Assembly: GCA_009829735.1 (NCBI GenBank) | Contig: CM020619.1 | Span: 25,073,554-25,137,553 of the forward strand | Reading direction: 5' to 3' | Length of the DNA stretch: 64,000 nucleotides | Source of the DNA: Pyropia yezoensis | Taxonomy: Eukaryota > Rhodophyta > Bangiophyceae > Bangiales > Bangiaceae | Made by a program: the position numbers and the translations under genes | In this document: positions 1 through 64,000 of the stretch, in pieces | Position numbering within the stretch: the stretch's first letter is position 1 | How the letters are laid out: the number at the start of each line of letters is the position of its first letter | The notes under the pieces: model-generated | Databases searched by the model: none | What the model was told of the DNA's origin: nothing | What the model saw: only the letters and a program-made list of their open reading frames with translations

Positions 1-162
1 TGGACTGACAAACACCGCCGGGCGTCGCAGTAGTGTCGACCGATCAAATTACACGCTCGCAAGAAATCCGCGTCATCGGGTGAGGCGAGCAGGGCGCACC
101 AGTCAGGCGCACAAGTTGCTTCCTACGCACGACCAGTCACAACCATAATAGCACGACGGCAT

Positions 163-607
163 CTACTCCTCGCACTCGTCCTCCCCCTCCCCTAGCGCCA
201 TGTCGACCGTCTCATCCAACGCCTCCACATCATCCTCCGCAGCAAACCACTGCTCAACAGCAACGGAGCGCTCACTGTCAGACACACCCTGAAAATCGTC
301 CCACAAGCGGCTGTTAGCCATCAAAGCTACCACCTCAGAAACGCCAGTGTGGACGTTATCCGCCACAGGTACGACCCCGTGCAGCTGCCGGCGCACTTCC
401 GCGGCTGCCTCGTCCGGCAAGACCTCTGCAGTGAAACCAGCAGTTAGCCAGCTGCACCGCAGTGACCTTCTCCCACTCCTCAGCGATAATCTTGGCGGCG
501 TCCCTCCGGATGGTGTTGGTCGGCGGCGGCGTCAGCGAGAGGGATGAGCCGAATCGGTGAGGCGCTCCCACGGTCAGTCCTGCGCAACGCATAAAATTAT
601 GGGGCAA
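163..607 (-). pseudogene. Decayed C-terminal end of a pogo/Tigger-type (DDE_1) transposase
   Basis: Two overlapping minus-strand reading frames look like one broken protein. The upstream piece (607 to about 400) carries a stretch around AAKIIAEEWEKVTAVQLANC, the pattern that ends the DDE_1 endonuclease domain of pogo/Tigger transposases (a Trp-containing helix followed by an 'I/L-x-N-C-W/F' motif). The next piece, one frame off and starting near 420, gives a Leu- and acid-rich tail ending in GEGEDECEE. The two join if a single base is missing near 400-415. The catalytic part is not visible, so this is only a remnant. The family call rests on the short motif and could be wrong; a search of the two frames joined would settle it. 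Confidence 0.42.
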
Positions 608-647
608 CTCTCTGGAAAACAGGAATCGCCCTCGGGCGAGGAAGCTT

Positions 648-695
648 GATTATGTGACCATGTCATATAATCGAGCCGCATATAACCGAATAATG
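648..695 (+). repeat. Copy 1 of a dispersed palindromic motif
   Basis: Positions 648-672 form an imperfect inverted repeat (arms of 11 nt, one mismatch, 3-nt loop). The reverse complement of 648-695 matches the palindrome at 15530-15590 closely, including a shared TATTCGGTTAT block and the TGCGGCTCG core. Two copies in opposite orientation suggest a small mobile element or transposon ends. Confidence 0.6.
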
Positions 696-1119
696 ACTGT
701 ATGTGCATGGCACCCGAGCCTACAACGACGGCAGGCGAGAAGAGCACGTTTGACGGGTGCGCTCCTTGCTGAGTGGCACACGATGCAAGGGGTGTCCGGA
801 CACAGCCGGAGGGACTGCCATGAATGGGTCGCCTCAATGTGGTGACCAGAGAAGCACCCGTGAGCACCTACGAACATGATCACATCGTCGGCGGGGCCAA
901 TGGCCGAGGTAGTCTTCTCACCTTGCACGCTCGCCACCGCCGCGACAAACCGCCGCCGCATGCCGAGTAGGCGCAGCGACTGCTGATGCCCATCTCGTCC
1001 CACTATCGCCCTCCCAGTAAGTCTATCGTCGATGTTGCTATTTACAGGCAGTGGTCCGGCGTTCCCCCCCCCCCCCCCCCGCGCCCCCCCCTCCACGCGC
1101 GCCCCCCTCCACCTCACTG
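696..1119. other. Intergenic stretch, no gene seen
   Basis: No reading frame here can be told from chance. It holds a C-rich tract at about 1066-1090, just beyond the stop codon of the next minus-strand gene. Confidence 0.5.
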
Positions 1120-2301
1120 CTAACGCCGGGGCGCCCAGACAGCGACGGCCGCCGCCGCCGCCGCGTCCTCCACGGCCACGTGGCCGGGGATGAGCACCCG
1201 CGGCACCGCCGCCGCCCGCACGGCGTCGAGGGTGGAAGCCCGACCGGCGGCGCCGGCCAGGTTGCCAAGCACCCACGTGTCCAGCGCCGCGTCTGTGGCC
1301 GCATCGACGGGAGAGCGCGCTGCCATCGCTGCTACAGCCGTGGCTGCTGCGGAGGCCGCCGCCTCTGGCGCCGCCGGCGCGCCATGCCTGAGAGCGGCGG
1401 CAGCCGCCACCAGACTCGCCACCAGCCGCTGCACCTGCCGCTGGTTCAAGGCGTCCCCCTCCTCCGCCGCCGCTCTACCCCCCGCTCGCAGCATCTCTGC
1501 CACCAGCAGGTGGTTCCCCCCCTCCCCGACTCCCCGCGTCAGCGCCCCGCCCCGGTGCACGTAGGCCAGGCAAGGACTGTCGAGTGTGACTCCGCCCTGC
1601 CCCTCCACGTCGGGCAGCGACACTGTACCCGCCGGCACCACCACCAGCCCGTACGTCGATTCGGTTGCGTGCATGGCGGTCAGCTGCGCCGGCGACAGCA
1701 GCGTCAGCGCAACAGATGCAGGCGGCGCACCCGCGGGGGCGGCGGCAATCGTGGCGGGGATGGAGGCGTAGGCCGCCACCTCGGGCGCGTAGACAACCGC
1801 CGCGCCGGCGAGGCGCGCACGCAAGACGGGGAGGAGGGCGGTGCGCCCAAACTTGCGGGCCAGCTGCACGGGCGCCCCGTTGCTGCCAATGCCGAGGATG
1901 GCCACCCGGCTGTGCCAAGGCTCGTGGGCCACCCAACCGCCGTGCGGGGCGTCCGTGGCCGCTTCGGTCGCGTTGGCCGGCGGGGCGTCGTCGTCAGAGG
2001 GGCGGGACGGCGCCCGCAGGGGAAAGAGGTCGCCCAGCAGGCCGCCGTCGGTGGTAGAGGGGGTGGCAGCATCTCGCAGGGCATCGGCCCCCGCGTCGCT
2101 GCCCCCCCCGGGGTCGGCAGTGCCACCGGCCGCCGCGTCCAGTGGCGCGCCCAACCGCACCGCCGGCAGTGGGCGCCGCAGTTCCGCCAGTGATGGAGCG
2201 CCCAGAAGTGGCCACGCGCGGCCGGCGGCAAAGACAAACGACGCCTCTGGGCGGGGGTAGGGGTAGCCATAAGCGCGGGCGAGGGCGGCGGCGGCGGCCA
2301 T
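1120..2301 (-). CDS. Conserved hypothetical protein of bacterial type
   Basis: About 393 residues on the minus strand, ending at a TAG at 1120-1122. The start chosen is the ATG at 2299-2301, in good context; another in-frame ATG lies at 2326-2328, and nothing upstream is a convincing eukaryotic start. The middle of the protein has the segment VAILGIGSNGAPVQLARKFG, followed by a segment ending in a Pro-Ala-Thr motif and later a 'LxxAQLxAMHATES' segment. From memory this order (GSN-AP-QL-RKF, then VY...YASIPAT, then MHATE) occurs in bacterial proteins of unknown function with a gamma-glutamylcyclotransferase-like GSN motif. The rest is Ala-rich and helical in character. No enzyme activity can be stated. 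Low intron content or bacterial origin are both possible. Confidence 0.6.
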   Translation of the reverse strand: MAAAAALARAYGYPYPRPEASFVFAAGRAWPLLGAPSLAELRRPLPAVRLGAPLDAAAGGTADPGGGSDAGADALRDAATPSTTDGGLLGDLFPLRAPSRPSDDDAPPANATEAATDAPHGGWVAHEPWHSRVAILGIGSNGAPVQLARKFGRTALLPVLRARLAGAAVVYAPEVAAYASIPATIAAAPAGAPPASVALTLLSPAQLTAMHATESTYGLVVVPAGTVSLPDVEGQGGVTLDSPCLAYVHRGGALTRGVGEGGNHLLVAEMLRAGGRAAAEEGDALNQRQVQRLVASLVAAAAALRHGAPAAPEAAASAAATAVAAMAARSPVDAATDAALDTWVLGNLAGAAGRASTLDAVRAAAVPRVLIPGHVAVEDAAAAAAVAVWAPRR

Positions 2302-3706
2302 GGGTTGGGGCTCGCGTGTGCCCCCCATGGGGGGGGGGGACGGAGTGGGCACGTAAGAACTGGGCACAGACGCAGCCGCCACAAGAGGTAGGAGCAGAAG
2401 GGAGGAGCGAAGAGGACGACAGACAAGAGAAAGCAGCCAGCGTCCGACGTCTGCAAGGAGAGCGGCGATAGCCTCGATATCAGCCTACAGACGCTATCGA
2501 CATGGGATAACGGGACGGGGAAGCTAAATATGAATCGACATGGGATATCGGCCCGTCGGGTCGGGACTGGGAGGCGGACGAGCTCCTGTCTCTTTGGGTC
2601 GCGGGGCGCTGCAAAAAAAACCGAAACTCCCTGACACCTTACCCAATGTGTATGGTATCTGGGGTGTCACTTTTGGTGACACCCAAGAGGTGCCATCAGC
2701 GCAGGGTGATGTCTCACCGCCACGTGGTAGCGTCAGCACAGAGCTCGTCAGCTGCACGCGGACCGGGTGCGCGCACGTCGGTCGCAGTCGTCGTGGCGGT
2801 CGCCCTCCGACGCAACCCCCTCCCACTCTCTCTGCCGCCCAACTCCCCGCCCACGCCGCCCCTGCCACCGTCCGCTATGCCTTCACCCAACGTCTCTGTC
2901 CGACCCACCCCTCACCCGCGGTCGACCCCCCCTCGGTCTAACCTTCCCGCCGACGCGCCTCCAGCGGCGTCACCGGCGGGTGGTGGCTCCCCCCCCCGCC
3001 GCCGCCGGCCGTCCCCGTCACCACCGCCGCCATCGCTGCCGCTGCCGCAGCTATCCCCCCCGACGGGGCAGCCTCCCCCGCCTGCAAGCCCCCCCTCTGC
3101 ATCCGACCTCTTTGCGGCCGCGTCGTCTGCCGCCTCGGCCGCCGCGTCGTCGGCGGCCACGGCCGCGTCGTCGGCGGCCACGGCCGCGTCCGCGGCCGCG
3201 TCGGCCGCGGCGGGCGCGGCGACCGTCGCGGCAGGCGTGGTGGGCGCCGCCGTGACGGCGGCGGTGGAGGAGGTGGGACTCCTCGACGGGGACGGGGGGG
3301 GGCGCCACCGCCCAGCTGGCGCGGCCAGAGGCGGGCGGCCGGGGGGCAACATGTACACCGGGGGGGGTGGGGGTGGCGGTGGAGGTGGCGGTGGCGTTGA
3401 CGATGGCGGTGGCGGTGGCGGTGGTGGGAGTCGTGGCGGTGGCGGTGGTGGCGGTGGCGGCGGTGGTGGCGGCGTGTCGTTCCGTCTCCGCAGCGCCGTG
3501 GCGGAGGCGTCGGCGCGTCTGTCACGCCTGTCGAGCGGAAGTGGCCGTGGGCGGCCTGGCGACCGCGGCGACCGCGGCGGGGCGCAGTCTCCCCCCCAGC
3601 CATCTCTCTCCCCTCCCGCTGACCCCCCCCGGCCCCCCACCCCCCCCCCCCCCCCTCCGTTGTCTTTCTCGGCGGCGCTACCCCCCGGGCGGCGAGCCCC
3701 GCGGTC
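2302..3706. other. Low-complexity stretch upstream of the TLDc gene
   Basis: A frame open from about 2646 past 3706 encodes Pro-, Ala- and Gly-runs and nothing recognisable. It is not in frame with the TLDc gene at 3707. C-runs such as 3646-3657 lie between them, so an indel or an intron could join this stretch to the TLDc protein as a disordered N-terminus; I cannot show that. Confidence 0.35.
3358..3474 (+). repeat. GGT/GGC triplet-type microsatellite
   Basis: About 115 bases made almost only of GGT, GGC and GGG triplets, broken by a few odd codons. It would encode poly-Gly in one frame. The purine strand is a strong candidate for G-quadruplex formation, and such tracts are prone to length errors. 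Confidence 0.8.
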
Positions 3707-4480
3707 ATGGCCTCTCTCCTCGCCGCTGTCCCCGCCCGCTTCACTACGTCTGCGCTGCGGCTGGCCTACTCCACTGCCGTCCATGGCGTTTCGGTGTCGA
3801 CCTTTTACGCTCGCACCCGCGGGGCGGTACCGGCTCTTCTCGTTGCCCGCGACGGTGCGGGGGGGGTGTTCGGCGCCTACACGACTGCCGAGTGGCGTGT
3901 TGGCCCCCGGTACGTGGGGCGGGGGGAGGCTTTTGTGTTTCGGGTGGGCCGCCCGGGGGCCGGCGGGCCGGATGGAGAAGGCACCCCGGCAGGCCCCCCC
4001 GCCGCCGGCGCCGCTGCCACCTCCACCATCACGCCCGGTGGCCAGGCTGAGGGTGGTGGTAAGAGCGACCAGGCAGGGGCGGTGGCGACGGCGGCGGGAG
4101 CTGCCCCTGGTGCGGCCCCCCCTGCTGCGTCAGACGGAGAGGTGCACCCCGCGGGGGTTATCGTCTACAGGTGGACGCGCAAGAACCCCTACTTTCAGCT
4201 TGGGGCGGAGCGCCACCTGGCCGTGGGCGGCGGCGGCGGGTTTGCGCTGTGGCTGGACGATGAGTTCCGGGGCACCACCGCCGCGAGTGACACGTTTGGC
4301 TCCCCCGTGCTGTGCTTGGAGGGGGGCAGGGAGGGGGGAGGCGCGTCCACGCCTCTGGCGGGCGCCCGCGTCGGCAGCCACACCATCCTCGACCCGCCCC
4401 GGGAGGAGCGTCGCTTTGAGTGCGTCGTGTTTGAGGCGTGGGCGCTCGAGACGGCTGTGTCCACGCTTCGGGGGGCGTAG
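3707..4480 (+). CDS. TLDc-domain protein (OXR1/NCOA7-like)
   Basis: 257 residues from an ATG in good context (ggtcATGg) to a TAG at 4478-4480. TLDc landmarks appear in order: LAYSTAVHG...STFY (residues 19-34), VFGAYTTAEWR (54-64), an FVFRV strand (76-80), VYRWTRKNPYFQLG (153-166), the glycine turn GGGGGFALWLDDEF (174-187) and the final FECVVFEAWAL (237-247). Residues 81-150 are a Gly/Ala/Pro insertion between the two halves of the domain, unusual for this compact fold. TLDc proteins are linked to oxidative-stress resistance and to regulation of V-ATPase; the role here is inferred from the family only. An extra N-terminus encoded upstream through an intron cannot be excluded. Confidence 0.85.
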   Translation: MASLLAAVPARFTTSALRLAYSTAVHGVSVSTFYARTRGAVPALLVARDGAGGVFGAYTTAEWRVGPRYVGRGEAFVFRVGRPGAGGPDGEGTPAGPPAAGAAATSTITPGGQAEGGGKSDQAGAVATAAGAAPGAAPPAASDGEVHPAGVIVYRWTRKNPYFQLGAERHLAVGGGGGFALWLDDEFRGTTAASDTFGSPVLCLEGGREGGGASTPLAGARVGSHTILDPPREERRFECVVFEAWALETAVSTLRGA

Positions 4481-5369
4481 CGGGGGCTCTGCGTCCGAGG
4501 GGGGGGGGATGGGGAGGGGGAGGGAGGAGAGGGGAGGCTGGATGGAGGCGCCGGTGGGCGGTCGCGACGGTCGGGTGGCGACCGAACGGCAATGGGAGGC
4601 AGGCGGGGGGGGGGGGGTGGCGCACGTGGCTTGGCTGCGGCCCGCCTGGCAACGAACAAGCGCTCTTTCCTAGTGGTCGATTTTTTATTCCCGCGTCCGT
4701 GCCTGCCTCCCCTCCACCTTTTCGTCCCTACCCGTGTCGCGGTCGGTGGTCACCGTCAAGGGGCCGGCCCGCGCGGCCAGTGCCCTTGACGGCGGGCGTC
4801 AGTGAGAGCATGCGCCCCCGCCGCTCGCTCGCGCCCCCCCTCCTCAGGTGCCCCCGCTGCAGAAAGAACGGTGCAAGGGAGCAGGCGCCTTCCCCTCTTC
4901 ACGGCATCACATAGCGTTGGCTGCAGCCAGGCGGACCGCACTCACCCAAGAGGCGCTAGCAAGCCGCCTGCACGGAGGATGGCACCTTGTACGCGTCGCC
5001 ACGGCCGACGATGGCGCCCCCTCCCCCACAACCGCCACCCAACTGAGCGTGCCCCCTGGGAGGACGCCGTGTCGCCCATCGGGGGGGCGACCGGCAGAGG
5101 TCAGGTCAGCGGGCCGCCGCCGGGGTGGCCGTGGCCGCTTGATGGGAGAGATGCCGGGGCCGTTCGTGAACACAAGACGGGGTAGCGGCTGGTGTGTACG
5201 ACGCCGCTGCGGCCAGGATAAGGGCGCAAGCCCACCAGCAATAGGCGCGCGGTGCCCCGGCCGAAGCATCCCGAAAGGTGCCGGAATCGTCCCACCACTC
5301 GGCCCCGCCCGTCCCACAGCCGCCCCTCGAGCCGCTGCTGCCGTTGGAAGAGACGCTCCCGTCATTGGG
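4481..5369. other. Intergenic stretch, no gene seen
   Basis: GC-rich sequence with G-runs (for example near 4500 and 4606-4617). No frame has recognisable motifs. It probably holds the 3' ends of the flanking genes, which converge here. Confidence 0.4.
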
Positions 5370-5692
5370 CGACCAGCTCCCACCACCGCTTAGCCAGCCC
5401 CCGCCAGTACCCGCATCATCCCCGCCACTGCCAGCGCCGCCCTCGCCACCGCCGGCGCCGTCATCGCCACCCCCCCCCCCGCCACCGCCACCTCCCGATT
5501 GGTCCGGTAAGGTTCGTGTTGCCAACCACACCAGAAAATTATGAAATCAATACCGGGCCAGTTCCCACCACCGCTTGGCCAGCCCCCACCAGCGCCGAAA
5601 TCACCCCCGCCACTGCCAGCGCCGCCCTCGCCACCGCCAGCGCCGTCATCGCCACCCCCCCCCCCGCCACCGTCACCTCCCGATTGGTCCGG
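5370..5692. repeat. 185-bp tandem duplication
   Basis: Sequence 5370-5507 recurs at 5555-5692 with few changes; both copies end in cctcccgattggtccgg (5491-5507 and 5676-5692), a period of 185 bases. Because 185 is not a multiple of three, the same Gly/Asp-rich peptide is read in different minus-strand frames in the two copies. Confidence 0.85.
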
Positions 5693-6367
5693 TTCTTCTG
5701 GTGTTGCAATGATCGGCGCGACGCGCAAGCGGGCAGCTTGCTCTGCGAGAGCCTTGTTGGAGGCCCTCATCTTGCGTGCAGAGCGCTGGTTGCGCATGTT
5801 GTGCAGTTGCTTTGACAGCTCCTTACGTTCCTCCTGTCCAAAGCGCTTGTCGACAACGTCAGCTTCCAGGCGCTCAAGGCGGGTACCCTTCGACTCGGCA
5901 GCCTCCTCCCCCCGGCTGTCCACACCCGCCGCCAGAGGGGCAGGGGACCGGCTCCACGCGTCCACCGCGGCTGCTTTCGCCTTGGCCGCCGCATCCTGCA
6001 CAGCTTGCGGGAGGGCTCCTCCAGCTTGCGGGTCAAGAAGGCGCTTCTTCACAGAGGCCTTCTCGTCCTTGTCCCGCTTCTGCTTTCGTGTCTGGCGCTC
6101 ATTGTTTCCCCGCCGCCGTGCGTCAAGGCCAGAAGAAGACGCGTTCGCAACAGGCGGGCGTGGTTGGGCCGACACAGCAGCAGGCAGTGGGGCACCACCC
6201 CCGCCGGCGGGCAGTCCAGTGGCCATCGCATTTGGCGGCACCGGGACGGGCTGGATCTCCGACGCCCCACCCCCACCAGCACCACCCGCCGTGGTGGGGG
6301 GCGGCCGAGCGCGACAGGGCACAGGGGCGGAAGGTGGGGCCATCGGGGGCAAGCCCGACCGCGACAT
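5390..6367 (-). CDS. Possible bZIP-like basic-region protein, 3' end disturbed
   Basis: Minus-strand frame from an ATG at 6365-6367 to a stop at 5390. After a Pro/Ala-rich start comes a Lys/Arg-rich segment (RKQKRDKDEK), then a charged helical stretch and NQRSARKMRASNK, which fits the bZIP basic-region pattern N-x2-S-A-x3-R-x3-K. Regular heptad leucines do not follow, so a leucine zipper is not visible and DNA binding is only a suggestion. The C-terminus is poly-Gly/Asp encoded within the 185-bp duplication, which changes the frame and probably altered the original protein end. The true 3' end may lie further left in another frame (towards 5106) or be spliced. Confidence 0.4.
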   Translation of the reverse strand: MSRSGLPPMAPPSAPVPCRARPPPTTAGGAGGGGASEIQPVPVPPNAMATGLPAGGGGAPLPAAVSAQPRPPVANASSSGLDARRRGNNERQTRKQKRDKDEKASVKKRLLDPQAGGALPQAVQDAAAKAKAAAVDAWSRSPAPLAAGVDSRGEEAAESKGTRLERLEADVVDKRFGQEERKELSKQLHNMRNQRSARKMRASNKALAEQAARLRVAPIIATPEEPDQSGGDGGGGGGGDDGAGGGEGGAGSGGGDFGAGGGWPSGGGNWPGIDFIIFWCGWQHEPYRTNREVAVAGGGVAMTAPAVARAALAVAGMMRVLAGAG

Positions 6368-8037
6368 GGCCAGAGTCGCTCGCAGCCCAAACGTGAGGGT
6401 GGAAGAAGACGACCACCCGCAGCGGGTGGGGTTATGAGGAAGAGGGTGTTGGGGTGACCCACTAGAGGTGTGACGGCGGGCACGCCCGGCGGCCGCGACG
6501 GACAGTCCGGGCACGACAACGACCGTCGCATCCCAGCGCAGCTTCGCGGCGTCAAAGCGCGATGGCGCCCTCCTCTCTCAAGTACAAAGCACCAGCAGCA
6601 CGAGAGAGGAAAGGACTACGAAGGGAAGCCCGGCCCCCTCAGACCCACCACCACGGCCCAAAAGCGGGCGGGGGTGCATCCAGGCAATGCACACTGAGCC
6701 GTGCACATGCAGCCCAGGCGACCAGCTCTAATCCAGTCACGCGCCTCTTCTCCCACGCTGCAGACCACGCAGAACCTGTCACGGTCCGCCACGGAAGCAC
6801 GCCTCGCAGAACCGGTCACGGTCCGCCACGGAAGCACGCCTCGCAGAACCGGTCACGGTCCGCCTCGGAAGTAAATATGTGGCGGCTAACTATAGATAGA
6901 ACTCTCATTCTACTCGAGGTCGGTCGAAAGAGATAGAGGCCTCTACCGCCTCGCGGCGTCTGGAGATTGCGTCTCCTTAAGTACTCGATTCACAAAGTAG
7001 CCAGCCACAGCAGTTGTCCGCGTGCGCTCGTTGGACTATTTGCCTTCTGAATTTTTGTACGGCGCTTTTGGCGGGGCGCTGTGTTCCAGCACCAGAGACC
7101 CTGTCACGCGGGCCGACCCTGTCACGAGGCCCACAACTGGGCGGGGGTCATCCTCGCTGGGCCTTGCTGTGTCTCCCTATAGTACGCCGCCCCGACAGAG
7201 GCAGTCTCTTTTCACGACCAGGTTGTTGCTTTTTCTGTTCCGAAAGAGATCCAGCAGCCCTGTGTACGTCCAATCGGCCGTCTGTAAGGTACCCAGTTTC
7301 AGACCCACTGCGCTGGGGGGGGGGGTGGGGGGGGCGCGCCCGCCAGCCAGCAGGCGACCGGAAGGGGGTGGCGGGAACAAGGCCGGTTCCTCCACGGCCA
7401 ACGCCAGGCATCTGTGCCGTCCTCGACAAGCGCGCCCGCAGAGCCCGCAACGAGCCTCCGCTGGCGAGGCACCCCGCCGCCGCGTTGCCCTGTGGCGCCC
7501 CCACGGGCCTCCGTCCCTCCTTCGGTAGCCGCCCAACCAACCGCCCCCCCCCCACCCCGGCCAACGACGAGGCACCGCTGGCCGTAGGCGGCGTCGTGCC
7601 TTGTTCCCACTGCCGCCCCCGCCTCGTCCCCGCCCTCCCCCCCTCCCGCCGCTCTCCCCCCTCCCCCCTCTACTCGGTGTGCGTGAGATCACCTGCACCC
7701 GCCGCTACCCTTCCCGACCGCCCTCCGCGACCGCCGGCGGTCTGCTTCCCCCCCATCTCCACCTTGACCCGCGACGCGTCGGCTCGCGTGCCGCGAGCTC
7801 GCCCCTCGTCCCTCCCCCCCCCCCTCCCAAGGCACCCCCCGCCCTTCCCCGCGCCGTCCTGTTTTTTTTTGTTAGTCGGCCGCCCGTCCCTTCCCCTCCC
7901 CGACGCTCGCCCTCCTACCCTACCCACCCTCCCCATCCCCCCCCCCCACACCCCTCCATTTGCTCTCCTTCCGTCCTTACCTCGACGTTCACGTGCACCC
8001 CCACCCCCTCCCCCGCCCCCCCCTGTTGCTCCCCACG
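6368..8037. other. Intergenic stretch with a short tandem repeat
   Basis: No gene supported. It contains the 37-bp repeat at 6769-6872, an AT-rich patch near 6870-6930 that could be promoter sequence, and from about 7600 a pyrimidine-rich leader in front of the gene at 8038. Confidence 0.4.
6769..6872. repeat. 37-bp tandem repeat, about 2.8 copies
   Basis: The unit starting gcagaacc begins at 6769, 6806 and 6843, with the core cggtccgcc in each. Copies 2 and 3 are almost identical. Confidence 0.85.
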
Positions 8038-9033
8038 ATGCCCACGGCCATGGCCGCGTCCCCCCGGCGGATGTCGGGCCTAAGCCTCTCGTCCCTGTCG
8101 GCGCGCGCGTCGGCGGCGGTCACCTCCCGGGGCGGCGCCGGCAGCGGCAGTAGCGGCAGGGTGGGCGGCAGCGGCAACAGCGGGCCCCGCCGGCCTCGGC
8201 CGTGCGCCCCCGCCGCGGCGGGGCGGCCGCCAACGAGGCCGCCACCTCCGCCCGCCGCCGCCGCCACCGCCGCCGGCCGCCGTCCGTCGACGGCAGCGCG
8301 CCCGCCACCGCCGCGGCCGCGGGTGCCGCCGCGCGACGCCGCCACTGCGGCGGCGGCGGCCGCCTCCGCCGCGACAGACGCTCGGCGGGCGTCTCGGACA
8401 GTGCGGTCCACGTCCGCGTCCACGACGCCGGCTGCAACGACGGCGCGGCCACCGTCGCCGACCGGCGGCCGCCCCGTTGTCCAGTCTACGTCAGATGGGT
8501 CGGACGCGACCGTAGCGTCGGCGGGGGGGGGGTCCTCCGCCTTTGCGACCGCCACCACCGCCGATGGCCACACCTACCTCCCCCTGTCGGACCTGCCGAC
8601 GGACAACCTGGTGGCCATGGCGGCGGACCCCACCCTCCTCGACGCCCACCTCTCCGTCCTCGGCACCGCCGCCGAGGCCGCCGCCGCCACCGCCGCCGCG
8701 CGTGAGGCGGCGGCCGCCGCGGAAGCTGCCCACGTCCGCCACGTGTGTGAGCTGTCGGCAGCGGAAAAGATGGCCGCCGAAGACGCCGCCGCGGTGGCGG
8801 CCGCCGAGGCAGCCGTCACTGAGCGCCGCGCCGCCGCTGCGGCGGCCGCTGTCGCGGTGCTGGTCGCCCGCCACACAGCGGCCGAGACGGCCGCCGACGT
8901 GGTCGCTGCCGCGGTGCTCGACGGCTCGGGCGCTTTTACGCCGGCCCTTGCGGCGTATGTGCGGGAGCGCAAGGCGATGCACGCCGCCGAGGGGCGGCTG
9001 CGGGCGGTGGGGAGGGGGGGGGTGGGAAGGTGA
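8038..9033 (+). CDS. Probable ESCRT-I subunit of the VPS37 type (Mod(r) domain)
   Basis: 331 residues from the ATG at 8038-8040 to a TGA at 9031-9033; the frame is open further left but without a plausible ATG. Residues 1-175 are Ala/Pro/Ser-rich and look disordered. Residues 179-324 fit the VPS37 Mod(r) plan: an opening LPLSDLPTDNLVAMAADP helix pair, a long alanine-rich coiled coil, then the ending ETAADVVAAAVLDGSGAFTP with YVRERKAMHAAEGRL, which matches the family's 'fl.g...F...Y...R...H....kl' end. In known cells VPS37 joins VPS23/TSG101 and VPS28 to sort ubiquitinated cargo at endosomes. The Ala-rich coiled coil weakens the call, since other coiled-coil proteins could look alike; the C-terminal signature is the main support. 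Confidence 0.55.
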   Translation: MPTAMAASPRRMSGLSLSSLSARASAAVTSRGGAGSGSSGRVGGSGNSGPRRPRPCAPAAAGRPPTRPPPPPAAAATAAGRRPSTAARPPPPRPRVPPRDAATAAAAAASAATDARRASRTVRSTSASTTPAATTARPPSPTGGRPVVQSTSDGSDATVASAGGGSSAFATATTADGHTYLPLSDLPTDNLVAMAADPTLLDAHLSVLGTAAEAAAATAAAREAAAAAEAAHVRHVCELSAAEKMAAEDAAAVAAAEAAVTERRAAAAAAAVAVLVARHTAAETAADVVAAAVLDGSGAFTPALAAYVRERKAMHAAEGRLRAVGRGGVGR

Positions 9034-11308
9034 CGCCTTCGGTGTGAATGATGGGGGGGGGGGGTTGGGGGGGGGTGGTGAGCTCGCAGCGGATCCCAGC
9101 CGCATGCAGGTTGTTTGCTTGCCCCCCTCTCGTGGGTGCGCTTGTGACGTTTTGGTTCCCGTGGGGGTACCCCCGCCGTCCTGTTTTTGTTTTTCATCGC
9201 GCGTGTGTGTTTTTGTACTGTACTGTACAGTTGCCGGTAGCCATGACTGCTGCTCTGCTTGATTGAGTGTCCCCCTGCTAAACACTTATTTTTTTTCCTC
9301 TCTTGGTCGGTATGGCGGCCCCCGCGGCGGCTTCTGTCTGCGTTTGCCCAGTGGCCCAGCGAAGCTGTCGAGACGGGCAGCTGGTGCGGGCGGCAGCGGT
9401 GTTGTGCCTCCCACCCGCACACACTCTCGCGCCACTTTGGCGTGGGTGGCGTGGACGGAAGCGTCCGTGGCGGCCCCGCTGCCGTCTTTGCAGTCACCCC
9501 CCCCCCGTCGACGACGGCGCGGCGTAGCTGGGCTAGGGTAGGGGGACGGTGGGCGCGGACGTGGCCGGCGCGGCCGAGTGGTGCCAGCACCCCCCGGCCC
9601 GCAGCAGAGTCCACCGGCGGCTGCGGTGGGGGAATGGGCGGAGGCCGCTCGCCGCGCTGGCTACTGCCGCCGTCATCACCGCAGCTTTCATCGCCAACGG
9701 CCATCATCATCCCGTCCCCATCCTCCCCCCTTTGCCAGCTGCCCTCTTAACTGCCGTCATTTTGTGCACCGTCGCCCCCAGAGCAGCGAGAACCATCGCC
9801 GTCGGCATTCGCAGCGTAGCGGGGCATGGACTTCTCTTCTTGTGGTCCCCCGGATGCGGACAGCCGCCCGGCGGTAGCACGGCCGGGGCGGCCGCACTTC
9901 CCCGTTTAGCACGCCGCGGCGGCCGATTGAGCTCCTTTGAGGGACCGCCTTCCGGAAGGCCATAGCAGGCATGGAAAGCGGGAGGCGGCGGCCGCGGCCG
10001 GCAGCCACCCTCCTCTATTTTTCCCTGATGGATGCTGCGTGACTTGCTCCTCTCGGGGCGAGCGGCAGCCTGCCGGCAGACCAGATTCCCGCTGGGGGAG
10101 GACCCGGCGGTGTTGGCGGCGTTGGTTGGGCAGAGGGGCCAGCGTCGGCCGGTTATGGATACGCTATCCGCAGTGCGGGTGGCGCTGGCCACAGAGGTAT
10201 GTATCTCCCGGCGGGGGCGCGGCCGGGCCACAGTAGCAGGCGGAGGACAGGTTGCGAACGTGTCTGGCTTGCTAGCAGGAAAGACCCGTGGGAGAAGTCC
10301 CGCCATGACACATAGGGGGCGCACGGCGCCGCGGCAGGGAGAGGGCCAGGCCCCCAGCAGTGTTGCACGTGTCGCTGGGTAATCTAGTGGACCCCGCGGC
10401 CGCCCTCACGCAATCCTTCTCATGACGCCCCCTGGACGTTGCTTGCGGGCCATCACTCGAGGGAGCCAGTCGTGCGCTGCAGCCAGAGGGCAGGAGGAGT
10501 GGGATATTTGAGACGCCAAGTGTGCGTTGGCGCGAGCCCCCAAGCCTGAGACGCTGACATCCGGCTGTCAGGCCAGCCGCGCGCCGACGGGGAGTATCCG
10601 GATAGGGAGAAACGGCCAAAGCGAAGCCCGTAGCTGGTGACTGTTCTTCACCTCGCGACAACACACGCCCCCCCTTCGCCCGAGAGGGCGTCCCGTCAGC
10701 CCTCGGACGAGGCGCTCCTGACGCCGGTCGCACATCTCGGCTGGTCTGGATTTTTATTGGGCCACTGGCTAGACCGACCGTCCGTCTTGGGCGCAGGCGA
10801 GTGGCGCGGGTCCAACAGCCTGCTGCCAAAGTCCTGTTTTCGCGCGCAGGGCGTCCCACCAGTGGCGTGTTCTGTAGGAAAGGATTTCTCGATGTCCGAC
10901 ACACGGCTGCACCTTGAGAGAGCTCCTGGCGTCCCCTCTGAGGCGGCGTGCGCGCTGCGGCACAGAGATGCGGGGCACGCTCGTGGGAGCTGTTGGCGTC
11001 GGGCTTTGGAACGAGGGCGCTTGCCACCGCATCGCTCGCCAGCACGCCACCGCTCACCACATGGTCTCACTCGCCTCACCCATATCCGCTGTCTGTGGGC
11101 TTTTTACCGATGCACCACCGACGTGATCGCCAAGGCGCGCCGCCGTCGTGCGCATGAAGCTTTGTTGAGTTCCGCCTATGCCTTGAGCGTGGCGCGGGGC
11201 TCTCCGTTTTCCTTTGTGTTTGGCTCTCCCCACCTGTACGCTCGCTGCTGAGCGCGTACGGCGGCTTCCCCACCTTGGTCCACCCGCTCCCCTGCCTGGT
11301 CGCCCAGC
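9034..11308. other. Long intergenic stretch, no gene supported
   Basis: It holds the 3' flank of the gene at 8038 (with a tgtactgtactgtacag motif near 9215) and the upstream region of the channel gene. Several frames are open on both strands, as expected at this GC content, but none shows a domain, a biased repeat or a clear start. Confidence 0.4.
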
Positions 11309-14300
11309 ATGGAGTTTGGCGAAGACCGCGCTACCGTCGACCGCATGGACTGGGCGGCGGACGCGGTGGCTGGTCCGCCGACGCCGCTGCTCTTTGTGTC
11401 GGTCGCCCGGCCGTACATGGCGTCGTTGGAGCGGTCCTACCGTCGCGCGCTTGCGCGCGATGACGCCGCGGCGGTGGCGGTAGCGGTCGAGGCGGCCGCC
11501 TTTGCTCAGCGGGCGGTGGCAGTCTTTCACGCGATCGATGCCCTGTACGGAGATGGTTTGGACATCCCGGGAGGGGGGGGGCACAGCAACGAGCGCCTCT
11601 CAACGGGCCGCCGTCCCGGTACCTCTGGCCTTTCTTCCTTGCGGTGGAGTGCCACCGGCTCGTCCGGCGGTCGTCGCGGTGGCGGTGGCGACGCGGGGGC
11701 AAGTGTGGCCGGGTCGACACGGTCTGATGGGATGCACTCTACACCTGGCGCCGACGGCCGGCGCCGCGCGCCCGCGGCGGTAGCGGCCGCAGAGCAGCTC
11801 GCGGCAGCGGTGCGTCGGGACGATCCAGGGCGGTTCTCCCCCGCCGAGGCGGCGGCGGTGCCCTACCTTCTCCGCGCCAAGGCGCGGCTGTTTGAGGCAG
11901 TCCGGTCGGCCGATGCGCCGGCGGTCCGTGCTCTGACGCTCGCGTGTGAGGAGGCTCTCGAGCAGGCGGTGGGGAGTGGCAACCAATTTGTTCTCACAGT
12001 CCCGGGGCAGGGCTCTTCTGGGCAGCCTGCAGGGGGGCCCGGCGCCTCCGCCGCAGTGGGTTCGGGTGCCGCGGCGCTGGCGGCGCAGCCGTCGTTTGGA
12101 CGCGGTGTGGGGGAAGAGACGGAGGACGTCGTGGCGGTGGATGGGCAGGACGACTCGGATATGGAGGACCCAACGGGTGGGGCTGCCAAGCGGGGCGCCG
12201 CTGGACGGGGCGCCGATGGTGCCGGCGGCCGCTCGGTCGGCTCTGTCCGATGGATGTTTTTGCGACGTCTCCTGACCTGTGAGCTTTTGCGGGTGAGCAA
12301 GACCGCTTCCATAGTGACCTTTCTCTATATTCTTCTGGCGATCGCGTCTGTCGCTGCCATTGTCGTCATCACCATCCAGTTTGCGGACGACGTGCGGAAC
12401 CCCGAGAGTGGAATTGAACTGATCCGGCATGACCGGCTGCCCATGCCTGTGGTTACCGTCTGTAGCTCACAGACGGGCGTGCCTCTGCGACGGCTGCACT
12501 TTTCTTCCTTCCGGAACGCCCGCGGAGTCGAGGCGGGCGGCGCACAACCCAACACCACAACCGGCTCTGATGAGTTTGAGAACGTCGTTGAGCGGTTCTG
12601 GGACAACCCGAATGACGAGGACTGCGACCGCGTGTGCGGTAACTTTTTCCCGCTGCCGGTAGTGCAGTTGCAGCAAATCTCAAACGGCTCGGTGTCCACC
12701 CAGTGTCGTCCATGCTTCCGAATTGGCTCCAATGGGCCTGAGGTGGTGGCCAACTCAACGGCGTTCTCCGACTCGGCGTATCTGTCCCTTTTTACTGGTA
12801 TGTGTTTTTGCATTGGGATGGGGGGGGCGGGGAGGCGAGAGTTGGGGGTATTGGGGAGAGGACAGGGGGGCAGGAGTCGTCGGCGGCAGGTGTACGACCC
12901 TTTGTATATATACTGACGACGGCTGCGCGTGCAATGGTGAATCTATGTTCGTACGTCCTGGACTCTGATTGTACGGGACCTACCTCATCCACTCGGGCTG
13001 CACTCGGGTTGTGGTGCTGGCAGATCACGCCTTTTTTCAGGTACGCAAAGGCTAATATCTCTTGCCGTTCTTTTGTCCGGGTTGCTTTTCTGGGTCCTGC
13101 CTGTCGTGGTTCTGCGTACAGCAAGGCTGCGGGGCTGGGCAGGGGCGCGCGCCCAACTCATACGGCCGTGGGCTGGTCACTTTAACGCAGGCTTGTTTTT
13201 GTTTTGCTGAACGGAGCTTTTTGTCGTGGCCTCGTGTTTCCTTCTCTTGTTTCCTGGTGGATCCTACAGTGCATGTTCAGGAAAGACGGTGCGGACGAAA
13301 CTGCTGAACAAGTGATGCGTGGGACGGTTGCCAATCCTGTCTATGATGCACTCTACTTTGGGGGCACGCCTCCCATCCTCACGATTCCTCCGGGCTCGAA
13401 AGCAGCTGCCATCGCTAACCTGACAACCAAGGAGCTGTGTAACACCATCTTCTTTGCGGGGCTTCCGCGGGACGTCAATGGAACCAACGTGGCCGACCTT
13501 CCCGACATTCGGTACTCGTTCGACGGTTCTGCCTGGCTTGAGGTCGGTGACGGCCCCTACTTCAAGTCTCCTACGACCAACGTGCGCGAAGGCACACCGG
13601 AGGAAGGCCTCCAGGTGTTCATCACAGCTCGCGGGGCGAAGCTGCCCGAAGGCGGCGTGACATCCCTGGCGGACACGGCTCTCCTTGGGCCCAACTCAGA
13701 AGCCAACATCCTCTTCACTCGTCGACGGGAGAACGACGAGCTTCGGTATACGATCTCGTCGATCAGTAGCAGCAACAACCTCAAGGTCGAGCCAGCTGAC
13801 TTTTCTGGTACTGTTCCCCGCATCACTTCATCTGTGTGGTCTTGTGGCGAGCACTATTAACGCTATGAATGACCGCCATGTTCTCACCTCGTATGGACAT
13901 CTCTTGCTAACTGCTCGGTTTTTCCATTCGAGGCCTCCTTGACCCGTCCTCATACCTCTCTTCATTGTGGCTGGCCTCCAACAGGGTATTGGCTCAAGTA
14001 CGCTGTACACTTGGGATACGCATCATTTGTGGAAGAGGAGCTCAAAGCAGTTCACACCTATCCGGTGACGCAGTGGCTGGTGGATGTTGTAAGTTGACGT
14101 TTTTGTGCGGTCTGATACTTCGACGTGCACACTTGACGCTTCTGCCCAATTGGTGTTCTCTTGCCGACCGTTTCCTTGATCTACGTGGCCAATCCGCTAA
14201 CTGAGTGCCCCTGCGCTGTCCTCTGTTCATTTTGTTGCGTGGCGTCTCCCTGTTCTGGGCATGTGTCCCTCGTACGCCACCATATTCACCACCACACGGT

Positions 14301-14551
14301 CTCAGGCTGGCTACATTGGCCTTTTTACGGGCGCTTCTCTCTTCTCCATTATGGTTGTACCGTTGCTCCAACTGCTCCGCCGGCGAGACCGCCGCGAGTC
14401 CCTCGCGGTGCGGCCTCTCGACACCCTCTACTCCCCCTACCATCATGTGCGTGCCTCGCGGGCGACGCCGGGGGTGATGGGTGACTTGGCCGCCGCCTTC
14501 GGCGCGAAGCAGGAGGGAGGGGGGGCAGGCACTGGACCGGCGACGCCGTAG
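11309..14551 (+). CDS. DEG/ENaC/ASIC-like ion channel, multi-exon gene
   Basis: Proposed exons: 11309-12797, (13024-13040), 13270-13807, 13985-14088 and 14306-14551, giving about 797 residues; all use GT...AG and the phases fit. Exon 1 encodes a long Ala/Gly-rich cytoplasmic region, TM1 (about residues 333-357, TFLYILLAIASVAAIVVITI) and, just after it, MPVVTVC, which resembles the 'FPAVTVCN' motif after TM1 of DEG/ENaC channels. The middle exons encode an extracellular region with several Cys and N-glycosylation sites. The last exon gives AGYIGLFTGASLFSIMVVPL, matching the family's TM2 start and its G-x-S selectivity filter (here Gly-Ala-Ser). A basic tail (LLRRRDRRE) and a short cytoplasmic end follow. 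The family conducts sodium or mixed cations as trimers. The join between 12797 and 13270 is the weak point. Confidence 0.68.
13024..13040 (+). other. Candidate 17-nt micro-exon of the channel gene
   Basis: Exon 1 ends in phase 1 at 12797 and the exon at 13270 starts in phase 0, so a segment of length 2 mod 3 is needed between them. The 17 bases between ctggcag and gtacgc satisfy this and add the residues Asp-His-Ala-Phe-Phe-Gln. Transcript reads would be needed to accept it. Confidence 0.35.
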
Positions 14552-15391
14552 CGCGAGATGAGTCGGTTTTGAATGGGAATTCTGTTGCGTGACAAAGTCA
14601 GTGAGGGCGTCTGCTCGCTTGGTCTTGTTGCTCCCTCGCTGGTATTGCATCTTTGTTCCTTGTCCGTTCGCGCTGTCCACCATGCCGCTCCATGTCGCCC
14701 CCCCAAACCGGAGAGTGGCCTCCGCACAAGGGCTCGCTAGCGAGCTAGAGGACTAAACTTTAGAGGTGTACAGTACAGTACGAGGCCAATAAAATTTCCA
14801 CCCCCCCCAAACTTGGTCTCGACCGCCCCCCTTCTTGCGTCTCATACTCGGCTATAAGGCAACGCCCCACGGGTTTCTTGGGCTTGCTGTGCTGCTGAGG
14901 ACGTCTTCTATCTTTCTGAGTCAACACATTGCGACCTCCTCTGACCTCACGGTGTAGAGCTGACCTCAGGTTGGACAGAGTCGAGCACAGGAAAATCTGG
15001 ACAGTGCCACTCCTGCAGCCTTGTAGCAGTGCTGTTCTGAGCATACGACTTCTTCATCAAGACACAGATGGTGTGCTCATATTGCTTGAGTGCCGTATGT
15101 ATCTTTCCCGCAGCATCTGTGGCAGATGCACACGATGCTCTCCCATTGTCATGGCCGACTCATGTACGGGCCGGAGGTTGAAACCGTGTAAGGCTTCGGT
15201 ACTGGTACCTAGAGAGGCATTTATTGGCCTCGTACTGTACTGCGTACACCGAGACGGATAATATTCACACAAAAAGGAGCAATGCATTTGCGCTCGGATT
15301 GAGCTGAACTGTGTCATATTTACCGTCGTTTGAACCAGGGTTCGCAAAGTTTATCGCGGCTTTGGTTAATGCAGAACTTTAGCTAAAACAT

Positions 15392-15417
15392 AATTTATTT
15401 AGCGTGCTAAATAAATT
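15392..15417. repeat. 26-bp perfect AT-rich palindrome
   Basis: Arms AATTTATTTAGC and GCTAAATAAATT (12 nt each) are separated by GT. It stands out against the GC-rich surroundings; it could be a protein-binding site, a cruciform or the end of a small element. Confidence 0.75.
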
Positions 15418-15540
15418 GTTCGCTTTAGCGCGTACTTGCACACGGTTGCTCGCGGATTTGACCGACCAACTGTGTGAAGCATGAATGTCAAAAATGTAAC
15501 GTACTTGCTCTCCGGTTTGTTTACAGTGCGTATTCGGTTA

Positions 15541-15586
15541 TGTGCGGCTCGGTTATGTGACCCCTGTCACATAACCGAGCCGCACA
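15541..15586. repeat. Long perfect palindrome, copy 2 of the dispersed motif
   Basis: Two perfect 21-nt arms (15541-15561 and 15566-15586) around the loop ccct. With its left flank it matches, in reverse orientation, the sequence at 648-695. Confidence 0.85.
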
Positions 15587-17410
15587 TCAGACGAGAGGCG
15601 AGCAGCTCGACCCAATATTCCGCATCAAACACGGCCTCGTATTTCCCAGCATACATTATTGGACTGACACAGCAGGACAGCTAAAATATTAGGCTGTTGT
15701 CCGACGCACATGGCACGACGCGCGGCGGCCACCCGCATCCCACCTGCCACGCAAAGTTCGCGGTACCCACCCTCGTTCTTTGGTAACGCTTCCCTTGCGC
15801 TTCACCTCCAACCACCATCCCGACTCGGCTACCACGGTTTTCACTGCCGCCGTTCCACCTTTTCCTGATTATCAGCCTATCGCTTCGGCGGGGATCGCGG
15901 CCGAGCATGGCACTCGGCCGGGCGCGCGGCGGGGGGGAGGACCCATCGCGCGCGCCGACAGGGCCGTCGGCGGGACACCTGCAGCACGCGCCATTGCCCC
16001 CCCCCGCGCCTGTGCCCCCCCAGCGAGCACCCATGGCGATTGCTTATGGTTCTGAGTGGAGTAGAGGAGGGAGAGTGAGCCCAGCTGGTGTGCTGCTCAA
16101 AACTTCGACGACTTCGTGTCTCATCCGTGGCAGGCGTAGCAACACGCTGCCCCAGCACCCCCGTCCCGCACGTACTGTAGCGACTGCTTGCTTTGACTCC
16201 GTCGGAACTCTCGGTCGTCTGCTTGCCATCCCCCTGTATTGCCAACGTTCAAATACTCTTGATTTAAACTATTTTTGAGTACACACATGCGGTAAGGTGC
16301 TGTTCGGGCGGAACACGGGCTGGAACATCGGTTGGCTAATTTCTCGGACGACCCTGTCATATGACCGCGTACGCACTTTTCGCAATATATTAAATCAATA
16401 CCTTTTTCAGATTCGTTTGTTTTCTTGTGTTAGACCCAACCGTAATAATTATGTTCATCAGCTAGTTTCTGAATGAGGCCCAAAACAATATGAGTACATT
16501 ACTAGCCCACATCATCGACGCTCTCCCACATCCCCCGACCCGTGGGTTTCTCGCCCAGCCCTTGATCCCGTGCTGTCGAGAAGTCCTTCTCTACACAGAA
16601 GTCAGTTCACTTCCTCATTCGCGATAGGTCGACTCATGACAGGGTGGCCAAGCTCATGTTGGTGCACAAGAACTGATCGACGGCGTTGACATGAGTGAGG
16701 ACGACCATTACTTCTGAGGTGGGGATGCTGCGGACAATTAAGAGAGCAATGGGGCAGCCAAATGGTGTGGGTGAGGGCCAGCGGCGCCGTCTGGATTCCG
16801 AAGAGGATTGAATTGCCTGTTTCGCCTGAGCTTCTGTAATGCCGCCGATATCCCACTGGCGACCTTCGCAAACTCAGCTCCGAGGGGGGCTTCTTAGGGA
16901 TAGAGAGAGAGGGTCGGTCCGAAAGGTTGCAATCGCAGCTGTCTCCTCACCTCCAGGAATTCAAAATGGTGAAGTATAAGAAGTCCTGTTGATTTGATTA
17001 ATTATAAAACGTAAGAAATCTAATAGACTAAACTATAGACTAGTCTGTAGATTAATTAAGAGTGATAAACGGGACGTTTTTCCTGTGACCACCATGGTGT
17101 GAAGGGGGTTGAGTGATAGCGCGACAAAGCCTGAAGCAACGACGTGCCACGCATTGTGGAAAATCGTTCGTGTTTTCACGACCGACAGCCGCGCGTCGGT
17201 CACAAGTCGCCTGACACACCCTCGCCGATTTCACAGCTGGCATTCCAACTCCCCACGATCGTGGATTTATGAACATATCACAGCAGTCATGTATCGCTGT
17301 TTTCTGAATATTGTACTAGGCGACCAAGACTGACCAGGGTTGTTATATTTCAAGAAACCATCGATCGTTAATGAACTTATGCGATAATGATCAAACTTAT
17401 CAAAAGATAA

Positions 17411-17842
17411 TTATCGCCACGATTCTTGACACGTGTTCCAAAGTTGATGCACAGGCCGACTGGAGATGGCTGACCTTGTCCGTTGTGACGAGGATGAGCC
17501 GCCTGATGGCGACTGCGACCGCCCTCCCGACAGTCGCACCAACGTACCGCCCTTTTTCCCAGCCGATGACGGGCGCATCGCCTTCAGGGAGGTTGCCACG
17601 CGCACGGCATCGGGCCTCGCCGCCCTCGCGCGGAGTGCAGCCTGTTCGCCGATGTGGCCGGCGATGCGCGGGACAACGTCGGCGGTGGAAAGGACGCCAA
17701 CATCGGTGGCGACCATATAGCTGAGAGGCACGTCCTCGCCTTCGCTGCGAAGTGCCTTCGAGTGGGGGACTGGGCTGTCACAGATGACTGTCGCCGCCAC
17801 GATGGTCGCGTTCATGGCTATCGCGTCTTTCCCGACGAGCAC
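17411..17842 (-). CDS. Unrecognised open frame, possibly a gene fragment
   Basis: A 143-codon minus-strand frame whose first half has balanced composition (NATIVAATVICDSPVPH... followed by VPLSYMVATDVGVLSTADVV), unlike the usual chance frames here; the second half is Ser/Arg-rich. I do not recognise it. It may be an exon or a remnant of a larger gene. Confidence 0.2.
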   Translation of the reverse strand: MLVGKDAIAMNATIVAATVICDSPVPHSKALRSEGEDVPLSYMVATDVGVLSTADVVPRIAGHIGEQAALRARAARPDAVRVATSLKAMRPSSAGKKGGTLVRLSGGRSQSPSGGSSSSQRTRSAISSRPVHQLWNTCQESWR

Positions 17843-18320
17843 GATGTCTCAACGGATGGCTCACACGGATCCAGGGACACGTAGTCGACAGTTTGATAAT
17901 TATGAACACGCAGCCTCGTGATCGTTTCTTTTCGCGATACTTTACTCAATAAAATTGACATGATAATTATTACCTCTCGACCCTGAGACTGACTCTCTCA
18001 GAAGGGCTCTTAGCCAAGCAGATACGCCACTGGAACCGAGTCCCGGGCCGATGTGCTCCCAAAGGATGGAATTGCCTCTACTATTCTTCACATCTCCCGA
18101 GAAGAAAGTGGTTCTGCCAAGATCTCTCGCCAACGTGGTCTTGACAGTAAAAAACGTCAAGCTTCTGAGAAGAAATGGCGAAAGACAGTTGCGGCGCTTT
18201 TTTGACCGCACAGAAGACCACATGTGGCGCATGTAGATGGAACTCTCATTTTCTTCGGCTATCGTAAAATTGGAGTTAGACAGACCGCCAGGACCGCCGT
18301 CTCGGGCTCTTTCGATTGAA
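17843..18320. other. Intergenic, nothing seen
   Basis: AT-richer sequence left of the putative piggyBac terminus. No supported coding region. Confidence 0.4.
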
Positions 18321-18338
18321 CTAGTGTCTATTCTACCG
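18321..18338 (+). repeat. Putative left terminal inverted repeat of the piggyBac element
   Basis: CTAGTGTCTATTCTACCG; its exact reverse complement is at 29621-29638. It is followed by two copies of the small palindrome AGGATCAAATGATCCT (near 18345 and 18367). Confidence 0.6.
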
Positions 18339-19539
18339 CAAAAAAGGATCAAATGATCCTCGCCTGAGGATCAAATGATCCTCAAGAAAACCGGCGTTTT
18401 TGACCCCGTGGGGCCCCATTCCTGGGGCTGCTCCGCACTCCCCCGCCGTCGACCTCCCCGTCTCGTCCCCCCGCCTCCCCACGGCACGCCCAACCTGTGC
18501 GACTCCTCCGATGCCCACCTCTCTCCCGCGACGACCCTTCCAGCCCGCCCTCACGACTATCTTGCCGTTCCTCCCCCGCCCCACCCTATCAAGCCCGTCC
18601 GTATCCGCTTTGTCCCACCCTTCCCCCAGGCTGGTGGTCGGCGCCTCACCCGATGTCCGCCGACCCTCCCTGGCGCTGTCGCTCGACGGTCGCTGTCCCT
18701 GTACACTAAGCGACGGCTGCCAACTCCCCCCCCCCCATCCCACCATCGTTTGTTCTTCTGAAACCACGCTCTGGCGGGAGCGCCGTGCAGGGCGGCGCGA
18801 GAGGCGCTTGCAGGGCGACGGCGGTGGCGCACTGGGGATGGTGTCCGCAGCAGCAGCGCGGGTGGGCCAGCAGGCGTCAATCCGAGACGCTAAGAGATAC
18901 GAGTGGTGGGAGTAGAGCGAGGCGTGAGGGTCGGGGACGGGACGGGGGGCATCGGCGCTGCAGGGGCGGCAGGGGGAGGGGCAGGATAGGGAGGGGAGAG
19001 GTGGGGTGGGTAGGAAGCGCAGAGATGGGGCAGCCACAGTATAGTATAGTTGGGGGGGGAGCTGGTTCCGCAAGGGGCTGCGGCACCCCCATCTCTTCAT
19101 GCTTTCCGGATGATGGCGGCCCCATCCGCTGACCGGCAGCGCCGGCAGCGTGGTTTGTGGCGGCGGCTCCCACCTGACGGCGCTCCTCCTGGTGCCCCCC
19201 CAGGGCGGGGAGGGGAAGGGAGCTGGCGCTGGCGCAGACATCAAAGGCCGCCCGGGGCGGCGGCACCGCAACGAGTAGGCACGCATGCTGAGGTGGCAGT
19301 GCACGCAGGGGCGCTTCCGAAAGTGTTGTGCTTGGCACCAACTGGGATGAAGACCACCCAGAGAACGGCTTTCGTCATGGAGGCGTGGCGGGGGGGTCCT
19401 GGGAGCGTGGTCTGCACGGTGAGTACCTTTTTCCTGCCTGCGGACGCCGAGCCGCGGCGTATGCGGTGGGACAACCGACTCAGGAAGATAAACTACATAA
19501 ATTGAGAAAACACAAAGTCCCAAAATCGGAACGAAGCAA
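18339..19539. other. Non-coding part of the piggyBac element
   Basis: 1.2 kb downstream of the transposase stop, GC-rich with C-runs. No recognisable product on either strand; long minus-strand frames here are Pro/Arg-rich and look like chance. Confidence 0.4.
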
Positions 19540-21410
19540 CTACACGTCCATTTGATGCACTTCTCTCATGTGGATGTCAAAGCATTGGCGACCAGTCTTG
19601 GGTCCGCAGAAAATTACCTCGCCGACATTGGACTCACGGCAGCGAGAGCACACCGCCGTTGTCCGGTGCGTCTTGCGCTCGCGGCACGACCGCTGGGCGC
19701 ACTGATTGGCGTCCTGGGGCGTGGCCCCCTTGCGGTGCTTGAGCGTCGGGGTGAGGTGCAGCCCAAGACCGTACCGCAGCGGAGCCGCCGCGCCATCCGC
19801 GGCCGCGTCCGCCGGAGACGCCGGGCTCCGGGCGCCCATGCTGTCGAGGGTGTTGTCGATCAGCTGCTCGGCAAGGTCCTCGTAAAACTGGGCCTGCGTG
19901 AGCGTCGCAGCCGCCCCCTGCGCACCCGCGTACAGCATCCAGGCGTCCACGATGCAGATGCCCAGCAACGAGAGGTTCACCCGCATGGACCAGTCGTGTG
20001 TGACGTACTTGTGCTCGAGCTGGAGGTCGTTCTGCCGGCAACGGTTGTGGCGGTCGATCGACGCGCAGCCCATGTAGTACACCTCCGCCAGCTGCGGTTG
20101 CTCCACCGTCACAGCGACCCGCTCGGCGCGGTCGCCCACCTGCCGCCACCGGACGCGCTCGCAGAGGGTGCCAGGGAGCGTGGTAGAGGTTGTGGCAATG
20201 AAGTACCGACGCTCTCTGTCCACCCACACGACCGCCATCATGTGCACGAGCCCGTCCGCGCTGGAGTGAGTGTATGACACGTGCTCGCCACGTGCCTGCA
20301 GCGGGATGCCAGACAGGGTGCCCATGGGGTAGCCGCGCGTGGCGGTCTTGACCACCCCGATAAAGCGCAACCCCATCGACAGGAGAAGCAGCGCAGTTGC
20401 CACACTGGCAAAGTAGGAGTCCGCGCAAACGACCCGCTTGCTGCCAGCCCAAGGGCCGAGGAGCTTCTTCGCCACGCCCGCTCCATGCGGCAGACCCGCG
20501 TCCTCGTCCGCCGCTCTCACCTGGTGGTGCTCCGCCGTCACCACGACGCTCAGGTTCAGCATAATTCCGCTCCGGGCGCAGGCAGCGTTCTGGATTTCAC
20601 ATCCATTCTCGGGTTTGCGGTTAATTGCCACGTACATAGGAAGTCCGTGCGCAATCCAATGTCCGCCTTGACCGTACCACTTCGACATGGATTCGTCGAC
20701 GCAAATTACCTCGCTTGGCGAGACACGGGCAGCGCGGTGCGTGTTGATGGACGCCACAAAGTCGTCAATCCGCTCCCATCGGCCCTTTTCGGAGGTGTCG
20801 CCATCAACCGTCTGCGCACTGAAGGTGATGCAGGACCACAGCGCATCGAACCTGCTGCGCGGCAGGCCGGTACGCTCGCCGAAGGCAGGCGCAAGCAGGT
20901 ACTCGTTTCGTGGTTTGGTAGCCCACAGGTCCGCCCGCGACCCAAACTCGTACCTTGTGCCCAGCACGACCACCCCAATGAACTTGAGGACCTCGCCGGG
21001 GGTGGTGGGCTGCATGCCCCGCGCCCGCACCTTGGCGGAGGTCAGGCGCACCATGCGGACCAGCTGGTCGGCGGGGAGCATCGCCAAGAAGTAGTCGTAG
21101 GGCCTGCGTGACGCCCCCGGCCCGACCACGTCGCCCTCCTCGTGGATGACGTCCCCGGTGATCGTCCGCACCGACCAGGCCTTCCGCGGCACAGGGCCAC
21201 CGACGGGCACCGTCACAGCCCGCGCCGTCCATGCGTAACCGGGCGCATAGGCAGTGGCTGAGACAGCAGCGCTGGCAGTCCCCTCGGGGACGCCACCCGC
21301 GCCAAGCGGCAGCGCCTGAGCGCCGCCCGCGGCTGGAGGTAGATTGGGGGGCACGTGGGCGGTGAGGGGCTGGGGAGCGGGGGGCGGCGTGGCGACTGGG
21401 AGCAGGAGGA
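19540..21410 (-). pseudogene. piggyBac transposase, catalytic C-terminal part
   Basis: Minus-strand frame read from the insertion point at 21410 to a TAG at 19540-19542, about 620 codons. It contains the piggyBac DDE_Tnp_1_7 landmarks: the RRPYDYFLAMLP entry, VICVDESMSKWYG (first Asp), VVCADSYFAS (second Asp), FIGVVKTATRGYP, and DRHNRCRQNDL near the third catalytic site. The end is a Cys-rich zinc ribbon (CAQRSC...CSRCRE...CFDIHMREVH). The catalytic region has no stop or frameshift, so the gene was probably intact when element E entered. The frame continues into E's LTR for some 30 codons, but that is E sequence. Confidence 0.9.
21406..21410. repeat. Left target-site duplication of element E (gagga)
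   Basis: gagga immediately before TGTGGCA at 21411 and again at 28551-28555 right after TGCCACA. Confidence 0.88.
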
Positions 21411-21880
21411 TGTGGCAAAAACCACTCGCACACGCGGCACCCGAGTTGGGGCGGTGTACAAGGGCTGCCTCCCGTGTCGGGGGAACCGGAAGAAGTGCAA
21501 GTCGCACACACTCTATCCCTGTTGTGGGGCAATCCCCCCACTGACAAACAAGAAGATCGTGTGTGGGCCAACAGTTTCTTGGTCGGGACGGGGACGCAGG
21601 GCCCAGCCCCGCTGTTCCTCCCCTTATCCCTCCAGGGTCCCCTCAGAATCTCGCCACTCAGAATCTCCCACCCCAGCACCTGCCCACCGGGCCACACGAA
21701 AATTCAAGACGATAAAATGCAGAAAACCCTCAAATCCAAGTTGGATTTACTACTAAGCTAACTATCCCAAACTTAGGGAATATGGACCCAAATGCAGGGG
21801 GAGGAATGGATCAGGCTAGTGGCCTGCCGCCCCTCGCATGGCACGTGTTGCCCCCCTACCTGGGGGTCAATACTGCCACA
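21411..21880 (-). repeat. 3' LTR of element E
   Basis: 470 bp with 7-bp inverted ends TGTGGCA/TGCCACA. Its last 44 bp (21837-21880) are identical to 28507-28550. A polypurine tract on the minus strand (plus-strand ctcccctctcctca at 21881-21894) adjoins it, as expected for the 3' LTR. Confidence 0.85.
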
Positions 21881-22221
21881 CTCCCCTCTCCTCAGTTCCG
21901 ACCGACCCGGTCGGCCCTGTGAGGGGGTGCGTAAACGCACGTCTCGGCGTTGGGGGGGGCGCGACTTGCTGTCCCCCCTTGAGTACGTAACGCGGATGTG
22001 GAGACGGTCACGTTGACCGCCCCTCTCCTCAAGCTTGCCCACTTGGCAGCTTGCTCTCCCCGGTTCCCACTTCACCATCACCAACACATCCCCTTCACCT
22101 TCCCCTTGGCCGCCCCACGCTGGGGAGGCCACCAATCTACCCACGATCCGAGCCCCCCTCAACTCGAGGCGGGTCTCGTGCCGCTGTAACCAGGGCGCCT
22201 CTCCCCAACTTGGGAAGAGTC

Positions 22222-23697
22222 ATGGCGACTCCGGGGGTGGAGACGGACTCCCTCGATGAACGTATGGAGGACACCTCCTACGGTGCAGCGCCCGCCGGGA
22301 CTTCCGGCGGGGGCTCCGCGAACGCTCCGGGGGATGGGACTCCCGCGTCACCCGGCTTTGGGTTGACGGCGGGATCTCCCCCGGAGGCGGGACACGTTGT
22401 CACGCGTGAGGCCTTGGGGCGGTGGTTCTACCCCGCTTGGCCTCTGTATGAGGAGGGGTTGACTGTTCTTCGCTATGGCCGACTTGGCGCAGCGATGGGT
22501 CGGGTATGGGACCGCCTACGGGAGAAGTATCCCCGTAGGGTCGGGTTCCCTGCCGGGTTCAGGACGGACCGGTTTGCCTTCCTGGACGATGAGGAGGTCG
22601 AAGACGTACAGCGGGCCAAGGCCTTGATGGACCGCGGGGGAACTATCCCGGGTCCCGGCGACTTGCCGACCTTCACTTGGGACGCGGTGGCAACTCGCCC
22701 CCCGTACCTTCACGAGGCCGATCCGCACACTCATCACTTTGATGTGCGGATGGAGAAGGACTTCCGTCGAGGTCCCTACTTGGTGACCTCGGCTCAACTT
22801 GAGTTTCCTCAGCAGTCTGCTGCCAGTAAGGAGCAGTACTACCCGAAGAAGCCCGAGTGGTGGCCTCAAGTTGAGGTCCCCTACGGGTTCCCGGCGTTGC
22901 TGCCACGGTTACTCGACCACTTCGGCTCCGTCATGTTGACGGCTAGCCCGGATCATCTGGTGTGGGCCATGTTGGCCACCCAGTGGCTCCTCGAGGTCAT
23001 GTCGACCTGGGTGTCCTGTGTCCAGCGGCGGGGGATGCTCTGGCATCTTCCCCTCCGGCTCATCCAAGGTTTGGAACAGCTCACCCCTCAGCTAGTTGCT
23101 GAGGGGTGCTCGTCAGGACAACTCACTCTACTTGAGGAGATGCTCCGCCTCCACAAGTTTATCGAGTGGGAGAGCATTGAGCACAAGTTGCGCCGCCCCA
23201 CTCGTGGACCCAAGGACGATGGCGCACTTCGCCAGTTCGTACGGGTTGCTCATGAACTTCACGACGGCCGTGTGGTACTACGAGAGGGGTTGGGCATCGG
23301 GGACTACCCGTATGCCCCGGGGGTGGATCGCCACACTGCGCCGCCCCCGGACAATCCCATAGTTATGGCCGTGCCCTCTCACGATGAACATATGACTCAA
23401 CTTGCTGCGGGGGCCCCGAGTAGGGGTCGCAGTTACACTAGGGCACCGCCACCTCGGCGTGCCCCTCCACCTCCTCCTGTCCCCTTCCAACCGCACGGGG
23501 ACATCCCGATTAGCGTGGCTGTTGAGTCGTCCACCCCGGTGTCTCCCAACTTGGGGGCCACCCTTCTGACGGTATACCCCAAGTTGGTGTTACCGGCCAC
23601 GCCTCTGACCTCAGAGATGATGATCACCACGTTGGTGCGCACCATCTCCTGGTTGGCCGCGTCGACCGCGACTCTTCAAACTTCCGAGACTCCTTAA
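22222..23697 (+). CDS. Antisense-strand protein of element E (unknown function)
   Basis: 491 residues from ATG (gtcATGg) to TAA at 23695-23697, on the strand opposite to the element's pol and between pol and the 3' LTR. No known domain is recognised. Landmarks are QYYPKKPEWW (around residue 205) with VEVPYGFPAL shortly after, then FGSVML and VQRRGMLWHLPL. The first two recur as YYPK...IPVGFAP in element D's antisense protein; LDHFGSV matches YFGSV in BC; and RRGMLWHLP matches RRQGRLFHPP in BC and NRLWFLP in D. So this is one protein family in three element families. The C-terminus is Pro-rich and Thr-rich. Confidence 0.7.
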   Translation: MATPGVETDSLDERMEDTSYGAAPAGTSGGGSANAPGDGTPASPGFGLTAGSPPEAGHVVTREALGRWFYPAWPLYEEGLTVLRYGRLGAAMGRVWDRLREKYPRRVGFPAGFRTDRFAFLDDEEVEDVQRAKALMDRGGTIPGPGDLPTFTWDAVATRPPYLHEADPHTHHFDVRMEKDFRRGPYLVTSAQLEFPQQSAASKEQYYPKKPEWWPQVEVPYGFPALLPRLLDHFGSVMLTASPDHLVWAMLATQWLLEVMSTWVSCVQRRGMLWHLPLRLIQGLEQLTPQLVAEGCSSGQLTLLEEMLRLHKFIEWESIEHKLRRPTRGPKDDGALRQFVRVAHELHDGRVVLREGLGIGDYPYAPGVDRHTAPPPDNPIVMAVPSHDEHMTQLAAGAPSRGRSYTRAPPPRRAPPPPPVPFQPHGDIPISVAVESSTPVSPNLGATLLTVYPKLVLPATPLTSEMMITTLVRTISWLAASTATLQTSETP

Positions 23698-24165
23698 CTT
23701 GAGGAGGGCGTTCGTACTGCGGTGGCGACCGCGAGTTGCGAGCCGGTGGCGGAGTTTATGACGGCCGAGTTGGCTCGCATCGGGGCTATTATGCCCCAGC
23801 CAGCCCCACTTGGGCGTGGCAAACGTCGCGCGAGCCGGGCATACTCGCCTCCTCGCCGTCGTCGTCGACACTCACGGCGCTCTCCCTCCGTGTCGGAAGA
23901 CGAGTTGTCTTACTCCGTCTCGGAGTCCTCCACTCCGTCAGAGTCGGAGTCGGTCCGGCGTCTGCGTCGCCAACTTGCGCGCAAGACCAAGCAGAAGAGT
24001 AGGCGCAGTCGTCGCCACTTGCGCGACCGTGAGGGGCACGACGACTCCGACTTGGAGCCGCCGGCCCTGCCGACTGGCGGGGAGCGATATCGACGGGGGT
24101 CTCGCCGCTCGCCTCCACGTGAGGGCGAGGGCCGTGGAGTCGGAGAGTCTAGCATGCATGCCTAG
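23698..24165 (+). CDS. Same-frame extension of the antisense ORF after one stop
   Basis: Directly after the TAA at 23695-23697 the same frame runs open for about 155 codons to 24165. It encodes an Arg/Ser-rich, very basic tail (RRRRRHSRRSPSVSEDE and more RS-like stretches). It may be a readthrough extension or the former C-terminus cut off by a nonsense change. Confidence 0.4.
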   Translation, partial: LEEGVRTAVATASCEPVAEFMTAELARIGAIMPQPAPLGRGKRRASRAYSPPRRRRRHSRRSPSVSEDELSYSVSESSTPSESESVRRLRRQLARKTKQKSRRSRRHLRDREGHDDSDLEPPALPTGGERYRRGSRRSPPREGEGRGVGESSMHA

Positions 24166-24276
24166 TTGGCCGCTGCCTTTGTTGAGAGAGTGTGAGGGTT
24201 AGGGCTGTAGTTAAAAGCCACTCTGCGTACCACTTCGACTTGAAGCACTCTCTTGGCACTGTTACTCGGCCTTCCC

Positions 24277-25065
24277 TCACGTTGAGGGGGGGCTGTTAGG
24301 GTCTATCTCATTCCGGGCACAGTATGCCCGGACCTTCTCAGCAGGAAGGTCCTCCACATATTCCCACGTGTCATCTTTGGCTTTGTTGCCGAACCAACGC
24401 ACCCTCAACATGAGGCGGTTAGTGTCCTCATCCCAGCCGTGGTCGATGAATTTATCGAACACGTACTCCTGCGGGCCCTGTTTGGCCGCAGGCAGCGAGG
24501 GGAGGCGCCACGCTTCCAGCGCCCGCGCCCAAGCTGGGTCGCCTGCAGGCGGTGATGCAACTTTGACCACGTCCTGTCCGTTTACTGTGCGGACCCCATC
24601 GTCACTTTCGATGGTGAAGCGCCGCCCGTCAGTACGAAGGACCTGGTATGGTCCCTTCGTCTGGAATACCATTTTACCCCCAGTTGGGGTGTGTGAGTGT
24701 ACCAATACCCAGTCACCCTGCTCGAAGACATGCTTAGCATTGCGCACCTTTTTGTCAAAGGTACGCGTGTAGCGCTTTTGTGCTTTGTCCATCTCAGCCC
24801 TGACTTTAGGGATGAGGTTTTCAAGCCTAGCAGCGAACTCCGCCTTACTCTCAGTAGGAGTAGGCGTACTGCCACCATCTTCCCTAGTTGGGAGCGGCCG
24901 CCGCACGGCAATAGACCGCACGCGACGGGGGGTCACAAAAGCGAGGGGTACTTCCCCGGTAGATGAGTGAACCTGCGAATTGTAGGCGGTCGTAAGAATA
25001 GAAATGTATTGGTCCCACGTTTTCACATGCTCACTCACATAGTGGCGCAGCTGCGCCAGAAGGGG
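24277..25065 (-). pseudogene. 3' end of pol of element E (integrase C-terminus and chromodomain)
   Basis: Only the last part of pol is left. It starts within the integrase (HYVSEHVKTWDQYISILTTAYN), passes the GPY-type module (DWVLVHSH...MVFQTKGPYQVL) and ends with a chromodomain-like segment (EYVFDKFIDHGWD...LRVRWFGNKAKDDTWE). The aromatic residues and the W-x-G/W-E pattern fit chromoviruses. Upstream of 25065 the frame continues into element A sequence in reverse, so the break point lies near 25065. Confidence 0.8.
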
Positions 25066-25187
25066 TACTCCCCAGGGCAGCAAACAGAGGCAAGCAATGC
25101 CCCGAGCGGGGGATGAGTTTACACTCACTACTACCCGGCCACCATAAGGGCCACCGGGTCCCTCTCCCGTACAAACAATAACACTCC

Positions 25188-25688
25188 TCAGTGGGTAGAC
25201 CCACTGCCCGAGGGAGGCCACTCACGCGTAAGCGCGTATACCTCCGTGCTCCACCGGTCGGCAATGTCACGACGGTCGATCACCCGAGTTACCTCGGTGC
25301 ATAGCTGGACGAGGGTGCTGCGGCCAGCCTCCACGTCCTCCAGAGCTTTCTGGAGGCGGTCAAGCACGCCACCGAAGCAACGCGCTGACCCAACCAGCAC
25401 AGCACCTGGGGGGATATCCCCCCAGCTAACAGAGAGACCCTCCCGCATTGCGCGGGCAACAAGGGCGTCAACGCCCTCATACCAGAGACGGGGACCCCCG
25501 TCATTCATGACAGGGGCGGGAGGTGACACTGGCGCAGCCAGAGGAGCCACAGGAGCCGACACGGCTACCACCGGAGCCGGTGGCACCTGATACGAGGCCC
25601 GGTAGCACCCTACTGAACGGGCCCCACCGTAAACCCGGCGGGGCTCGGCCCGACGACGGGACACCTCACGCTCCCCACCGGCAGAGCC
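25188..25688 (-). CDS. Post-stop extension of the antisense ORF, copy A
   Basis: Continues the frame of the ORF at 25689-27557 after its TAG. It contains GPRLWYEGVDALVARAMREG, matching the copy in BC (32681-33181) and resembling the C-terminus of the uninterrupted antisense protein of element D (WYLNQGG...). Confidence 0.5.
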   Translation of the reverse strand, partial: GSAGGEREVSRRRAEPRRVYGGARSVGCYRASYQVPPAPVVAVSAPVAPLAAPVSPPAPVMNDGGPRLWYEGVDALVARAMREGLSVSWGDIPPGAVLVGSARCFGGVLDRLQKALEDVEAGRSTLVQLCTEVTRVIDRRDIADRWSTEVYALTREWPPSGSGSTH

Positions 25689-27557
25689 CTACTCTCGGGG
25701 ACGACGGCCAACCGCCGCCGGTATCGGGTTACCGAACCACGGGGCAAGGACCTGAAGAGGGTCATGGATAACCATGGGAATACCCAGGTCAGGAACGGCC
25801 TCGGTGGACGCCCACCCATGGCAACTAGGCCCACCCGGCTGAGTACGCCGGATACGCAACGAGTGACGAGGCAAGGGGGTAGCCCCAGCCTGCGGGTCCC
25901 GGTACGGGGGAAGGGCCAACACCCCAACCCAGTTCAAGGCATCGTGAACAGCCAGCAGGGCCTCGAACTCCCGGGCCAACCCGGTCTTGGCAGCTATCAT
26001 GTCCACGCCCAACTGCGCGATGTGCCGACGGACACCCGTCGGAAGATGGAACAGGCGCCCCTGCCGACGGACGGACAGCAGGAAGGAGGAACCCTGCCCG
26101 AGGGTAACCTCAAGGGTAAAGGTTTCTTGCAACGGGTGGACCGGCCGGGAGGCCAACACACTCCCGAAGTATCGCAGACAAGGGCCGGTGTCAAACCGGA
26201 AAGCAGGGGCGGGTTCCCACCCCTCCTGCCACAGAGGCGGGCGCACGGCAGTGTACACCGGCGCGCGACCGTTACCGGTCTGCAACGCACACGTTATATC
26301 GGTGCGGAACGCATCCGCCATGACACCATGGTTGCGTCGCCAGCTCGACGCCGACTTCAAACCCGCCATAGGCGGGTAGGGAGCAGCCACCAACAGATAC
26401 GGGGGTACCCCCGGCAAGTACTCAAAGCCGGGATACCGGCCGGTATCACCCACCGTCTCCCCGAACGCAACCGGCGCCGCCGCCGCCGCAATCCCCCGAG
26501 CACTAGCCGGGTAGTCAACCTCCCGCGGCAACGCGGGAGCAATCAGGTCGCATACCCTGAAGGCGGGGTCGAGGTAGACCTCACCCTGTCCCACTTGAGT
26601 ACGCCAGAGCTGCGCATGCCGGTCGTCCGGCTGACTCAAGATCCAATGGTGTTCCACTCGCACCGCGTTCGGCTGGTTGACCAGCCGCATCAACTCCCGC
26701 TCCCAATTCGGGTCCACCTTGACGCGCCGGGAGGGCTCTCCACGGGGATGTGGCAGGTGGAAGTCCACCCGCATCCGCCCATCGGACTCCATTGACTCTT
26801 GTACAGTCAGGCCTCGAACCCGAGCCACCAAGTCGAACATCGACATGGCGGGTTGACCCGCCGCCACGGCGACGCCGCCACCCAACGCGGCAACCCGGGC
26901 AGGACCAGGAAGAATAGGGGGCGCCGGGGGATGCCCCACCGGAAGAGGGGCCGGCACCGGAGTCGCACCGGGCCGAGGAGGAAGAAGAAGGGCGGGCGCC
27001 CGCCCGGAGTAACTACCGGAGTCCACTGCCATCGGTGTAGACCCACCTTGACCGCCAGACGCCCGCGGCACCGCGGGCAGAGCAACGCCGCCACCCGAGC
27101 CCGACGGGGGTACCACGGGGGCAGCACGGGTAGACCCGCTACCCGCCGCAGCGGACACACCAACCGGGCGGGCACCCGCGCCGTCTTGACCCGCCGGGCT
27201 GGCCGGGGTGCCGCCACCACCATCCGCCACGCCGGCGACACCGTCTTGACGTAGAGCCACGCCGGTACCGGCGACAGAAGCCATCCGGGCCGCCGGAGGA
27301 GAAGCGGTAGAAGCCACCGCTGCACGCGGCTGTCCGCCACCCGACGGAGCCGTCGTGCCGCTACACACAGACGACAACCCGCCCGGCGCGCCTTCCGGGG
27401 CCACACGAACGGTCACCCGGGCGTCCTCGTCCTCCGACGAGCTCGATAGGAAGCACTCGGCGGCGGTGGCGGAGACGGGAACGTCGTCCACCATCACCTC
27501 TTCCTCCTTCTCAAGCAGGAGGTCGTCCTCGCCCCCGGGTACCTGGGGGTCCGACAT
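25689..27557 (-). CDS. Antisense-strand protein, copy A
   Basis: 622 residues from the ATG at 27555-27557 (cggtttcaccATG) to a TAG. Nearly identical to the BC copy at 30812-32680, with scattered replacements, several in the Pro/Ala-rich middle. The first 40 residues are acidic (EDDLLLEKEEEVMVDD); residues about 280-600 are better ordered (YPGFEYLPG, SSWRRNHGVMADAFRTDITC). No known domain. It is still open although its element has lost gag and pol. Confidence 0.7.
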   Translation of the reverse strand: MSDPQVPGGEDDLLLEKEEEVMVDDVPVSATAAECFLSSSSEDEDARVTVRVAPEGAPGGLSSVCSGTTAPSGGGQPRAAVASTASPPAARMASVAGTGVALRQDGVAGVADGGGGTPASPAGQDGAGARPVGVSAAAGSGSTRAAPVVPPSGSGGGVALPAVPRASGGQGGSTPMAVDSGSYSGRAPALLLPPRPGATPVPAPLPVGHPPAPPILPGPARVAALGGGVAVAAGQPAMSMFDLVARVRGLTVQESMESDGRMRVDFHLPHPRGEPSRRVKVDPNWERELMRLVNQPNAVRVEHHWILSQPDDRHAQLWRTQVGQGEVYLDPAFRVCDLIAPALPREVDYPASARGIAAAAAPVAFGETVGDTGRYPGFEYLPGVPPYLLVAAPYPPMAGLKSASSWRRNHGVMADAFRTDITCALQTGNGRAPVYTAVRPPLWQEGWEPAPAFRFDTGPCLRYFGSVLASRPVHPLQETFTLEVTLGQGSSFLLSVRRQGRLFHLPTGVRRHIAQLGVDMIAAKTGLAREFEALLAVHDALNWVGVLALPPYRDPQAGATPLPRHSLRIRRTQPGGPSCHGWASTEAVPDLGIPMVIHDPLQVLAPWFGNPIPAAVGRRPRE

Positions 27558-28132
27558 GGTGAAACCGGGGTAGCAGGGGCGCCCCTTGCGAAAAAGTCGA
27601 GGCCGGCTCGACCCGGTACAGAGAACGCTCGCACGGACGAGCCAGGGAAGCGCGGGCACCCGCGCTTATAACCACACAGCTGAGCACGAGCGATACGGCA
27701 GCGCGGGACGACCCGCGCCAGCCGAGCTACGAGGGCGCTCCACCCAGGCACCTGGACCGGAGACACGCCCCCCCACACGGGGTAAGCAAGGGGGGTCACC
27801 CCCAACCGCCCCCACGCAACGCGGGCAACCCCCGCCACGCACTCAATCGTCTCACGAGAGGGGCCCCCCTACCACCAGACGCCTGGTGGCGGATCCGCTT
27901 GCACCACCCCTCGGAAAGGGGGGTCGTGAACAGAAACCCGCATCGGGAATTTAACGGTCCGGAAAACGGATCGTGTGTGTACCACACAAAGGGGGGCACC
28001 CCCCTCAGACAACCTCGAAAAGGGGTGTCTGTCGCGACGGGGCGCAAAGCCCCACCCGACGGGTAAACGGTCACGCGACCCACTTACATTCGGTAACCCG
28101 AATGCAACTCGACCCGGGGACGGGCCGAATCT

Positions 28133-28142
28133 AAGGGGGGGA
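28133..28142 (+). promoter_or_regulatory. Polypurine tract of element A
   Basis: aaggggggga two bases before the 3' LTR; the same tract is found in reverse at 30225-30234 in BC. Confidence 0.7.
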
Positions 28143-28144
28143 TA

Positions 28145-28506
28145 TGTAGAAATATGGTTGTCCGTATTGTGACCCTAATATTAGGGGGGCTACTTCGAAT
28201 CCTTAACTTTCAATTGAGAGTCCGTACTGGTCACGGTATCTATAAGTAACGTATGACCAGAGGGACTTGCATCTTGGAGTGGAGGGTAGTTAGTAGTGTC
28301 TCCGAGGGTTTATAACGAGGGGGCCGGTGGCGAATCCACCGCCGGCCAAGGTAGAACAACAAACCCCTCCCATTTGGGCTCCCATCTTGGTCCCGTGGCT
28401 TGCGCTCCAAGGACAGCAACCTTGGCCTCCCGGTGACGTTGGTGCCGATCCCCCCTGGTGAGTGTTCCCTGAGAGTGGACGTGCGACGGATCCCTATTGT
28501 GCTACA
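28145..28506 (+). repeat. 3' LTR of element A
   Basis: 362 bp, TGTAG...GCTACA, clearly related to the 364-bp LTRs of BC but with more differences than those two have from each other. Confidence 0.85.
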
Positions 28507-28550
28507 CATGGCACGTGTTGCCCCCCTACCTGGGGGTCAATACTGCCACA
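28507..28550 (-). repeat. 44-bp remnant of the second LTR of element E
   Basis: Identical to 21837-21880 and followed by the right target-site duplication gagga (28551-28555). Confidence 0.88.
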
Positions 28551-29266
28551 GAGGAGGCCCGCGCCGTCCACCGCAGAGGACGCCCCAGCAGGCCCAGCTT
28601 GACCCGCCGCGGGGACGCGGAGAGGGCTTGGGTCGGGTAGCGCCGCGGCCGACCCAAGAGCCAATGGTTGGGACCCCTGCGTAACTGGTGACCCCTCGGG
28701 CAGGCTTGACGAGGGGCTTGGGGCGGGGGGGGGTCCAGCTCGAACGCTCCTCAGCGCCAGGGTTTTTTCAACCTGGCGGACGAGCCACGCCCACTGCACC
28801 CGCAGGTCCTTCTTGTTCCTGCCGCCCTTGTCCTTGCCGTAAAGCACCTCCAGCACGATGCCGCTCACGCACGTCGTCTTGGCTTGAGAGCCGAAGAAGC
28901 GGGCGCACTCCGAAACGTTGGACACGTTGTTGGCGTCCGTGTGCACCTGGGCGCCGACCTTCAGCCGCACGTCAGGGCCCTTGGCCTTCTTGGTCTTGGG
29001 GGGGGCGGAAGAGGGAAGAGCCAAAGGCGGGGGGGGGGGGCGGGCGGGGGCGGAGGAGGGGGAGGGGTAGTTGATGGCGGCGGGGAAGGGGTAGGCGGTG
29101 GAGGAGGTGGCGGGGTAGCCGGCGGCGGCAGCGCCGGGGGGGCTGCTTGAGGAGTTGCCGGGGGCACTGGGGGGGTCCGGAGAGAGGGGGTGGACGGAGG
29201 GGAGGGAAGGGGGGGGTTGGCGGGCTTAGCTGCAGCCCGTCCATTGTTCTTCTTCCGCCGTCTCAT
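28551..29266 (-). pseudogene. piggyBac transposase, N-terminal part
   Basis: When E and one gagga copy are removed, the frame here runs straight into the catalytic part at 21410 (…GAGLLLLPVAT…). It encodes a Lys-rich segment (PPKTKKAKGPDVRL), then KVGAQVHTDANNVSNV and FFGSQAKTTCVSGIVLEV, a conserved-looking N-terminal domain. The nearest good ATG is at 29264-29266 (RRRKKNNGR, a likely nuclear signal) but lies in another frame; a run of 12 G at 29029-29040 separates the two. A one-base length change there would join them, by mutation or by sequence error. Confidence 0.7.
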
Positions 29267-29620
29267 GGTGCAGTGGGCTGGAGGATGGGGGGGGGATTGC
29301 CGACGGGGGAGTGGGCGGCAGGCAGGAGCAGCAGGTCATCTTTTTATGCTCCATTGTGCCCAGCGCGGGCGACTCGGAGGCCGCATGCCGAGCTCCCGGA
29401 CGGTCCTCGTCGGCCGCAATGGCGCCAAGAAAAGGCGAGGAAAAGCCCGCCTGCTGTGGTGTTCTCGTTTGAATGGGATGCACTCAAGCTCCCCCAAGGG
29501 TAAACAGCTGTCGCTGAGTCCATTTCTGGTGTCAGAATGAGCAGGAGACAAACAGAAATAAGAGAAAACAGGCCCTGGAAAAGGGGATAATTTGATCCTA
29601 AAAGGCTCAAATGATCCGGT
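29267..29620. other. Upstream part of the piggyBac element
   Basis: No coding region. Near the terminus are TTTGATCC- and AAATGATCC-like repeats (29591-29617) like those at the left end. Confidence 0.4.
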
Positions 29621-29638
29621 CGGTAGAATAGACACTAG
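29621..29638 (-). repeat. Putative right terminal inverted repeat of the piggyBac element
   Basis: Exact reverse complement of 18321-18338. Confidence 0.6.
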
Positions 29639-29853
29639 CTTTTGTTCGTGACACGCAATTTTCAGCAATTCTACATCAAAATGTAGGGTTTTACACTTTT
29701 CTTTAGTTCGGACGCTGGTCGAAAAGTAAAGACGTCCACGCAACCCGGTGGAGACTCTCAGGAGTGCTGAAAGATGGCGGTAGGTGCGTGCCGTTCTCAG
29801 TAGGCCGCACGGGCTGTTGGCACGAGTGGCTGCGCCGTCGGTTGGTGCGGTAG

Positions 29854-29858
29854 CTACG
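29854..29858. repeat. Left target-site duplication of element BC (ctacg)
   Basis: ctacg before TGTAGCAC at 29859; repeated at 40573-40577 after ...GCTACA. Confidence 0.9.
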
Positions 29859-30222
29859 TGTAGCACAATAGGGTATCCGCTGCACGTCCACTCTCAGGGA
29901 ACACTCGCCAGGGGGGATCGGCACCAACGTCACCGGGAGGCCAAGGTTGCTGTCCTTGGAGCGCAAGCCACGGGACCAAGATGGGAGCCCAAATGGGAGG
30001 GGTTTGTTGTTCTACCTTGGCCGGCGGTGGATTCGCCGCCGGCCCCCTCGTTATAAACCCTCGGAGACGCTACTAACTACCCTCAACCCCAAGATGCAAG
30101 TCCCGCTGGTCATGCGTGACTTATAGATACCGTGACCAGTACGGACTCCCAAATTGAAAGTTAAGGGTTAGAAGTAGCCCCCCTAATATTAGGGTCACAA
30201 TACGGACAACCATATTGCTACA
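29859..30222 (-). repeat. 3' LTR of element BC
   Basis: 364 bp, TGTAGCA...TGCTACA. Read on the plus strand it has a TATAAA at 30052-30057 pointing toward the antisense ORF. Confidence 0.92.
30052..30057 (+). promoter_or_regulatory. Candidate TATA box for antisense transcription
   Basis: TATAAA within the 3' LTR, oriented toward the antisense ATG 755 bases downstream. The reverse strand also reads TTTATAA, so the same spot could serve sense transcription from the other LTR. Confidence 0.3.
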
Positions 30223-30224
30223 TA

Positions 30225-30234
30225 TCCCCCCCTT
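30225..30234 (-). promoter_or_regulatory. Polypurine tract of element BC
   Basis: Reads aaggggggga on the minus strand, two bases from the 3' LTR; primes plus-strand DNA synthesis in LTR elements. Confidence 0.75.
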
Positions 30235-30811
30235 AGATTCGGCCCGTCCCCGGGTCGAGTTGCATTCGGGTTACCAAATGTAAGTGGGTCGCGTGACCGT
30301 TTACCAGTCGGGTGGGGCTTTGCGCCCTGTCGCGACAGACACCCCTTTTCGAGGTTGTCTGAGGGGGGTGCCCCCCTTTGTGTGGTACACACACACGATC
30401 CGTTTTCCGGACCGTTAAATTCCCGATGCGGGTTTCTGTTCACGACCCCCCTTTCCGAGGGGTGGTGCAAGCGGATCCGCCACCAGGCGTCTGGTGGTAG
30501 GGGGGCCCCTCTCGTGAGACGATTGAGTGCGTGGCGGGGGTTGCCCGCGTTGCGTGGGGGCGGTTGGGGGTGACCCCCCTGGTTACCCCGTGTGGGGGGG
30601 GCGTGGCTCCGGTCCAGGTGCCTGGGTGGAGCGCCCTCGTAGCTCGGCTGGCGCGGGTCGTCCCGCGCTGCCGTATCGCTCGTGCTCAGCTGTGTGGTTA
30701 TAAGCGCGGGTGCCCGCGCTTCCCTGGCTCGTCCGTGCGAGCGTTCTCTGTACCGGGTCGAGCCGGCCTCGGCTTTTTTGCAAGGGGCGCCCCTGCTACC
30801 CCGGTTTCACC

Positions 30812-32680
30812 ATGTCGGACCCCCAGGTACCCGGGGGCGAGGACGACCTCCTGCTTGAGGAGGAGGAAGAGGTGATGGTGGACGACGTTCCCGTCTCCGC
30901 CACTGCTGCCGAGTGCTTCTTGGCGAGCTCGTCGGAGGACGAGGACGCCCGGGTGACCGTTCGTGTGGCCCCGGAAGAAGCGCCGGTTGGATTGTCGTCC
31001 GTGTGCAGCGGCACGACGGCTCCGTCGGGTGGCGGGCAACCGCGTGTAGCGGCTGCCTCTACCCCTACTCCTCCGGCGGCCCGGATGGCTTCTGTCGCCG
31101 GTGCCGGCGTGGCTCTACCTCGAGACGCCGTCGCCGGCGTGTCGGATGGGCGTGGCGGCACCCCGGCCGGGACGGCGGGTCAAGACGGCGCAGGTGCCCG
31201 CCCGGTTGGTGTGTCCGCGGCGGCGGGTAACGGGTCTACCCCTGCTGCCCCCGTGGTGCCCACGTCGGGCCCGGGTGGCAGCGATGCTCTGCCCGCGGTG
31301 CCGCGGACGCTTGGTGGTCAAGAAGTGTCTACCCCGATGGCAGTGGACTCCGGTAGTTACTCCGGGCGGGCGCCCGCCCTTCTTCTTCGTCCTTGGCCCC
31401 GTGCACCTCCGGCACCGGCCCATCTGCCGGTGGGGCATCCCCCGGCGCCCCCGATTCTTCCTGGTCCTGCCCGGGTTGCCCCGTTGGGTGGCGGCGTCGC
31501 CGTGGCGGCGGGTCAACCCGCCATGTCGATGTTCGACTTGGTGGCTCGGGTTCGAGGCTTGACTGTGCAAGAGTCAATGGAGTCCGCTGGGCGGATGCGG
31601 GTGGACTTCCACCAGCCGCGTCTCCCTGGAGAGACCTCCCGGCGCGTCAAGGTGGACCCGAGTTGGGAGCGGGAGTTGGTGCGGCTGGTCAACCAGCCGA
31701 ACGCGGTGCGAGTGGAGCATCATTTTATCCTGAGCCAGCCGGACAACCGGCATGCGCAGCTCTGGCGCACCCGGATTGGGCGGGGTGAGGTCTACCTCGA
31801 CTCCGCCTTCGGGATATGCGACCTGATTGCCCCCGCGTTGCCGCGGGAGGTTGACTACCCGGCTAGTGCTCGGGGGATTGCGGCGGCGGCGGCGCCGGTT
31901 GCGTTCGGGGAGACGGTGGGTGATACCGGCCGGTATCCCGGCTTTGAGTACTTCCCGGGGGTATCCCCGTACCTGACGTTGACGGCTCCGTACCCGCCTA
32001 TGGCGGGGTTGAAGTCGGCGTCGAGCTGGCGACGCAACCATGGTGTCATGGCGGATGCGTTCCGCACCGATATAACGTGTGCGTTGCAGACCGGTAACGG
32101 TCGCGCGCCGGTGTACACTGCCGTGCGCCCGCCTCTGTGGCAGGAGGGGTGGGAACCCGCCCCTGCTTTCCGGTTTGACACCGGCTCCTGCCTCCGATAC
32201 TTCGGGAGTGTGTTGGCCTCCCGGCCGGTCCACCCGTTGCAGGGTACCTTCACCCTTGAGGTTACCCTCGGGCAGGCTTCCTCCTTCTTGCTGTCCGTCC
32301 GCCGGCAGGGGCGCCTGTTCCATCCTCCGACGGGTGTCCGTCGGCACATCGCGCAGTTGGGCGTGGACATGATAGCCGCCAAGACCGGGTTGGCCCGGGA
32401 GTTCAAGGCCCTGCTGGCTGTTCACGATGCCTTGAACTGGGCTGGGGTGTCGGCCCTTCCCCCGTACCGGGACCCGCAGGCTGGGGCTACCCCCTTGCCT
32501 AGTCACTCGTTGCGTATCCGGCGTACTCAGCCGGGTGAGCCTAGTTGCCATGGGTGGGCGTCCACCGAGGCTGTTGCTGACCTGGGTATTTCCATGGTTA
32601 TCCATGACCCTCTTCAGGTCCTTGCCCCGTGGTTCGGTAACCCGATACCGGCGGCGGTTGGCCGTCGTCCCCGAGAGTAG
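30812..32680 (+). CDS. Antisense-strand protein of element BC (unknown function)
   Basis: 622 residues from the ATG in near-ideal context (ttcaccATGt) to the TAG at 32678-32680, opposite in strand to gag and pol. It has an acidic N-terminus, a Pro/Ala/Gly-rich linker to about residue 240, then an ordered half: MSMFDLVARVRGLTVQESME, a basic segment with RVKVDPSWERELVRLVNQPN, YPGFEYFPG, SSWRRNHGVMADAFRTDITC, a YFGSVLASRPVHPL segment and RRQGRLFHPPTGVRRHI. No protease, RT, envelope or transmembrane segment is seen. Parts match the antisense proteins of E and D. Position (between pol and 3' LTR, reversed) recalls the antisense ORFs known from some plant Tat-type Ty3/gypsy elements, but I see no sequence link. 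Confidence 0.75.
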   Translation: MSDPQVPGGEDDLLLEEEEEVMVDDVPVSATAAECFLASSSEDEDARVTVRVAPEEAPVGLSSVCSGTTAPSGGGQPRVAAASTPTPPAARMASVAGAGVALPRDAVAGVSDGRGGTPAGTAGQDGAGARPVGVSAAAGNGSTPAAPVVPTSGPGGSDALPAVPRTLGGQEVSTPMAVDSGSYSGRAPALLLRPWPRAPPAPAHLPVGHPPAPPILPGPARVAPLGGGVAVAAGQPAMSMFDLVARVRGLTVQESMESAGRMRVDFHQPRLPGETSRRVKVDPSWERELVRLVNQPNAVRVEHHFILSQPDNRHAQLWRTRIGRGEVYLDSAFGICDLIAPALPREVDYPASARGIAAAAAPVAFGETVGDTGRYPGFEYFPGVSPYLTLTAPYPPMAGLKSASSWRRNHGVMADAFRTDITCALQTGNGRAPVYTAVRPPLWQEGWEPAPAFRFDTGSCLRYFGSVLASRPVHPLQGTFTLEVTLGQASSFLLSVRRQGRLFHPPTGVRRHIAQLGVDMIAAKTGLAREFKALLAVHDALNWAGVSALPPYRDPQAGATPLPSHSLRIRRTQPGEPSCHGWASTEAVADLGISMVIHDPLQVLAPWFGNPIPAAVGRRPRE

Positions 32681-33181
32681 GGCTCTGCCGGTGGGGAGCG
32701 TGAGGTGTCCCGTCGTCGGGCCGAGCCCCGCCGGGTTTACGGTGGGGCCCGTTCAGTAGGGTGCTACCGGGCCTCGTATCAGGTGCCACCGGCTCCGGTG
32801 GTAGTCGTGTCGGCTCCTGTGGCTCCTCTGGCTGCGCCAGTGTCACCTCCCGCCCCTGTCATGAATGACGGGGGTCCCCGTCTCTGGTATGAGGGCGTTG
32901 ACGCCCTTGTTGCCCGCGCAATGCGGGAGGGTCTCTCTGTTAGCTGGGGGGATATCCCCCCAGGTGCTGCGCTGGTTGGGTCAGTGCGTTGCTTCGGTGG
33001 CGTACTTGACCGCCTCCAGACAGCTCTGGAGGACGTGGAGGCTGGCCGCAGCACCCTCGTTCAGCTATGCACCGAGGTAACTCGGGTGATTGACCGTCGT
33101 GAGATTGCCGACCGGTGGAGCATGGAGGTATACGCGCTTACGCGTGAGTGGCCTCCCTCGGGCAGTGGGTCTAGCCACTGA
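32681..33181 (+). CDS. Post-stop extension of the BC antisense ORF
   Basis: Same frame as 30812-32680, open for 166 codons after the single TAG. It encodes a Pro/Val-rich spacer and then GPRLWYEGVDALVARAMREG...FGGVLDRLQTALEDVEAG. The same arrangement, including the TAG, is found in copy A, and a similar segment ends the antisense protein of element D without any stop. Hence it is likely part of the protein, by readthrough or before a nonsense change. Confidence 0.5.
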   Translation, partial: GSAGGEREVSRRRAEPRRVYGGARSVGCYRASYQVPPAPVVVVSAPVAPLAAPVSPPAPVMNDGGPRLWYEGVDALVARAMREGLSVSWGDIPPGAALVGSVRCFGGVLDRLQTALEDVEAGRSTLVQLCTEVTRVIDRREIADRWSMEVYALTREWPPSGSGSSH

Positions 33182-33631
33182 GGAGTGCTATTGTATGTGA
33201 GGGAGAGGGCCTTGGTGACCCTTATGGTGGCCGGGTAGTAGTGAGTATAAACTCATCCCCCGCTGGGGCGTTTGCATGATACCAATGCCTGCCATTGGGG
33301 AGTACCCCGTCTGACTTAGTCGTGGCTTGCCTCGGTTCTCTCCCGCATCCCCCAACCCATCCTGGTTGGTTAATACTCATAAAGGTCAACCTTCTTGGTC
33401 CGTCACTTGCCTCCTGGCTGAAGGCATACCTTGGTGTAAGCCTTACGTTACTTTGAGATTTTCGGAGTTAGTCATCTCCTTCAAGTAAACTTGTAAAAGT
33501 CAGTAGCTTACTTAGGTTGCCTAAGTCCGCTCCAACTTAGTGAACCTAAGTCTTGACGAATCCATGTGACACCCTACTTAGTAGGTATAAGCCTCACCCC
33601 CCAACAGCCGAAGTCGGTGTCGGTTGGGTTG
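33182..33631. other. Convergent intergenic region inside element BC
   Basis: 450 bp between the ends of the antisense frame and pol, rich in short repeats of the type cttag/acttag. No frame of note. It may hold the two facing transcript ends. Confidence 0.4.
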
Positions 33632-36600
33632 TTACAGTAGGCGTCGTCGCCTCATGTAAGGCATGAGAAGTTGGCGGGGTATATTCGCCGCCTGTTCCCA
33701 GGTGGGTGAGTCGTATCCAACCCACATAACCTTGACGTACGAGGGTCCTGGTAGGTCCGGGTCGGTGTGTCCGACCACGCTCTCTACTTGGTATGGAATA
33801 CTATCCGGTCCCACTGGGTCATCTGACCGGTGGGTTGTAAGAGCTTCATGTAGCAACCCAGCCGGTACCGGCTGAGGCTGTTCCGGCTTTGGCGCAGGTG
33901 TCACATCGTTGAGGTTGATGCGTTGTATCTCCGTATCGGAGTGCAGGATTACAGAGTGATCATCTTTGTGTAAGATCTGGTACGGTCCCTTGACCGGTTG
34001 CATCAGCTTGTTCCCGCGGAACTTCTGGTGTCTGATATAGACCCAGTCACCTGTTACCAGGGTTGCGTTGCGTACCCGTAGCCGGGCGTCAAAGTTCTTC
34101 TTGTACCGAAGTTGTGGACGGTCAAGGGCACCCTTGAGCTTTGGAATCATCCACGATAGCTTGGCCAACCAAGCTAAGTGGATTCGTTCGGCCGGTCGGC
34201 CCTTCGGTATATCATACCGAGTGCATCTGCCCGGTGGCAGCGTCAGGTTACCGACGCCCATCGGCATGACCCATTCCAGGGGGGCAATGGTGGTACTCCG
34301 GTGGGGCCTGGCATTGTATGCCAGGGTCAAGACGGACAGAAGCCTGTCCCACGTCTTCGTGTGTTCCGCCACATAGCATTGGAGCATCTTGACGATGGTG
34401 CGGTTGAACCGCTCCACCTGCCCGTTGGACTGTGGGTGGTAGTCGGATGCCCGACGGGGTTCGATACCGAACATGCCCAGGACCTTAGTGCAGAATGCTG
34501 ACGTAAGGTTTGCTCCGTTATCGGAAAGGAGTTGCTTCATTACTCCGTAAGCACTGATCCAGTGGTCATCCACTGCGTTCATGATGGTGTAGGCCGTATC
34601 GTCCGGGATTGCTACTGCCCGTGATAGCTTAGTAAAGCGGTCCGACATGACCAGGATGTACCTGTTCCCTTCTTCCGTTACCGGAAGCGGTCCCTGTATG
34701 TCGATAGCGACTTGCTCCTTGGGTCCATCCGGGGGGAACAGTTTCATAGCGGATGCCCGCCTATGAAGACTCATGCGATTCCGTGCGCACGGGTGGCATC
34801 CCCGCACGTGGTCGATTACGTCGACGGCCATTGCTGGCCAGTAGAAGAACCTTCGCATTGCTGCGTACATGCGCAAACCCCCCGGGTGTCCGGCTGTTGG
34901 GCTCTCGTGTTCTCGTTCCATGACGGCCTGCCGTAAGGACACGGGAACTACGACCTGATGCCGTCCATCGGAGGGTGCCCGCCGGTATATGAGTCCGTCC
35001 TCGTTCTCGGAGAAGATGCCGGCCGTGCCGGCCAGGAGGTTAGCACGATGGCGTTTACAGTCATCGTCATTGGCCTGTGCCTCGCGGAAGTCCGCGAGGG
35101 TCAATGGGCACGCAAGGTGTGCCATGGTATGGTCGACCATACCTTGGGTAGCATTACCCACCATGCACACCGGTACCACCGGGATGTCTTCGTCCACCTG
35201 TCGGGTATCCCCGCTTGGGGTATCGAGTCGCGACAGCGCGTCCCCCAGATGATGGGTGGAGCCGGCCTTATATATGGTCCGGTAGTCGTGCTCGGCCATC
35301 TTCAGCCTCCACCGAGCTAGCCGACCGTGGCTGTCGGAATCCTTGTCACCAAGGTTGAGAAGCCATCGTAAAGGTTCGTGGTCGGACCTTACGATGAACC
35401 TGGAACCTTCCAGGTATGGCCGGAGCAGTTGCACTGCCCATATGACTCCGAGGCCATCGCGCTCGGTGGCACTATAGTTACGCTCAGCCGGGTTGAGTGT
35501 CCGGCTGAAGTACCCTACCGGATGTAGGTCCGGGATAGCATTATCGGTACCGATGATGGTCTCTCCCTGTAGCAGGGTGCATCCCACTTGGGAGTCGCAG
35601 GCGTCGACGTCGATGACGAAGGTCCCGCGTCTATGCGGCAACGCAAGCACGGGTGGGGCTAGCAGAGCTTGCTTGAGCAGCTCGAATGCCTCTCCCTCGC
35701 TGAGCGAGGGAGGTTGGAGTACCTTTGGCAAGGCACTGCTCGTCAGAACCGTTAACGGTTTGGCTATACGAGCGAAGTCCTTGACGAACCGTCGGTACAC
35801 GTTGCACATTCCCAGGAAGCTTTTCAGCTGTGTCTGGGTGGTTGGGTATTGCGCATCCCGGAGTGCCCGGGTATTGGCTTCGAACACTCCCAGTTTACTT
35901 GGTGTGATCTGGTGACCCAGATACTCGACTGTCTGCTGGAAGAAGGCGAACTTCTTGAGGCGCAGGGTTACCCCGGCGTTCCGCAAGAGGGTGAGTACCT
36001 CGTCGACATGTTGCACATGGTCATCCATGTTACACGAGAAGACGATGACGTCGTCCAAGTACACTAGGCAGTTACGCCACTTCACCCCCGACAGTATGAT
36101 GTCGATGGCCCGTTGGAATGTGGCGGGGACGTTGGACAATCCGAAGGGCATCCTTAGGAACTCGTACACGCCACTGTGACAGACGAATGCCGTCTTGGGG
36201 ATATCCTCTTCCGCCACTGGGGTCTGCCAGTACCCGGCATTGCAGTCGATAGTGGTAAACACTGTGGCTTCCCCCAGTGAGTCGATACACTCGTCCATCC
36301 TTGGTAAAGGGTATGAGTCTTTCTTGGTAACCAAGTTGAGGCGTCGATAATCGATGCAAAACCGAGGGGTTTGATCCTTCTTCGGTACGATCACGACTGG
36401 GGCACCCCACTTCGACATCGAAGGTCGGATCACCTTAGCTTCACTCATCCTCTTCACTTCCCCATCAACGATCTCTCGTTGCATAGGTCCCGCACGATGC
36501 GGTTGCGACCGCGCTGGTCGAGCACCCTGTACCAGGTCTATACGGTGTTGGGTTGCCCCAATGGTACCCAGCGCCCCGCCGGTCCACATGACGTCGTGCT

Positions 36601-37723
36601 TTCTTAGCATCCGTCGTACCTCTTCAGCTACCGAAGGGGGAAGGTGGTCGAGGTCAGCCTCGGCCAGTGCCTTCAAGGCTTCTTGGTCCTTTGGCGGCAT
36701 GTCCGCCGGAGCCGCCGATGGGTTAGGCTTCCCGTCATCGGGTTGCTGTCGCTCGGTGGTCTCGGCGACCGCCAGCACCTCAAGTGGTTCCACTTGACCT
36801 TCCTTATCAGGGGTAAGAATATCTCCTTCGTAGAGCTCGGCAATCCCGAGGATAGTTCCCTTCGGGAGGGTGACTGCCTTACGGCGATAGTTCGCTATCA
36901 CCAGCAGTGATGACCCCCATGCTGGGAGGTCAGCGATACCATTGGCCATGGTCAACCCATGGCGCTTGTAGGTTCGTAGGTTGGACTGGACTCTGCAGAT
37001 GCCTGCGAGGTCACAGTTAACCGGGAGGACTGTCTCCGATAGCGGCTCAAAGCGAGTCCGCTTGGCCAGCCGGAGTGTCTTCGGTTCTACGCTTGCGTAT
37101 ACCTCAGCCACGTTAACGTGGCTCCCTTGTAGCGTCAGGCCCCTGACGATCGCTGTCTGTCCTCTCTTCGTCCCGTCGGCCTCTTGCAGCTCGACGGTCC
37201 TCCGGCCCGGCCGGATTGCATCAACGTGAACGTTGATGAAGGTGCACTCCAGTATGCAGGGCACCGATAGCGTCTCACATACCAGGAAGTCAACTTCCGT
37301 AGTAAGCTCCCCGATGGTGACCTGCAGCGACATCGCTGCGGTCGTACGAATGAGACGACCATTCGCATCCTTGATCGTGGGTCCCCGAGCAACTCTGACT
37401 CGCGGGAGCCACTTGTCCGGGAAAGTATCCTTCCGGATCAAGTAAGGTCCAGCCCCTGTATCCAGTACGGGGTAATACGACCGGGTCGACTGGGGGTCTA
37501 CCCCCAGTGTGGCTGATACCTTGAAGTTCTCCAAGGTGAACAGTACATGGCCTACACCGATATCCGGTGTAGCTCGAGCATCCTGAACAGGGCCCTTGTC
37601 TGGTTCCATGTGACGGGGCTTCCCGTCCTCTCCTCCCAACCTTGGTGGTTGGTCATCAATCCCCTGACGCCGTGTCGTCGGGGCCGGAAGGTGTACCCGG
37701 GGGTTGATGCGGCGTTGGCTCAA
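33632..37723 (-). CDS. pol: Pol polyprotein of element BC (protease, RT, RNase H, integrase, chromodomain)
   Basis: About 1363 codons, uninterrupted. Domains: aspartic protease with DTGAGP (residues 88-93); reverse transcriptase with RFCIDYRRLN (454-463) and the catalytic YLDD (555-558); RNase H with FVIDVDACDSQVGCTLL; integrase with an H-H-C-C zinc finger ending CHPCARNR, then AIDIQGPLP (Asp), LSDNGANLTSAF (Asp) and HPQSNGQVERFNR (Glu); and a chromodomain-like end (VKVMWVGYDSPTWEQ). This order is that of Ty3/gypsy chromoviruses. There is no clear ATG at the start; the frame is shifted relative to gag, so translation may depend on a frameshift or on a spliced message. All catalytic motifs are intact. 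Confidence 0.93.
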   Translation of the reverse strand: MSQRRINPRVHLPAPTTRRQGIDDQPPRLGGEDGKPRHMEPDKGPVQDARATPDIGVGHVLFTLENFKVSATLGVDPQSTRSYYPVLDTGAGPYLIRKDTFPDKWLPRVRVARGPTIKDANGRLIRTTAAMSLQVTIGELTTEVDFLVCETLSVPCILECTFINVHVDAIRPGRRTVELQEADGTKRGQTAIVRGLTLQGSHVNVAEVYASVEPKTLRLAKRTRFEPLSETVLPVNCDLAGICRVQSNLRTYKRHGLTMANGIADLPAWGSSLLVIANYRRKAVTLPKGTILGIAELYEGDILTPDKEGQVEPLEVLAVAETTERQQPDDGKPNPSAAPADMPPKDQEALKALAEADLDHLPPSVAEEVRRMLRKHDVMWTGGALGTIGATQHRIDLVQGARPARSQPHRAGPMQREIVDGEVKRMSEAKVIRPSMSKWGAPVVIVPKKDQTPRFCIDYRRLNLVTKKDSYPLPRMDECIDSLGEATVFTTIDCNAGYWQTPVAEEDIPKTAFVCHSGVYEFLRMPFGLSNVPATFQRAIDIILSGVKWRNCLVYLDDVIVFSCNMDDHVQHVDEVLTLLRNAGVTLRLKKFAFFQQTVEYLGHQITPSKLGVFEANTRALRDAQYPTTQTQLKSFLGMCNVYRRFVKDFARIAKPLTVLTSSALPKVLQPPSLSEGEAFELLKQALLAPPVLALPHRRGTFVIDVDACDSQVGCTLLQGETIIGTDNAIPDLHPVGYFSRTLNPAERNYSATERDGLGVIWAVQLLRPYLEGSRFIVRSDHEPLRWLLNLGDKDSDSHGRLARWRLKMAEHDYRTIYKAGSTHHLGDALSRLDTPSGDTRQVDEDIPVVPVCMVGNATQGMVDHTMAHLACPLTLADFREAQANDDDCKRHRANLLAGTAGIFSENEDGLIYRRAPSDGRHQVVVPVSLRQAVMEREHESPTAGHPGGLRMYAAMRRFFYWPAMAVDVIDHVRGCHPCARNRMSLHRRASAMKLFPPDGPKEQVAIDIQGPLPVTEEGNRYILVMSDRFTKLSRAVAIPDDTAYTIMNAVDDHWISAYGVMKQLLSDNGANLTSAFCTKVLGMFGIEPRRASDYHPQSNGQVERFNRTIVKMLQCYVAEHTKTWDRLLSVLTLAYNARPHRSTTIAPLEWVMPMGVGNLTLPPGRCTRYDIPKGRPAERIHLAWLAKLSWMIPKLKGALDRPQLRYKKNFDARLRVRNATLVTGDWVYIRHQKFRGNKLMQPVKGPYQILHKDDHSVILHSDTEIQRINLNDVTPAPKPEQPQPVPAGLLHEALTTHRSDDPVGPDSIPYQVESVVGHTDPDLPGPSYVKVMWVGYDSPTWEQAANIPRQLLMPYMRRRRLL

Positions 37724-37806
37724 CCGCGCTCTCCGTGGGGCTTTCCCCGCGGTACTCCGGGGTGGCTTGCTCGGGTTACCCCAGCGACCCCGTGTCGTCC
37801 TTCCTC

Positions 37807-39996
37807 TTACTCGTTTCCCGTGCTCGGCCGGGTACTGTCCTCCGGGGCATCCGAGGGAGGGGGTGCCTCCTCGACTGCCAGTACTCCTCCTAGAGCTTGC
37901 TGCCTACCCGGTGCCGGGCCTCGGGCGGGATACCCACCCATGGATGCCTTGCGTTGCGCCGCTCCCCGTCGAGACTCCTCCGGGATGAGTGGGCATGCGG
38001 ACACCCAGTGTTGGGGGTCTCCGCACAACATACATCCGGACGTGCCGACCGTCCCGGGCGTCCGCGTCGGGTTGGCTCCATAGGTCCGGTTGCCTGCCTC
38101 GGGCGCCCGAGTGCCCGCCCCTTGGTAGGCCTTGGGTCCCGGTGCCAGCCGGAACATGGACTCCCCCGACCGGTTGGCTCTACCAGCGATGTGCGGAGGT
38201 GCCTCCGTACGTACTGCCCATGTCGGCAGGGGCTGGTGGGGGTTACCCGTAACTGGGGCATACCCCATAGTCCGCACATACGGGACGCGCCGACCCGCTC
38301 CCTCGTTGACCTGGAACTGGGTCCCAGCCGGTGCGATGCACGCTACCGTACCATGCTCATCAATCACCGGCGTCGCCGGTAGCAACAGGTGGCCCTGTTG
38401 GTCGACTAGAGGTTCATCCTCACCGGTAGGGGGATGTTCGGTCGCTACCAGTACTGGTGCGGCCTTACGTTCCACCTTCTCTTGCCCCGGTACCGGGGTA
38501 AGACTGGGTTTGCCTCCCTCACCCTTGGACTTCGGGGCCAAGGCGCATTCCGGGTGTAGCACCCGGTAGGCGTCCCCTAGGGACTTGCACATATGCATCA
38601 GTCGACTGAAGCTCGTCCGGGCCGTATTGGCTCCCCGTGCGGATATCCGCACGTAGTTGGGTACTCCTGCGAACAGGATGGCCCGTAGTTCCCCTTCACC
38701 GAGGAGCTTCCCCAGCTCGTAGTCGAGCTCTTGGATCCGGCGTCCAAACATCTCCTCATCCTCCCAGGACTGGGCGGTGGCAGTGCGCAGGGCCCGATAG
38801 TGGTCTTCGCACTTGTCCTCACTGAGGTAACTGCTCAGCAGCTCCTTGAGAATCCCACGGTAATCCATGGGGGTGTCTGCAACCCTCATTCCCGGCATCG
38901 GGGATGCCTGGCGGAGGATGCCTCGAACGCGCTCGTCAACAAAGAACGGGAGAATCTCCTGCGCCAGCCCCTCGTTGACGAGTGCCTTGTCTGCGGCTGC
39001 CTTAAAGCTAGTCAAGAAGCCGATGACTGCCAACGGGCGTCCGTTGGGGCCCCCGAACATAGGGACTCCCTTCATAAGGGTCTGCATAGAGCGGATCGCT
39101 CGGTGCGAGGTCGTACGCATCGATTCCGATACGGCAGTGGATCGGTCCTCCAAACGGTAACGTTCGTGAGTCAGTACCGACCTGAAGACTTCGTTGACAA
39201 TCTCCGTGTCCGCGTTCTGGATATCCAGTCGCTTCGCCAGTTGATGAGTGAACTCATCGGACTCCAACCGCTTCAGTAAGCTCGCAGTAACCTGCGCTGT
39301 CATCGCTTGCACCAGTGACGCTGGAGCTTCCGGCGTCGGCGCCTCGGGTACCCGAGTTGCCTGGCTTCCGTCGTCGAGGGGGTAATGGGAGACGGTACCG
39401 TCTCCTCCCATCGCCGACTCTGTTCCGGCGTAAGTGTCCGCCGGACCATGTCCGCGGAGCCCGCTCTGGGTGCTCCGTGTGTAGCGTTCCGTATGGCTAC
39501 GTTCCAACTCAACCGACGAGTCGGATCCATAACCCGCCGTATCCGGGGGTTGTCCAGGAGTAGCAACACCGGGGTTGACCCTGGTGGCCTCCGAAAGTAG
39601 TCCGGCCAGTTCGAACCGTACCGGTGTGGGAGGAACACGACGGGGTCCCGTCGTGTGGCGTGTTGACATCAACACTGCCATTGCGTCCTCCGTACGCTCT
39701 TGACGGGCGTCGAGCCCGGTGAACCGGGCTTCGATGCGAGCCAATGATGCCATCAGGGAATCCCCTGGTGAAGGAGGCGGCGGAGTGAGGTCGGTCGATG
39801 ACAGTTGAGGCGGGCCCCCGCCTCCTGCCGTCCGAGCCGTGCCAAACGTCGATCCGGCACCGGAAAGCATTGGCGTCTCAATGTTGTCGATCGGGTTACC
39901 GATCCCGGTTCCCGGGTTCAGCTCCGGGGTCGGCGTCGACGCCGATCCGTCACCTTGAACGTTCCCCGTCTCTTGGGTGGACATAGTCACAATCAT
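37807..39996 (-). CDS. gag: Gag protein of element BC
   Basis: 729 residues from the ATG at 39994-39996 (a second ATG four codons on has a better context). Capsid-like central region with a helical, charged composition (VFRSVLTHERYRLEDRST ... FFVDERVRGILRQA) and a CCHC zinc knuckle, C-x2-C-x4-H-x4-C, at residues 655-668 (CMLCGDPQHWVSAC). Follows the PBS in the usual position. The Pro/Thr-rich N-terminal third is probably disordered. Confidence 0.88.
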   Translation of the reverse strand: MIVTMSTQETGNVQGDGSASTPTPELNPGTGIGNPIDNIETPMLSGAGSTFGTARTAGGGGPPQLSSTDLTPPPPSPGDSLMASLARIEARFTGLDARQERTEDAMAVLMSTRHTTGPRRVPPTPVRFELAGLLSEATRVNPGVATPGQPPDTAGYGSDSSVELERSHTERYTRSTQSGLRGHGPADTYAGTESAMGGDGTVSHYPLDDGSQATRVPEAPTPEAPASLVQAMTAQVTASLLKRLESDEFTHQLAKRLDIQNADTEIVNEVFRSVLTHERYRLEDRSTAVSESMRTTSHRAIRSMQTLMKGVPMFGGPNGRPLAVIGFLTSFKAAADKALVNEGLAQEILPFFVDERVRGILRQASPMPGMRVADTPMDYRGILKELLSSYLSEDKCEDHYRALRTATAQSWEDEEMFGRRIQELDYELGKLLGEGELRAILFAGVPNYVRISARGANTARTSFSRLMHMCKSLGDAYRVLHPECALAPKSKGEGGKPSLTPVPGQEKVERKAAPVLVATEHPPTGEDEPLVDQQGHLLLPATPVIDEHGTVACIAPAGTQFQVNEGAGRRVPYVRTMGYAPVTGNPHQPLPTWAVRTEAPPHIAGRANRSGESMFRLAPGPKAYQGAGTRAPEAGNRTYGANPTRTPGTVGTSGCMLCGDPQHWVSACPLIPEESRRGAAQRKASMGGYPARGPAPGRQQALGGVLAVEEAPPPSDAPEDSTRPSTGNE

Positions 39997-40189
39997 TCAA
40001 CCGACGTACCCGTCACCACGAATAAGAGAGCGAGGGGGTAGTTGGGGGAGAGTAACCGTAGATCGCAGTCAAACGCAACTACTCAAAACAATCAACAGAT
40101 CGCAGCACCACGAGTACAAAAAAAGGACTGGATCCCTATCCGTGTGCCAGGGCCGAAGACGGCGTCACCACAAGGGTGACGGAGACCCG

Positions 40190-40207
40190 TCCCCTGCTGC
40201 TCCACCA
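40190..40207 (-). promoter_or_regulatory. Primer-binding site of element BC
   Basis: On the minus strand TGGTGGAGCAGCAGGGGA, one base inside the 5' LTR. It begins with TGG, as expected for pairing with a tRNA 3' CCA end. The identical 18 nt occur in element D (56223-56240). The tRNA is not identified; its 3' end should read TCCCCTGCTGCTCCACCA. Confidence 0.75.
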
Positions 40208-40208
40208 A

Positions 40209-40572
40209 TGTAGCACAATAGGGTATCCGCTGCACGTCCACTCTCAGGGAACACTCGCCAGGGGGGATCGGCACCAACGTCACCGGGAGGCCAAGGTTGC
40301 TGTCCTTGGAGCGCAAGCCACGGGACCAAGATGGGAGCCCAAATGGGAGGGGTTTGTTGTTCTGCCTTGGCCGGCGGTGGATTCGCCGCCGGCCCCCTCG
40401 TTATAAACCCTCGGAGACGCTACTAACTACCCTCCACCCCAAGATGCAAGTCCCGCTGGTCATGCGTGACTTATAGATACCGTGACCAGTACGGACTCCC
40501 AAATTGAAAGTTAAGGGTTAGAAGTAGCCCCCCTAATATTAGGGTCACAATACGGACAACCATATTGCTACA
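40209..40572 (-). repeat. 5' LTR of element BC
   Basis: 364 bp; by eye two substitutions relative to 29859-30222. Followed by the duplication ctacg (40573-40577). Confidence 0.92.
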
Positions 40573-40577
40573 CTACG

Positions 40578-41390
40578 GTTGCTGCTGGTTGGTGACGGTG
40601 GTCACGCACGGCGTAGGGCCTGCGTCGCTGCGACGGCGGCTGGTGTCGTAGGTGCGGTTGGTGCCGACTGTGTCGCAAAAGGACGACAGCTGGGCGGGGC
40701 GTTGGGCGTGCTCCTCCTGCTGGTGGAGGTGCTTTCGTGGACGCCGGTGGTGGTGGTCTTCATCTTCTTAAGCTCCTGCTCGCTGCGCGTGCGGGTGTCT
40801 GGTGGCCGCACGGTCTGTGGGCCCGCGTGGCTGCGGCGGCGGTTGGTGCGGTAGGTGCGATTGGTGGTGGTTGGTGCCGGTCGTCGCGCACGGTCTTGGG
40901 GCCCGCGTGAACGCGGCGGCGGTTGGTGTCGTAGGTGCGGTTGGTGCCAATTGTGTCCCACGTGGACGACAGCTGGGCGGGGCGTTGGGTGCGCTCCTGC
41001 TGGTGGAGGTGCTTCCGTGGACGCCGGTGGTGGTGGTCTTCATCTTCTTGAGCTCCTGCTCGCTGCGCGTGCGGGTGTGTGCGGGCCGCACGGTCTGTGG
41101 GCCCGCGCGGCCGCGGCGGCGGCTGGTGTCGTAGGTGCGGTCGGTGCTGGTGGGGGCACACGTCGACGACAGCTGCGGTTGGCGCGGTTGGTGCTGTTTT
41201 CGCCGGTTTTTGCGCACGTCGACGACTCAGTGTGTGTGCGCGAGTTGTTCCCTCTGCTGGTGGACGTGCTTCTGACGGCGTCGGTGGCGGTGATCTCAAT
41301 CTTCTGTAACTGCTGCTTGCTGCGCGTGCCGGTGCCAGTGTGTGGGTCGCACGGTCTGTGGGCCAGTGTGGCTGCTGCGTGCGCGAGTTG
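40578..41390. repeat. Degenerate GC-rich tandem repeat, target of element BC
   Basis: Long units sharing gtgtcgtaggtgcgg (starting near 40643, 40926 and 41126), gctcctgctcgctgcgcgtg and ccgcacggtctgtggg. The sequence left of element BC (about 29790-29853) belongs to the same array, which was one block before the insertion. Spacing is irregular (about 283 and 200 bp). Confidence 0.7.
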
Positions 41391-41435
41391 CTATCCGTGC
41401 TGGTTGAGGCTCTGCCGTGGCATCTTTTTGTCACC

Positions 41436-41696
41436 ATGAACGGCGATGAGAATCCTGAGGCAGTGAGCCCGGCCAGCTCCACGCGCACCTGCCGCATCTG
41501 CCGCTACACGTACAAGACGGGCACCACTGGTCACAATGCCAAGAACTGCGCGCTCAACGACATGCAGTGCCGGGCTCTCGAGCCGACCACCAGCCCCTAC
41601 CATGTTTTTGGACCGTGTCTTTCTGGCAGCTGCTCGCACAACGTAAATTGCACCGTGTGCCACAAGCTCGGGCACTCGAACACCACGCAGCGGTAA
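41436..41696 (+). CDS. Small CCHC zinc-knuckle protein
   Basis: 86 residues from the ATG at 41436 to TAA. It has a C-x2-C...GTTGHNAKNC segment, typical of a zinc knuckle of the kind found beside MULE transposases and in gag proteins, and a second Cys/His cluster (CTVCHKLGH). It ends 17 bases before the ATG of the next frame, which is read in another register. Together they may be one gene joined by an intron or a frameshift, possibly from an unrecognised transposon. Confidence 0.45.
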   Translation: MNGDENPEAVSPASSTRTCRICRYTYKTGTTGHNAKNCALNDMQCRALEPTTSPYHVFGPCLSGSCSHNVNCTVCHKLGHSNTTQR

Positions 41697-41713
41697 CCCG
41701 CATCCGATGGCGC

Positions 41714-42889
41714 ATGAAGAAGGGCACGCCCGCGCGGTCTGACCACCAACCGAGCCTGACAGGTGCTGACTTTGTGTGTGACTTTGTGAAGGACTCGGAC
41801 GTGAGGCAGATTTTGGAGAACTGCGTCAGCGCGGCAACCGAAGCGGCGCTGGGCAAGGTGCGCGACACGGGTGTTTCACGAAAGCTGAAGAACGGGAAGA
41901 ACGTGAAGGGGAAGTCAAGCCGGCAAGGGCCGGCGTCAGCGTCGGCGAGGGCGATCCTGAAGAAGCGCGGATCTCTCTCTGGCCGTGGTGGTGGTGGAAG
42001 TTCATCCCATCGCTCTCCCTCACAGCGTTCACCTCGCGGCCGCACACCTGTTACGCCGTCTGGGAGCCGCAAAGGCAAGGGGATCAAGACATCCAAGTTT
42101 GACGACGTGCACGTCGTGTCCGACTCCAGCGGGTCTGCGGACGGAGGGTATGGGTGGCCGCTGGGCACGTGGGCGCGCTTCTTCCAGCTGCTGCAGCCAG
42201 TGTCGTGGGCGCCTTTTGCGTCGTTGACGTCGACAGGCCTGGTCGATGTGGTCTTGGTGGCAGCCAGCCAGCTGCCTATTGAGCAGACGGATGAGGACGT
42301 GCAACGAATGATGCAGAAAAGGGCATTGCAGAACGGCCTGCGCGGCTTCATGGTCTCGTGTGGCCAGTACTGCGCGGCTTACATCGCGGAGTTCCTGTGC
42401 CTGTCGCTGCCGCCCCGCATGCAGGCGACCTACCTACCATGTGTCGCAGGTGGAGTTGTTGAAGTTCTTTCGGATGCCGCGACCGCAGCGGCCGCGCACA
42501 AGGCAGGCCTCGGCGCCGTCTCTGCTGGCACTCGTGCTCGTGGTCTCTCAGTTGGCCGTGGTGCAGCATCCACACGAGCTGGGTCCGCGCATCTTTTGGG
42601 CTTGGGTTCCGCTGAGGCTGACCGCCACGACGTTGGAGGCGCACCCTTGGGAATTCCTCCCCGTGCTGGCGGTGCCTTCCAAGCGGGACGCGTTGCCGTA
42701 GGTACTGTGCCGGTCGTGAATACCCCTGTAGGCGGCGGTGTTAGTGCGCGCCGTCGTGACGGTGTTGGCAGCGGGAGCGGTAAATCAGACGCATCCTGCC
42801 AAAAAGCTGCGAGTGGCTTCCCGGCTGGCGTTACGGTCTTCAGGCCCGTGGACGTGTCTACGTCAAGCGCACCTCCGGCGGTTGAGTAA
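41714..42889 (+). CDS. Unrecognised basic protein, possibly transposon-encoded
   Basis: 391 residues from the ATG at 41714. N-terminal part with ordered segments (GADFVCDFVKDSDVRQILEN), a Lys/Arg/Ser-rich middle (SRKLKNGKNVKGKSSRQG), then a hydrophobic-aromatic part (WARFFQLLQPVSWAPF) and an Ala/Gly-rich end. I know no family for it. The zinc-knuckle frame just upstream and the transposons around suggest an element protein, for example an ORF1. No reverse transcriptase or transposase accompanies it here. Confidence 0.4.
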   Translation: MKKGTPARSDHQPSLTGADFVCDFVKDSDVRQILENCVSAATEAALGKVRDTGVSRKLKNGKNVKGKSSRQGPASASARAILKKRGSLSGRGGGGSSSHRSPSQRSPRGRTPVTPSGSRKGKGIKTSKFDDVHVVSDSSGSADGGYGWPLGTWARFFQLLQPVSWAPFASLTSTGLVDVVLVAASQLPIEQTDEDVQRMMQKRALQNGLRGFMVSCGQYCAAYIAEFLCLSLPPRMQATYLPCVAGGVVEVLSDAATAAAAHKAGLGAVSAGTRARGLSVGRGAASTRAGSAHLLGLGSAEADRHDVGGAPLGIPPRAGGAFQAGRVAVGTVPVVNTPVGGGVSARRRDGVGSGSGKSDASCQKAASGFPAGVTVFRPVDVSTSSAPPAVE

Positions 42890-43095
42890 AGGACGACACT
42901 TGAGCACGATCTGGGTCTGCTGGGCGTTCTCTCTTTCGTGTCCCTGCTGCTAGGGGCGCGAGTTATGCTGTGCATAGGCACGAATGCGGACGTGGTGTGA
43001 CCGTGTAGTGTTGCGGGTCACTTCGTTGTACAACTGCATCAACGATATATTTATAGCCACGCGACGGGGTTCTGCACCAGGCGGTCGAGCTCCTT

Positions 43096-44090
43096 CTACA
43101 CTCTTCTAAACTGGCCGTAAATTTGGGCGTGCGTCAGGCGGCCGGCCGCCTTCGCGACCAACCGTCGTGGCTTGTCAAAGTAGCGGCTGTCGTGGTCAAT
43201 GATGTCTCTGATGTGCCTCTTCAATTCGTTGAACACACCCTCAATGGGCTGCAGGTTGGGCGCATACGGGGGCAGGCGGATAAGGTACGCTCCGTTCATC
43301 TGCAGGAAGTCGTCGCCGAGCTGGTCATGAACGCCAGCGTTGTCGAACGGCAGCACGCAGTTCGAGGGCTGCAAGGCCCACGGGAGGTTGGGCGAGTACG
43401 TTCCCATGTGTTCGCTATCCAACAGATCTTGTAGGAACAAGCGCCAGTCGTCGCTGCTCTGAGCGGGGCCTAGCACAACTGTCTGCAGCCACAACACACC
43501 GTCCACTGCGCTCACCGCCATCATCGAACTTGTGCGCGGGATGCTGCGAGGATTCCGGTCCAACAGCAAGCAGGGCTCGTTGCGCACAGACCTGCTGTAC
43601 ACGCGGTAGGCGTCGTTTCCTGACTTGTGCGTCTCGTCAATGCTCACGACGCTCCGCATGGGTATCTGTGTCATCGTCTGAGCGAACACCTGTTGCATCT
43701 GCTCACTCCGCTCTTGAAACAACCTCACGATCTTCTTCCTGGTGTACCCGTGATGGCGCAAGACACGGTAGATTGTGGGCGCGCTCGCATGCACGTCCGC
43801 ATATTCCTCAGACATGTTCCTGAGAGTCTCCAGCACGTGCACATGCTCCTTGAGGAACGCCGCCTGCTCTGTCTGCACCAAGTGCAATACCGCTGCCGAC
43901 AGGGAGGACGAGAATATGGCAGCGTCAAAATGAGCGTTCTTACGCACCTCGCTCTCCCACACCGTGCCCGCGTCTGCCCACCGCAGCCCCCATCGATGCA
44001 GAGACCTGGTGGAGCGCTGCATGATGCGCGCCACCTCTTCCTGGCCGAATCCCTCCTCGTACAACCCCAACGCATGCATGCGCTGCTGCT
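43096..44090 (-). pseudogene. Tc1/mariner (IS630)-type transposase split by element D
   Basis: Minus-strand frame of about 331 codons. It has an N-terminal helix-turn-helix (LYEEGFGQEEVARIMQRSTR), then the DDE_3 catalytic core: VVSIDETHKSG (first Asp), CVLPFDNAGVHDQ (second Asp) and PYAPNLQPIEGVFNELK (Glu), with about 33 residues between the last two. The frame enters the LTR of element D at 44090/44091. On the far side of D, after ctgct (56818-56822), an ATG at 56832 supplies Met-Phe-Ser-Glu-Gln in frame, so D sits five codons into the gene. The frame is otherwise intact. Confidence 0.85.
44086..44090. repeat. Left target-site duplication of element D (ctgct)
   Basis: ctgct before TGTGGTAT at 44091 and again at 56818-56822 after GCTACA. 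Confidence 0.88.
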
Positions 44091-44322
44091 TGTGGTATAA
44101 ACTCGATCCTCTCAGACACGTGTCAATATCCCTCGGGGGAAAGGGACAGGTAACACAGAAAGGGGAACTACGAGAGTGGTATGCCTGTTGCCTCACGTGC
44201 CTGCTCGCAGGGCGATCAGATACGCACGGTAGTGCACACGGGGAAGAGGAAAGCAAACGCGCAGTTGTCTTTTTCCTGAGGGCGCGGGCCAAGGGCGCCT
44301 CGCTGTCCCTCTTAACCTGCAT
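44091..44322 (-). repeat. 3' LTR of element D, outer part
   Basis: Matches 56245-56476 of the intact LTR with three visible substitutions. Starts TGTGGTATAAA. Confidence 0.9.
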
Positions 44323-47300
44323 CGTCGGCGACCGGAACCACATGCAACTCAATCACACACACTGCATGGCGTTGTATTTCACAATTTTCCACTGCAACGT
44401 ACTGCAACATCACGCAAAGACCTTCCACTGATGAAAAAAGAGCACCACTGCAATACATGTCATGACTTGTATATCGCCGCATCTTCTCGTATTTCCCTGC
44501 AACACAGATCCCTCATGCACATCACCGCTCCTCACACACTGGCCATCGTGACTCCGACAGTCGCATCGGACAAGCTGGTCGAGTCACGGACGACGAAACA
44601 TCGACCTTCCGTTCTCCACGCCTACACGCCCGGCCGCCAGTGTCGTCTTCGTTCATAATACATCGCTGAAGAGTCCACCAATTCTTTCGACCCGACCAGA
44701 TCGCGCGGTCCGGACGTTGCAGGACATCTGATTGACCACACAGCCTCGCCCGAGCCTCCATTCACGCAGGCTACTTTTTGGCATCCCCTCCTCAACATGC
44801 TCATTTGCGCATCTACCGACGCCAGTGAGCTGATTCTGGACTCAGCTTGTCTTAAATCCCACCAAGATCCTCCACAAGTGATGATCCAATTCCCGGCTCA
44901 CACCCCTCCCACATCACCACGCGAAGCACCTCCCGAGAATCGTCCTTGGGGAGGGGCACGGTGCCTTCTGGGCCCAAATCAGAGGACTGTCGACTTGGTG
45001 CAGTCAGCGAAGAGCAAGAGCCTGTACGTCTGCGTGTCCATGATTGAAGATTTCACCGATTCGCCTCTCCTTGCCACGTCCTGAGCAATCCCCACCCCTC
45101 TTTCCCAGAATTCTCATCTGACTCCTCAAATCCTAGTCAATCGCAGCTCCGGAAGCTCTCTGCCTCCCCGCCCCCCCGCGCCCCCTCCAGCCCTCCCAGT
45201 TGCTCATGTTGACCCCCCCTCCAAGAAGGGCTCTCAATACATCAATTCAGCTCTTGGAACTTGTTCGGGAGGACGAATGACGACGGGAGCAAGACGCTGG
45301 GCTTATTCGACAGCGTGATCCCCCGCTCCCGGACAAGCTACTGCGACGTAAAAAAATATCCCGCAGGGGCATGGAGGACTGGCAAGCTACCAAATCGGTC
45401 TCACTTCAGATTTCTTCTCGAGAAAGTTAGTAGACCTTAATTGTTCATGATAAGTCTCATTCGACACCACTATCGTGAATTTGCATGGGGGCACCATCGC
45501 GTTCTGGTTGGTCGATGTGATGATAAGTTTTGAAAACGTTGCATTTCCGCATGTTCTCTTGATGACTTACGTTAGAATGCTCGAGCACTCCGAAATTGGG
45601 GATGCTTCAAGAACGTTTTCGTCAATATTTGAACTTTCCGTGTGCGCAAGTACAGGATCTTTTGTTGAACTCTCACAAATTCTGAACAGAGTGGGCAGAT
45701 CCTTGCACGGGCTTGCTTCATATGAAGATTATTTGCTTGACCAATCAGCGCAATCCGCCACCACCACTTGGCGCCCATTGAATGAACTGGTGGCCACCGT
45801 CGCTGCGCTGGAGGCCGCACGCCATTGGATGCGTGTGGAGCACGAACCGGGCTTGCCACACATTGCCCTTCTCCACCCACCGCCTTGCCTCCACCTCACC
45901 CCCCCCTCCACGCCCCGCTCGCACTCTCCTCCATCCCCTGCAAGCGCTCTCCCGGACTGCCCCTTCTCCCACCGTGTCGTGTCCCATTCCTTTCCTGCTC
46001 CCCTCCCACCCCCCCTCGTCTCCACCCCCCGCGCCCCCCTTCTCTCCATATCCTCTCCCACTTCCCCGCACCCATGCCCCCCCCCCACCCCCCCCTTTCT
46101 CCACCCTTCGCGCCCCCCCCGCTTCCCTCCATCTCCTCTCCCGCTTCCCCGCACCCACGCTCTTCCTTTTCCGCTTACTCTTCTTGTCCATCACTCAGGT
46201 ATGTGCGGAAGATGCCATGGGTGGTGCATGTGGGTGGATCGGCTGGACGGAGCTGCTCTGGTGATGCACGTGGGTGTGTGCGCGGGGGGCTGCTCGCGCG
46301 GTGGTACGAGAGGGCGCGTGGGAGGGTGGCAGTTGCCGTGGTGGTGGCGGTAGGAAGACGATACACATGGGGGTGCCATACATGCACAGTTCCATGTCAT
46401 GCGCTACCTTGGCTTGCATTTCCCTGCATGTGCGTTGCGTTGGCTTGCAATTACCGGCATGTTTTTGATATTCACGAGTTTTTTGCCCGCTACGTACCTT
46501 TCGCAGTTCCTTCTCAATGTGATCCTTACCGCGCTGGTGTCCTCTCTTCCCTTCTCTTCCACCCCCGGCTTCTCGGCTCCCCTCCACGCGCTTTCACACC
46601 CCCCGGCGCCCTCTCCCTCCTTCACGTGGTCTTTCTGTGTACCCATCAGGTATGCGCAGAGTATGCCGTGAGTGGTGCATGTGGATGGATGAGCCGGACG
46701 CAGCTGCTATGGTGATTTAGGTGGGTGCGTCGGCGGGTGGATGCGTCTGCTGTGGTACGGGAGGACATGTGGGCGGGAGGCCGCGGGCGTAGTTGTGTCC
46801 GTCGTGTGACGGCGAGTACAGGCGGCCGCGCGTGGAAGCACCAGCAGGCGTGCGGAGTGTCTGGCGGGATCGGTTGAACGGTGTGTCTGCCCATTGTGTC
46901 AGGGACGGCGGGTGTCTGGGGCGGCGCAGACACTGCGGCGAGGCATTTACGTCGATGCGGCAAGCGGCTGTGACTGTGTCTGTCTCTGGTGTGTGTCTGT
47001 GCCTGTGTCTATTCACCTGATCAGGCAGCTCCAGGTGGCCCGCCTCTGTAATACGTGTCAAAATGCTTTGAGAAGGTGCTGAGTAACTACGAAAGTGAAC
47101 AAAAATGGATGAGCGATTCCACAAGGACCGGAATAAAAGGGGCCGTCATCCGGCGTCATCCGGACTGTGCCGGATACGCACTGTAGTGGCCTATTCAACT
47201 CTGTGTGTTTCACACTGCAATCTGGCTTGCATTGAGGTGTGTTACGGGATGCAATACACGTGGTGTATGGTGCATCACACCATTTTTGCTGCCCTGTTTC

Positions 47301-47404
47301 CCTGCCTGAGTTGCAAGCATCTGCCTGTATCTATTGCATTTCAAACAGGCGTTGAAATACAGGAAAACATGCAGTGAAATACAGTTGTTCCGGTCGCCGA
47401 CGAT
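44323..47404. mobile_element. Element F: 3.08-kb DNA transposon of unknown family
   Basis: Perfect 16-bp terminal inverted repeats CGTCGGCGACCGGAAC (44323-44338) and its complement (47389-47404). It interrupts D's LTR exactly; the intact LTR reads gcatctggg, here gcat|F|atctggg, so the target duplication is AT (or ATC if one base of the repeat is not counted). Just inside both ends is the motif TGTATTTCAC. No transposase is recognisable, so it is probably non-autonomous. Its interior contains C-rich tracts (about 45880-46170) and a roughly 450-bp spaced direct repeat (46199 and 46651). Confidence 0.82.
45475..46353 (+). CDS. Open frame inside element F, doubtful
   Basis: A 292-codon frame. 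The first 125 residues look like ordinary protein (FWLVDVMISFENVAFPHVL ... SLHGLASYEDYLLDQ); the rest is Pro/His/Ser low complexity from the C-rich tract. No family is recognised. It could be a captured gene fragment. Confidence 0.2.
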   Translation: MNLHGGTIAFWLVDVMISFENVAFPHVLLMTYVRMLEHSEIGDASRTFSSIFELSVCASTGSFVELSQILNRVGRSLHGLASYEDYLLDQSAQSATTTWRPLNELVATVAALEAARHWMRVEHEPGLPHIALLHPPPCLHLTPPSTPRSHSPPSPASALPDCPFSHRVVSHSFPAPLPPPLVSTPRAPLLSISSPTSPHPCPPPTPPFLHPSRPPRFPPSPLPLPRTHALPFPLTLLVHHSGMCGRCHGWCMWVDRLDGAALVMHVGVCAGGCSRGGTRGRVGGWQLPWWWR

Positions 47405-47744
47405 CTGGGGGAGCCTCGGCACGTTGGCCAGGTAACCCCCCCCCATACCCCCGAGTGGCCCCGACCCGAGTCTAACCTCGTCAGGTCGGGGGCCACTATC
47501 ACTACTAATTCTATTCCCACTCACCAATCTCACACTCAAATTCTCTCAAATCAAGTCCCTCACAAATATGCAAAAACCCATCAGAAATCCCTCTCTCACG
47601 TGTGGATAGCGTAGTCCACCGCATCCCAGTGCCGGGCACGGGCCACGGCCGCCAACCATCACCACACGGCGGGCGTGTACTGGCACCTGGTGCCCTCTGG
47701 TTGCAGTCTCGGGTCGGCGCCAAGTCGGGGCCAGGGATGCTACA
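47405..47744 (-). repeat. 3' LTR of element D, inner part
   Basis: Matches the intact LTR up to ...GGGATGCTACA (56817), with two visible substitutions. Confidence 0.9.
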
Positions 47745-47757
47745 TAGCTCCCTCCCT
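47745..47757 (-). promoter_or_regulatory. Polypurine tract of element D
   Basis: Reads agggagggagcta on the minus strand directly before the 3' LTR. Confidence 0.6.
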
Positions 47758-47930
47758 AGTCCGGCACGTCCTCGGGCCGAACCAGGTGCCACCGTGCACA
47801 GCCTCGAGCACGTCCACACCGGTGCCGAGGTTGAGCGTCTTCACCCCGGTAACGATCACCTGCTCCGATTCTGTTCCCCCCCCTCTTCTCCTTCACCTTG
47901 GCCCTCTCGTTCCCCCGGATTCAGGACGTG

Positions 47931-49826
47931 ATGTCCAGTTCCGAGATCCAAGCTGGGCCCGTGATTCCGGCAGCGAGTGTTGCGGAGGAGAACTCGGGTA
48001 GTCGCGCCCCTCACCTGCCTCCGGTTCCTCGGGTGCCGGCGCCGGTCGCCACGGCGGGGGCGGATCGGGTTCCCCCGGCTTCTGTGTTGCGCCCGGTCGA
48101 GACCCCCCCGGGGGGTCTCCCGGAGCTGCTCCTTGGGCAGGGTCCTCTGGCGGGCCGGCGCTACTCCATGGTGGTTGGCAACGCCAGTGCGGCCCAGTGC
48201 CAACAGGATTGCTTAGACATCTGGCGCAAGGAACTCCAGCGCGGGGTCTTGACCAAGATGGACAAGACTCGTCTTCATGCGGCGGACCAGATGCGCCTGG
48301 CACAAGACCGCTCCCAGAGCTTCTCGGGTTCCTCTTGGGTTGCTCGCCTGGAGGATCTCCTCTTCGCGCTGGTACTGGATCTACCCTTGACCGAGCGTCG
48401 TGTGTCTGCGTCCGTCCTCCGGTGGCCAGAGGAGGAAGGGTACGTCCACCGGGCACTCAAGGTTTGGGACGGGGCGCTCAAGGGGTCGGGGAGCCTGAAC
48501 TGCGATCCCCATCCGAGCATGGTCGCTCTGGAGCCGCCTTTCCTGACCCGGAAGTACTCCAAGTTGTCGCCGGTGCGGGAGCAAGGCGAGCGACGCGGCC
48601 GCCAGCGTGACTACATCGTGAGCTGCAATCATCAGGAGTTCTGGAAGCTGGACAAGGCCAACCGGGCGGCGTACTACCCCAAGGTCATCCGGCAGCAGCA
48701 GGAAATCGAGATCCCAGTCGGGTTTGCTCCATCCAGCATCCGTTTCACCTGGTACTTTTTGGACGCCTTGACCCAGGCGTCGATCAAGGGCTTCTTCCAC
48801 TCGATCCCGTACATGATGTACACCTCTGAGTTGACGGTCTTGGCGGCCAACCACTGGCTCCACGAGGTCTTAGTGTCCAACCGGCTTTGGTTCCTCCCCG
48901 ACCTCCTGATGGTCTGGATCGTTGACAAGTTGACCGTCGACTTCCTGTGCAGCCAGGACGAGGAGTACAAGGAGCTCTTCCAGGCGATGATCGACTTCCG
49001 GCGTCGTCTGCCGGTGCAAGATCGGAGCTTCTTGAACGCGATTGCCGACCAGAACAGCCCGCGTCGGGATGGCTCCGGTTGGGTGCAGGTGGTCTACCAG
49101 TCTTCTCCGGCCAAGGTGCAGCTGGCGACGCCGCTTCCGGCGTGGCCGCAGCTAGGTGGCTTTCCTGCTCCTGTTGCTCTTGATCTCCTGCCGACTGGGC
49201 CGCCGGTGCAAGAGTCGGGATGGGCCGCGGCGGTCGGTCGGGCGTCTGCGGCGGCTCCGCTTGCTCCGGTTGTACCTGTCGCCCCGGTGGCTTCACCTGG
49301 ACCGTCGCCGGCGCGTTTACGTTCTGCTCCGTCTGTGCCGGTGCTTCAAGCTCCTTCGGCACCGCGCTTGTCTGCAGCGAGTCTTGGCGTGGCCGTCCGG
49401 TCGCCGACTACTCCGGCCGTTCTACCCCGGGCGCCTTCTTCAAACGCCGGTTGCCCTGTGCCTCCTCTTGAGTTGGGGACTCCGGTTTCCGGGGCTGTTG
49501 TGGACCGTCCGGTAGTGGCATCCTCGGGGCGATTCGAGATCCCGGCGCCGACTCTACGCCTTACCCGCTTCCGGGTGCCTGACTGGTACCTGAACCAAGG
49601 TGGCCCGACATGCGACCAGTATGACGTCGGTATGATTGAAGACCAGCTGGGTCGTCTTCCGGTGCAGGTTGAAGGCGCCGGGTCTTCCCTGGTGCTGGGT
49701 ACTTACGCCAGCGTCTTGAACCACGTGGTTGACCTGGTGTTTGCTTGCGCGGACAGCGGCCAGATGTCGGACAGCCCGGTGGTTGGCGAACTCCTGGCAA
49801 CTTTGACGCGGCATGGCTTGGACTAG
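47931..49826 (+). CDS. Antisense-strand protein of element D (unknown function)
   Basis: 631 residues from the ATG at 47931 to a TAG, in one uninterrupted frame on the strand opposite to gag and pol. After a disordered start comes a charged helical region (DCLDIWRKELQRGVLTKMDK), then AAYYPKVIRQQQEIEIPVGF (from about residue 246), a hydrophobic stretch with WYFLDALTQASIKGFFHSI and HWLHEVLVSNRLWFLPDLL, and a Pro/Ala linker. The C-terminal part (FRVPDWYLNQGGPTCDQYD) resembles the post-stop extension of A and BC. It has the same position as the antisense ORFs of BC and E. No enzymatic motif or membrane span is evident. Confidence 0.75.
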   Translation: MSSSEIQAGPVIPAASVAEENSGSRAPHLPPVPRVPAPVATAGADRVPPASVLRPVETPPGGLPELLLGQGPLAGRRYSMVVGNASAAQCQQDCLDIWRKELQRGVLTKMDKTRLHAADQMRLAQDRSQSFSGSSWVARLEDLLFALVLDLPLTERRVSASVLRWPEEEGYVHRALKVWDGALKGSGSLNCDPHPSMVALEPPFLTRKYSKLSPVREQGERRGRQRDYIVSCNHQEFWKLDKANRAAYYPKVIRQQQEIEIPVGFAPSSIRFTWYFLDALTQASIKGFFHSIPYMMYTSELTVLAANHWLHEVLVSNRLWFLPDLLMVWIVDKLTVDFLCSQDEEYKELFQAMIDFRRRLPVQDRSFLNAIADQNSPRRDGSGWVQVVYQSSPAKVQLATPLPAWPQLGGFPAPVALDLLPTGPPVQESGWAAAVGRASAAAPLAPVVPVAPVASPGPSPARLRSAPSVPVLQAPSAPRLSAASLGVAVRSPTTPAVLPRAPSSNAGCPVPPLELGTPVSGAVVDRPVVASSGRFEIPAPTLRLTRFRVPDWYLNQGGPTCDQYDVGMIEDQLGRLPVQVEGAGSSLVLGTYASVLNHVVDLVFACADSGQMSDSPVVGELLATLTRHGLD

Positions 49827-50187
49827 CAGTGGTCAGAGACCTTCACTGGCTTCCAGGGGCGCCGACAGGCATATCTGGATAAGCGGGAGCGCCCGGCCAC
49901 TACCGGTACTACTCCAATGGCGTCATACCTGGAAGCGCCGCGCCCACCGCACTACGTCATCCCGCCTTCCTCCGGTTCCCGTCGTGCCGCGGAGGCAGCG
50001 CTGGAGGACGCTCCCGCGGCGCAGCGTCCGCGCCGGGAGTAGTACTTGGAGGCAAGGAGGGTGAGAGTCTTGGGAGAAGCGAGGAGGGAAGAGGCGGAGG
50101 GAAGGGTTGCTCGAGCGGGTGCTTGTTTTCCTTGATTGTTCCATGCTTGCATTGCGTGTTTTCCTTGATACACCCGTTCTCTTCTTC
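49827..50187. other. Convergent intergenic region inside element D
   Basis: 360 bp between the facing ends of the antisense ORF and pol; no frame of interest. Confidence 0.4.
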
Positions 50188-53100
50188 TCAATCCTCTTGT
50201 TCCGCGTCCGTTGCGGGTGAGCTCGTCTCGTCCCGAGAGTCTTGATCAGCCCCGTCCTCCTGGTCCTCCTCTGAGTCCGATTCCAGGATCTTCCCGGCTC
50301 TGGCCACCGGAGTGCCCTCAATCCCGGTCCGTCGCGTGTAGGCGCAGACGTCCGCGATGGGTAACCGGTTTGAGGGTTCCCAGGTATCATCTGCCGGGTT
50401 AAAACCGAACCAGCGTACTCGCTGGTACAAGCGCCCGTCCCTCCAGGCGTGGTCGACAAACTTGACGTAGACATATTCTCGGCCTTCTTCTTGGGATAGC
50501 CAGGGTACTGCGGTCCGCTTGCGCCGGTTCAAGTCCCGTTTGCTTGGCGGTGGAGCTCGGGTAACGTGATCGCTGCTCACCCGGTACGGGGAGCCATCCA
50601 CGTCTAGAAGAAAGGTCCAACCGTCCGTATTCAGGATCTCATAAGGTCCATCCGTCTTCGAGTCCAGCTTCCCCCGGGTCTTGCTATGGTTGTCCACAAA
50701 AACCCAGTCGCCACCACCTAGTTCCTTGTTCTTTTCCCGAACGCCCTTGTCATAGTCCCGCTTGTATCGCTCCTGGGTCTTCGAGATTGACTCCTTGACT
50801 CTTGGGAGCAGGAGCTTCAGTTGTTCCAGGAACTCATCCTTTGCCTTGGGACCTGACTTTAGTGCAGGCTGGAGACCATCTGGTATTCTTTCCAGGGAGA
50901 AGTTGGTCAGCCGCCTTGGGGTGACAAAGTCGAGTGGAGCGACTCCCGTTGTCCGGTGAACTCGGGAGTTGTAGGCTAGAGTGAGGACAGCCAGGAGCTC
51001 GTCCCAGTCTTCTTGATGCTCCTCCACGTAGTGCCGTAGCATGTCCACTAGGGTCCGGTTGAATCGTTCCACCTGGCCGTTCGTTTGAGGGTGGTACGTC
51101 GTGGTGTACAAGTTCTTAATGCCCATCAGGTCACAGACTCCTTGGAAGAACAGGGATGCAAACTGGGGACCATTGTCGGTTAAGACGGAGTCTGGAGGGC
51201 CATAGGCAGCTATCCAGTACTCGCAGAAGGCTGACGTGACATCCAGGGCCGTAATGGTCCTCAGCGGGATCGCTCGAGTGAACTTGGAGAACCGGTCACA
51301 AGTGATGAGCAGGTATATGTTGCCACTGGATGTTTCAGGTAGGGGCCCCAGGATGTCCATGCTTAAGCTTGCAAAGGGCTCCGCCGCAGGGAATAGGCGT
51401 AGCTTAGAAGTCTTCTTCCTCTGGGACAACCGGTTCCTTGCACAAGAAACACAAGCCTCCAGGTACTTATGGACGTCGCTGGCCATGGTTTCCCAGTAAT
51501 AGTGTCGTCGCATGGAAGCATACATCCGATTGATACCAGGATGTCCGGCCTGGGGAGACGAGTGCTCCAGGCGTAGGATGTCAGCTCGTAGACTCCGGGG
51601 TACGTAGACTTGAGTTGCCCCACCGAAGGGTGCCACCCGTACCAGGAGTCCGTCTGTAGACTCGGAGAAGCGACTGTTCCGGTTCAGGTCCATTTGGTGG
51701 CGAAGCTCTAAGCATTGAGGATCCGTCAGTTGTGCCTCCAGCATCCGGTGAATGGTTACCGGTTGATGAGCTTCAGGTGTCTCATACAGGGGAGCATGCC
51801 AGCCACGTCCGACATTCGGGAGGATGAAACATGGTATTTCCTCCGGGATAGGACCGGTATCGGCTGCAGGAGTCTCCAGCCGGGACATGGTGTCGGCGCA
51901 GTGGTGCTCCCTCCCTGCTCTGGTGCACACCTTGTACTTGAATTCCGAAAGGCGTAGGCGCCACCGGGCGACCCTTCCTTGGCTGCTGTCCATGCATAGC
52001 AGCCACCTTAGACTGGCGTGATCCGTCCGGATGAGGAACTCTTGTCCTTCAAGATATGGCCGTAACAGGAAGCAAGCCCAGAAGACTGCCAAGCACTCGC
52101 GCTCCGTCGTGGAATACTTCTTCTCGGCTGGAGTCAGGACGCGACTATAGTAGCCTATCGGGAGGAAGTGCCCATCAGGTTGCTGCCGGAGTAGAGAGCA
52201 CCCCACCTGGACGCCACAGGCATCAGTCTCCAGGACAAACTGGCCTTCCCGCTTGGGTAACGCCAGTACTGGAGTGGTGGTCAGGCGCTTCTTGAGCTCT
52301 TCGAAGGCCGTGGTCTGCTTCTCGTCGAACACCGGGAGTTGTGCGGGGAGCTTTTTGCTGGTGAGCTTGGTCAATGGCCGGGCAATCAGGGCGTAGTCCC
52401 GTACGAACCGGCGGTAGACGTTGCACATACCCAGGAAGCTCTTGAGTTCCGTCTGGGTTTTAGGTTGCCGTGCATGCCGGAGGGCCTTGATGTTCTTCTC
52501 ATTGACTCGGAGCTCCCCCGGACTCAGCACGTGCCCCAGGTACTCTACCTCAGTCTCAAACAGGTGGCACTTCTCGGCCTTCAGGGTAACTCCAGGCTTA
52601 AACAGGAGAGCCAGGACCTCTCGAAGGTGCTCTAGGTGTTCCGCCGGGGTCTTGGAGAAAACGATAATGTCGTCCAGGTAGACCAAACATGTTCTCCACC
52701 TTAGCCCGGACAGGATGATGTCGATGGCTCTCTGGAAGGTTGCCGGCGCATTGGTGAGACCAAAAGGGAGACGCTTGCACCGGAATAGTCCCAAGTGGCA
52801 CGTGAAGGTAGTCTTGTCCTTGTCCTGGTCAGCCAGAGGGATCTCCCAGTAACCGGCATTACAATCCAGCGTTGAGAAGAGGGTGGCATCACCAAGAAAG
52901 TCGATGCAATCGTCCATCCGGGGTATCGGGTATACATCCTTGACTGTCATCTCGTTCAGGCGCCTGTAGTCAACGCAGAAACGGAAGTGACCGCCAGGTT
53001 TCGGGACGACTACCACCGGGAAAGCCCACTCGCCATCAGACAGCTCGATAACATCCATCTTGAGCATCTTGTTAACCTGATTCTCAATCTCATCCCGGCG

Positions 53101-53568
53101 ATGAGGTCCAGCCCGGTATGGTTGCATGTGCACTGGCTTGGCATCTGGCTTGAGTTGAATCCGGTGTAGAGTGGCGTCCATCTTGCCCTGCTCTCCAGAC
53201 CATAGATGTCGATATTCCTGGAGAAGCTTCTCCAGTGCCTCCTTCAAGTCGGGAGGATTATTTTCTTGGTTGACCTTCGGCATCCCGGATGGTGCTTGAT
53301 CGGGCTTCGGGGTGACGCTGCTATCCTGCTCTTGTCTCGGAGGTACGTCCAAGGCCGTTAAGTTGGATGCCAGTTCTTGCTGCAGGTTCAAGAGGTCTTC
53401 CTTGCTCATAGCACGGGCGGACTCCCGGTAAGGCTCTGCTGTACCAACTCGGGTGCCCTTAGCGAGGGTTATTGGCTTCCGGCTCACGTTGACGATCAGC
53501 ACCGAGAACGAGGTGTGCCTTTCTACCTTCTTGTGATGTCCGTGGGCCAAGTATAATCGGTGTTTCAC
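50188..53568 (-). CDS. pol: Pol of element D (RT, RNase H, integrase, chromodomain)
   Basis: 1126 codons. RT with RFCVDYRRLN (196-205) and YLDD (297-300); RNase H with FVLETDACGVQVGCSLL; integrase zinc finger ending CVSCARNR, catalytic SMDILGPLPE, VLTDNGPQFAS and HPQTNGQVERFNR; a GPY-type module (DSKTDGPYEILNTDG); chromodomain-like end (YVKFVDHAW...QRVRWFGFNPADDTWE). Closely similar in plan to BC pol but a different lineage. The frame is the same as that of the protease at 53623-54147, from which a single TAA divides it; no better start is seen, so it is likely the rest of a protease-pol polyprotein. Confidence 0.93.
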   Translation of the reverse strand: MKHRLYLAHGHHKKVERHTSFSVLIVNVSRKPITLAKGTRVGTAEPYRESARAMSKEDLLNLQQELASNLTALDVPPRQEQDSSVTPKPDQAPSGMPKVNQENNPPDLKEALEKLLQEYRHLWSGEQGKMDATLHRIQLKPDAKPVHMQPYRAGPHRRDEIENQVNKMLKMDVIELSDGEWAFPVVVVPKPGGHFRFCVDYRRLNEMTVKDVYPIPRMDDCIDFLGDATLFSTLDCNAGYWEIPLADQDKDKTTFTCHLGLFRCKRLPFGLTNAPATFQRAIDIILSGLRWRTCLVYLDDIIVFSKTPAEHLEHLREVLALLFKPGVTLKAEKCHLFETEVEYLGHVLSPGELRVNEKNIKALRHARQPKTQTELKSFLGMCNVYRRFVRDYALIARPLTKLTSKKLPAQLPVFDEKQTTAFEELKKRLTTTPVLALPKREGQFVLETDACGVQVGCSLLRQQPDGHFLPIGYYSRVLTPAEKKYSTTERECLAVFWACFLLRPYLEGQEFLIRTDHASLRWLLCMDSSQGRVARWRLRLSEFKYKVCTRAGREHHCADTMSRLETPAADTGPIPEEIPCFILPNVGRGWHAPLYETPEAHQPVTIHRMLEAQLTDPQCLELRHQMDLNRNSRFSESTDGLLVRVAPFGGATQVYVPRSLRADILRLEHSSPQAGHPGINRMYASMRRHYYWETMASDVHKYLEACVSCARNRLSQRKKTSKLRLFPAAEPFASLSMDILGPLPETSSGNIYLLITCDRFSKFTRAIPLRTITALDVTSAFCEYWIAAYGPPDSVLTDNGPQFASLFFQGVCDLMGIKNLYTTTYHPQTNGQVERFNRTLVDMLRHYVEEHQEDWDELLAVLTLAYNSRVHRTTGVAPLDFVTPRRLTNFSLERIPDGLQPALKSGPKAKDEFLEQLKLLLPRVKESISKTQERYKRDYDKGVREKNKELGGGDWVFVDNHSKTRGKLDSKTDGPYEILNTDGWTFLLDVDGSPYRVSSDHVTRAPPPSKRDLNRRKRTAVPWLSQEEGREYVYVKFVDHAWRDGRLYQRVRWFGFNPADDTWEPSNRLPIADVCAYTRRTGIEGTPVARAGKILESDSEEDQEDGADQDSRDETSSPATDAEQED

Positions 53569-53622
53569 CAGAAAATCCTTGCGTCCGTAGATCAGGCATT
53601 GACCTGCAGTCCGGGTCGTGAC

Positions 53623-54147
53623 TTAAACCTTGGTCTCCGAACGAGGAGGCAGGAGCACCGTTTTGAAGAGAGTCAAGGTAGAGGGTGGGATGCGTTCCTT
53701 CTTGTTCTTGACTACACGAACCTTGGCGTCCAGGTGCTCCAGCACTGGTGACACAAACCCATGGTTGAACTGCACCTTTCCTTCTCGGGGCAGGATACTC
53801 TTGACATGCTGCTTCTGGAAGTCCCAGCCTAGGATATGGGGGACTGATAGGGTCTTGACTACTAGAAAGGGAAAAAGCATTGGTTCATTGTTGACATAGA
53901 TGGCGACAGGGAGACGGCCCAGCGGTCGTAGGGTTTGACCCGAAGCGTCGACAATATGGGTCCGGGTAGGCGCTCTCCAGGCTTGTCGACGCCAACCCGG
54001 AGGTAACAGGTTCTCAGTGATGACGCTTGGTCCGGCTCCCGTGTCAGCCACCGGCGTAACAGCTTGGGGGAGGCTATCCCCCACACGCATACGAGCAATA
54101 ATCTTGAGGTTTTCCTTACGCAGGACAAGCAAAGTCCCCTTGAACAA
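53623..54147 (-). CDS. Aspartic protease region of element D
   Basis: About 174 codons, with VADTGAGPSVITENLLP (the D-T/S-G catalytic motif) and the later LSVPHILGWDF strand, as in retroviral-type proteases. It ends at TAA 53623-53625. The codons after it stay open in the same frame up to the pol start given above. In BC the same regions are one continuous frame. The stop is therefore either a recent nonsense change or a readthrough site. Confidence 0.85.
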   Translation of the reverse strand: MFKGTLLVLRKENLKIIARMRVGDSLPQAVTPVADTGAGPSVITENLLPPGWRRQAWRAPTRTHIVDASGQTLRPLGRLPVAIYVNNEPMLFPFLVVKTLSVPHILGWDFQKQHVKSILPREGKVQFNHGFVSPVLEHLDAKVRVVKNKKERIPPSTLTLFKTVLLPPRSETKV

Positions 54148-54398
54148 ACAGGGTGTCCAGGCGGCTACCAGTTGAGCAGGTAACTGCCGTCCTTTCTCCC
54201 GGCACGCAAGGGGAGAACAGGTAGAAGTACCCTGCCGTCGGAGATTCGGGAAGACACTTGGGGAGAGCGCCTGCCCTACTCGTTTCCCGGGTCCGAGTAG
54301 TCCTTAAAGGTCTCGGTCTCCAGGTCAAAGTCCGTAGGGGCTTCCCTTGTCAGAGCCTCCGTGATGCTCTGCAAGGTGGCCACCCGGATTGCGTGTAC

Positions 54399-56036
54399 CT
54401 AAGCCTTGTCCATCTTGGAGGGTGCTCGCCGGTCAGCCCAGTTGACCGCCTTTGCGAACACCAGTCCTTGACGCCTGAGTTTCTCCTGGAGATCCTTGGG
54501 AATGGTCGGGCACTGGTAGGACATGTGGTCCTCCTTCTGGCACAGCCAACAAGACCGGAACCGCTGGTTCTTGACCTGCTTGGGGGCGACCAGGGAAGGT
54601 TGCTCCTTAGAAACGAAGCCACCCCACTTGTCCCCTGACCCCGCGGGTGAGGCCTCGCCAACTGCGAGTACCGGTACAGGGCTATCACCTCCCTTATACT
54701 TGTCGGGTCTGGGACGAACTCGCGACAACGGCTTGGGAGTTGATACCATGGGAGCTTGGAGGGCCTTGGCTTGCCGGTACTTGCCCTGGGTGTAGGCCAT
54801 CAACTGCTGGAAGGTATTCTCTTGATGTTCCTGGTTGTAGTTCTCCGCATCCACTTGAAGATATTCAGGAAGCCCTTCCGAGAAGATCACCTTGAGCCTG
54901 TCCTCAGGGTAAACGTTGCCACAAGCCTCGCTCATCTCCCGGACACGACGGGCGAAGGCCTCTGGAGTCTCTTGTCTCTCCATGGTTGCCCGGTTCAGCC
55001 TACCGACTGCCTTACGCAGGGAGTCCGCGTCAGCGTAGGTGGACAGGAGCCAGTTGACCGCCTCCGGATAACTCCCAACGGTACGCCCGGCAATGTGTCC
55101 GGCAGAGTCTGTTAGATCCTGTGCAAACCGCTGTTCCGCTTCTCCGGTCATGAAGTTAACCAGGAGGTAGAGAGCCTTGCCCTCGGACACATCGTTGTCG
55201 TTGCATGCCTTGACAAACCGGCGAAGGAAGGCAAAGATAAGCGCCGGTCTCTTCCCGGAAAACTTAGGATGTCCCCCGAAGCTCGGCTGCATTCGCCGGT
55301 TCAGGGATGCCATCTTCTTGGCCATCTTCCGGGTGTAACCTTGGTCTTGTTTCTCCAGCCGGTAGTTACCCCAATACGTGACCTTGTTCAGGGTGGCATC
55401 TCCCACTTGGTGGGCAGGGAAGTCAAACTCGACTAGCCTGCGCCGGGTGGGACCAGGAGATGCGTCCCAGTCATATCCCTCCTCAGAGCTGGAGGAACTG
55501 GTCTCGCTGGTGCTAGAGCGACGGCGACGACGCTGACGCCTCCGGCTGCTCCGGTTACCGGTCTTGGAGCTCCCTGCCCCATAGGACGCAAGGGGAGGAA
55601 AAGCTTGGCCGGTCCCTGGAGTCGAGGTCTCGGGGTGACCCGTAGAACCAGTTGCAGCGGTGCCTCTGGCACTGCTAGTGCCCACAGGAAGATGTGTATA
55701 CACCCAGCTGCCATGTGTAGGTCCCGGAGTAAACACACCAGGGGCTATCCCTGGAGGCTGAAGAGTAGAACCGACAGGAGGGAGACGTCTGCTGCGAGCG
55801 GACTCAAACGCCGTTGACCCCGGGGTGACTCCCGCAGGAGGAACAGCCGAAGGAACGGGAGCAGGAGGTACTTGGCCGCCTGTAGACTCCAGTCCGCTAC
55901 CGGATGTCACGCCCAGGTCTGCTTCACCCGTAGGGAGAATGCCGGGTTGGGCACCGTCCCCCGCGGTGACCAGGGATGCGTCAAGGGACGCGGGGTCTAC
56001 CCCTTCGGGCACCGCCGTGCCAGGGAGGGTAGCCAT
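54399..56036 (-). CDS. gag: Gag protein of element D
   Basis: 545 residues from the ATG at 56034-56036 (accaacATGg). N-terminal third Gly/Pro/Thr-rich; then an RRRQRRRRRSSTSETSSSSS patch; a capsid-like helical region (NRRMQPSFGGHPKFSGKRP ... FMTGEAEQRFAQDL); and a CCHC zinc knuckle at about 496-509 (CWLCQKEDHMSYQC). It lies in another frame than the protease, 250 bp apart. Confidence 0.88.
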   Translation of the reverse strand: MATLPGTAVPEGVDPASLDASLVTAGDGAQPGILPTGEADLGVTSGSGLESTGGQVPPAPVPSAVPPAGVTPGSTAFESARSRRLPPVGSTLQPPGIAPGVFTPGPTHGSWVYTHLPVGTSSARGTAATGSTGHPETSTPGTGQAFPPLASYGAGSSKTGNRSSRRRQRRRRRSSTSETSSSSSEEGYDWDASPGPTRRRLVEFDFPAHQVGDATLNKVTYWGNYRLEKQDQGYTRKMAKKMASLNRRMQPSFGGHPKFSGKRPALIFAFLRRFVKACNDNDVSEGKALYLLVNFMTGEAEQRFAQDLTDSAGHIAGRTVGSYPEAVNWLLSTYADADSLRKAVGRLNRATMERQETPEAFARRVREMSEACGNVYPEDRLKVIFSEGLPEYLQVDAENYNQEHQENTFQQLMAYTQGKYRQAKALQAPMVSTPKPLSRVRPRPDKYKGGDSPVPVLAVGEASPAGSGDKWGGFVSKEQPSLVAPKQVKNQRFRSCWLCQKEDHMSYQCPTIPKDLQEKLRRQGLVFAKAVNWADRRAPSKMDKA

Positions 56037-56222
56037 GTTGGTCTCTTGACAGCCACAGTCCAGTTGCCTGCGTGTCCAAAGATCGCAGGACCACAAGAGA
56101 GGGGTTGGAGAGCCAGGAATGGGATTCCCGTGAACGGGTGCAAATAATTCCCGAACCACAGAAAAAGACAGAACAGGAACAACCCAACCGCTGCTCCCAA
56201 ATGTCTCTTCTCAAACACTCCT

Positions 56223-56240
56223 ATCCCCTGCTGCTCCACC
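56223..56240 (-). promoter_or_regulatory. Primer-binding site of element D
   Basis: Identical to the 18-nt site in BC; four bases separate it from the LTR, against one in BC. Confidence 0.75.
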
Positions 56241-56244
56241 AAAT

Positions 56245-56817
56245 ATGTGGTATAAACTCGATCCTCTCAGACACGTGTCAATATCCCTCGGGGGAAAAGG
56301 ACAGGTAACACAGAAAGGGGAACTACGAGAGTGGTATGCCTGTTGCCTCACGTGCCTGCTCGCAGGGCGAACAGATACGCACGGTAGTGCACACGGGGAA
56401 GAGGAAAGCAAACGCGCAGTTGTCTTTTTCCTGAGGGCGCGGGCCAAGGGCGCCTCGCTGTCCCTCTTAACGTGCATCTGGGGGAGCCTCGGCACGTTGG
56501 CCAGGTAACCCCCCCCCATACCCCCGAGTGGCCCCGACCCGAGTCTAACCTCGTCAGGTCGGGGGCCACTATCACTACTAATTCTATTCCCACTCACCAA
56601 TCTCACACTCAAATTCTCTCAAATCAAGTCCCTCACAAATATGCAAAAACCCATCAGAAATCCCTCTCTCACGTGTGGATAGCGTAGTCCACCGCATCCC
56701 AGTGCCGGGCACGGGCCACGGCCGCCAACCATCACCACACGGCGGGCGTGTACTGGCACCTGGTGCCCTCTGGTTGCAGTCCCGGGTCGGCGCCAAGCCG
56801 GGGCCAGGGATGCTACA
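56245..56817 (-). repeat. 5' LTR of element D
   Basis: 573 bp, uninterrupted. On the plus strand it starts TGTGGTATAAA and ends GGGATGCTACA. Confidence 0.92.
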
Positions 56818-56832
56818 CTGCTCCGAAAACAT
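56818..56832 (-). pseudogene. First codons of the split Tc1/mariner-type transposase
   Basis: ATG at 56830-56832 followed by three codons, then the target duplication; in frame with 43096-44090. The upstream frame is also open without a better ATG. Confidence 0.65.
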
Positions 56833-56862
56833 GGCTGCCTGCCGCCGGCAGCGGCGTCGCAC

Positions 56863-57539
56863 AGTCCACAGCCGACCGGTCGCTTGTCAGAGTCCTCACG
56901 TTGATCAGCGGTGTGATCTTCGCGGTGCGTGCGGCACGCGCGGAAAAACGGCACAAACAAACAACATGCCCACTAACCTCAGACGCCTCCATTCAGATTG
57001 TCCTCGTCACCCGATCGGGAAGAAAATTATTTTTTTACAATCCATCCGTGTGACTGATGTCCCAACTCCCTTTTTGGCGTTGCATCCATTGCCCTGCCAT
57101 TGTACCGCAGTGAAAGGAGCGCCGATTTTTTGAGAGAGCTGGGGCGGCAGAGTGGTGGCACCGCCAATGTTTTCGACAGGGACCGCCCCGCAGGGGATTC
57201 ACGTGGATTGACGTGAAACCACTGAATCGACCGGTGCAGTATATTCTGGGTGGCCGTTCTCTCAAATCTCTTTGAATTCGGCAGCCTCACCGAAGAGGCC
57301 CCCTCTCGAATATGGTTGAATCACACGAGATTGGCTGTCACCGTCGTCAGGCACCCCCCATGCCGACGTCGGTGACCGCCGGTGTCCGGCCTTCCTCCAC
57401 GTTACTCACCGTGGTGTTCCTGTTCTGCAGCTCTTGGCGGGGAGATCCGACGTCGTGTCGTACATCCTGTTGCACAACTCAATGGGCGGACGTGGTGAGG
57501 CGGCGGATGGCTGCTGTCCCTATGCCCTTGGATGGGTGA
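56863..57539. other. Flank of the mariner-type element, no gene seen
   Basis: Mixed composition; no supported coding region or clear terminal repeat. Confidence 0.4.
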
Positions 57540-59200
57540 CGTCAGCGTTGTGGGCGCGGCTGCTGTGGGGGCTGCTTACCGCCACGACCATGCGCACGCA
57601 TCAGTGTCTGAAGCGTTGGCGGCGCGGCTGTTCGGGGAGCTGCTGCCTGCCACCAGCTCTGCACACATCGGTGGCGGCAGCGTTGGTCGCTGATGTGGCG
57701 GCTGATGGCAGCGGCCTCCCGCTGGCCGCCGCTACCATGGGCATGAATCGGTGGCGGTGGCGTAGGCGGAGAAGCTGGTGTGGGCGCTGCTGACTGCAGA
57801 AACCATTCGCGCGGATCCGCGTTGGCAGCTGGGCAGGCGGCTTCTGACTGCCGCCACAAATTGCGCGGATCGGCGGTGGAAGCGTTGGCCGGGCGTCTTA
57901 TTTGACAGCTCCTACTTGGGCACAGACCGGTGGTGCAGGCGTTCGGGTGTTGCTGCTGGGGCGGCTGCTTTCTGCTTGCTGCCGCCCCTCGGGCTGTAGT
58001 GGTGGCGGCCATTTGGTGACGATTATAGTGTCCGCTCTCAGATGCACGGGCTGGAAATCGGTGTCGGCAGCGTTGCTCGTGCGGCTGCTGTGCCGGCTGC
58101 TCCTTCCCACCACCATGCGCACTCGTTGTGGGCGGTGGCGTTGAGGCTAACGCGGCACCTGCCGCTTTCTACAAGGATGCGAACGCTCACGGATCTGTGG
58201 CGGCGTTGTGGGCGGTGAGGCGTCTGTGGCAACTGCCGCTCGGTGGCTCGATGGAAGCAGAACGGTGGTGGCGTCGGTAGCCGGTATGGCGGGTGCACGC
58301 CCCCGCCATCATGCGCAGGGATCTGCGGCGGAGAAGCTGTCAGTGCGTCCGGTGTGGCAACGGCTGGCGTCTGCTACAATGCACTCGAGTCGATCACGTG
58401 GGGTTGGCCGTGCAGCTGCCGCAGCGTCTTGTGTCAGCTGATACAGGCCGTGACTAAGCCTTCGGATCGGCGAGGATAGCTTTGTTGGCGTCGCTGATGA
58501 AGCGGCTGCTAACTGCCGACAGTTTGTGCCCGGATCATTAGCTGAGCGTAGGAGATGAGGCTGCTGTGACGGCTGACGCTTGCGGCCACAATAAAATGAG
58601 GCGGCCGCACCTGGGATGGTGCTGCTGCAGCTTCTGTTGGATGCCCGGATCATGCGTGGGATCCGTGGCGACGGCGTGGACGGTGTTGCTGCAGCGCGGT
58701 GGGGACGACGTTCACGGCGGGGCAGGAGCTGCAGCTGCCGTCTGCCGCCGCGCTGACGCTGTCACACTTGCCGCTGCCCTACAGACACGCAGGTGGCGGC
58801 GTGAGCCGTGCTGCTGGTGTCGTGGCTGCTCACTGCTGCCATAACGCTCACGGATCAGCAGCGGCGGCGTTGGCGTACCTGCATGTGTTGCGGCTGCGGA
58901 TTGTGGGCTGACATATGGAGGAGGCGCTGGAGATGAGGCTGCTCTGATGGCAGCTGGCTGCCAACCTCCTGGGAGCGGGTTGGTGCGGTTGGTTATCAGC
59001 ACACGGCGTGGCGGCTGCTGGCTGCCGTCACTGCGCACCGATAGGTGGCGGCCGAGTCATCGGTGCCGCTGTGCCGGCGGCTGCTGTCTGCTGGCTGCCG
59101 CCACAAAGCGCACAGGGCGGTGGACGCGGCGGACGCTGTGAGGCTCCATTGCCGGCCGCTGGCTGCAGCCGAACGCGCAGTACTTCATTGGCGTCGTCGT
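57540..59200. repeat. Degenerate GC-rich repeat region
   Basis: Many variants of gcggctgctgactgccgccac...gcgcacggatcggtggcgg, at irregular spacing of about 50-130 bp (for example 57551, 57835, 58080, 58500, 58820, 59010, 59085). No frame stays open through it. It may be an eroded coding repeat or a satellite. Confidence 0.55.
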
Positions 59201-59252
59201 TCGTGGTCAAAGTGCTGTTAAATCGGCTGCTTGCCGCTCACAGGGCTGCAGG

Positions 59253-62200
59253 TCAGTGATGACAACTGTGTCGGTGGGCGTATCTAGGAGGTTTTGATGC
59301 TGATGATAGCTCACAAGGATCAAGGCCAGTGATGTCACAGTGTCGGTGGGCGGATTTTTGATGCTTGCGATAGAACATGGGCCTCACGTTGTTGCCGCGG
59401 CCGAGATCGGCGTCGGCGACTTTGGCATCCTCGTTGTTTGTGAAACGTGGTTGTTTGTGAAAGCCGAGGCTCGAGTGGCAGATGGACCTCCGTTCAGACG
59501 TAAGTCTTTGATCCCTCTGCACGACCTCGAGCACGGACAGAACCACGCAAAGCAAACACATCATCATGGTCACACGCTCAAGCAAACGAAGAATATAACG
59601 CACCAAACGCACAAAACACGGGACAGCGAGCTCGGTCGGCTCCAAAGGCGCAAGCTCGCCACACAACACACACCCGTCACAGCACCCCCATGCGAGCCTC
59701 CACTGCCTCATGCAGTAGTGCGACTCCAAGTCAACATGGGTGAACAAGATGGAACGAAACAGGCTGCACGTGATGCGCACTTCAGGGCTGTCGGGTACTC
59801 CATCTGGCGCCAGATCCACGCGCTTGGGCCCCTTGCCCTTCTTCAACACGCGGGGCAGAAGGGGAAGCTGGTCTTCCGCGCGAGGCCGCTCACCACTCAC
59901 AGGGGCAGACGCACGGGCGCCGCGCTCGCCCGACCCTCGGCTCCTGCTGCGACTGCGTCGTCGCTGCTTACGGCGGTGCCGGTAGTGGCGGGCGCGCATG
60001 CGGCTACGGCTGCGTGAGCAACTCGACTGCGAAGAGCGGCTGCAGCTGCGGCTGCGAGTGCGGCTGCGGCCGCGCGTGCAACTGCGGCTGCGAGTGCGAC
60101 GGCAGCTGCGGCTGCTGCTCGAGCTGCGAAAGCGGTGGCGTTTGCGCCTGGACCCGCCGCTGCTGCGACGTTCCTGCTCTTTCGATTGTCACGGCTGCGG
60201 CTGCGACTGCGGCTGCGGCTGCGGCGACGGTCGCGGCTGTGGTTGCGGCTGCGACTGGGCGAGCGAGTGCGGCTGCCCGGTACAATGGGGTTGGACGTCC
60301 GAAGGGTGTCGGGGTCGTCAGACCCCCCCGCGCCCCACATCGGGCGGGCGACCCCGACTGCGGCAGCCACGGCTGCTCGCGAGCTCGCCTCTTGGTGGCG
60401 TGCAAGCTGCACAGGGGCGGGCATGAGATGTGTGTCGGGAAGATGAGGAAATTCCATCATATCGCCCCCATTTCGCGTGAAGCTATCCTTCGCCCGCGTC
60501 ATTGCGTCTTCGAGGTCGGTGAGAGAGTAAGTGTCATTCATCTTGTGCAGCAGCAGGACGGCGCGTTCATGGGCCCGCCCGGTGCAATGCCGCACCATGG
60601 CAATGGCGGAGTTCACGGCATTGTTGCACGCAGCACACCACCACCGCTCGTAGTCCAGCTCGCGCAGGTGCGCCGGCGGCACCACTTGTTGGTGTAGCAC
60701 GGCTTGAAACCGCTTCTTGTGCTCCTTGCCGCTCAGGTGCTGCTCCATCGGCGCCCGCCCACTCAGCACCTTCCTTCAAATGGTGCATGTCAACCGCGTC
60801 GAGTGAGGCTCCCGCACGACACACAGCGGGAAGCCGAGCAGCTCCGGGTCCCGCGGGTCCGCATGAGCAGCGCCATTGTCATTGGCCGGCCCTCCAGGTC
60901 CGGCCGCGCCACTTCGTCCATCGCCGCCATCAAGTCGACCTCCTGTATGACGCCACCCAACACGAGCAGCTCCAGCTGCGCCACCCGGTCCATCGCCACC
61001 GCCAAGCCGACCGCCAATGCCACGCCCTCCAAATCGATGACCAGTGGCTTCCCTGCGATGGACAGCAGAACGAAGGTCGCCCACAGCATCTCCACGGGAA
61101 ACGAGTCCACCAGCTTCCTCGCGACTTCTGCGAGCAATATCGCCGCCGCCGCTGTATTTGCCGGCGTCATGACCGCCGCCGCCACGAGCACGAGCACCAT
61201 CACCATCCCGTGGGTCGGGGCGAACGGTCCGGCCAGCAGCAGCACCACCACCTCTGACATATCCGCCGGCGTTATGACCACCGCCACCACAACCACGTGC
61301 ACCGTCACCATCCCGTGGGGCAGCGCGGTCAGCCCCGCCCCCAGTAGCAGCACCGCCGCCGCCATGACCGCCGGCTTCATAAGCGCCGCCGTCACGAGCA
61401 CGAGCACCGTCACCATCCCGTGTGTCGGGGCGAACGGTCCCGCCAGCAGCAGCACCACCACCGCCGCGGTAACCGCCGCTGTTATGACCTCCGCCGCCAC
61501 GAGCCCGTGTACCGTCACCATCTCGTGGGTCGGCGAGATCAGTCCCGCCACCAGCAGCGGCATCTCCGCCGGCATAACCGCCGGCGTTATGACCATTGCC
61601 GCCACGACCACGTGCACCGTCACCATCCCGTGGGTCGGCGCGATCAGGGCCGCCAGCAGCAGCAGCACCGCCGCCGCCATGCCCGCCGGCTTGACAAGCG
61701 CTGCCGCCACGAGCACGTCGACCGTCGCCATCCCATCTGCCGGCGAGATAGGAGATGCCGCGACCAGCACCACCGCCACCGCCGTACCCGCCGGCATCAT
61801 ACAGGCTGCCGGCACGAGCACGTTCGCGATCGCCGTCCCATCGGCCGGCGCGGTCTGTACCGCCACCAGCCGGAGCACCGCCGCCGCCGCACCAGGTGGT
61901 GTCATGAGCGCCGCCGCCACGAGCACGTCCACCGACACCGTCCCATCGGCCGGCGCGGTCTGTACCGCCACCAGCCGGAGCACCGCCGCCGCCGCACCAG
62001 GTGGTGTCATGAGCGCCGCCGCCAAGAGCACGTCCACTTTCACCGTCAAATTGGCAGGCGCGATCGGTCACGCCGAGTGCAAGAGCACCACCGACGCCGC
62101 CCGAGTGCGATGCACCATCAACGCCAGCGCCGCTTTCCGGATGAAGTGACTGTTGGACAGCAGCGGCCCCAGAGCCGCCGGCGTCGCGCATGCGGCCAAC

Positions 62201-62332
62201 GGGCGCAAGTCCACCGCCACCACCAACGACGCCCTCGCCGTGCTTGGTGCCTGTTAGAGTGGATCCACCGCCATCGCGAGCCGCACCCGCGCCAGCTCCG
62301 CCCGACGCAGGTCCATCGACACCTCGCGGCAA
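59253..62332 (-). pseudogene. RS-domain protein with two matrin/U1-type zinc fingers, frame disturbed
   Basis: Read on the minus strand. From 62332 a Gly-rich region with 35-residue repeats leads to zinc finger 1 (LTCTI-stop-RKVLSG...HLSGKEH) and, 40 residues on, zinc finger 2 (CAACNNAVNSAIAMVRHC...H). Both fit C-x2-C-x12-H-x5-H exactly, except that the second Cys of finger 1 is a TGA (60776-60778). Then come RTRSPSRSRNHS and an SRSRSRSRS stretch; near 60175 the RS pattern moves to another frame, which runs on to 59253 (RKQRRRSRSRSRG...). The layout suggests a nuclear RNA-processing factor. Two lesions suggest a pseudogene, sequence errors, or, for the TGA, recoding. No good start codon is seen; a frame starting at ATG 62505 may be an upstream exon. 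Confidence 0.55.
61150..62090. repeat. 105-bp tandem repeat, about nine units, within the RS gene
   Basis: The landmark caccatcccg or its variants occurs at 61201, 61306, 61411, 61516, 61621, 61726, 61831, 61936 and 62041, always 105 bases apart. The unit is 35 codons, so all frames remain in register and long frames appear on both strands. Units 61831-62041 are the most alike. Confidence 0.9.
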
Positions 62333-64000
62333 ACGTCCAGCGATATATTCACGCCCGAAAACACTGTCGCCGTCAGGTTCGACACCCTCACTGAGTGGTG
62401 GAGCGCCCGCGCGACTGTCCTCAGCGTGGTTGACACCACGGCACCTGCACCGTCAGGGAGATCCGGGGACCCCCGTCCACCCATCATGACCTGCACACCA
62501 AACATACAAAATTATCAACAGCAAGGCGGGCAAGACATCACGCGAGGAATATTGGGGGGTGAGACTCATGTTCATCCGCATGCACCCCTGTCCCACTGAT
62601 GGATCGGCACGGACACACGACCCACGACACAATACCCGCGGCACCCGCACAATTCCGGGCCCACGTGCGTGACTTACCAGTCGTGCGGACGGGGACGAAG
62701 AGAAGCAGCATGAAGGTCCCGACACCGCGCGCACGTCCAACGGGGAGAAAGGCAGACACCGATCGATGTAGGACGACGGGCGGAGCGGACAGCATGAGGA
62801 CGCCCGCACGACGGCAGCAGGGTGAGAACGGGCCGATCCGAGGGAGAGCTCTTCTGGGCGCTTCTGGAGATTGGCGCAGTTCCGAATAGTGGCCCCCTAT
62901 AAGAATTTACGTCGGTGTCCAAACTGTGCCTGACTGCCGATTCCGACTCGAAGATGAGCTGACAGTACTTCTGGGATGCCCGCAATGCTCTTTAAAGCTT
63001 TTGGCGGGCGGTGACGTACAACTCGGTCAAAAAAAATAGGCCGATAAATTCGTGCCAGACCGGAACATGGCGCCAGCTAAGTCACACGACCACGACAGTC
63101 GTCAAGTGGCGCGAGGACAATCCGTGCAAATCCTTTCGGGGAGCGCAGGGGGTCTTTTCCCAGAATTGCTGCTCGTTCTGTACCTCGCGAGAGCGATCCT
63201 TGCCGTCCCGGCCGGACTGTTCACGACGAAGGCGATCGAGGTGCGGCGCTGGATGAGCGGGGGCCGGCACCAGCTGCTGTATCTCTGTGCCAGCGTTCGT
63301 GCTCCCGGCTGTTCCAGGATGGTGCAGGTACAATGCGGCTGTCTTCTCCACGGTAGGGGTGGAGGTGCGGCTTCGGGCGGACGGCGGCCGGCACCTGCCG
63401 CTGAGCCGGCACGACAGTGATGGTGCTGCCCGCCGTGGCGGGTTGCCCAAGTTGCTGGTGAGGAGAGGTGGACGTCGACTTTGCGATGATAGTGGCCACG
63501 GAGGAGCATCCTGGCGCTCACTACCGTCTCTGCTGCCGCCGCCGACGTGGCGAGGGCGGTACTCGTCAAGTCCTGGCGCACGCTTCGACTCGCAGGTGAC
63601 CTTGCGCTTGGCCTTGGGCATGGGTAGGGGGCATCGCACCGGCGTGGCGTTCTTGAAGCGGCCCAAGCTGGCTACGGAGCGCGACCCAAACGGTACGGGG
63701 CCGTGGATTGGCGAGGAGGTGGGAAAGATGGGAGACGCAGTGGTGGGAAAGACGGCGTGCTACACGACAGGGACGGGGGAAGGGGGGCGCAACTGAGGAG
63801 GAAAGAGGGAGGAGGGGGGCACCTCAGGCGGAGAGGGGGTAGAAGAGGTGTAACTGAGGAGGAGAGTGGCGGCAGGAAGGGACTGCGGGGCGTGAGAGCA
63901 CCACAGTTGCCGACAACGCCGACCGTGGGAGGGCGGACGAATGAGCTGCGGACAGAAACCAGAGAGGGGACGAGAGCACGGCCTTTTATGGCGAGCAATG
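62333..64000. other. Right end of window, no gene supported
   Basis: Several open frames on both strands. The minus-strand start MPKAKRKVTCES (about 63620) looks like a basic N-terminus and could be the first exon of a gene read leftward, but it leads into low-complexity sequence. Purine-rich repeats (gaggagg type) fill 63790-63900. Confidence 0.3.

Follow-up and report, generated by a model that had tools for sequence, protein, structure and literature searches.

HBZ, the antisense gene of HTLV-1, encodes a minus-strand protein near the 3' LTR and is a nuclear regulator. Antisense genes of HTLV are mentioned in the accessible parts of two papers (PMC11963269, PMC7264820), and the accessible part of the second describes antisense ORFs (aORF-3R) in plant LTR retrotransposons, among them maize Grande (gene23), rice RIRE2, Silene Retand and PvRetro13. 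According to the same part, such an ORF is present in most copies of a family, nuclear localisation has been reported for the Grande antisense protein, and a non-plant element, Boty of the fungus Botrytis cinerea, has an antisense ORF at that site (PMC7264820). The TRP28 region of Retand (PF04195) is antisense between pol and the 3' LTR, is predicted to bind DNA and, as far as the accessible text of PMC11963269 goes, is reported from flowering plants only. Flowering plants, a fungus and some retroviruses are known to have antisense genes next to the 3' LTR, and these partial sources leave the role of such genes in retrotransposons open. The literature that we searched on red algae, including Pyropia yezoensis, and on wider taxa (few subscription papers were covered) describes no such ORF.

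We analyzed a 64,000-nucleotide stretch of the genome of the red alga P. yezoensis (C2:25073554-25137553), referred to here as the window. We found that Ty3/gypsy elements in the window carry a long ORF that runs counter to gag-pol and lies in the interval from pol to the 3' LTR. It is almost certainly an accessory gene maintained by selection. We give a probability of roughly 55% to the full reading, in which the gene encodes an accessory protein, was ancestral to three element families and perhaps specifies a nuclear regulator.

The window contains element A, with both of its LTRs, and BC, the 3' part of an A-type element whose orientation is reversed relative to A. Their features are:

40209-40572, reverse strand: 5' LTR of A, 364 bp, TG...CA, flanked by the 5-bp duplication CGTAG
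Adjoining the 5' LTR: primer site (PBS) of A, TTGGTGGAGCAGCAGGGG
37807-39996, reverse strand: gag-position ORF of A, without a Pfam match
33632-37723, reverse strand: pol of A, with RT, RNase H and integrase (Pfam)
30812-33181, forward strand: antisense ORF of A, with its ATG at 30812, an in-frame TAG at codon 623 (32678-32680) and a TGA ending at 33181 (790th codon)
31517-32494, forward strand: conserved core of the A antisense protein, residues 236-561
32900-33178, forward strand: C-terminal part of the A antisense protein, downstream of the TAG in the window copy and kept in P. vietnamensis (P0008)
Beside the 3' LTR: purine-rich tract (PPT) of A, ending in GGGGGGGATA
29859-30222, reverse strand: 3' LTR of A, 99.45% identical to the 5' LTR
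25188-27557, reverse strand: antisense ORF of BC, with a TAG at codon 623, as in A
28145-28507, forward strand: 3' LTR of BC

Two further families are represented, E by an element with both LTRs and D by a remnant:

56246-56817, reverse strand: 5' LTR of E, 572 bp, TGT...ACA, with AGCAG on both outer sides
54399-56159, reverse strand: gag-position ORF of E, without a Pfam match and 28% identical to its A counterpart over 434 aligned residues
50188-53568, reverse strand: pol of E, with RT, RNase H, integrase and a weak chromodomain below the Pfam cut-off
47931-50042, forward strand: antisense ORF of E, with its ATG at 47931, an in-frame TAG at codon 632 and a terminal TAG ending at 50042
47403-47744, reverse strand: inner part of the 3' LTR of E, separated by an insertion from the remainder (44091-44323)
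22222-24165, forward strand: antisense ORF of D, with its ATG at 22222, an in-frame TAA at codon 492 and a terminal stop ending at 24165 (648th codon)
24277-25221, reverse strand: pol remnant of D, with the integrase C-terminus and a weak chromodomain below the Pfam cut-off

The pol domains of A and E follow the Ty3/gypsy order RVT_1, RT_RNaseH, Integrase_H2C2, rve (Pfam), with the rve match of A below the curated Pfam cut-off. The ends of the elements also fit this class: A has paired LTRs, a target duplication, a PBS and a PPT, and E has paired LTRs with AGCAG on both sides. The primer-site sequence TGGTGGAGCAGCAGGGG is common to A and E. Chromodomain scores were 17.6 bits in E and 19.3 bits in D, both below the Pfam cut-off of 25.1, and no chromodomain was found in A. 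D retains the pol end, the antisense ORF and the 3' side, and genomic copies of D are alike down to approximately 21411. The three families are well separated. Over 1060 aligned residues, pol of A has 46% identity to pol of E, and the integrase C-termini are 39% (A-E), 29% (A-D) and 43% (D-E) identical.

A preliminary description of this DNA had reported four ORFs starting with ATG (30812-32680, 25689-27557, 47931-49826 and 22222-23697), and all four are present. It described them as antisense to pol and located between it and the 3' LTR, which we found to be true of A and E; D and BC retain only the end of pol or less. All four element ends in the window (4/4) carry the antisense ORF. In A, the antisense ORF begins 589 bp inward of the 3' LTR and is convergent with pol, with 450 bp between the two stops. 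In E, 145 bp lie between the antisense ORF and pol. The ORF thus has the position and the orientation of an aORF-3R, and it does not have the sense orientation after pol that characterizes env-like genes.

The reported length of 490-630 codons is right for the window copies. It is not the full size of the gene, since in each copy the frame continues past one in-frame stop; other genomic copies show full frames of 789 (A), 705 (E) and 647 (D) codons. The pattern of a single stop followed by an open frame, seen in all four window copies, led us to consider programmed read-through. As a general rule it is out: the stop at the codon seen in the window copy was found in 0/26 other A sequences and 0/29 other D sequences that were aligned, and in 0/8 E copies, and the three sites and their contexts differ. 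At the stop sites of the window copies, sense codons are found in the database relatives P0005, P0007 and P0013, and P0007 and P0008 align across the A TAG. The stop common to A and BC may have come to be shared recently, as A and BC differ little around it (6 changes in the 474 bases of codons 554-711).

Long ORFs are not rare in this GC-rich DNA. There are 42 of at least 250 codons in the window, many of them overlapping, and the antisense ORF could in principle be one more spurious frame. Its length argues otherwise. In the stretch between pol and the LTR, the longest ORF with an ATG reaches 622 (A), 631 (E) and 491 (D) codons. We simulated 1000 order-2 Markov sequences per element; the 99th percentiles of the longest ORF were 336 (A), 425 (E) and 328 (D) codons and the maxima were 481, 540 and 405; the observed lengths were never reached. 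The homology between families also speaks against a spurious ORF, and the frame-specific selection refutes it (both are described below); we regard its probability as negligible.

We searched the P. yezoensis genome (107,475,971 bases in 11 contigs, three of them large: 43.59, 34.33 and 29.39 Mb) for further copies. The accessible part of the genome paper gives scaffolds of 43.6, 34.3 and 29.4 Mb (PMC7423979). All loci were sought through the antisense ORF and taken as best matches, a procedure that favors intact and similar copies and is silent on copies lacking the ORF. With this limit, 104 of the 123 scored A copies (of 2288 candidates) had no stop in the query stretch, as did 128/128 scored D copies (of 3331 candidates) and 108/119 scored E copies (of 1966 candidates).

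We then read individual loci, window copies included: 27 distinct A loci (40 fetched, 13 of them duplicates) and 30 D loci. Pol was on the opposite strand in 25/27 A loci and 29/30 D loci, and an LTR match lay ahead of the antisense ORF in 25/27 A loci. Counted from the start motif, the frame had its full 789 codons in seven of the 27 A loci, 791 in one and 808 in another; it ended early in ten, and eight lacked the exact start motif searched for. When the 27 A sequences were aligned to the window frame, 12 had no stop or gap, 12 had at least one stop and three had gaps only. The D loci were more uniform: 26 of the 30 had 647 codons and one had 652, the window copy had 491, and two others had 592 and 468. 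For E, 8/8 copies read had 705 codons; these had been selected from copies whose matched part was free of stops. One identical protein was found in 13 of the 26 D copies compared (the window copy, two broken copies and one of another length were left out), indicating that D moved recently with the ORF open. The stops in all four window copies and in 12 of the 27 A sequences indicate that the antisense gene need not work in every copy.

The preliminary description held that selection had kept the ORF and named dN/dS between A and BC as a check. There are 131 differences between the two in 2370 bases. Over the whole frame dN/dS was 0.53, which does not refute the claim; when the same changes were placed at random, the neutral mean was 0.94 and one of 400 simulations gave a value as low. 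For the core alone dN/dS was 0.46, and 2.5% of simulations were as low. In the tail past the stop it was 0.89, with only 10 changes, which is indistinguishable from neutral.

Selection was clearer when variants were sorted by the number of copies that carry them. Variants in a single copy represent changes after insertion, and those in several copies represent changes that spread with an active lineage. For A we used 20 sequences, the window copy and 19 loci from a DNA search. Their single variants comprised 167 synonymous changes, 300 non-synonymous changes and 10 stops (167:310; stops are counted as non-synonymous in all such ratios). In contrast, variants in at least three copies comprised 55 synonymous changes, 27 non-synonymous changes and no stops. 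The same was true of D. In 30 sequences, single variants were 88 synonymous, 93 non-synonymous and 3 stops (88:96), and variants in at least three copies were 65 synonymous, 9 non-synonymous and no stops. Fisher tests of shared against single variants gave P values of 1e-12 (27 A sequences) and 7e-10 (D), which are too small because the variants are not independent. In E, pN/pS was 0.20 in 8 copies, with no clear contrast between single (86:59) and shared (93:47) variants. The D and E copies and part of the A copies were ranked by protein similarity, so non-synonymous change was removed inside the query. This bias is mostly avoided by the A set ranked by DNA and by the part of D outside the query (codons 366-647), where single variants were 51 synonymous, 81 non-synonymous and 3 stops (51:84) and variants in at least three copies were 29, 7 and no stops.

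The effect was specific to the antisense frame. In four other frames across the same columns, only 13-14 of 76-82 shared variants (A) and 3-13 of 70-74 (D) were synonymous. The mirror frame on the opposite strand gave 47:34 (A) and 51:20 (D) for shared variants, weaker than the antisense frame, which it follows because the two share third positions. For comparison, the pol end at the same loci gave 6:0 shared against 42:70 single variants in A (last 120 codons) and 23:4 against 32:53 in D (last 170 codons). The antisense protein was under purifying selection in the lineages that multiplied, and the claim that selection kept the ORF stands.

These results also bear on whether the protein or the RNA matters. 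Non-coding antisense RNAs are described for other elements in the accessible part of PMC7264820, and the ORF might be a by-product of an antisense RNA that matters in itself, for instance by giving rise to double-stranded RNA. A function of the RNA would not protect codons. The shared variants are synonymous in the antisense frame and not in four of the five others, the fifth being the weaker third-position mirror, and we consider this explanation very improbable.

Separately, a conserved promoter between the LTR and the ATG of A was hinted at by the comparison of A with BC (7/586 differing). It was rejected, because pairwise divergence across the 20 sequences was 0.069-0.104, compared to 0.062 at fourfold sites.

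The antisense proteins of the three families are related, partly through an intermediate. The preliminary description considered them conserved in three families and proposed alignment beyond chance as a check. We found significant similarity for A-D and D-E, and none beyond chance in the direct alignment of A with E. In single BLASTP comparisons the E values were 4e-8 (A-D), 2e-8 (D-E) and 0.030 (A-E). With locally shuffled cores, z was 14.3 (A-D), 12.5 (D-E) and 0.0 (A-E), and P0014, a distant relative of E, gave z of 20.3 with D and 3.8 with A. Comparison of profiles (hhalign) gave E values of 3.9e-5 (A-D), 8.1e-9 (D-E) and 0.22 (A-E). Because A and E fail direct comparison, conservation in three families depends on D as a bridge. 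With that bridge the check did not go against the claim. Of the motifs listed in the preliminary description, YYPK is found in D and E and not in A, and FGSV in A and D and not in E. What the three families in the window have in common is E-x4-F followed 53-58 residues on by L-x-x-(L/P)-P. There are two invariant columns in an alignment of 14 sequences and four in versions with 13. In the C-terminal zone, A resembles P. vietnamensis (z 22) and is weakly like E (1.1% of shuffles were as good); D was like none of A, E or P. vietnamensis, and P. vietnamensis was not like E. Judged by these comparisons, the antisense protein is evolving faster than pol. By homology, the gene probably goes back to an ancestor common to all three families, which today show 29-43% identity in their integrase C-termini.

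Relatives outside P. yezoensis included five hypothetical proteins of P. vietnamensis, which share 46-60% identity with the part of A used in the search, and one further protein that is 43% identical to E. The best matches of the latter in the P. yezoensis genome are 44-45% identical, many of them at places of the E family. Two relatives stem from short ENA contigs. Scans of viral contigs and prokaryote genomes with a few peptide patterns confirmed no relative.

It is conceivable that the ORF was captured from the host or belongs to a nested transposon. Retroelements do capture genes (PMC7264820, accessible part), and a host origin is possible at the root of the antisense family. However, searches of Pfam, NCBIfam and PDB sequences gave no homologue of the antisense proteins. 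Moreover, the ORF occupies the same site in three diverged families, in 4/4 element ends within the window and in the majority of the A and D loci read, which makes a recent capture or insertion unlikely. Overall we regard capture as improbable.

Alternatively, the protein could help to build or assemble the virus-like particle, as an extra Gag-like or Env-like protein encoded on the other strand. Its site is that of env-like genes, according to the accessible part of PMC7264820, and its core is predicted, with low confidence, to be helical. Against this, the ORF is on the opposite strand and its product matches nothing in Pfam. Also, comparison with the gag-position ORF and pol of A or E gave no similarity to the antisense protein above that of shuffles, a result on which we rejected a duplication of gag or pol as the origin of the gene. 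An assembly factor seems to us rather unlikely, less so than a captured gene.

The preliminary description recognized no domain in the protein, and neither did we. Scanning 14 members against Pfam gave nothing convincing; single-member matches to ASTN_2_hairpin (0.0085) and DUF6214 (0.014) were taken as noise. NCBIfam, PHROGs and PDB sequences likewise gave no convincing match, and one PDB chain at an E value of 0.78 was also taken as noise. TRP28 (PF04195) was found in 0/14 members at E values up to 10, with a scanner that drops most matches above about 0.1. The N-terminal part of the protein is of low complexity, and in A it is acidic, with a net charge of -16 in the first 60 residues. The C-terminus of D is basic, with RRRRR and many Arg and Ser residues. 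P0008, the relative of A, has no Lys/Arg run, and only D has a clearly basic tail. A structure model of P0008 had a mean pLDDT of 30.7, which does not suffice for a fold search. The model is at its best in helical parts (approximately residues 341-400, block means 48-58, and 561-630, block means 41-54), a hint at a helical core and C-terminal part.

The best explanation is that the antisense ORF functions as a third gene of these elements. It would be expressed from a separate antisense transcript, probably starting in or near the 3' LTR or between the 3' LTR and the ATG, and such a transcript would make expression independent of the sense LTR promoter. The protein might act in the nucleus, in trans on RNA or DNA of the element itself, and could regulate transcription, silencing or delivery of element DNA. 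A nuclear regulatory role is tentative, at somewhat less than even odds; it is suggested by the analogy to plant elements, the charged ends of the protein and the reasoning that its promoter would not depend on the sense LTR.

A rival explanation is that the protein is an anti-silencing factor that would be transcribed independently of the sense promoter, could for that reason be made while the element is shut, and would free gag-pol from silencing by the host. The principle is known from plant DNA transposons. The separate strand, the site adjoining the 3' LTR, the many copies per family and the youth of D (13/26 with an identical protein) are consistent with it, but the protein has no domain match, and we consider this rival unlikely, if the least so of the alternatives.

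The Ty3/gypsy elements of the Bangiales may constitute an ambisense lineage. It is perhaps an even bet that this third gene, with its own promoter, was gained before the families split, independently of the antisense genes of flowering plants, and has been required for multiplication since. LTR retrotransposons dominate the repeats that make up 48% of the P. yezoensis genome (PMC7423979, accessible part), so the antisense gene may help drive genome size. With more than 100 scored copies per family, and frame-specific selection in two families, its function is directly testable in a farmed seaweed.

Compared to known systems, the seaweed ORF combines a known architecture, that of aORF-3R, with a protein family that, by the searches made, is apparently unrelated and undescribed. 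The ORFs of plants and seaweed are alike in place and orientation, both are common to several families and species, and the function is unknown in both, as far as the accessible sources on plants go. They differ in their hosts, flowering plants and a red alga, and in that neither TRP28 nor an SMC domain was found in the seaweed set by the Pfam scan. The likeness to Retand TRP28 lies in the antisense site flanked by pol and the 3' LTR, in a single region conserved across most families of a lineage and in a suspected role with nucleic acids (PMC11963269, accessible part). The difference is that the seaweed proteins do not match PF04195 (0/14), which is weak evidence against a remote kinship with the plant antisense ORFs. 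Boty, as partially described, is like the seaweed elements in place and orientation, and HBZ of the human retrovirus is likened to the seaweed ORF by its description. The red algal elements appear to add a third major lineage that has this layout, with a protein that looks unrelated, suggesting that the layout itself brings an advantage.

The antisense ORF of the Ty3/gypsy family A was compared in 27 aligned copies, 12 of which carry a stop. In six of these 12 the first stop falls in codons 621-657, upstream of the C-terminal domain (scan P 0.002-0.009); three of the six sequences were ranked by similarity to the core of the protein (residues 236-561), a ranking that favours stops outside the core, and we therefore treat this clustering as a lead only. 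A truncated form of the A antisense protein may be tolerated.

The 3' LTR of element E is interrupted, and the following features lie in or beside it.

44324-47402: insertion of 3079 bp within the 3' LTR, dividing it in two
44091-44323: distal rest of that LTR
43096-44352, minus strand: ORF with DDE_3 and HTH domains

The insertion ends in 13-bp inverted repeats (CGTCGGCGACCGG) and is accompanied by a 3-bp duplication (ATC). The N-terminal part of the ORF overlaps the LTR remnant.

Elsewhere in the window there is a tandem repeat, with long ORFs on both strands.

60800-62100: tandem repeat with 105-bp spacing, eight reported copies

Genomic copies of element D differ from one another by just 0.5-0.7% at ~21572-21961, in the 3' LTR region, in contrast to 5.7% at fourfold sites of the D antisense ORF. 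This end of the element seems more homogeneous than its internal gene, perhaps as a result of template switching. This part of the window also holds a transposase-like ORF.

19540-21507, minus strand: ORF with a match to DDE_Tnp_1_7 at 2.8e-37

The listed start of this ORF overlaps the stretch common to the D copies (from ~21411). The domain that it matches is that of a piggyBac-type transposase.
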